Program-made: the position numbers and the translations under genes
The notes under the pieces: generated by a model
What the model saw: the letters and a program-made list of their open reading frames with translations, nothing else
Databases searched by the model: none
What the model was told of the DNA's origin: nothing
Shown here: in pieces, positions 1 to 29,401 of the stretch
Layout of the letters: every line of letters starts with the position of its first letter
Position numbering within the stretch: position 1 is the first letter of the stretch
From: a virus
DNA length: 29,401 bases
IMG/VR virus record: IMGVR_UViG_3300025759_000474
Location: 1-29,401 of that record
Reading direction: 5' to 3' (one strand)

Positions 1-891
1 GTCTACGATAGCCTTCTTGTTCGTGTCGTGATTGAACTCACCCTCAGTCTTTTGTACAGGCTGTCTTCGCAGCAGCTCCTCTACCACTCCGCCGTCCTCG
101 TACTTTACCCTCATGCCTTTTTCTCCGCTCGAAGGAACACCAGCAAATGCCAAGGCTGTTTGCCCGACTCCTGAGATAATATTTCCAAACGCATCTCTCT
201 TCGCAGCCCTTGCCGCCTCGATGTTCTGCTGAGCCATAGCCCTGTCCTGCAAGCCCATGGCGTAGTCTTGTTGTTGCAAACCGAGCTGCAAACCTTGCTT
301 CTGCTGAAGGGCCTGCTGCTCCAACCCTGCAAGTCTTCCCATCGCTCCAATCTCTCTCTGAAGGTCAGATTGCTTTACTTGTCGCTCCGCCTCTAATGTT
401 TGACCAAGCAGACCACTGATGTTCGCAGCTGCCCTGGGGTCATTCATGGAGCCAAGAGCAGTAGCCAATCCAGATTGGATATAAGAGGTGTCTGTTGGCC
501 TAATCCCTGCTGTAGCTAGGTCTCTTTCCGCTTGAGATACGTCGAACTCAAAAGCATCGAGCTTGCCTCTTGCGGCAGCCGCTCTTTTTTGAGCTTCACC
601 TTTTATTTTTCTTTGTCTCTCTATTTCTTTTTTGCTGCCAATAAGGTCTGCGATACCAGCACCAATGCCAATTAGTCCAGCACCTGCACCCGAATTTGCT
701 TGAGCGGCGATTGGACGACCAAATTCATCGAACCCACCTGAAGCTCCAGTGGTGTCTATGCCCGTCCAAGGATTGTAGGACCCCTGGGTGTTTCCGAAGT
801 TAGTAGGTGTAAACTGAGAACCTGACTGATACTGACTCATGTCAATATTGCCAAGCAATCCTCCATTGTTGTATTTCTTCTTATATCCCAT
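1..891 (-). CDS. Putative internal virion / tail-associated protein, partial at the left edge
   Basis: An open frame of 297 codons starts at ATG 889-891 and runs without a stop to the window edge, so the C-terminus is missing. It begins 11 bases after the preceding gene ends. The protein has a Gly-rich N-terminus, a hydrophobic glycine-rich stretch around residues 67-86 (GAGAGLIGIGAGIADLIG), which could be membrane-active, then a long helical, glutamine- and alanine-rich region (about 87-235) with likely coiled coil. The visible end, around residues 260-297, contains MRVKYEDGGVVEELL followed by EGEFNHDTNKKAIVD. From memory, a G-E-F-x-H-x-T-N-K-K type segment near the C-terminus recurs in virion proteins of crAss-like and other marine phages. 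The position after the nozzle-type genes suits an ejected or internal virion protein. The open frame is certain. The role is inferred from composition and position. Confidence 0.8.
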   Translation of the reverse strand, partial: MGYKKKYNNGGLLGNIDMSQYQSGSQFTPTNFGNTQGSYNPWTGIDTTGASGGFDEFGRPIAAQANSGAGAGLIGIGAGIADLIGSKKEIERQRKIKGEAQKRAAAARGKLDAFEFDVSQAERDLATAGIRPTDTSYIQSGLATALGSMNDPRAAANISGLLGQTLEAERQVKQSDLQREIGAMGRLAGLEQQALQQKQGLQLGLQQQDYAMGLQDRAMAQQNIEAARAAKRDAFGNIISGVGQTALAFAGVPSSGEKGMRVKYEDGGVVEELLRRQPVQKTEGEFNHDTNKKAIVD

Positions 892-902
892 GGTCTACAA
901 AT

Positions 903-1937
903 TTAAGAATTTTGAGTTAAACGCGCAGCAGAGCTGGAAAACTCATAGTCTACGTTTATAGAGTGAAGCTCAACAGGTTTGTCTGAAAAACAATCAAACC
1001 TGGAGTTTAGATATGGACCCCTCATTTGGTCTCCGTTTATTTCTGTTGGGCTGTTAGCAAACATCCCAAACGAACCCAGTAAAAAACCTTGCACCGCCGC
1101 AAACCAAACACCCACTACTATTTCGTCAGACCCAAGAAGCGTGAGCGGAGGTACAAACCTAAAGGTCATGGACCCGTCACCTATGTCCAGGATTGAAACC
1201 GATGACCCAAGCGGTATGGCGCCTCCAAAATCATAGTACTGCTGATTAGCAAGGTATGTGAAAAACTCTTGAAAGTTGTACATACCTTGAGGTATAGGCA
1301 GCAATCCCGACCCTTCAAAGTAAGCAACAGCCTCTACTCCAATGCCAAAAGGAGTAGATAGAAAAGAAGAGTAACTCACTTCGTCTAACGGAACGGTTAT
1401 TAGAATTGGGTCGGATGTTTGGTTTTCCAAGAATAACCCCATCGCCTCCGCAACAGCATCTTGAATCTGTTGATTGCCGCCTCCTGCATATAAAATAGCT
1501 GGTGCAGGAACCAAGTTTGCCGTCGAGTTGGATGCAGACCTAGGCACTTCAAAGTACTTAAACCCTTCTTTATCGTTTAGCTCCTGTAGCTCAACGGGGG
1601 TGTTTTGATTGTTTTCGTCTTCGTACTCTTCATTCGTAGAGAACCCAACCATCCATGCGTCCGCATTCGTCTCTAAAGAGACAGATTTAAATATTTTGAC
1701 CGCCGATGGAGCATCATTGAAGCTTAATTCTAGTGACGAAGGGGCAAACCCGCCATAAAATGTGTTACGTTGAGGGTTCACATCATGAAGCCAAACCTTG
1801 CCGTTCCCATCTTTGAACGAAAGCATTTCGTCTGAGCAATTAGCATAACAAGTTGGGACAAAAGAATATCTTGTCGTCCATGCGTCTTGCCTTTTAGAAA
1901 AAGCAAATGTCACTTCTGGGGTTGGGATTTGAGGCAT
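903..1937 (-). CDS. Tail nozzle companion protein (stabilization-protein C-terminal type)
   Basis: A protein of 344 residues. I chose ATG 1935-1937 (MPQIPTPEVTF) because it lies one base after the stop of the 2020-residue gene; an upstream in-frame start at 1997 would overlap that gene by 59 bases. Near the N-terminus there is AWTTRYSFVPTCYANCSDEM, then SFKDGNGKVWLHD, NTFYGGF and a segment rich in F-N-D-x-P-S and I-F-K-S-V-S-L-E. From memory, this order (W-T-x-x-Y-S-F-V-P, F-K-x-G-x-x-W-x-H, N-x-F-Y-G, F-N-x-x-P-S-x-x-K-x-F-K) is typical of the C-terminal part of the large tail stabilization proteins of podovirus-like marine and crAss-like phages. Here it is a separate gene immediately downstream of the giant protein. 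It is probably a tail component; its exact place in the virion is unknown. Confidence 0.85.
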   Translation of the reverse strand: MPQIPTPEVTFAFSKRQDAWTTRYSFVPTCYANCSDEMLSFKDGNGKVWLHDVNPQRNTFYGGFAPSSLELSFNDAPSAVKIFKSVSLETNADAWMVGFSTNEEYEDENNQNTPVELQELNDKEGFKYFEVPRSASNSTANLVPAPAILYAGGGNQQIQDAVAEAMGLFLENQTSDPILITVPLDEVSYSSFLSTPFGIGVEAVAYFEGSGLLPIPQGMYNFQEFFTYLANQQYYDFGGAIPLGSSVSILDIGDGSMTFRFVPPLTLLGSDEIVVGVWFAAVQGFLLGSFGMFANSPTEINGDQMRGPYLNSRFDCFSDKPVELHSINVDYEFSSSAARLTQNS

Positions 1938-1938
1938 A

Positions 1939-4900
1939 TTACAGTCCGAATATTGGATCGTTAGAGTTGTATGTCCAGTCATTAGTTCCACCCGCAACGC
2001 CTGAGGGAAGAAGGCTTAGGAAAATAAGCATGTCGACTGCAGTTATTTGGAACGTCGTGTTGTATCCATCTTCTTGAGTTGCACCACCTTGACTAAAGTA
2101 CTCGCTTGGAGCGTTTCCGTTGAGCCTCATTGCAGGGTTAAGGTACTGACCAAGCTGATAAAACTGACCTACAGTCATTGGGTCCGCCCCTGAGAGGTGT
2201 TGCTGTTGTATAAAGCCTAACACCTGGGAGGTGCTAAACTCAGGGTTTTCAATAGTCGGGCCTGGATAGCTACTACTAAACGCAGAATCACTGCCTAAAA
2301 ACTCAGTACCAAACACAGCTAAACTTTGAAGGAAGTCAGTTATAGTGATTGACCCCACGTTGTTAACGTTGTACAGGTGGCGGAAGTCCGACACCTGCGA
2401 CTGACTAAAGTACTGATAGAATTCCCACACCTTCATTTCTCCAGCCGCAATTAGGTAATCAACAGCGTCTTGAGTACTGCTAAATATCGGCAATACGCTT
2501 ACCTTGGGCGGAGGAAGCGCAGCCGTAGTTGTTTCTTGAGGTACAAAGATGGATCCACTTGTATTGTATTGCGTGTCAAAAACGGTGTTAAACAGAAGTA
2601 AGTCACTGGTGTCAATGAGACCGTCGCCGAAATAGTCAAATCTAAATTTCGCGTACAAAGTCTCGTCTATCTCATTCAACAAACCAAAAAGATTGTTGAA
2701 CGTGGGGTGATTGCCTTCGTTAGGATCGTTCTTGAGGTCTTTCAAGTAATCTATTGCTAATTCTGCGCTCATGTCTTCTGGTGATATGTTTGTCAAGTAA
2801 AAGTCGTTGTACGCTTCCGTAAAGGCAACAGCTGCGTCAGACGAAGTGTATTCATCAACGGACACCCCGCTCCCTTCAACGTCAATAGTAACAGTCGGTT
2901 GGTTCGGGTCGTTTGTGGTAAAGTTTATTTCTCCAGAAAAAGTTTCGACGGAATCTGGATTAAAGAAAATTGTTACTGGTATGCTTGTAAAGCCAAACTC
3001 TGGAAGCAACACGATCGGGAACGCTTGGGCTGGGTTGATGCTAAACCTTGAGTTGGTAAACGATATTGCCTCTACATTTATGGGGTCGTTTGTGGTAGCC
3101 CTTAAGGTGACGTCTTGTTGTTGTGTTTGACCTACCCCCACATTTCCGAATGTAAGCAAATCTGGAATCACCTCAAGCTTTTCGGTCTGTACTCCTGTGG
3201 TTCCTCCTTCCCCGTCCTCACCCGAAGGCCCTTCTGTGTCGTCTTCCCCTCCATCAACGCCTTCGAACGCTGGCGTTATACCTGGTTGGGCTGGGTATGT
3301 TACCCCATACGGTTCGTCTCTTTCGTCTAGAACCAGGATTGACAATAAATACTCATCTTTTAAAGCGTCAAAGCCACCAACAATTCTAGTCTGCCCTACG
3401 TTGATCGCTCTTTTTAGCGAAGCTCGAATTAAAGAAGACATGCCTTTTTCGGATATCTCTTCAACCCCTTTACTTTTAGACCACCTATAAACCTTAGATA
3501 AGGATTTATTGCAAAAGTAAATCTCGTCGCCTGAGTTGTAAACAGACGATGGGTCATCATCACAACCAGAGACTCCAGGATAAGTAATAACTTCGCCTAA
3601 AACATTAAGGGAGGCAATAATTTGTTGAGACCCAGAAGCGTCAGATATTACGTTTTTGTTTACTGGAACAATACTTAGTTTTTCTTTTTGAATCACAACG
3701 ATATAATCGTTGTAACTAACAATGTACTGTATGTCCCCGTACTGCTCAGAAAGATCTTTAAACGGAGCCAAAGAAGCGTTAAATGAAGAGTAGTTTAATT
3801 TAACACCTTCGGGGTTGCTTGCATCGGAGTAAATAATAGTAGCGTCTCTTTTTGTCTCTTTCTCATCATCAAAGACAACGTTTGGCCTTCCCTTATAGGA
3901 GAAAGAATCAGACCTAAACAGGTCGCTGGCAGACTCGGCCTCTAAATAGACCGTAGTAAAATTAGGCTGAGGTGCGGGATCTGCGCCGTCATCATTTGGG
4001 ATAATGTCTAAATATTCGTTGTTTAAAAGGGGTTTTACATTGGTTGCAACCCTTCTGAACCAAACGTCTCCCTTCTCTAAAGTTACTGTTACTTGCTCGT
4101 GAGATAGATTACCGTATTGATCTCTTACCACTCTGTACGATTTGCTTGCTTCGTAGTAAATCTGTTCTTCTGGAGACAGCACCTTTTTCGGTGTTCTTAT
4201 CTCTACGATGCAGTTTTTCTCCCAGTTGCTTGTACCTTCAAAAGCGACAGCCGAATGATTAAAACCAACAGCATTCACGTTGTCTTTGAGTACGAGGAAT
4301 TGACCCTTTTGGTTTTCTTCTGGAAGTTCTTGAGAGGTGAGAGGGTTGTCAGCATCTCCTAAGTTCACTAATCCCACGACATCAAACTCATGATTCTCGT
4401 AGGTTCTAGAAGACCCAGGGCCATATGAAATAACATTTAGTTTATCCCCCTCCTGAAACTTATAAAGATTTAATCCTCCTTCTTTGTTTCTAGCTCCAAA
4501 CGAACTGGCATAAGAGACTGGATGGCCTTGAAGGTAATTTAAGGATACGTATATGTTTTTATTGGATTCAGCTACAAGTTGATCATCTGGATCACCCCCC
4601 ACGAAAGCACCCCCTACGCTATACTGAATGTAATCGTTAACAGTGCTATTCCCCCCATAGACTATCTTGTAGCTGTGAGCCCACTCTGGGGGATCATGAA
4701 GCAACTTAATGTCTATGCTTACTGCTCCGTACCCCTCCCCAGCATCTCTTTCTCCATAAGCTTTTACATAAGTACTATCAAGGTAATTTACAAAACCGTG
4801 GCGCCCCCTTTCGTCGTAGTAAACAATCCCAAAATCATGATTGGCTTTTGTTTTAAAGCTTTCATTTCCTTCCCCATATAGCTCTCCAGAGCTAGTCATA

Positions 4901-7900
4901 AGAAAGTTAAAAACAGAAGGGGTAACAACAGATTGATTTCTTTTGAAGTCTACGCTGGGAAAACCATATACATTGTCGTAATCGTTAAATATAGCTGCGC
5001 CTTGGACTCCCTCTGGTCTTTCGTACTCAAAATCTGGGTTTGCGAGCCATTCAGCAATTCCACTACTTGTAAAGACATACTCGGTCGTGGTTTTATTTTT
5101 TAAAAAAGGAAGCACCGTCGGAAAGTTGCCCGCTTCTACATTCGGTATTGTGCTCGCCATAGTTGGCGTAAGGGACCCCCCGTAAAAAACTGTGTTTTTG
5201 TGGCGATGTGAGCCAACCTCGCTTGGATCGGGCAGATAATAGTAAGGATTGACCGTGACGCTACCTTGGGCATACATCCTGAGTTGGTCGTAAGGGTGTA
5301 AACTCCCTTCTGTTGCATACCCCTGAGCTGGACCCCCTCCTGGTCCAGCAGCTCCGTCACTCAAAGATTTTTGGCTCATAGCGCCAGGCCAAAAATCATC
5401 GCCATATTCAGAATCAACAATCCACAAATAAGGATTGGGGAAGCCCAAATCCAAGTATGACAGAATTGGTCCCTGATCTGATATTATATCTTCCTCAAAA
5501 GCAGGAAAGACAAGCCGACCTATCTGATGTTGATAACCATGAGCAAATTGCGTGTGCACCACACCACTAGGCTTATTTGCAAATCCAGCGAAGTCATCAA
5601 AACTATAACCGTTTTGAGAGTCAAACCAACCAACGAGGTCGCCCGTTTCATGAATGTAGTCTATGTCGTCTGCTGATATTACTATCCATTGAGGTTTTGC
5701 CTGCGTACCTGGGGAGTCGGTTTCTGTGTCGTGAATACACGTATGAACCTCTGTGTCAGAAAGCCCTGCTAGACTTATACCGAAGTGATAAGCATGGCTG
5801 GGGCTTTCAACACCTATAGAGGCCAAGTATTCGTTATAATCAGAATCCATGTGGCCCCAGTTAGGCTCATCTGGGTTGATTTGTATTTCGGTGAAAAATC
5901 TTTTCAATCTAAACTTAGGGGTCCCTTTATTAACTATAAAATAACCAGTAGGAACCCCACTAATTGCTGAAGTATCGGAACCCCAAACGGCACATATCTT
6001 ATCTGAATGAAGCAGAGGGCTTTCGCCTTGCCCTATTGTATGTTGATCTATCAGGTCTCCGCTTTCTAGACCTAAATCAAAACTGTAAGAAGCCTCGGCT
6101 TGCGCTTCAATCAGAGTGATTCCTTCACATTCGTTTATAAACTGATAGCCAGGCGGAACATTAGGATTACATATAGCTTCGGAAATTGCTAGACAAACTT
6201 TTGTTCTAGCGTCCGTTAAATCTTGAGTAGTTTTAATTTGAGCCGTAAACGTTATGGGCTGACCTTGAAATATGAAAGGATTGGCGGCGCCTGTTCCGAA
6301 TATAGCTTTTTGATTTTGGTCCACGTTGGGCGGCGTTGGATTGTCACTATTAATCGGAAGAAACGCTCTTTTCCAAATGACCTCTTGGTTGACTTGGACC
6401 CCAGTCGGATCATTCACTGGCCCTCCCCATATCTTACCTTCTACAGCAGGCTGTGGCGTAAAGCTTAATTCTTCGTTTTCTACGTGTAATTCAGGTATTT
6501 TTGCGCCAACAGGAGTATCCCCAATATATTCATCTGCTGAGCCGTAAAGGCTTTCGCTTTGCTGATAGTTTACACCGTCATGAATACCGAGGTTTCCTCC
6601 AAGGGGCTGAGGTCCTCTTTGAATGGTTTGATACCCATACGCTGTATAATAATGCCAGTTCCTTTGAGGCTGGAGGGAAATGCTAAATGTTATATTTGTT
6701 TCGGCTGGAAGGTTGTCTGGGAGCTCAGAAAAAGACAAAAAGAAACTTGCGTTATCTGAGGGTTGAGCCTGACCATAAGAGCTATAACCACCTCCAAACT
6801 TTGACGGGATGTAGTCAACAGAATACTGAATAAAATCTTCAGGTCTTTCCTTGTAGTTTACAGTACAAATAGCTTCTACGTCAACTGCGTCAAACCCGTC
6901 TGTGTAATTGGCATACATCAGCCTATTTGAGGAGGTCGTTTGCGCTTTCGCTTTCCTGGGGACAGAATCAAACTGTTTATTTACTTCGTCAGTGCTTACA
7001 CCTCTAAGTATTCTGTCATTATAAAAGTTATAAGAAAAACTTTCGGGTGAAGCATCTAGCTCATCTATAATCATAAAAGAGCCCGTATTGCCTTGCCTGC
7101 CAAGAAGTCTAACCTTGCTGATTTCGGGGCCGCTACCAGGAATCGTTAAAACACACCTGTTGCTTAAAGAATCGTCAATGTTTGTTTGAGCGCCCTGCTC
7201 AATGATCACAGTAGGGAAAGCAATGTCCGAGTATGAAGATATTGAGCTCTCAACCCCGTCAAGGTAGATATGCTGATAAGCGAATTGAAACCCTGGAGAT
7301 CTTGAGAAATTGTTTACTGACCTTTCAGGATCTTGATCAAAGTAAAACGATATGTTTTCTAATGGAACCTTTGGGCATGCGGTTATAAAATCTGCCTCTG
7401 CAAAAGGGTCCACACCATGGATTTGAGAACCAGAAGAATTGAAAAAAGCTCTGTATGCGTTTATTTTTCTCGGTTCGTTAGCCCCGTCTGTAAAATAAAT
7501 AATTACGTCCTTGTCAAACTCATCTCCCGATTCTGGAGGAGTGCTTTTTGATGCGTTGCTGTAAACGATATCTGCTTTTACAAATCCGTTTTGAGGGAAG
7601 TTAAATTGAGAGCTCTTGTATATCAACCTAATAGAGGGTCCCTGCTGGGCGCCTCCATTGAAGCTGTTTAATATATCCCTCTTGTCGTAGGCCCAAACAC
7701 CATGATCGTCAGCGTTTTGAGCGTATACAAAGAAATAAGTAATATCCGTCTTGACGTCCTCCACAGACCCTATCACCCTAGCGTCAGAAGGCAGTCCCTC
7801 GCCTTCGTGAATAAAGACCTCCTGTGTACCCTTAATGTTTTTAAGTACTCCCTCGCCAGAATCTGACTTAACGCCGTTCTGAAAGCCTTCATTATCGGGG

Positions 7901-8001
7901 CCAGAATAAAAATTCAAGGCATCCAGCATGGACACCTTGTTTATGGTCTTGCTGTCAGCATCTGAATTTAAGACCCTAGGTATTCTTTTATCTACAGCCA
8001 T
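1939..8001 (-). CDS. Giant tail nozzle / stabilization-type protein with HYDIN-like and dockerin-like segments
   Basis: A protein of 2020 residues, the largest in the window. Its ATG (7999-8001) overlaps the TGA of the preceding gene as ATGA. The N-terminus (MAVDKRIPRVLN, then MLDALNFYSG and DNEGFQNG) and YFTDGANEPRKIN at residues 169-181 resemble the stabilization/nozzle proteins of crAss-like phages, functional counterparts of P22 gp10 or T7 gp12. The middle (about 200-1600) is beta-rich and probably repetitive. Residues about 1609-1716 look like an ASPM-SPD-2-HYDIN Ig-like domain (LTFGNVGVGQT, INFTTNDP, VEGSGV). After this come three EF-hand/dockerin-like loops: D1789-D1800 (DYFGDGLIDTSD), N1878-D1889 (NVNNVGSITITD) and a degenerate one ending at D1990. 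It probably forms the tail tube or nozzle below the connectors. The appended C-terminal domains are unusual. Identification is by motif memory, not by search. Confidence 0.87.
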   Translation of the reverse strand: MAVDKRIPRVLNSDADSKTINKVSMLDALNFYSGPDNEGFQNGVKSDSGEGVLKNIKGTQEVFIHEGEGLPSDARVIGSVEDVKTDITYFFVYAQNADDHGVWAYDKRDILNSFNGGAQQGPSIRLIYKSSQFNFPQNGFVKADIVYSNASKSTPPESGDEFDKDVIIYFTDGANEPRKINAYRAFFNSSGSQIHGVDPFAEADFITACPKVPLENISFYFDQDPERSVNNFSRSPGFQFAYQHIYLDGVESSISSYSDIAFPTVIIEQGAQTNIDDSLSNRCVLTIPGSGPEISKVRLLGRQGNTGSFMIIDELDASPESFSYNFYNDRILRGVSTDEVNKQFDSVPRKAKAQTTSSNRLMYANYTDGFDAVDVEAICTVNYKERPEDFIQYSVDYIPSKFGGGYSSYGQAQPSDNASFFLSFSELPDNLPAETNITFSISLQPQRNWHYYTAYGYQTIQRGPQPLGGNLGIHDGVNYQQSESLYGSADEYIGDTPVGAKIPELHVENEELSFTPQPAVEGKIWGGPVNDPTGVQVNQEVIWKRAFLPINSDNPTPPNVDQNQKAIFGTGAANPFIFQGQPITFTAQIKTTQDLTDARTKVCLAISEAICNPNVPPGYQFINECEGITLIEAQAEASYSFDLGLESGDLIDQHTIGQGESPLLHSDKICAVWGSDTSAISGVPTGYFIVNKGTPKFRLKRFFTEIQINPDEPNWGHMDSDYNEYLASIGVESPSHAYHFGISLAGLSDTEVHTCIHDTETDSPGTQAKPQWIVISADDIDYIHETGDLVGWFDSQNGYSFDDFAGFANKPSGVVHTQFAHGYQHQIGRLVFPAFEEDIISDQGPILSYLDLGFPNPYLWIVDSEYGDDFWPGAMSQKSLSDGAAGPGGGPAQGYATEGSLHPYDQLRMYAQGSVTVNPYYYLPDPSEVGSHRHKNTVFYGGSLTPTMASTIPNVEAGNFPTVLPFLKNKTTTEYVFTSSGIAEWLANPDFEYERPEGVQGAAIFNDYDNVYGFPSVDFKRNQSVVTPSVFNFLMTSSGELYGEGNESFKTKANHDFGIVYYDERGRHGFVNYLDSTYVKAYGERDAGEGYGAVSIDIKLLHDPPEWAHSYKIVYGGNSTVNDYIQYSVGGAFVGGDPDDQLVAESNKNIYVSLNYLQGHPVSYASSFGARNKEGGLNLYKFQEGDKLNVISYGPGSSRTYENHEFDVVGLVNLGDADNPLTSQELPEENQKGQFLVLKDNVNAVGFNHSAVAFEGTSNWEKNCIVEIRTPKKVLSPEEQIYYEASKSYRVVRDQYGNLSHEQVTVTLEKGDVWFRRVATNVKPLLNNEYLDIIPNDDGADPAPQPNFTTVYLEAESASDLFRSDSFSYKGRPNVVFDDEKETKRDATIIYSDASNPEGVKLNYSSFNASLAPFKDLSEQYGDIQYIVSYNDYIVVIQKEKLSIVPVNKNVISDASGSQQIIASLNVLGEVITYPGVSGCDDDPSSVYNSGDEIYFCNKSLSKVYRWSKSKGVEEISEKGMSSLIRASLKRAINVGQTRIVGGFDALKDEYLLSILVLDERDEPYGVTYPAQPGITPAFEGVDGGEDDTEGPSGEDGEGGTTGVQTEKLEVIPDLLTFGNVGVGQTQQQDVTLRATTNDPINVEAISFTNSRFSINPAQAFPIVLLPEFGFTSIPVTIFFNPDSVETFSGEINFTTNDPNQPTVTIDVEGSGVSVDEYTSSDAAVAFTEAYNDFYLTNISPEDMSAELAIDYLKDLKNDPNEGNHPTFNNLFGLLNEIDETLYAKFRFDYFGDGLIDTSDLLLFNTVFDTQYNTSGSIFVPQETTTAALPPPKVSVLPIFSSTQDAVDYLIAAGEMKVWEFYQYFSQSQVSDFRHLYNVNNVGSITITDFLQSLAVFGTEFLGSDSAFSSSYPGPTIENPEFSTSQVLGFIQQQHLSGADPMTVGQFYQLGQYLNPAMRLNGNAPSEYFSQGGATQEDGYNTTFQITAVDMLIFLSLLPSGVAGGTNDWTYNSNDPIFGL

Positions 8002-8843
8002 CAGTACTTAGGCGCTTGAATAAAGTTCTTACGAATTGTCTTCAGGGCTTCTTCCTTAGTGAAGTTGCTGAGTCTGGCGTTTGCTTTTCTTCTCTCATTG
8101 TAGTATTCAGCCCTGGCTCTTGCTTTTTCGTTTGCTGGGACAGAAGACTTACGTTCAATAATCTTGTAGTACATGTATGATCTCAACGCTTCTTCTGCGT
8201 ATACGTGAACCTCTGGATCAGAAGACCTAGCTTCGTCGGCGATATACTCCAACACAATCTCTGAGTAACCGCTGTTAGTTTCCACTTCGATTCTGTTTTG
8301 ATCGAGGTTAAGCCTGTACTCTCCAGCGAGGTGACCGCCACCCGTACCGTACAGCTTTCCCAGCCCGCCTTGATACAGATAGTTTTCAAATACGTAATAA
8401 TCTAAATTGTCGTCGCTTCCAGCGGCTGTATTGTTCGTAGACGTTTTATCGTCCACCCTATCCCTTACCTGGTTGGAGATAATGTTCATGGGGCCTTTAT
8501 TGAAGTCCGCTATCTGCTCTCCCGCTATAGTGCCCGTTTCGTACTTCCTGGAATAGTTAATGTGCTTGTTATTTCCAAAAACACGAACGATTCCATCCGA
8601 GTCAATAATTCCAATCTTAGAAAGATCAACAAAATCGTCTGGTAACGTAACGGTGTCGTTATCGTTGATGGACAGCTTCATAGACTTGATTTTCTTTCCC
8701 AAATCAAAACCTATCTCCCTAATGCCTCTGAGGGCAAAATTTCGAATAGCGGTGTCTGAAGCATTGCTTGCGTAGTCGTCACCGTCCAGCGTAACGATAA
8801 AATCGTTTATAATCTGACTGAGTTTTACTTTATTAAACGCCAT
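8001..8843 (-). CDS. Head-tail connector / ring-type protein candidate
   Basis: A protein of 280 residues. Its ATG (8841-8843) shares one base with the TAA of the preceding gene (TAATG), and its own TGA overlaps the start of the giant nozzle gene. The N-terminal region (KLSQIINDFIVTLDGDDYAS, then IRNFALRGIREIGFDLGKKI) is helical. A beta segment follows with TLPDDFVDLSKIGIIDSDG at about residues 65-83. The C-terminal third is helical and charged (EEALRSYMYYKIIERKS; AEYYNERRKANARLSNF). A helical domain with an inserted L-P-x-D-F-V-D beta element is the pattern of phage adaptor and tail-tubular-A-like proteins that bridge portal and nozzle. The position between another connector candidate and the nozzle gene supports this. 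The specific ring position in the tail is unknown. Confidence 0.85.
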   Translation of the reverse strand: MAFNKVKLSQIINDFIVTLDGDDYASNASDTAIRNFALRGIREIGFDLGKKIKSMKLSINDNDTVTLPDDFVDLSKIGIIDSDGIVRVFGNNKHINYSRKYETGTIAGEQIADFNKGPMNIISNQVRDRVDDKTSTNNTAAGSDDNLDYYVFENYLYQGGLGKLYGTGGGHLAGEYRLNLDQNRIEVETNSGYSEIVLEYIADEARSSDPEVHVYAEEALRSYMYYKIIERKSSVPANEKARARAEYYNERRKANARLSNFTKEEALKTIRKNFIQAPKY

Positions 8844-9616
8844 TATTCAGATGCTTCTTCTTGTGTTGAAAATACGGATACGCTTTGATCTCTGAGTCTG
8901 ATTCCAATGAGTTTAGCCATCTCCATGACTATTTCGTTTAAATAGTGAGGGGGAAGCATAAAGTTCCTAGAGCCAAGCGCATTAAACAGCTCCAGGCTTT
9001 CTCCAGTGTAGTTAACAACATTAAAGTCATAATAAGGAGGGTCTGCAGCTATGTTTCCGTCTTTGTCAAACGAAGTGGGTTTTGCATAGTACGTCAAGGA
9101 GTATGTCGAAATTTCAGGAAAAACTTCGATATCAACAGCAGAAACCAAAGCCACAGGAAATCCGCTCGTTGGATGCGATAGGTTGCTACCAATAATTCTA
9201 TCCAGTTTCTCTGGGTCGTAAACCAACTCACAATTAATCAGAGCTGGTTGCGAATCGTCGAAACCGCCCTCAACGGATTGCAGCGGATTTAAGTCCGATG
9301 TGTTTACGTGGAGCGATATAATTTTAGAAAAGTCAGAGGGTTTAGGAATCAAACCATTTAATGGTGCAGAAACCAATCTTCGGTGGAAGAAAGACAAGTC
9401 TTCCTGTTTTTGCTTCCTAATAGATTTGTCTCTTCCTGGGTCGAAGTTCTGCCTCATAAGGCGCTTCGCGTCCACAAGCTCTGTAAATAGCTCGTTATAG
9501 ATATTCATCTGAGCCAAAGCGGCAAAAGAGTTAAACACCTGGGGTGTAATGAACCCTTTCTGCTCTTTGTTTGCCAGGTCCTTTAAAGCTGTGTATACTT
9601 GCAGTACGCTAACCAT
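8843..9616 (-). CDS. Head-tail connector / neck protein candidate
   Basis: A protein of 257 residues starting at ATG 9614-9616, which lies four bases downstream of a TATATTTG promoter box, so the message is predicted to be leaderless. The N-terminus has a helical segment with KEQKGFITPQVFNSFAALAQ (about residues 17-36). From memory, the G-[FY]-I-T-P-x-x-F-N-x-[FL]-A-x-x-A-Q pattern is common in small neck or connector proteins of marine Bacteroidetes phages. A beta-rich middle and a C-terminal helix ending LIGIRLRDQSVSVFSTQEE follow. It is the first gene of the last transcription unit, directly upstream of a second connector candidate and the nozzle genes. A role at the portal-tail junction is inferred from position and the N-terminal pattern. 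Confidence 0.82.
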   Translation of the reverse strand: MVSVLQVYTALKDLANKEQKGFITPQVFNSFAALAQMNIYNELFTELVDAKRLMRQNFDPGRDKSIRKQKQEDLSFFHRRLVSAPLNGLIPKPSDFSKIISLHVNTSDLNPLQSVEGGFDDSQPALINCELVYDPEKLDRIIGSNLSHPTSGFPVALVSAVDIEVFPEISTYSLTYYAKPTSFDKDGNIAADPPYYDFNVVNYTGESLELFNALGSRNFMLPPHYLNEIVMEMAKLIGIRLRDQSVSVFSTQEEASE

Positions 9617-9620
9617 AGAG

Positions 9621-9628
9621 CAAATATA
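9621..9628 (-). promoter_or_regulatory. Bacteroidetes-type -7 element (TATATTTG) for the connector-nozzle operon
   Basis: On the minus strand TATATTTG is followed by CTCT and then the ATG at 9616. This matches the Bacteroidetes -7 consensus TAnnTTTG. With a four-base gap the transcription start is expected at or within a base or so of the start codon, so the message should be leaderless or nearly so. I see no TTG at -33; that position falls at the loop and stem edge of the upstream terminator hairpin. Confidence 0.72.
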
Positions 9629-9630
9629 CG

Positions 9631-9659
9631 AAAAAGAAATAGGCCGTTACTTTAGGCCT
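9631..9659 (-). terminator. Rho-independent terminator after the 542-residue gene
   Basis: On the minus strand AGGCC (9655-9659) pairs with GGCCT (9641-9645) across a nine-base loop, followed by ATTTCTTTTT. The TAA stop of the upstream gene (9652-9654) lies inside the hairpin loop. The stem is only five base pairs, so it may be leaky. Confidence 0.55.
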
Positions 9660-11280
9660 TGTAGACCTCAAACATCTGGGAAGCTATGTCCCTAGAAAGA
9701 AGGTCCCCCAAGTCTTTTTCTACAATCCCAAATCTAGCGATTCTCATTTGTTGATGTGGTCGTCCAGATTGACCTATAACCATGCCGAAGTTGTCTACAC
9801 TGAGCGTTCCATCAGTCTCTGAACCAGCTTCTTTTCTGGCTACAATTTCGCCAGTCCTGTCGTAAACAATAATTTCATTATCAGTCGTTCTTCTGATGAC
9901 AAAACAATGCAGGTTTTCTTCGGAAGACATGGGCGGCTCCAACACGTCTGTTTCGTTAAACTTTCCAGCTATCGCGTCAACGAGACTGACTGGAGTAACA
10001 GGAAACCTGTTTTCCTTAAATGGAAAGGTTGATTTTGATGCCAAAAACTTAGTAGAGGGGAACTTAGAAGAACCGCGATGGCTAATCTCAAATTCGTCTC
10101 CGAGAGAATCCTTAGGGAAGAAACCCTTGGCTTCAGTGTTTGAGGTAGAGTCTCCGTCGTATATTGGTTGAGTAAGCGAATTTGGAGGTATAACTACAGC
10201 GGCGTATATGGTGTAATCTCCAGTTATATCTACGTCTTGGAACTCAAGCTTCGCTGGCCTAAAGCCTCCAGATCCGTCTTCATTTTCCACAAAGGCATTA
10301 GCCAAGAAATAAAGTCCTCCTGATGAATGACCCGTCAGATTAAAGAAAATTATGTCGTTTGGCCTTAGTCCAGCACCCTCGTCATTGACTAAGACTTGAG
10401 TGGGCGAACCACCCGAATTAATAGATATATTGTCGAAAGTTGGTATCTGAATTAAATTCAGGGTGTCTGCAACGCTGTACATTACGCCTTGCCTAAGAAG
10501 CCGAACCGTGTTGTCGTCAGAGGTGTTTCCTGTGGTGCTTGCGGCTGTAATTTCTGCACCTGCCACTCCCGCAACAACATCTGTATTCTCTATGAGTTTT
10601 CCTGTCGCTAAGTCTATTGTCTTTTTTGAGCAAGCTTTATCTGGTCCAGCAACAATAGGGGAAACCACAGTGGAAGAAGGTGTGATAGAAGCGTTTTTTG
10701 AAGAGCCGCCAGTCGCTTTAGGGTGATTGCGCATTGACAGTATATCCCCTCTATTGCTTAGTTTTTCAAGCGCTGAATGAGAAAAGTCAATTATAGGGAG
10801 GTTGTCAGCCGTCAAGAAATCCAATCCATCCAGCAAGTTCAGATTGTTAGACTTTCTTATTGCTGAGTTTCCAGAAATGCTTCTGCTTACTGGTCGGCTT
10901 CTAATAAAGGTGTCGATTTGCGAATCGCTGTCAACCTCCTTAAACGTATTGTCTTCCCCAGTCGCATCAAACTTCATGACGTTTTTCGGGGTGTTTTTGT
11001 TCATAAAGTTGACTATAGACTCGATGAGGTCGTTTTCAACTCCCTTGGCACAACGTATGATCACCTTGGTCTTTTCAAACGACTCATTTTCTTTTAGGCT
11101 GTTCTCCTCGAAGACAGAAGTGTTATTAAAGAATATGTTAATACTACCCTCTGTCGCCACCATGTAAGACACACTAGAGGCGGGAATAGCCATAACACTT
11201 ATGCCTTTACCATTATCTGAAAACAATTGAGACTCTTTGCTAGGAGAATCCCTTTTAAACAGGAAGAATTTGTCGGTCAT
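9652..11280 (-). CDS. Virion protein with a C-terminal LamG/concanavalin-like domain
   Basis: A protein of 542 residues; its ATG (11278-11280) lies three bases after the TAG of the 105-residue gene. The first 120 or so residues (MTDKFFLFKR; KVIIRCAKGVENDLIESI) share the pattern of the whole 105-residue neighbour, suggesting a common N-terminal fold. A polar linker (about 125-250) is rich in Ser, Thr and Asn. Residues about 345-542 look like a LamG/ConA-like jelly roll: GDYTIYAAVVIPPNS, then HCFVIRRTTDNEIIVYDRTG, NFGMVIGQSG and the closing MRIARFGIVEKDLG with a final helix. That ending is typical of lectin-like domains in phage fibres. The likely role is a surface or tail appendage that contacts glycans. 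The ConA-like call is by pattern only. Confidence 0.83.
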   Translation of the reverse strand: MTDKFFLFKRDSPSKESQLFSDNGKGISVMAIPASSVSYMVATEGSINIFFNNTSVFEENSLKENESFEKTKVIIRCAKGVENDLIESIVNFMNKNTPKNVMKFDATGEDNTFKEVDSDSQIDTFIRSRPVSRSISGNSAIRKSNNLNLLDGLDFLTADNLPIIDFSHSALEKLSNRGDILSMRNHPKATGGSSKNASITPSSTVVSPIVAGPDKACSKKTIDLATGKLIENTDVVAGVAGAEITAASTTGNTSDDNTVRLLRQGVMYSVADTLNLIQIPTFDNISINSGGSPTQVLVNDEGAGLRPNDIIFFNLTGHSSGGLYFLANAFVENEDGSGGFRPAKLEFQDVDITGDYTIYAAVVIPPNSLTQPIYDGDSTSNTEAKGFFPKDSLGDEFEISHRGSSKFPSTKFLASKSTFPFKENRFPVTPVSLVDAIAGKFNETDVLEPPMSSEENLHCFVIRRTTDNEIIVYDRTGEIVARKEAGSETDGTLSVDNFGMVIGQSGRPHQQMRIARFGIVEKDLGDLLSRDIASQMFEVYKA

Positions 11281-11283
11281 GTG

Positions 11284-11601
11284 CTATGAGTCTAACGTTA
11301 TAACGCAAGCGGTAATGTCAGGGTCTAAATAAATAGAATCCACGTCATCCGCGATTACGATCAAGCCGTCTTCGCTGAATAGAATCGAATCGGCTATATT
11401 CGCCATAACTTTTTGCTCCTGATCAGAAGATATGGTTAACGTAACGGTGTCCAAAGATGCTGCCTGACCAGTTCCTAGGGAGCCAGGAGAGAACTTCAGC
11501 AAAAGAGTAGCATCAGCAGCACAAGTCATGGATATGAGTCTGTCTACTGGATACGTAGCCGCCTTGTCGGCACCCTCTACAAATTGTAAAAATTTAGACA
11601 T
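11284..11601 (-). CDS. Small virion protein, related to the N-terminus of its downstream neighbour
   Basis: A protein of 105 residues, starting at ATG 11599-11601, four bases after a TATATTTG box. It reads MSKFLQFVEGADKAATYPVD, then beta-rich segments with LLLKFSPGSLG, DTVTLTISSDQEQKVMANIA and an acidic C-terminus (DDVDSIYLDPDITACVITL). Order and spacing (K-F-x-x-F, a central L-x-x-x-F strand, then V-x-[IL]-x-x-x-x-x-x-E-x-x-x-x-x-x-I) match residues 1-100 of the 542-residue protein encoded directly downstream, so I infer duplication of one small domain. Function unknown; a structural or decoration role fits the location between head and connector genes. It ends in TAG. Confidence 0.8.
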   Translation of the reverse strand: MSKFLQFVEGADKAATYPVDRLISMTCAADATLLLKFSPGSLGTGQAASLDTVTLTISSDQEQKVMANIADSILFSEDGLIVIADDVDSIYLDPDITACVITLDS

Positions 11602-11605
11602 ACAG

Positions 11606-11613
11606 CAAATATA
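11606..11613 (-). promoter_or_regulatory. Bacteroidetes-type -7 element (TATATTTG) for the 105/542-residue genes
   Basis: The minus-strand order is TATATTTG, CTGT, ATG: the same four-base spacing as at 9621-9628, predicting a leaderless transcript. No TTG is present at -33; the TTCG loop of the preceding terminator lies 18 bases upstream of the box. Confidence 0.72.
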
Positions 11614-11619
11614 CGAAAG

Positions 11620-11641
11620 AAAAAAGCCACCCGAAGGTGGC
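11620..11641 (-). terminator. Rho-independent terminator with a UUCG loop after the 273-residue gene
   Basis: On the minus strand GCCACC pairs with GGTGGC around TTCG, followed directly by six T residues (A residues at 11620-11625 on the plus strand). It begins seven bases after the upstream stop codon. A six-pair stem, a UUCG tetraloop and a U tract make a convincing intrinsic terminator. Confidence 0.85.
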
Positions 11642-11648
11642 CTTTTAT

Positions 11649-12470
11649 TTATGCTAGGCGTTCAAGCCTCTCTTCTAGAGAGGACAAGACGGAAGCGCCT
11701 TTCTCTGTTAAGCAGAACCGTACTGCTACATCCATAGGATCTTGGCCTACTGGTACCGATACAATCAACTTGTTTGAGTCAAACCAGTATACCCCATCTT
11801 TCTTTACGTTGATGAGCTGCCAGTCTTTTGCTTGGACCAAGGTAGCACGGGCTGTAACCTGTGGAGACTCAAACGCTTTCATGAACTCTGTTGGTTTGCG
11901 CTTGGCAATCTGGAGCAGGTTGAATCGAATATCCGAAGAAGAGGTGTTGATGTCCACGTTGTAGTACAACGCTACAGCGAGTAGGTCCTCAATGCTGGTG
12001 TCTCGAATCTTAGAGATAGCGTCGTTAAGAGCGAACTCTTTCTCCAGCTCTACAGCAGCGTCTTTAGTCTTGTTCACTTCCTTGAACATCGAACCACCGT
12101 TAGCTGCGTTTCCTGGATGCATCTCCATGAAGTCTCGCAGGTTTGGCTTATCCTGAGAAACAAACAGCTTCTTGTCTCGGAAGATAATGGCTTGACGTAC
12201 CGCACGATCAGACTGTTCGTCAGACCAGATAGACGGCTCGTTAGGGCAGTAGCGAATTTCACGAACGGTGTCTTTCTCTTTGTCGTAGACAGTGATGCCT
12301 TTCTGAGGTAACAAGAAGGCTACGCCTCCGCCCTTAATTACTTCGTACTCTTTGTTGGTCTGCACCTTCTCTTCTCGCTTGAAGGTGGTCTTCTTTTTAG
12401 CTGGTGCTGGTACAGCAGCAGGTTGAGCTTTTGGTGGGCGCCCAGGAGCCTTTTTAGTTTGTGTAGTCAT
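11649..12470 (-). CDS. Conserved phage protein of unknown function with a basic, AT-hook-like N-terminus
   Basis: A protein of 273 residues. The first 45 residues are Pro/Lys/Ala-rich and basic (TKKAPGRPPKAQPAAVPAP), with a GRPPK core that resembles an AT-hook. The rest is mixed alpha/beta: YEVIKGGGVAFLLPQKGITV, then LRDFMEMHPGNAANGGSMF followed by an E/K-rich helix, and a C-terminal part with ATLVQAKDWQLINVKK, VYWFDSNKLIVSVPVGQDP. From memory, the pattern LRDFxxxxPxNxxNGGxxFxE followed by acidic helices occurs in proteins next to capsid genes in marine and crAss-like phages. It has its own promoter and terminator, so its dose is controlled separately from the flanking operons. Function is not established. 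Confidence 0.84.
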   Translation of the reverse strand: MTTQTKKAPGRPPKAQPAAVPAPAKKKTTFKREEKVQTNKEYEVIKGGGVAFLLPQKGITVYDKEKDTVREIRYCPNEPSIWSDEQSDRAVRQAIIFRDKKLFVSQDKPNLRDFMEMHPGNAANGGSMFKEVNKTKDAAVELEKEFALNDAISKIRDTSIEDLLAVALYYNVDINTSSSDIRFNLLQIAKRKPTEFMKAFESPQVTARATLVQAKDWQLINVKKDGVYWFDSNKLIVSVPVGQDPMDVAVRFCLTEKGASVLSSLEERLERLA

Positions 12471-12490
12471 ATTGAATTAAATTAATGATG

Positions 12491-12498
12491 CAAATATA
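12491..12498 (-). promoter_or_regulatory. Bacteroidetes-type -7 element (TATATTTG) for the 273-residue gene
   Basis: TATATTTG on the minus strand lies 20 bases upstream of ATG 12470, giving a short A/T-rich leader. A TTTG motif 20 bases further upstream (plus-strand CAAA at 12519-12522) fits a -33 element and is also the loop of the upstream terminator hairpin. This is the best two-part promoter in the window. Confidence 0.8.
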
Positions 12499-12500
12499 CT

Positions 12501-12530
12501 AAAAAAGAAAAAGGCCCCCAAAGGGGCCTT
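12501..12530 (-). terminator. Strong rho-independent terminator ending the capsid operon
   Basis: On the minus strand AAGGCCCC (12523-12530) pairs perfectly with GGGGCCTT (12511-12518) around a TTTG loop, and the tail is T-rich (TTTTTCTTTTTT, counting the last stem bases). It lies 20 bases after the stop of the 114-residue gene. Eight base pairs, mostly G/C. Confidence 0.9.
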
Positions 12531-12550
12531 TCTCATAAGCAGAAATAAGA

Positions 12551-12895
12551 TTACTTCTCAATAACCAAGTATTGTAAGTCTCCAGCGCAAGTACCTCCAG
12601 CTGTAAGCGTAAAGCCTGTAGTGGTTACTGCAAGGGTGTCCACATCAACGTTAGCTCCAGCGCCACCAGAAATAAGCACCAATGGAGCTTTTTCTTTAGC
12701 AGCGGCAAAAGTAACAACGGCAGTGTCGCCATCAGCCCAGGTTGCGGCAAAGGTCAAGATCCCCGCAAGGTCTGTTCCGTCGAGCGTACATGTTCCGTTA
12801 CCAGCTGTTGTAGCTTCTACTGATGCAGCAGCAGCTCCGTCTTGAATTGCTGTCGTAATGAGCTTGGTAGCTCTAACTCTATCTAAGTGTCCCAT
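12551..12895 (-). CDS. Small head-associated structural protein candidate
   Basis: A protein of 114 residues whose ATG (12893-12895) shares a base with the upstream TAA (TAATG). After a short helical N-terminus (MGHLDRVRATKLITTAIQDG) the sequence is a run of Ala/Thr/Gly-rich beta strands: NGTCTLDGTDLAGILTFA, DTAVVTFAAAKEKAPLVLIS, VTTTGFTLTAGGTCAG. This composition, the size and the position two genes after the capsid gene suit a capsid decoration or head-fibre protein. I recognise no defined family. It is the last gene of the head operon; a strong terminator follows. Confidence 0.8.
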   Translation of the reverse strand: MGHLDRVRATKLITTAIQDGAAAASVEATTAGNGTCTLDGTDLAGILTFAATWADGDTAVVTFAAAKEKAPLVLISGGAGANVDVDTLAVTTTGFTLTAGGTCAGDLQYLVIEK

Positions 12896-13362
12896 TAAAC
12901 CAAGTGTGTAAAGATGAAATTAACCTCAAGCTCGTTGTCACCAGTGACTGTCTGGTTTGCACAGATAGTAGTGAAGTAAAGCTTTCTAGCCTCGTCTGTG
13001 TATCCAGTAGCGGCAGCGCCAGAGGTACCGTCTTGCGTACTATCAGCAGCCCATCCAGCCGCACCGCTACCACCTTTCAGGTAGTAAACAGTATTTGCAG
13101 CGATGGCGGTACCCTCGTCGAGGAAACCGTCAACGTTAGTTCCGAGCTGGCTTCCGCTAGAAGCGGTTCCAATTTCGTAACCGATATCTCCAGCAGCACC
13201 CAATGTAACACCTCCAATAAATCTAACAATAACGTCAGAAAGGATGGTTCCAGCAGGCTGATCTACCTCAGCAACAACCTCAGCGTTTTGAACGAAAGCG
13301 TCTTTGATAACAACTCTCTTTGAAGCTGTAACAGCTCCAGATGTATACTTATATGTAGCCAT
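12895..13362 (-). CDS. Small head-associated structural protein candidate
   Basis: A protein of 155 residues that follows the major capsid gene after a 59-base gap containing a stable hairpin. It begins MATYKYTSGAVTASKRVVIK and is beta-rich and low in charge, with EVDQPAGTILSDVIVRFIGG, a Gly/Ala-rich middle (GSGAAGWAADSTQDGTSGAA) and a final KLYFTTICANQ, ELEVNFIFTHLV. Many tailed phages encode a decoration or cement protein directly after the capsid protein, and the beta-rich make-up fits, but no family signature is visible. It overlaps the next gene by one base (TAATG), suggesting coupled translation. Confidence 0.82.
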   Translation of the reverse strand: MATYKYTSGAVTASKRVVIKDAFVQNAEVVAEVDQPAGTILSDVIVRFIGGVTLGAAGDIGYEIGTASSGSQLGTNVDGFLDEGTAIAANTVYYLKGGSGAAGWAADSTQDGTSGAAATGYTDEARKLYFTTICANQTVTGDNELEVNFIFTHLV

Positions 13363-13385
13363 AATGATTAAGTTTTAGTGATTTA

Positions 13386-13407
13386 GGGAGAGGCCGAAGC
13401 CCCTCCC
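13386..13407 (-). other. Stable UUCG hairpin between capsid and decoration genes
   Basis: On the minus strand GGGAGGGGC (13399-13407) faces GCCTCTCCC (13386-13394) around TTCG, giving nine positions with one A/C mismatch. The downstream tail (TAAATCACTAAAAC) is not a T tract, and no TAnnTTTG box follows, so it is more likely an attenuator or a message-protecting 3' structure for the capsid transcript than a full terminator. Confidence 0.65.
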
Positions 13408-13421
13408 CTCATCAGTTAATA

Positions 13422-14870
13422 TTATCCCTTAATCAATACGTGCTGATTTGCAGCGCGAACGCAAAGGGCGATTTCTGATCTGTAGTGGAATACAGCCTGG
13501 TCTGTACCAGCGTCGCCGTTGTTGTTGTGACCCAACACGCCGCCACCAGTTACCCAGTGCTCCATTTCACGAGAGTATCCGTTTGCTTCTTTGTAGTGCA
13601 TAGACAAAGCAGGTACAGAAGCACCGCTTCGTGCGTCAGCAACAGTACGCAAAGGAACCATAGCGCCTTGAATGAAGTTTGCATCAGCAGCACCCAACAT
13701 AGTTGGATCGTTCAGCAATCTCCAGTCGTGCTTGTGGAAAGTGTAGCCACCGCGAGTAAAGCTCTTGAATCCGAGCTGTACCGCCATGTCTGGGCTGTTC
13801 TGGAATGCACCGAACTGACCTGGCAAACCAGCAGTAACACCAGTAGCGATACCAGCTGCGAGCATGTCGTCGATAGCCAAGTCCTGCTTTCTGTTTACGT
13901 ACATAGCGTACTCAGAAGGAGCACCCTGCTTGTCCAACTCCATGATGATATCATCGAACTCAGCGAAGCTGTCCATTGGGTTAGAAGAAGCGCCAGAAAC
14001 GTTGATACCTCTGTCCTCGATAGCAGAGAAGTAACCTTCAGAACCAGCGAAGTTCTTGCCGTCAACGGTGTAGGCTGTTCCTACTTTCTCGCCGAACAAC
14101 ATCATCAACTCACGCTTGTCTTCGAAACGCTTACGAGCTTCAGCCTCACCGTACATGAACCATCTGTAGTCTCCGCCACCCAAGTTTACGTAACCAATGT
14201 TAGTAGCTTGAGAGCCGTTTACTTCGTAACGATCCTTTACGATCATGTAAGGGTTCGCGTAACGAACCATACCTGGATCAGTGAAAGCAGTTGGCTGATC
14301 AGTTCCCTGCGCGTACAGGTTACCAATCTTCACGAGCTTGCCAGTAGCGTCGCTCAAGTCGCCAGCAGTAAAGTCGGCGCCATCCAAACGCTTAATAACA
14401 ACGTTCACTTCCGAGCCAGTGCCGAAACCGCCAGATTGAACAACCACTCTTACGCCTGTCTCTGGATCCATCAGAACGTCGTTCTGCTGAACGTTAGCTT
14501 TGATTTCAGAGTCAGTCAATGTTGCTGTTGCAGTTGCAACAGCAGACAAGTCCTGACTTGTTGCCAACGCTCTGTGACGACGACCTTCTTCCCACCATTC
14601 TACCTGGTCAGAAGAACCACCGTTGTTTACAGCGCCAGTCAACTTCAAGAAGCCTGTCAAGCCTTGATCGCCATAAGTTTTAACCAAGTCAGGCATGATG
14701 TCCTGCTTAGTTGCTTTAATCAATTCGTCAATAGTAGTGTACGAATCGGGAGTAATCTTAAACCCACGGTTTAAATTACCTTGTTGAATAGAGAAATTGT
14801 CATTACCCGCAACCGTAGTGTTATCGAGGTTTGGGATATTGGTTCCTCTAGTAGTACCAATAGTAGCCAT
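13422..14870 (-). CDS. Major capsid protein (HK97-fold type)
   Basis: A protein of 482 residues, in the usual size range for a capsid subunit and placed directly after an acidic scaffold-like gene. The N-terminus is flexible (MATIGTTRGTNIPNLDNTTV), then helical (TIDELIKATKQDIMPDLV). The motif SDQVEWWEEGRRHRA lies at about residues 87-101; a Q-V-E-W-x-E-x-G-R strand is characteristic of capsid proteins of crAss-like and related phages. Later segments include MVRYANPYMIVKDRYEVNG, YRWFMYGEAEARKRFEDK (long spine-like helix), YAMYVNRKQDLAIDDML and a C-terminal HYRSEIALCVRAANQHVLI. The start follows an A/T-rich leader (12-base gap). The HK97 fold is inferred, not visible. It has no promoter of its own that I can see and is read from the operon starting at 17298. 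Confidence 0.92.
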   Translation of the reverse strand: MATIGTTRGTNIPNLDNTTVAGNDNFSIQQGNLNRGFKITPDSYTTIDELIKATKQDIMPDLVKTYGDQGLTGFLKLTGAVNNGGSSDQVEWWEEGRRHRALATSQDLSAVATATATLTDSEIKANVQQNDVLMDPETGVRVVVQSGGFGTGSEVNVVIKRLDGADFTAGDLSDATGKLVKIGNLYAQGTDQPTAFTDPGMVRYANPYMIVKDRYEVNGSQATNIGYVNLGGGDYRWFMYGEAEARKRFEDKRELMMLFGEKVGTAYTVDGKNFAGSEGYFSAIEDRGINVSGASSNPMDSFAEFDDIIMELDKQGAPSEYAMYVNRKQDLAIDDMLAAGIATGVTAGLPGQFGAFQNSPDMAVQLGFKSFTRGGYTFHKHDWRLLNDPTMLGAADANFIQGAMVPLRTVADARSGASVPALSMHYKEANGYSREMEHWVTGGGVLGHNNNGDAGTDQAVFHYRSEIALCVRAANQHVLIKG

Positions 14871-14882
14871 AATTATCTAATG

Positions 14883-15974
14883 TTAAATGTTAAAAGTAAG
14901 ACCCCCGTTGCCACCGTTTAGAATTTGTTTTACTTGGTCGGCAAGAGGGTTTGTTTGTTGGTTTTGATTCCCCATCGGAGCGGCCTGAGTAGAGACATTA
15001 GACGCTGTGTCCACAAGTGTTCTCTGTCCGTCACCCAATCCTCTGGTGTAAGCAGACTTAACAATTCTGTCAATGTTGTCAATGACAGCCATGTGAGACG
15101 AAAGCAGGTCGTAATCCCAGCTACCATCCTCCCGTACATAGGGATCAAAGAACTCGTCGAGACGAGCTTGTTTGTCCATGAGTTGATCTTTGTAGTTTTC
15201 ATCCAAACCGAACTCGAAGAGGTTGCCATCGCCAAGGTCAAACTCTAGACCCTCCAGCGTTTCAACTTCATCTACCATGTTTGAAATCCACTGCTCGTCA
15301 ATCACGGACTGTGGTGCTTCGCTTTCGTACTCAGGAGCGGCATACCCTTGTCGGATATCCTCAATGCTCTTCCGAGCCTTGTCTCCGTCCATCTTCATTT
15401 GAAGCTTAGCAAGGTTGACCTCTTCCTCCGAATAGAGGTCGGCATCAACCTTGTATTTGCTGTTAACAAGCAAGTTGAGCTCATCGTAAGAAAGGTTAGG
15501 GTACTCATTCGACATTTGAATGCGAATGGCGGTCATGTCGTCCATACCTTCTGGATTCAATGACTGGAACCTAAACCAATCCTCTGGTGCGCGGCCCGTT
15601 TCCTCTACGAACCGTGCGATGGCTTCGACTCTTTCGTCAACAGCGTTAGTTTCTTCTTCTGCGTACAAATCATCGAGAGAAGTGATGTTTTCACCTGTCA
15701 TCTCGCTGAGGTACTCAAATACAGCGGACTGCAATTCTTCGTCGCTGTACTGTTCCTCGCCAGCAGCTTCTTGCTGAGGCTGTTCTTGATATTGCTCTTG
15801 AACAGGTTCTTGGCCCTGATCCTGAGCTTCGTATTGTTGCTCCTGGACAGGCTCTTGAGCTTGCTCTTGAACTTGTTCAACTGGTTGTTCTGTAGGCGCT
15901 TCTACAGAAGCAGTAAGGTCCTCAGCGCTGCTGAAGACCTCAAAACCTGCAATGGTGTCTTTGTTTTCTTCCAT
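14883..15974 (-). CDS. Acidic scaffold-like / prohead protein
   Basis: A protein of 363 residues directly upstream of the major capsid gene. It is very acidic. Residues about 33-70 are a low-complexity Gln/Glu/Pro repeat (QEPVQEQ occurs twice), followed by charged helices (YSDEELQSAVFEYLSEMTGE; ARFVEETGRAPEDWFRFQSL; YSEEEVNLAKLQMKMDGDKA) and a Gln/Asn-rich C-terminus (GNQNQQTNPLADQVKQIL). Acidic, helical, low-complexity proteins immediately before the capsid gene are typically assembly scaffolds in tailed phages, and crAss-like phages encode a similar acidic protein there. No protease signature is visible. Scaffold is the most likely role, but an internal head protein is possible. Confidence 0.85.
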   Translation of the reverse strand: MEENKDTIAGFEVFSSAEDLTASVEAPTEQPVEQVQEQAQEPVQEQQYEAQDQGQEPVQEQYQEQPQQEAAGEEQYSDEELQSAVFEYLSEMTGENITSLDDLYAEEETNAVDERVEAIARFVEETGRAPEDWFRFQSLNPEGMDDMTAIRIQMSNEYPNLSYDELNLLVNSKYKVDADLYSEEEVNLAKLQMKMDGDKARKSIEDIRQGYAAPEYESEAPQSVIDEQWISNMVDEVETLEGLEFDLGDGNLFEFGLDENYKDQLMDKQARLDEFFDPYVREDGSWDYDLLSSHMAVIDNIDRIVKSAYTRGLGDGQRTLVDTASNVSTQAAPMGNQNQQTNPLADQVKQILNGGNGGLTFNI

Positions 15975-15995
15975 TATATTTAATTAATTGTGTTT

Positions 15996-16373
15996 TTAGT
16001 ATCTCCAAACCTGACCCCTCCAAGCTTGACCAGTGTCAATCTTAATAGACGTGAGGTGTGTGTTGATGATATCTCCAGCGGTCATGTTTATTGTCACGTA
16101 CTGAGATCCATCACCTTCATAAAAGCCAGCAGCGGCTGGGTTGTCAGCCGCAACAAAAGCCTTTCCAGTAGCTGGGTTGATAAACGTAGTGTTTGTGTTG
16201 TCGACGCCATCAGCGACAGCAGCCAAATACTGAAATACCCCGCCCGCTTTTATTTTTACTGGCCCAGTAGTGGTGCAGTAAATAGCATCAAAGTGCTTGT
16301 TTGCACCCGCGATGAGTTCGTCATCAACCGCATCCAAAACGTAAACTTGTTGCTTTGCTCTATAGTTAATCAT
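15996..16373 (-). CDS. Small head-region structural protein candidate
   Basis: A protein of 125 residues starting MINYRAKQQVYVLDAVDDEL. I chose ATG 16371-16373, ten bases after the upstream stop; an in-frame ATG at 16439 would overlap the previous gene by 56 bases. The body is beta-rich (HFDAIYCTTTGPVKIKAGGV, FQYLAAVADGVDNTNTTFIN) and ends GQAWRGQVWRY. Its size and low charge resemble the two upstream proteins, but sequence similarity to them is not obvious. It lies between these and the scaffold gene, so a minor head or fibre role is likely. Family unknown. Confidence 0.78.
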   Translation of the reverse strand: MINYRAKQQVYVLDAVDDELIAGANKHFDAIYCTTTGPVKIKAGGVFQYLAAVADGVDNTNTTFINPATGKAFVAADNPAAAGFYEGDGSQYVTINMTAGDIINTHLTSIKIDTGQAWRGQVWRY

Positions 16374-16383
16374 GTCTTGTCTA

Positions 16384-16833
16384 TTAGCTGCCTCCGTATG
16401 GGGCGTCTGAGTTATCGTTACCGAACACGCCGTACTCAATCAATGAGTCAACCTTAGTGGCGTATACCTCATACTTCTTATCCGCTGCAACGGGAATAAA
16501 AGCAAACTCGCCACCCCCAACCTTGGCTACAAGAGGAGAGACGTCCTGAGAACCAGTGACGCCCGTTGTGGAGAAACCTGAGTCGGTATCGTTATGAATG
16601 TAGATGTAGTTCTCAAGCTCAGCCTCCATATTTTTAATGTAGAGGTAAGCCCTGTCAGAACACTGATTAGCCACGTAAACAGCAAGGTCGTTACTGTCTG
16701 CGGCTGTACCCTTTACTTTAGCCCTGATCAAGCTGCCAGAGTCACAGGTAAGATTAGCCACAGTAGTAAGAGCCAACGCGCTTGTAAGCACGTCAGCACT
16801 GTTCAGGCTGAGTGATGCGCGTACAATTGCCAT
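16384..16833 (-). CDS. Small structural protein, paralogue of the preceding gene
   Basis: A protein of 149 residues whose ATG (16831-16833) overlaps the TAA of the 145-residue gene by one base. The N-terminus RASLSLNSADVLTSALALTT matches ATLTLSSADLTGDALALSTT of the upstream protein nearly position for position. Further parallels are YLYIKNMEAE against KVYIKNLSTT and GGEFAFIPVAADKKYEVYA against AGDFAFFPYEGFNDILVTT. The pair is therefore a tandem duplication that has diverged. Low charge and beta-rich sequence suggest a virion surface protein. No named family recognised. Confidence 0.82.
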   Translation of the reverse strand: MAIVRASLSLNSADVLTSALALTTVANLTCDSGSLIRAKVKGTAADSNDLAVYVANQCSDRAYLYIKNMEAELENYIYIHNDTDSGFSTTGVTGSQDVSPLVAKVGGGEFAFIPVAADKKYEVYATKVDSLIEYGVFGNDNSDAPYGGS

Positions 16834-17270
16834 TAGTCTTCGTAGATAACCATGAACTCAACAGACATGTTGTTATCGCTAGTCGTAACAAGAATGTCAT
16901 TGAAGCCCTCGTAAGGGAAGAAAGCGAAGTCGCCAGCGTAAATCTTTCCTAGCTCGATATCGTCACCTGATGTAGCATCGTCGTTAGAAATGACAATAGA
17001 AACGTGCTCAGCAGCCGTGGTGGAAAGGTTCTTAATGTAAACCTTATGTGCCTTGTTGGCAGCAGCTGCCGTAGCTGGGTTGTAGTCAGTTCCGTCAATC
17101 AAGAGGTACTTGGTTACAGCAGTCCCGAACAGCTTTCTAGAAACGCCAGTTGTTTGATCCATTCCCGTAGCCGTACCAGCCTTGGTGAGTGTAGCTGTAG
17201 TTGACAGCGCAAGAGCGTCACCAGTCAGGTCAGCGCTCGAAAGTGTAAGTGTTGCAGTGGTTGTAGCCAT
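16833..17270 (-). CDS. Small structural protein, first gene of the capsid operon
   Basis: A protein of 145 residues, 20 bases downstream of a TATATTTG box. It reads MATTTATLTLSSADLTGDAL, then a Thr/Ala-rich middle, HKVYIKNLSTTAAEHVSIVI, GKIYAGDFAFFPYEGFNDIL and a final VEFMVIYED. It is paralogous to the next gene. The K-V-Y-I-K-N-L ... I-Y-A-G-[DE]-F-A-F-x-P order is, from memory, seen in small virion proteins of marine phages near capsid genes. It may be a head decoration or fibre subunit. Function is not established. Confidence 0.82.
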   Translation of the reverse strand: MATTTATLTLSSADLTGDALALSTTATLTKAGTATGMDQTTGVSRKLFGTAVTKYLLIDGTDYNPATAAAANKAHKVYIKNLSTTAAEHVSIVISNDDATSGDDIELGKIYAGDFAFFPYEGFNDILVTTSDNNMSVEFMVIYED

Positions 17271-17290
17271 TATTGTTAGTTATATGAATG

Positions 17291-17298
17291 CAAATATA
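17291..17298 (-). promoter_or_regulatory. Bacteroidetes-type -7 element (TATATTTG) for the scaffold-capsid operon
   Basis: TATATTTG on the minus strand, 20 bases upstream of ATG 17270, the same spacing as at 12491. The next bases are CAT in both cases. I see no clear TTG about 20 bases upstream and no terminator hairpin in this gap, so this unit may also receive read-through from the small basic gene cluster. Confidence 0.72.
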
Positions 17299-17309
17299 GC
17301 AATAATTTA

Positions 17310-17546
17310 TTACCTGAATCTCGCTGTCTTTTTCTTGATCTTGTCGGGCTGAGCAACGAACTGTTTACCTTTTCTATTGCCAGCTGCTTTGGCGCGGTTA
17401 GTCGCGGCTTTTTCACTTGATGATAGTGATCGCCACGCTGCGTCAGGCAGGTACCGTCTTTTACCTTCTGATTTCTTCCCACTAGAAGTTCTCCACTTCT
17501 GTCTGGTCCAGTCCTTAAGGCTCTGTTGTGATTTCTTTAATCGCAT
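17310..17546 (-). CDS. Small basic phage protein (78 residues)
   Basis: A 78-residue protein starting MRLKKSQQSLKDWTRQKWRT. I chose ATG 17544-17546 because it overlaps the upstream TGA by one base (TGATG); a longer frame from 17615 would lie largely inside the previous gene. About one third of residues are Lys or Arg, with only a few acidic ones. The order S-L-x-x-W-T-x-Q-x-W-R-T-x-S-G-K, then RRYLPDAAWRSLSSSEKAAT, then GKQFVAQPDKIKKKTARFR is a conserved small-protein pattern that I recall from other marine phage genomes. No catalytic motif is apparent. DNA or RNA binding is plausible from charge but unproven. Confidence 0.8.
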   Translation of the reverse strand: MRLKKSQQSLKDWTRQKWRTSSGKKSEGKRRYLPDAAWRSLSSSEKAATNRAKAAGNRKGKQFVAQPDKIKKKTARFR

Positions 17547-17812
17547 CAGTTCTTGTAGCCTCCCCCAGCTTTCTTGTAGCGCGACGCCAGAAGCTGTGCT
17601 TTTCTGGCTGACCATTGGCCTGGGCGGCCACCCTTAGACCCAGCCTTAATCTGGTTAAAGATGCGCTTACGCATTCCTGGCTTCGTGTAGTTTCCAGCTT
17701 CGTTCACACGGGATACCTTGCCGCCTTTATTAAATACACCTCTTCCTTTAAGGATGTCGGCCTTCGTAATCTTGCCGTCTTTATTGAGGTCTGGGAATTT
17801 CTTCGTCTTCAT
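17546..17812 (-). CDS. Small basic phage protein with an EF-hand-like loop (88 residues)
   Basis: An 88-residue basic protein; its ATG (17810-17812) overlaps the upstream TGA as ATGA. The N-terminus MKTKKFPDLNKDGKITKADI contains DLNKDGKITKAD, a complete EF-hand-type loop (D-x-N-x-D-G-x-I-x-x-x-D), at residues 8-19. It continues LKGRGVFNKGGKV, NYTKPGMRKRIFNQIKAGSK and PGQWSARKAQLLASRYKKAG, the last being the most conserved-looking part from memory of other marine phages. A single calcium-type loop on a strongly basic small protein is odd. Its role is unknown; packaging, nucleoid-like or virion-internal functions are all possible. Confidence 0.82.
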   Translation of the reverse strand: MKTKKFPDLNKDGKITKADILKGRGVFNKGGKVSRVNEAGNYTKPGMRKRIFNQIKAGSKGGRPGQWSARKAQLLASRYKKAGGGYKN

Positions 17813-17994
17813 GAGTGACTAACGAGTTTGAACTTAGCTTCTTTAACAGCGCCAGGATGTGGTTTGTAATCTCCTTTCATAAGGAAGTATCTACCCCGAT
17901 CTACCATCCAGTGAAAACCAGAAGGTGCAGGAACAGACTTCGTAGCAGAGCTAACTTTGAGCTTACCGCCCTTGTTGTACTTGACAGCATTCAT
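17809..17994 (-). CDS. Small basic phage protein (61 residues)
   Basis: A 61-residue protein starting MNAVKYNKGGKLKVSSATKS. ATG 17992-17994 shares one base with the upstream TAA (TAATG); a GTG two codons earlier is a weaker choice. The middle reads VPAPSGFHWMVDRGRYFLMK and the end is HPGAVKEAKFKLVSH. It is basic, with a hydrophobic patch (F-H-W-M-V ... Y-F-L-M). It overlaps the next gene by four bases. No family recognised; it belongs to the same compact cluster of tiny basic genes. Confidence 0.72.
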   Translation of the reverse strand: MNAVKYNKGGKLKVSSATKSVPAPSGFHWMVDRGRYFLMKGDYKPHPGAVKEAKFKLVSHS

Positions 17995-18281
17995 TACCAC
18001 TTAACCTTGTTGGCCCAATACGCTGCGCTGGTCTTGCCCTTGGCTATGTTCTTTCTGTGTCTGGCCTTGAATGACTTACGCTTCGCTTTCATGCGAGCGC
18101 TCTCACCAGCCTTGGGCTTACCAGCCGTGCTAGCCCCTCTCTCTCCGAAGCGGATAATCTTTACTTTACCGCCGTCTCGTACCGCTACGATATGCGACTT
18201 CTTCCCGCTTGGGGATCGCTTAGGTTTATTGAGCCCTGAGAGTCCAAACCGCTTGAGTTTCTTCTTTACATCTTCAGCCAT
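17994..18281 (-). CDS. Small, very basic phage protein (95 residues)
   Basis: A 95-residue protein starting MAEDVKKKLKRFGLSG at ATG 18279-18281, four bases after a TATCTTTG promoter box, which supports this start over a GTG at 18362 that would place a terminator hairpin inside the gene. Roughly 30 residues are Lys or Arg. The C-terminal half, AGKPKAGESARMKAKRKSFK followed by ARHRKNIAKGKTSAAYWANK and VKW, matches a conserved pattern (S-F-x-A-R-H-x-K-N-I-x-K-G-x-x-S-A-A-Y-W-A-x-K-x-K-W) that I recall from other phage genomes. The preceding SGKKSHIVAVRDGGKVKIIR looks like a small beta hairpin. Nucleic-acid binding is plausible; there is no direct evidence. Confidence 0.82.
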   Translation of the reverse strand: MAEDVKKKLKRFGLSGLNKPKRSPSGKKSHIVAVRDGGKVKIIRFGERGASTAGKPKAGESARMKAKRKSFKARHRKNIAKGKTSAAYWANKVKW

Positions 18282-18285
18282 AAGG

Positions 18286-18293
18286 CAAAGATA
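18286..18293 (-). promoter_or_regulatory. Bacteroidetes-type -7 element (TATCTTTG) for the small basic gene cluster
   Basis: TATCTTTG on the minus strand fits TAnnTTTG and is followed by CCTT and then ATG 18281, again a four-base gap that predicts a leaderless message. A TTG 18 bases upstream of the box lies where the loop of the terminator hairpin meets its 3' arm, and could act as the -33 element. Confidence 0.7.
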
Positions 18294-18301
18294 ATAAAAA
18301 C

Positions 18302-18324
18302 AAAAAAGGCCCAAGAAGGGCCTT
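18302..18324 (-). terminator. Rho-independent terminator after the adhesion module
   Basis: On the minus strand AAGGCCC (18318-18324) pairs with GGGCCTT (18306-18312) around TTCTT, followed by a T tract (A run at 18302-18307 on the plus strand). It lies about 80 bases after the stop at 18404. The 79 bases between that stop and the hairpin hold only an A/T palindrome (AGATATATATCT, 18329-18340) and no gene that I can support. Confidence 0.87.
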
Positions 18325-18403
18325 CTTAAGATATATATCTCACCTGTATCCTTAATTCCCACTCCTTCAAAAATATTCCAAAAAAATAAACCGCCCCACC
18401 CAT

Positions 18404-18658
18404 TTAGATCTCTGCGTCAGGGTCAGTCCAATCAGTTCCAGCCAACAGAGCAAGAATCTCTGCGTGAGAGTACTCCTGAGACTTAGTTGTAAGAGCAGCC
18501 ACCGAAGGTGGTTGATCTCCTTCGTACTTCACAAAGCTCTGCGTGTTAGCTAAGTTCTTTCTCAGCGTATCTGCTGACGTCTCCATGACCTCTGAGAAGT
18601 CAATTGTGTCTACCTCTGTGAGGTCAAACACTACGTAATGTCTGTTTTCGAAATGCAT
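18404..18658 (-). CDS. Conserved small phage protein of unknown function (84 residues)
   Basis: An 84-residue protein whose ATG (18656-18658) shares one base with the upstream TAA. It starts MHFENRHYVVFDLTEVDTID, continues FSEVMETSADTLRKNLANTQ and SFVKYEGDQPPSVAAL, and ends YSHAEILALLAGTDWTDPDA. From memory, this order (V-D-x-[IV]-D-F-S-x-V-x-E-T-S-x-[DE]-T-L-R, F-V-K-[YW]-E-G, Y-[ST]-H-x-E-I-L-x-x-L-x-x-x-x-W) recurs in small proteins encoded beside tail-fibre genes in many marine phages. It closes the adhesion operon and could be a fibre chaperone or virion component. Neither is shown. Confidence 0.85.
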   Translation of the reverse strand: MHFENRHYVVFDLTEVDTIDFSEVMETSADTLRKNLANTQSFVKYEGDQPPSVAALTTKSQEYSHAEILALLAGTDWTDPDAEI

Positions 18659-19482
18659 TATAATCCGTGTTTTGTTTTACTTGCGTTGTAGTTTTGTAGA
18701 ACCTGTGCAGCAGTCAGTTCTGCGTCGTACATAAGGCATTCGCCTATTAAGCCGTCGTAATAGTAAGTGAACTGGTCATCTGTTCCCTGACCAAAAGTTG
18801 CACCAGTATAGTTTACTACTGAACTGCCACTTCCTGTATTGATGATTAACGAAGTGGTCTGCGCCACCCCATTGATGTATATGGTTCCGCCTGACTCTGT
18901 CCTGCTTCCATCATGAGTAAAAGTAACCTGCCCTGGGTTCGCCGTCAAGTTAGAAGCCCTCCAGTATTGAGTGTGACTGTTATTGTGACGTGCCGCAGCC
19001 GTCATCACGTAAGTAGAAGTTGAAGTGTTGTAACTTATATACAAACCAATGAATGTGTACTCGCCGCCATATTCAAACGCACCGAACAGACACTGAGTGC
19101 CGTTCTTAGAATCGTGGTCGTAGAATGCGGACCACGTGTAAGCATCAGACAGGTCTGCAGGAACCATAGTGCTAGGCACAGAATTAAACGTGCCTGTGTA
19201 GTCGTTCGTTCCATCAAATGCAACCCAAACACTACCGCCCGTTGGTTGTCCTACGCCATTGTTATATGTTAAGTTGTAAGCCCCTGAACCTTGGTCAACA
19301 AGTTGTGTAGATGTTGTCCCACCAGACAAAGAAGCATCATAGTGGTGAATAAGATTTGAAGTGACTATACCAGACCCAGACGGTGCATCTTGCCCAGCGA
19401 CTTTTGCAATGTCTGCCTTTGCTACATCGCTTATCTTGGACAAATCAGCCCAAGCAGTTCCCGTTACTTTATCAATAGCCAT
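18658..19482 (-). CDS. LamG/concanavalin-like tail adhesin
   Basis: A protein of 274 residues. The first 35 residues (GTAWADLSKISDVAKADIAK) match a short amphipathic motif that, from memory, often precedes lectin-like domains in phage tail proteins and may anchor it to the fibre. The rest is a LamG-like jelly roll: NLIHHYDASLSGG, VDQGSGAYNLTYNNGVG, VWVAFDGTNDYTGTF, DAYTWSAFYDHDSKNGTQCL, a central aromatic core, GTIYINGVAQTTSLI and the closing GLIGECLMYDAELTAAQVLQ. This is the standard order of a three-dimensional concanavalin-type domain ending in an E-x-x-x-Y-x-x-x-L-[ST]-x-x-[EQ] helix. It probably binds host surface glycans. Receptor specificity cannot be read from the sequence. Confidence 0.88.
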   Translation of the reverse strand: MAIDKVTGTAWADLSKISDVAKADIAKVAGQDAPSGSGIVTSNLIHHYDASLSGGTTSTQLVDQGSGAYNLTYNNGVGQPTGGSVWVAFDGTNDYTGTFNSVPSTMVPADLSDAYTWSAFYDHDSKNGTQCLFGAFEYGGEYTFIGLYISYNTSTSTYVMTAAARHNNSHTQYWRASNLTANPGQVTFTHDGSRTESGGTIYINGVAQTTSLIINTGSGSSVVNYTGATFGQGTDDQFTYYYDGLIGECLMYDAELTAAQVLQNYNASKTKHGL

Positions 19483-21035
19483 TACGAGAGCTCTATCCAG
19501 TCGTTAGAAGGATTAAACCAAATCTGTCCGTTTGTGCCGTCTAAGCAGTAGCCAACTACACGCACAACGTCTCCTGTTGTGTATGCAGACACATCGCTTG
19601 TTACATGTCCAGCCGTGGTCCCTACATACAATTCATCCCCCGTAGCTTCTGTGCCGTCGATAGCTGTAGCCTCCATCGTAAAGGTGCCTCTAAGAAGCAT
19701 GCCGTCCGTATCTGATGTAGTACCCAACGCTATAGCGAGAAGAACACTGCCAGAGCTAGCAACAGCGTTTGCGTCTGCCTGAGCCCAATTTCCTGAAGAG
19801 TTGAAGTAGTAGAGATCACCTTGCGTCATGCTTGTAGTGGCACCAAAGTAAACCACGTCCCCTCTGTAGTCGTAATCTGTGTTGCTCGTTTTTTCTATCT
19901 TGACACCGATCGCAACAAAGTCTACGAACGTAACTGCACCAGCACCATCGGTTTGTAAAATCTGTCCTGTTGTGCCATCAGCAGTAGGAAGCGTGTATGC
20001 AGACACCTGGTTTGTAGTCCCGCCTATAAAGAACTTACCGCTATCTAGGTTGGGAATATCGTTGACTCTATCAATGGCCGACACCTTCATCTTTTGAATG
20101 TTGCTCCCGTTGGTCTGAAGGACGACACCTATGTTCTGAAGAAGATCAGTAGAGGCTGTTGGTTTAGTGGTCGTAAGGGTACCTGTGTTGCTTACGAATA
20201 CAGTATCTCCTACGCTCACGCCAGTGAGCCCGCTTACAGTCTTGTTGAAAAGACCAGCAGTGATTATTTCTCCTGAAGAACCATCTGTGGTTTCTTCAAG
20301 CAACACCCCGATCGCTGGCATCTTAGCAGAATCATTAGCATCCGCCCTGCCAACCAAAATGCTGCTACCAGAGATGCCCTTAGCGTATACTGGCGCACCA
20401 GCAGAAAGCGTACTCCCTTCGTCGTTTTGGATTTGAAGGTATACAGACTCTACGTAATCCCAAGATGTATCATAATCAGTGTTGCTTTGCTTGACGATAA
20501 CCTGACCCTCTAAACCCCCCGTAGGCACTCCTTGCCCGTCCGCACCAGAGACGCCCTGTATTCCCTGTGGTCCAGTAGGTCCAGTAGGCCCCGTGGCGCC
20601 TGTATCGCCTTGAATACCCTGCCCTCCCTGTGGTCCAGTAGGTCCAGTAGGACCGTTTGCGCCTGTAGGGCCTGTGGGGCCCGTAACTGTAGAATCCGCG
20701 CCAGTAGCTCCCTGTGGTCCTGTGGGGCCAGTAGCCCCCGTAGGACCCGTAGCCCCCGTAGGACCCGTAACTGTAGAATCCGCACCAGTAGCTCCCTGTG
20801 GTCCTGTAGGACCCGTAACACCTGTAGGACCAGTAGGACCCGTAACTGTAGAATCCGCACCAGTAGGACCCGTAACACCTGTAGGACCAGTAGACCCCGT
20901 AGGACCAGTGGTTCCTACCCTGCCTTTTTCAGTAACCGTAACGGAAATATCAGCTGGCTTAGTCACCGTAACCGTGGTTGGTGACGGAACCGTGATGTTT
21001 ACTTGATTAGTATCGCTGTCGAAGTTTATAGCCAT
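19482..21035 (-). CDS. Collagen-like tail fibre protein with duplicated C-terminal domain
   Basis: A protein of 517 residues, ATG overlapping the upstream TAA (TAATG). Residues 1-40 are a beta-type attachment segment ([18 protein letters not shown]). Residues about 41-167 are Gly-X-Y repeats dominated by GPT, interrupted three times by ADSTV at regular intervals, as in other phage collagen-like fibres; such repeats form trimeric triple helices. Residues about 195-325 ([38 protein letters not shown]) and about 385-517 ([40 protein letters not shown]) look like two diverged copies of one domain. A bridging segment reads [19 protein letters not shown]. It is likely a trimeric tail fibre or baseplate appendage involved in adsorption. 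Confidence 0.9.
20535..20915 (-). repeat. Gly-X-Y collagen-like repeat tract
   Basis: A nine-base periodic array encoding GPT/GAT-type triplets in the 517-residue fibre, with a larger repeat unit built around the codons for [11 protein letters not shown]. The near-identical DNA blocks (for example around 20686-20710, 20760-20785 and 20838-20862) make the tract prone to slippage or recombination. Confidence 0.93.
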
Positions 21036-22666
21036 TAGTAGGTTCTAAAGTAGTTGTTTACATTCTGCTCTATTTCCCCTCTATGCGTAGACATGTCGTC
21101 ATCAAAAATTATAATCTCTTGAGTGTTGTGCATTCCGTCTGCATCCGAACCTATTGCCTGAGTACCACTAAAAGGAACAACGGAATTATACGACGCCTGA
21201 GAAGTGCCCATAAAGGTTGCAAATTGCGCTTTGTTTAAGACGCCTGGATTCGTGCCATTAGAGTAAAGATCTCCAGTGCCTGCCCCGCCAGTGTTGCCGC
21301 TTTGAGCTACGTAATAATTGCTGCCACTTGATGCGCCACGCCACAAACCTCTGCGATCTCCATAGCGGCTGCTCACAGCAAAAAGATGACCGCTGCTAGC
21401 AGAAAAAGCGGAAGTCAAGGTCATCCTGTTGTACTGGCCTGAGACGTACTTTACAGACGGCTTATTATTCTCCATCAAAACTTTGCCCGTAGCTCCATCA
21501 TAAATTTTTGGCATGCTGTCGGTTCCAGAAATATAAGCAGTGTTAGAAGTACTAGCCTGACTGTACCACTTCGATACAAACCCATCGTTCACTCCGCAGT
21601 GAGAAGCTATGGCGGGTACATCAAGCTCGTTGAACTCATTGAACCCTATGTCAGCATAGCTAGTTCCGTTATACACCTCCATGCAATAACCTGTGTAGTC
21701 AGATCTTAATTTTCTTACGCTATATGCCACAGCTGCATTTGTGTAAGTGTCGAGAGGGAGGTCATAGTTCAGCTGACCAATCGTATAGTAATCGTTTATA
21801 TTGGATTCTATTTCTTTTCTTTGAGAGGATTTGTTCGCGCTAAAGACGAGAAGCTCTTGAACTGGCCTATCCATAGCACCCAAAGGAAAACTAATAGAAA
21901 CCCCTCCAGCGGTTGAAGGCAGGGACCCTACGGTTTTAGAGCCAGTAAAATTGTATCCGTCATGACGAGTTATAAAAACAGACGCAGACGTCGATCCATC
22001 AAAGTGAGCGCTCTGCATAGCTCCAAAACCAGCGTTTGTCTGACCTACGTTTGGGTAGCCTGATCTATCCACACCAACACGTTCGTCAGAGTTATCAGTA
22101 TGATAGTGTGTAGGTTGCGCACTTGTTCCGCTTCTCCACCCCACTTGACTCAATCCGTTCTGATCTATCAGAAAGATGCCATCACCATATCCCGCAGCAT
22201 CTATCACGCAAAAATAAGAATAGCCCCCACTTAGCTCTGCATCAAAACCTGAGTTAGACAAAACCGTACTGACGCCAACGGAGTCATTTATGGCTGGCTT
22301 TGTGTTTATGCCAGAAATACGAGGAGTGTTTACGTTAGATCCGTCAAAAACCTGTGGCTGTATAGTTGTGCTGGTTTGAGAGAGGTCAATTCCGTTTGGC
22401 CCCTGATCATACCAGACCTTTACGTACCCGTTCACCCCAGATCCGCAAAATTCAGAAATAGCATCTACGTCTACGACATCATTTGCGTCAAAGTAAATAT
22501 CTGTTTCTTGGTCGTCACTATCTCTCCTTATAGTGAGTGCTGGACCGCTGTATGTAGATATCAGTCTACGCAAAGAATAAAACGCGGCAATATCCGTTTG
22601 ATCATCTAGAAAGCGATTAACAGCAACTGGCCTGCTTGAGGCAACTGATTGAAAAAAATTACCCAT
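21035..22666 (-). CDS. Tail adhesin with two arabinofuranosidase-like lectin domains
   Basis: A protein of 543 residues; its ATG (22664-22666) overlaps the upstream TAA. Two diverged copies of one domain fill it. Copy 1, about residues 25-294, has [50 protein letters not shown] and ends [20 protein letters not shown]. Copy 2, about 311-543, has [45 protein letters not shown] and ends [20 protein letters not shown]. This A-Y-S-x-R-x-L-x-x-x-Y-x-G, D-I-x-F, W-Y-[DS]-Q pattern is that of the ConA-like fold of alpha-L-arabinofuranosidase B (PF09206 type), common in phage tail proteins. I cannot confirm catalytic residues, so glycan binding is more likely than hydrolysis. Confidence 0.88.
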
Positions 22667-24075
22667 TATGGCGTGACTTCTCTTTCTCCAGTTAACGTAT
22701 AGACATTTGAAGCTGTGCGTTTCAAACCTATAACAGAGTATTGACCAGACGTCTTCAGCGTCTCTGTGCTGTTTATTGTTACCCCTGTATCTGCAACAAC
22801 AGTTACAACACCTGTACCTCTCTGCTCTATTACGAATTCAGCATATGCATCATAAGCAGCAGAGGCTGGCACTGTTAAATCTATCGTTGATGATGAATTG
22901 CACACTAAGTACTTTGTCGTGTGAGAGCTGGACAGGGTGGTGTCTGCTGTTATCTCTACGACGTCAAAAGTGGTGCCGCTTGGACCCTGTACGCCTTGTG
23001 GACCCTGGGGTCCAACAGCAGAACCAGGAAGCGACTCAACTTCAAATAAAGCTTGAGTAGCATACACAGCACCAGTAAGAGTAGAAGCATCAAAATGAAA
23101 CACCTCCACGTAATCGTTTGCAGAAAGCCTCACCACACGAGTTACATTGTTGCTGTTCTCGTTTTGGCCGTTTGAAGCACGTATATACCCGTAACTTTCG
23201 CCTACAAGATCCGTGGTTCCATTAACCCTAAAGAAAGTTGTAGGAGTGATTCTTGCGCTACCAGAATAAAAAGACAGATTTGCCGTCAGTCTATAAAGGC
23301 CATCCTCAGAAACCGTTATCCTATTGTTGGTGGTGTCAGCAGTAAGGCCAGACCCCTCGCTGTCATCCGCTGTGTTGAACGCTGTCTTTACAGGTGTTGC
23401 GCTAGTGAAGTCTTGTTGGCTTGCACCTCCCTGAAGCACGTCGCTTCCCATCTTAAGGCTGAGGTAGTCAATCGTAGTACTTACAGATACTGTAACATCC
23501 CCCAGTCCGTTACTGGGAGACAACCCAATACCAGAGCCAGCTACGATAGATGTAACCCCGCCCTCAATGGTTCCTGGTTCCCATTGACTGGCTGCGTTGT
23601 CCCAAACCAAAGCCTGACCGTCAACAGGTGCTACTGTAGTGGTGTCTACGTCGTTGAGATCATCTATGCTGCCTACCGTGCTTCCTGTGGGTCCTGTCAC
23701 TCCTTGCGCACCTGTAGGTCCTGTCACTCCTTGCGCACCTGTAGGTCCTGTCACCCCTTGAACTCCCTGTATGCCTTGAATTCCCTGAGCGCCAGTAGGT
23801 CCAGTAGGCCCAGCCACTGTTGAGTCGGAACCAGTAGCCCCTGTAACCCCTGTTGGACCTGTGGCTCCTGTTGGGCCTGTAGCCCCTGTTGGACCTGTAA
23901 CGGTTGAGTCAGCGCCCGTAGCTCCTACATCTCCTTGTGGGCCAGTAGGTCCAGTTGCGCCTGTAGGGCCTGTAGGGCCTGTAACGGTTGAGTCAGCGCC
24001 CGTAGCTCCTGTAGGGCCAGTGGGTCCTGTAGTACCTTGCGCACCTTGATTTAAGTTCAGGGTTACTTTAGGCAT
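22666..24075 (-). CDS. Collagen-like fibre with a C1q/TNF-like domain
   Basis: A protein of 469 residues, starting [20 protein letters not shown]. Residues about 11-133 are Gly-X-Y repeats with two GADSTVTG interruptions and one GSDSTVAG, then [12 protein letters not shown] linker (about 137-200) has [20 protein letters not shown] and [14 protein letters not shown], typical of phage fibres. Residues about 204-350 look like a C1q/TNF-type jelly roll: [71 protein letters not shown] second short collagen run ([13 protein letters not shown], about 355-367) leads to a C-terminal beta domain (368-469) with [16 protein letters not shown]. The stalk-plus-C1q-head plan matches trimeric receptor-binding fibres. 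It overlaps both neighbours by one base. Confidence 0.9.
23677..24045 (-). repeat. Gly-X-Y collagen-like repeat tract
   Basis: A nine-base periodic coding repeat in the 469-residue fibre gene, including three near-identical units for GVTGPTGAQ around 23690-23755 and the [10 protein letters not shown] blocks it shares with the second collagen gene at 20535-20915. Confidence 0.93.
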
Positions 24076-24566
24076 TATACAGTTGTTGAGATATCCTCTT
24101 TTACTATGAAGTTTCCTTTGAGGATAGTTGTAACGTTCTCAAAATTATTGGCTATGTACTTGTACTGAAGATCATAAACGAAAGTACCCACGGGCAAAGC
24201 AGCTGTGTTGGCAGCAGTAGCCCTTAGGGTGACATTACCGCTGTCGTCTTTGTTTTCGAAAACAAAAATAGGGGAGTCCGCTTCTTTGTCTTTTGGCACC
24301 TCTTGAGTAGAAGACTCTTTAAGAGAAGAGGCAGCAACCAAACTCCTCTTGGGGGCAGCAGAAACCTGACTGGTTTTAGTTACTCTCCTAGAAGATGCAG
24401 TAGAGGACGGGGTTTTTACTTGAATGACAAACTCGTAGTTGTCAGTCAAAAGAGGTAGGTTGTTTCCCGCGTTATCCTTTATATTTAAAGACAGCTCGAA
24501 CGAATCACCACGCCTAATAGTGATGTCTAGTTTTTCAGATACGTCTAAGTTTGCTTTGCTTGCCAT
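24075..24566 (-). CDS. Small tail-associated protein with a beta-sandwich-like pattern
   Basis: A protein of 163 residues beginning one base after the portal stop. [20 protein letters not shown] at about residues 12-31, with [17 protein letters not shown], matches the start of small phage Ig-like domains (I-x-x-G-x-x-F-x-x-x-[IL]-x-x-x-D-x-x-G-x-x-x-x-L-x-x-[YF]-x-x-x-x-Q-[IV]-[KR]) found beside baseplate and tail-fibre genes. After a Ser/Lys-rich insertion (about 52-92), the sheet resumes with [27 protein letters not shown] and [12 protein letters not shown]. It heads the adhesion genes, so it may be the adaptor that attaches the fibres. The inserted linker is longer than I would expect for this kind of domain. 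Confidence 0.84.
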
Positions 24567-24567
24567 G

Positions 24568-27015
24568 TTACCCTAGTAGTGAGTTTACAATATTGTCTAC
24601 GCTATCTCCAGATTCTGGGAGTTCGCCTCGCTTGCCTTGGCGTTGAGAAAGGAGTTTGCTTTGCTCAGAAGCCTGTTTCTTAACCCTGTCGTCTTTTCTG
24701 TCTTCTTTAAGTACCTCAAGCTTTTCTTTGAACTCTTGTTCTTCGGTTCTAAATCCAAGTGTAGCTTGGGCCTTGATAAGCTCGATCTCCTTTCTAAACT
24801 GATGTTTTACTTGCTCTAATTGAGCCTCAAGCTGACTCTTAAGTTGCAATTGCTGGGCTTCAAGTTGGGACTCCATTTGCATTTCCTGCATCTTGGCTTG
24901 AGAGGCCGCTTGCGCAGCCTGTTGAGCCTGTTGAGCCTGCATCTGAGAGTTTTGCATTGCCATCTCTTGCTGTTTGGCCATTCTTTTCTTGCGGCGGACG
25001 ACAAGAAGGCGCTCCGCTTGATTGACATCCTTCATGTTTCGGATCGCAATCGCATCTTCGATGTCTAGCTCTTTTTGTTGAAGAGACATCTGGATATTCT
25101 GTTCAAGATACGCCCTGTCTTGATCCTCCATTTCTTTTACTACCTGTACCCCGAAATTGTACATCGGAAGGTCCTTAAATGAAGAAAGGACAGACATGTT
25201 TTCTTTGCCTACGGCGTTCTCGTAAATTTTATAAAGAACAGATTCAGCGGGAAGAATTTGTATGCATTTTACGATGTCCTCACACACCTTCTTGTAAAGA
25301 ATCATGGATGCATTAGTGATGTCGTAGATGGCATTATTGCCAGCTGCGATAGCGTTCTGCTGCACCCCTACAAGCGTATCGCCCTTCGGAGTGGAGGCAT
25401 CCATCATCTCGTTTATTCCCGTGGTGTCTCGGATCATTCGGAGATAATGGTTGTACAAACCGATCAGCTCATTGATGTTTCGAATGCTGTTGCCTATCTC
25501 TCGAACAGGAGGGTTCTGGAATCCACCCTCTGGGTTCTTGCTTCTGTAGTAGAAGACACCCGTCTGCTCGTAGATATCATGGAGGTCAAGCGGCTGGAGC
25601 TCCCCACCCTTTCCGAGCTGTACGTTTTCTAGACCTTCGATGTCGATAATCAACCCATCAGGCTTAGCCTTCGCAATGGCCTGCTGAATCTTGAGGTGAG
25701 TAAGCTGAAGCATATCGGCAAACCCAGTACAGCTGTCCACCATGGATTTCGGCATCATGTTCCGCATATTGGTAGCGGTCACAGAGTAAGATAGCCTAGC
25801 TTTTGAAATATCATGCACATTTTTAGGGATGTTCCTCACCATCCCATAGTTAAAGATGAGGTCGCACCCATCCATGATGTAGCTTCCACCGTAAACTGTT
25901 GCCACCTCCATTTTGTGAGGCTTTCTTTCAAAAACACTGCCTTGCTTCTCCTCATAGCCAAACCCCTTCATGAAGAAATTCACGTTTCCAAAGCGGTTTT
26001 CTTTTTCTTCAAAATAGATGCAGTCAACTGAGATGAACTCAAAATCTAAAACATCTACCATGTACTCATCGTACCCATACTCTTGTCGCATCATGCGCTG
26101 GTTGTACGAGTGCCTGTTAAAAGCATTGGGGTCGTTACCTTCTTTGTTTTTGACTGACTTGGCGATCTTTTCGAAGTCCTCTTCTGAAAGCTCGTGCCCA
26201 GCAATTCTCTTTAGCTCTTGAATTGAAATGGACTTGACATGACCAGCATATATCATGTCGTTGAACCCAGGGTCTTCTGTGTAGCTATGAATAAACTTAG
26301 CTGGGTCTACATAATCAGTCTTAATGCCTTCGTTAGGGTCGTTGCTTCTTTTTACGACCGCCATGCCGAGCGAAACCAAGTCGTTAACGCATCGACGCAA
26401 AGTGCTATCATTAAAGTCATTCCAGGATAAGGTCATGTTTGTGCCAATCTGAGCGGCGATTTCCGCATCAGTCTTGACATTGGTACCCAGGAGGATTTCA
26501 GCCTCCTCTAAAGAATCAGGCAGTTTATCGGGGTCGTCCCCAATTACCATACCTGTGTTTTCTTTTAACTGCTGTAACTGTTTTTTTGCTTCTACTTGAA
26601 TCTCTACTCTTCGTTTTCGATTGTTTTTTTCCGAAGACGAAAGAGGGTCAACAGCCTCAAGGTTTGGGTATGGGTTTCGAGAGAGGATTTTGTTTACCAC
26701 TACCCGAACAAACTTTGGAAGTACAGGAACTGGAGTATAATCCAGGTTCATAAGGCTGCCATCCCCGTCATTAGGATTAAGAGATCGCAGCAATTTTTTA
26801 TAAATGTTCGTGTCCTGAGTACCGTTAGCGTAGTCTCGGCTTCGCTCAAAAACAACATTGCGCTTCCCGTACAAAGAAGTAGCGCTTGTAATCTTACCCC
26901 ACTGAGACTCAATAGCTTTTGCGTACTTAATCCCGTAGTCCTTGCTTTTTTTTACCTCTGTGTCTGCAAGCGGGTCAGGAAAAGAGCCTTTACGTTTGTT
27001 GTTTGTATTGTTCAT
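24568..27015 (-). CDS. Portal protein
   Basis: A protein of 815 residues, the second gene after the terminase. The N-terminal region is basic and polar; the body includes VLPKFVRVVVNKILSRNPYP (about 99-118), DYVDPAKFIHSY (about 234-245) and DFEFISVDCIYFEE. The segment SKARLSYSVTATNMRNMMPK with the following QLTHLKIQQAIAKAKPDGLI is typical stem/wing helix of large portals, and RMIRDTTGINEMMDASTPKG (about 526-545) is the usual D-x-[TS]-G-[IV]-x-x ... D-[AS]-[SN] portal signature. Residues about 670-785 form a long Gln-rich coiled coil (AQQAQQAAQAASQAKMQEM), which may project into the capsid as a barrel. Its size is close to that of portals of crAss-like phages. It rotates with terminase during packaging and anchors the tail connectors. 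Confidence 0.93.
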   Translation of the reverse strand: MNNTNNKRKGSFPDPLADTEVKKSKDYGIKYAKAIESQWGKITSATSLYGKRNVVFERSRDYANGTQDTNIYKKLLRSLNPNDGDGSLMNLDYTPVPVLPKFVRVVVNKILSRNPYPNLEAVDPLSSSEKNNRKRRVEIQVEAKKQLQQLKENTGMVIGDDPDKLPDSLEEAEILLGTNVKTDAEIAAQIGTNMTLSWNDFNDSTLRRCVNDLVSLGMAVVKRSNDPNEGIKTDYVDPAKFIHSYTEDPGFNDMIYAGHVKSISIQELKRIAGHELSEEDFEKIAKSVKNKEGNDPNAFNRHSYNQRMMRQEYGYDEYMVDVLDFEFISVDCIYFEEKENRFGNVNFFMKGFGYEEKQGSVFERKPHKMEVATVYGGSYIMDGCDLIFNYGMVRNIPKNVHDISKARLSYSVTATNMRNMMPKSMVDSCTGFADMLQLTHLKIQQAIAKAKPDGLIIDIEGLENVQLGKGGELQPLDLHDIYEQTGVFYYRSKNPEGGFQNPPVREIGNSIRNINELIGLYNHYLRMIRDTTGINEMMDASTPKGDTLVGVQQNAIAAGNNAIYDITNASMILYKKVCEDIVKCIQILPAESVLYKIYENAVGKENMSVLSSFKDLPMYNFGVQVVKEMEDQDRAYLEQNIQMSLQQKELDIEDAIAIRNMKDVNQAERLLVVRRKKRMAKQQEMAMQNSQMQAQQAQQAAQAASQAKMQEMQMESQLEAQQLQLKSQLEAQLEQVKHQFRKEIELIKAQATLGFRTEEQEFKEKLEVLKEDRKDDRVKKQASEQSKLLSQRQGKRGELPESGDSVDNIVNSLLG

Positions 27016-27044
27016 GTGTCTGATGGAGCTCTACGCATATTCTG

Positions 27045-27052
27045 CAAATATA
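27045..27052 (-). promoter_or_regulatory. Bacteroidetes-type -7 element (TATATTTG) for the portal-adhesion operon
   Basis: TATATTTG on the minus strand lies 29 bases upstream of ATG 27015, within the 48-base gap after the terminase stop. The gap shows no hairpin, so the portal operon probably receives both read-through from the terminase gene and initiation here. I see no convincing TTG near -33. Confidence 0.65.
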
Positions 27053-27063
27053 GCAAATCCATC

Positions 27064-29172
27064 CTAGACCTTGTATTTCCTAAAAAACACCTTTTCCGTA
27101 AAGTCTGCTTTTGGTTTTTCTTTTGTTTTTTGAGCAGCAAGTAAAGCCAGCCCTGAGCTAATAGTCAAGTCAAACTTGGTACGCTTGTCTATCTTAAAAC
27201 CTATCCAATCTTCTAGCGTCTTATTAAAATACATATTGCCTACCTCGCCTGTTTCATGGTTTATACCGACGCTTTCGTGAATGTATTTTTCTATGGACTG
27301 GGCATGTGATTGAATCACATCTTGCGAGTTAGAGGGGATACCTTTTGTCTTTACGTTGACATGCGATGAGGAACTCATTAAGTGTTTTGGTCGATCCATT
27401 AAGTAACCGTCGTAACCTCTTGATTCAAAGTATCTTGCAATACCATACTTGTTGTTTTCTATAAGTAGCGGATACCCGTAGAAAAACGCACACATCAATA
27501 CGTCCTCATAGAAAATGCTCGCCAGATCTGGACGCGAAGCGTATTCTACAACAAACATGTTTGAAGGGCGATTCATGCTAAACTTGTTGTACATATGTAG
27601 AGCTCCTTTCGAACCCCTCCCGTCTACTGTGGCGTCCAAGTCATAGGAGTCAACTCCTCCGCAGCCGTAGTTGCCAAACGGGGGCACTTTTTTGCCTCTC
27701 TCCTGACGTATCACATTTCTTTCGCTGGGGTCTGGCATCCAGCTTACCCTGAACCTGCCGTTCGGAGTAGGTGAGAACACCACCTCTTTGTCTTTTTGTT
27801 TCCAGGTGAAGTTGCCCACTACGACTGGATTGGGATACAGCTCTTCGTTGTGCTCAATCTGTTGGTAGATCTTGCCAATGTTGAACAGGCTACCCTCGAT
27901 GCTGTCCCTGAATGCTTCGTCTTCAGTAAATGGGAACTGGCGTGTTACCTCGTTAAGCTCAGAGGGGTTGTCCTTAAATGACTTCCGCTCGTTTTTAAGG
28001 TATGTCTTGCTTCCTATCTCTATGTTGTCCGCGTCTATACCGAGGACTGCGCTTTCAGGATCTTCTACAACGGCATTACCATACTCATCAAAGAACCCCT
28101 CTAGCGCTTCATACGCAGGGATAAAAATACGGTATAGCCCAGATCGGGTCCGCCCGTTGTTGTTTCGCTCGTTAGGATCAGAATCATACCACAGCCCCTT
28201 GTATTCCTCCCCGCCTTTGTTCATAGGGTTCACCGTGCTGCCTACCAGGGCTTTACCCACTACCTTTCTACCAACGATAAGGCATGTACGCTCGATGCGC
28301 CACGCCTCTCGGATATCGGTAGGCTTTTCCCACTTGCCTGCCTCATCGAGATACAATAAGTGCAGTTTCTCGCCATCGTATGCGTTGTTCGTGGTGTTCT
28401 TCCAGTTAATTACTGTATTGAGTGCATCTCCCCTGAAAGAAGTCTTGTTGTTTTTCGTGATGCGCTTCGACGGCTCACGGAACGCCAGCTCCATACGAGG
28501 GTTTGTGGTACCGTCCTGGATAGGCTTAAAGAAGAAGGGATAGCCTCTAAAAATAGAGACTACTTTTTTCATGAAAATATTTTCCTGGGCGTCTTTACCA
28601 GTCTTCGACTGAATCCCCAAAAGCTTCTCTTTAACTTGGCTAGCTTCGTCAACAAGGACAGCAGAGCATACATTAGTGTAGCCAGAACGACGACACTTAG
28701 TATATAGCTGACCGAAACAACGGGGATCAGCTTCACAAGCAGCCATGTGGAGAAAGATTTCCCTTTGGAAAGCGAGGTATGATGGGTATCCGATATCAAT
28801 TTTAGACCATTGTAGAAACATATAGTGTCGCCCTGTAATATACGTAGGTTCCCCATTATTGTAAAACCACACACCGTCGCGCCTACGCTGAAACTCTTGT
28901 TCGATGTAAGCACGAAACTTCTTTCGAAACTCGGCAGGTTTTTCGAGCCACTCATCCATACTGCGAATCCTTTGCAGTTCTTCGGGCATAGCGATGCGTT
29001 GCCACATCTGCATTGCTTTTGGTTTGTCATGGAAGAGAATCTCCGATCGCTTTGGTTTCTTTGGGAGTACAACGAGTAACCCATGGAGTTCGATGATGTC
29101 TCCCTCTGTACCGTTAGGGTCGATCTTAATCCCTTTAGTTTCATAGCCTTCTATGTCAATCAGCACGGACAT
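27064..29172 (-). CDS. terL: Terminase large subunit (packaging ATPase-nuclease)
   Basis: A protein of 702 residues. ATG 29170-29172 overlaps the upstream TGA by one base (TGATG). The ATPase domain shows a divergent Walker A at residues 159-166 (KCRRSGYT), Walker B at 272-277 (LLYLDE, followed by AGKW) and a coupling motif GSTVNPMNKGG at 311-321. The RNase H-like nuclease domain has GGVDSYDLD with candidate metal ligand D508, LLIENNKYGIARYF with E572, and FDLTISSGLALLA with D668. An upstream GEPTYITGRHYMFLQW (107-122) is a common N-terminal segment of phage terminases of this type. It translocates DNA through the portal and cuts the concatemer. It ends in TAG. I recognise no small terminase gene in the window. 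Confidence 0.97.
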   Translation of the reverse strand: MSVLIDIEGYETKGIKIDPNGTEGDIIELHGLLVVLPKKPKRSEILFHDKPKAMQMWQRIAMPEELQRIRSMDEWLEKPAEFRKKFRAYIEQEFQRRRDGVWFYNNGEPTYITGRHYMFLQWSKIDIGYPSYLAFQREIFLHMAACEADPRCFGQLYTKCRRSGYTNVCSAVLVDEASQVKEKLLGIQSKTGKDAQENIFMKKVVSIFRGYPFFFKPIQDGTTNPRMELAFREPSKRITKNNKTSFRGDALNTVINWKNTTNNAYDGEKLHLLYLDEAGKWEKPTDIREAWRIERTCLIVGRKVVGKALVGSTVNPMNKGGEEYKGLWYDSDPNERNNNGRTRSGLYRIFIPAYEALEGFFDEYGNAVVEDPESAVLGIDADNIEIGSKTYLKNERKSFKDNPSELNEVTRQFPFTEDEAFRDSIEGSLFNIGKIYQQIEHNEELYPNPVVVGNFTWKQKDKEVVFSPTPNGRFRVSWMPDPSERNVIRQERGKKVPPFGNYGCGGVDSYDLDATVDGRGSKGALHMYNKFSMNRPSNMFVVEYASRPDLASIFYEDVLMCAFFYGYPLLIENNKYGIARYFESRGYDGYLMDRPKHLMSSSSHVNVKTKGIPSNSQDVIQSHAQSIEKYIHESVGINHETGEVGNMYFNKTLEDWIGFKIDKRTKFDLTISSGLALLAAQKTKEKPKADFTEKVFFRKYKV

Positions 29173-29360
29173 CAGTAGCTCTGGCCGTGAGGGTTCATCC
29201 TGCCCAGGGCTGCTACGCCTTTCTTGGGGTTAGTAAGTTTCATCTGAGCTCCGCATTCGCATTGACCTTCCACGTAATAGGTCTCCCCGTCTTTTACTTT
29301 CATAGTAAGCGATCGCTCAAAGCGCTCCTTACCACATTCTGGGCAATGTAAGTCTGGCAT
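29172..29360 (-). CDS. Small zinc-ribbon protein upstream of terL
   Basis: A 62-residue protein, MPDLHCPECGKERFERSLTM onward, with two cysteine pairs: CPEC (residues 6-9) and CECG (34-37), the layout of a one-zinc ribbon. The C-terminus reads NPKKGVAALGRMNPHGQSY. From memory, similar short zinc ribbons occur next to terminase genes in other marine phages. The gene starts 18 bases after the tRNA 3' end and overlaps terL by one base, so it is co-translated with it. It may bind DNA or assist packaging initiation; this is inferred only from position and fold. Confidence 0.85.
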   Translation of the reverse strand: MPDLHCPECGKERFERSLTMKVKDGETYYVEGQCECGAQMKLTNPKKGVAALGRMNPHGQSY

Positions 29361-29378
29361 GTTATTTAATTTAATTCG

Positions 29379-29401
29379 TACACCCGACAGGATTCGAACC
29401 T
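29379..29401 (-). tRNA. 3' end of a tRNA gene, cut by the window edge
   Basis: On the minus strand the last bases read AGGTTCGAATCCTGT, a T arm with the stem AGG/CCT and canonical loop TTCGAAT, followed by CGGGTGT (3' acceptor strand) and discriminator A at 29379. CCA is not encoded. The anticodon lies outside the window, so the amino acid cannot be named. Confidence 0.85.

Follow-up and report, generated by a model that had tools for sequence, protein, structure and literature searches.

Three genes in the viral DNA analysed here, a stretch of 29,401 nucleotides which we call the window, are each preceded on the minus strand by a TAnnTTTG box standing exactly four bases ahead of the ATG (Table 1), an arrangement reported in the initial annotation and confirmed here. 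We hold, at a probability of roughly 0.8, that these boxes are -7 promoters of the sigma-ABfr type from which transcription starts (+1) at the A of the ATG, and that they give rise to leaderless messages. The four-base geometry, its conservation, the constraint on its length and its presence in many gene families were observed directly.

The genes of the window form a late, structural module from a tailed phage, with family matches to a terminase (phrog_6681) and a portal protein (phrog_6547); tail proteins of collagen-like type and virion structural proteins are encoded as well. Two proteins with collagen-like GPTGPTG repeats are encoded at 19482-21035 and 22666-24075, the latter matching tail fibre families. 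A search of GenBank phages with the window DNA returned no close match; the nearest isolates are flavobacterial (Elemovirus, Pervagoviridae, Pachyviridae and Maribacter phage Panino), joined by the metagenome-derived ctfjg026, with portal identities of 25-32% and best terminase matches of about 41-47% at the protein level. The window's phage group probably infects flavobacteria, and the nearest hosts in culture are Flavobacterium sp. BAL314, Cellulophaga baltica and Maribacter. All genes in the window share one direction of transcription, and many junctions between 1939 and 24566 show TAATG stop-start overlaps (for example at 8843, 12895, 16833, 18658, 19482, 21035 and 22666), which suggests translational coupling within units. 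The gene behind the first box, 8843-9616, is linked through such overlaps to 8001-8843 and 1939-8001, and gene 9652-11280 comes 3 bp after gene 11284-11601.

Table 1. Promoter boxes, first genes and terminators discussed in the text, in window coordinates.
Feature	Positions	Strand	Details
-7 box TATATTTG	9621..9628	-	spacer CTCT (9617-9620), ATG 9614-9616
Virion structural protein, 257 aa, phrog_14543	8843..9616	-	first gene of predicted leaderless unit
Weak hairpin with T-tract, immediately upstream of the 9621 box	9641..9659	-	-7.6 kcal/mol, z -1.9
-7 box TATATTTG	11606..11613	-	spacer CTGT (11602-11605), ATG 11599-11601
105-aa protein without assigned function	11284..11601	-	first gene of predicted leaderless unit
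Terminator hairpin, T-tract running into promoter	11621..11646	-	-16 kcal/mol, z -5.2
-7 box TATCTTTG	18286..18293	-	spacer CCTT (18282-18285), ATG 18279-18281
95-aa basic protein, phrog_7595, without assigned function	17994..18281	-	first gene of predicted leaderless unit
Terminator hairpin adjoining promoter	18303..18327	-	-15.5 kcal/mol, z -3.7
TATATTTG box, leadered unit	12491..12498	-	20 nt to ATG of 11649-12470
Terminator behind which the 12491 box stands	12507-12534		upstream of leadered unit 11649-12470
TATATTTG box, leadered unit	17291..17298	-	20 nt to ATG of 16833-17270
TATATTTG box, leadered portal unit	27045..27052	-	29 nt to ATG of 24568-27015

The window contains 28 TAnnTTTG matches, an ordinary number next to the 21.5 +/- 4.6 of shuffled sequences. 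Their placement is unusual: three of the 26 gene starts carry a box at one exact offset, with a Poisson probability of about 7e-8, a figure which uses the clade's box density and an offset picked after the data were seen. All three boxes also fit the -7 element in the form TAHHTTTG.

The meaning of a four-base gap can be read from mapped promoters. In F. johnsoniae, 4 or 5 nt separate the -7 element (T-12 to G-5) from the start site (PMC6847099), and the sigma-A box of F. psychrophilum lies at -12 to -5 (PMC9723704). With the box at -12 to -5, a gap of four bases therefore puts +1 on the A of the ATG, and it does so at all three starts, the position of +1 being borrowed from the F. johnsoniae geometry. 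The earlier proposal that the first transcribed base is this A, or lies near it, thus gains computational support by analogy with the geometry mapped in these two species, and the leaderless interpretation is very probably correct to within a base. The 5-nt spacing also occurs in F. johnsoniae, and therefore transcription might in part begin a base further on, leaving the A out of the message. A -33 TTTG element was not evident, 6 of 43 leaderless promoters and 8 of 38 leadered ones having a TTG 17-23 bp upstream, and none is evident in F. johnsoniae either (PMC6847099). On these two grounds, we class the promoters as -7-type in the F. johnsoniae sense and not as the -33/-7 type of B. fragilis.

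The usual initiator preference is for a pyrimidine at -1 and an A at +1. Only 3 of 31 distinct four-base spacers have a purine at -1, whereas leadered promoters have one at the equivalent position in 19 of 35 cases (p = 2e-4). The A content of positions -4 to -1 is 12% in the leaderless set versus 42% at other genes (p = 1e-15), a deficit which is partly a product of promoter context; the absence of the A-rich initiation stretch from these starts would be expected if that stretch is not transcribed. Weaker 5' structure in leaderless genes was also sought, and their first 45 nt were no less structured than those of other genes (p = 0.45).

The initial annotation had asked whether a distance of four bases is over-represented in related phages, and the answer is positive. 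In the window and 16 related contigs (17 contigs in all, 868 kb, 919 called genes, taken as simple longest-ATG frames), we counted the gene starts that have a TAHHTTTG box no more than 60 nt away. The distance was four at 66 of 183 box-linked starts, against about 0.26 expected per offset, a share of 36% which is approximate, as the box-linked set includes some chance boxes. The peak is sharp and isolated: a distance of three was found once, five twice and six 12 times (nearly all in one family), and there were none from 9 to 12. Leadered starts peak near 18-21 and 26-30 nt. The exact pattern TAHHTTTGNNNNATG gave 68 matches in 16 contigs, versus 12 for the reversed pattern. The contigs are related and the counts not independent, an effect of kinship which is reduced, and not removed, by counting protein families (19 of 47 have a four-base start, and any other distance occurs in at most five) and by the cassette described below.

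Spacing is also conserved among relatives within the three largest four-base families (17 of 18, 12 of 13 and 10 of 10 members), the exceptions jumping to 16 nt; a 16-nt gap occurs in divergent members of two four-base families (G075 and G069). Leadered distances, by comparison, drift between relatives, from mostly 26-30 nt in the portal family to 20-23 in another and 18-20 in a third. The family responsible for most distances of six reads TAAATTTG TAGATC ATG in 10 of its 15 members.

Among relatives of gene 8843-9616, TATATTTG lies exactly four bases before the ATG in 19 of 20 (52-70% protein identity), the spacers differing widely in sequence though their length stays at four; in the one exception, a relative at 31% identity, the gap is 16 nt. 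The four bases are likewise kept before all homologues of 17994-18281 with a flavobacterial-type start (L021-L024 and L027-L030), and most other phrog_7595 homologues, in phages that are not close, are without the box. Relatives of gene 11284-11601 are few. Loss of the boxes from close relatives, named beforehand as the outcome that would count against the idea, was not seen for the first two of these starts; for the third, G069 and G072 keep four bases, G075 has six, and L101, in a different setting, has no box. IMG/VR contains at least 599 stretches matching the 95-aa phrog_7595 protein, whose homologues, 35-71% identical, occur in phages that infect Roseobacter, cyanobacteria, Pelagibacter and Puniceispirillum; this small gene thus spans very different hosts. 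Ahead of several leaderless starts (L128, L145, L154, L156 and L171) there is a conserved stretch, roughly GGCGCAAAAACTGTCTTCAT, which may either belong to the coding region of the preceding gene or serve as a promoter element.

Upstream of each of the three boxes lies an intrinsic terminator, a G+C-rich hairpin followed by a run of T, strong in two cases and weak at 9641-9659, where the relatives keep the T-tract and most are missing the hairpin. Fusion to a terminator was considered as a hallmark of leaderless starts and dropped, as the hairpin counts across the clade (12 of 43 leaderless versus 5 of 38 leadered promoters) are not convincing. A T-tract of seven or more T just upstream of the box was found at 26 of 43 leaderless versus 4 of 38 leadered promoters (p = 3e-6), in agreement with the AT-rich motif at -18 in F. 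johnsoniae (PMC6847099). In the window, the cassette AAAGGCCACC-TTCG-GGTGGC-TTTTTT-n-TTTCG-TATATTTG sits 4 nt before the gene for the 105-aa protein; most relatives have a near-identical cassette at this same distance of 4 nt from an unrelated gene about 430-470 codons long. The distance is therefore kept though the gene behind the cassette differs.

Other boxes in the window belong to units with leaders. The gaps of 20, 20 and 29 bases first given for the boxes at 12491, 17291 and 27045 are correct, and the suggestion that this phage mixes leaderless-geometry and leadered starts describes a real mixture, both kinds of box distance being present in the window and its relatives. Ahead of the portal gene lies an eight-codon ORF (27013-27038, MRRAPSDT) which begins at a distance of 6 nt from the box and ends in a stop codon overlapping the portal ATG. 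A leaderless mini-ORF before the portal was rejected as a general feature, being present in L148, L149 and L160 and lost in L112, L156, L164 and L179. Near the left end of the window, at 898-905, a box stands six bases before a gene reading off that end (TAAATTTG TAGACC ATG); it is conserved as TAAATTTGTAGATCATG in several relatives and shares bases with the stop codon of the frame upstream. We dropped it as a candidate leaderless start because the box contains this stop and its distance in relatives varies from 4 to 7.

Beyond the clade, in a wider sample of viral contigs, chosen only by the presence of TTTTTNNTATATTTG upstream of an ORF, the distance was four in 11 of 80 cases, five in 5, six in 4, and 8-12 in none. 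In 60 Flavobacteriaceae chromosomes (201 Mb), the pattern TATATTTG-Nx-ATG occurred 438 times with N4, 293 with N5, 314 with N8 and 475 with N20, against 216-268 for reversed-pattern controls. The four-base geometry thus exists at low density in hosts, and the phage clade uses it far more: TAHHTTTGNNNNATG reaches 81 per Mb in the phage contigs, versus 2.2 per Mb in the chromosomes for the narrower form TATATTTG-N4-ATG, of which the 29.4-kb window holds two. The related isolates phi38:1 (Pervagoviridae), phi13:2 and Gundel_1 (Pachyviridae), Elemovirus, Panino and ctfjg026 have a homologous portal or terminase and TAnnTTTG boxes, but these six differ in being mostly leadered, and 40-50 kb of their sequence contains only 0-2 boxes with the 4-nt distance.

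In the explanation we propose, the boxes would be read by the host RNA polymerase with the Bacteroidota primary sigma factor (sigma-ABfr type), the four-base gap would make the A of the ATG the first base transcribed, and ribosomes would initiate on the 5'-terminal AUG. Selection would fix the box-to-ATG length at four and keep the pyrimidine at -1, and therefore A would be the preferred start base. Later genes of the units, close or overlapping, would probably be translated by coupling. Where the strong terminator of the upstream unit runs into the promoter, as in two of the three cases, a compact terminator-promoter-start-codon cassette would result. Use of the host polymerase is, like the transcription start and leaderless translation, something we infer; no match over the cut-off to a phage sigma factor, a single-subunit polymerase or a phage ribosomal protein bS21 was found in the 17 contigs, a search in which the single-subunit polymerase had no positive control and by which a phage polymerase or sigma factor is weakly excluded. 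We would add, tentatively and with some doubt, that starts could be quantised into those with no leader and a T-tract and those with leaders of about 14-30 nt, lengths of 9-12 being avoided, and that the two could use different ribosome routes, switched between host states.

The alternative nearest to our own, in which the start site lies one or two bases off the A, so that messages have a leader of 1-2 nt or form a mixed population, appears unlikely. Start sites in F. johnsoniae do scatter between 4 and 5 nt from the box, a six-base family exists, and distances of five and six also occur in unrelated viral contigs; yet the peak lies exactly at four, with a single start at three and two at five among 183, the pyrimidine at -1 favours A as the start, and the six-base box overlaps an upstream-frame stop in a family that ranges from 4 to 7. 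More improbable still is that the working messages acquire leaders by read-through from promoters further upstream, the ATG-adjacent box being minor. With all window genes running one way and terminators imperfect (that at 9641-9659 is weak), such read-through can be envisaged, but it would have to pass two strong terminators directly upstream, it sits poorly with the absence of the A-rich initiation region that other genes possess, and it would leave the strict conservation of length unexplained.

Equal spacing might also arise by chance, or by inheritance of a promoter-gene block whose distance is under no functional constraint, given that the window offers three cases only, that the offset was chosen post hoc and that the contigs are related. 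This reading, to which we attach very little weight, is already contradicted by the census, with 66 starts against 0.26 expected and 19 unrelated protein families; moreover, the distance is kept with a different gene behind the cassette, spacers vary in sequence at constant length, and the same peak appears in unrelated viral contigs, together with an excess in the 60 chromosomes. Gene starts are often uncertain in phyla that do not use Shine-Dalgarno sites, and if start codons were mis-assigned, translation would begin downstream and a leader would exist after all. This is scarcely credible, as N-termini are conserved from the first residue: homologues of the 8843-9616 protein align starting at residue 1, its next Met being residue 37, and the 95-aa protein aligns to phrog_7595 from residue 2 through its end, the conserved protein starting at the ATG despite an in-frame GTG upstream (18362). 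Two of the three ATGs are, in addition, the first start following a stop.

The leaderless reading has precedents in Bacteroidota. In F. psychrophilum, 5.5% of mRNAs are leaderless (PMC9723704); 5' UTRs under 10 nt account for about 3.7% in B. thetaiotaomicron (PMC7366714), and leaders of 10 nt or less for 13% in F. johnsoniae (PMC6847099). The leaderless mRNAs of Flavobacterium and Bacteroides have the same -7 box and distance as the phage's, whereas the phage clade differs from these hosts in that about one third of its box-linked starts have zero-leader geometry, many of them at structural genes. Phage messages beginning with AUG are known from lambda cI and from PY54 cI and cro, having been mapped by RACE in PY54 (PMC4488713), while those described here are predicted. 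The lambda and PY54 cases are single regulatory genes of temperate phages whose hosts use Shine-Dalgarno sites, unlike the present one, which involves many genes, structural units included, in a phage of a non-Shine-Dalgarno phylum. TA-led genes (Zheng et al. 2011, PMC3160421), whose -10 box precedes the start codon by about 10-12 bp, follow the same logic of a box abutting the start.

What the clade displays is a strong, lineage-specific use of known leaderless mRNA from Bacteroidota -7 promoters and not a new mechanism. Dozens of viral gene starts, in many unrelated genes, are built with leaderless geometry. Leaderless messages have been described in flavobacteria, where they are not common, and within Bacteroidota, whose ordinary messages already lack Shine-Dalgarno sites, they make up a minor class. 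The clade offers a natural set for testing how the ribosomes of this phylum initiate on a 5'-terminal AUG, and whether infecting phages benefit from such starts. The fixed four-base rule also ties the transcription start to the translation start, and is thereby an aid to annotation for the phages of this phylum.
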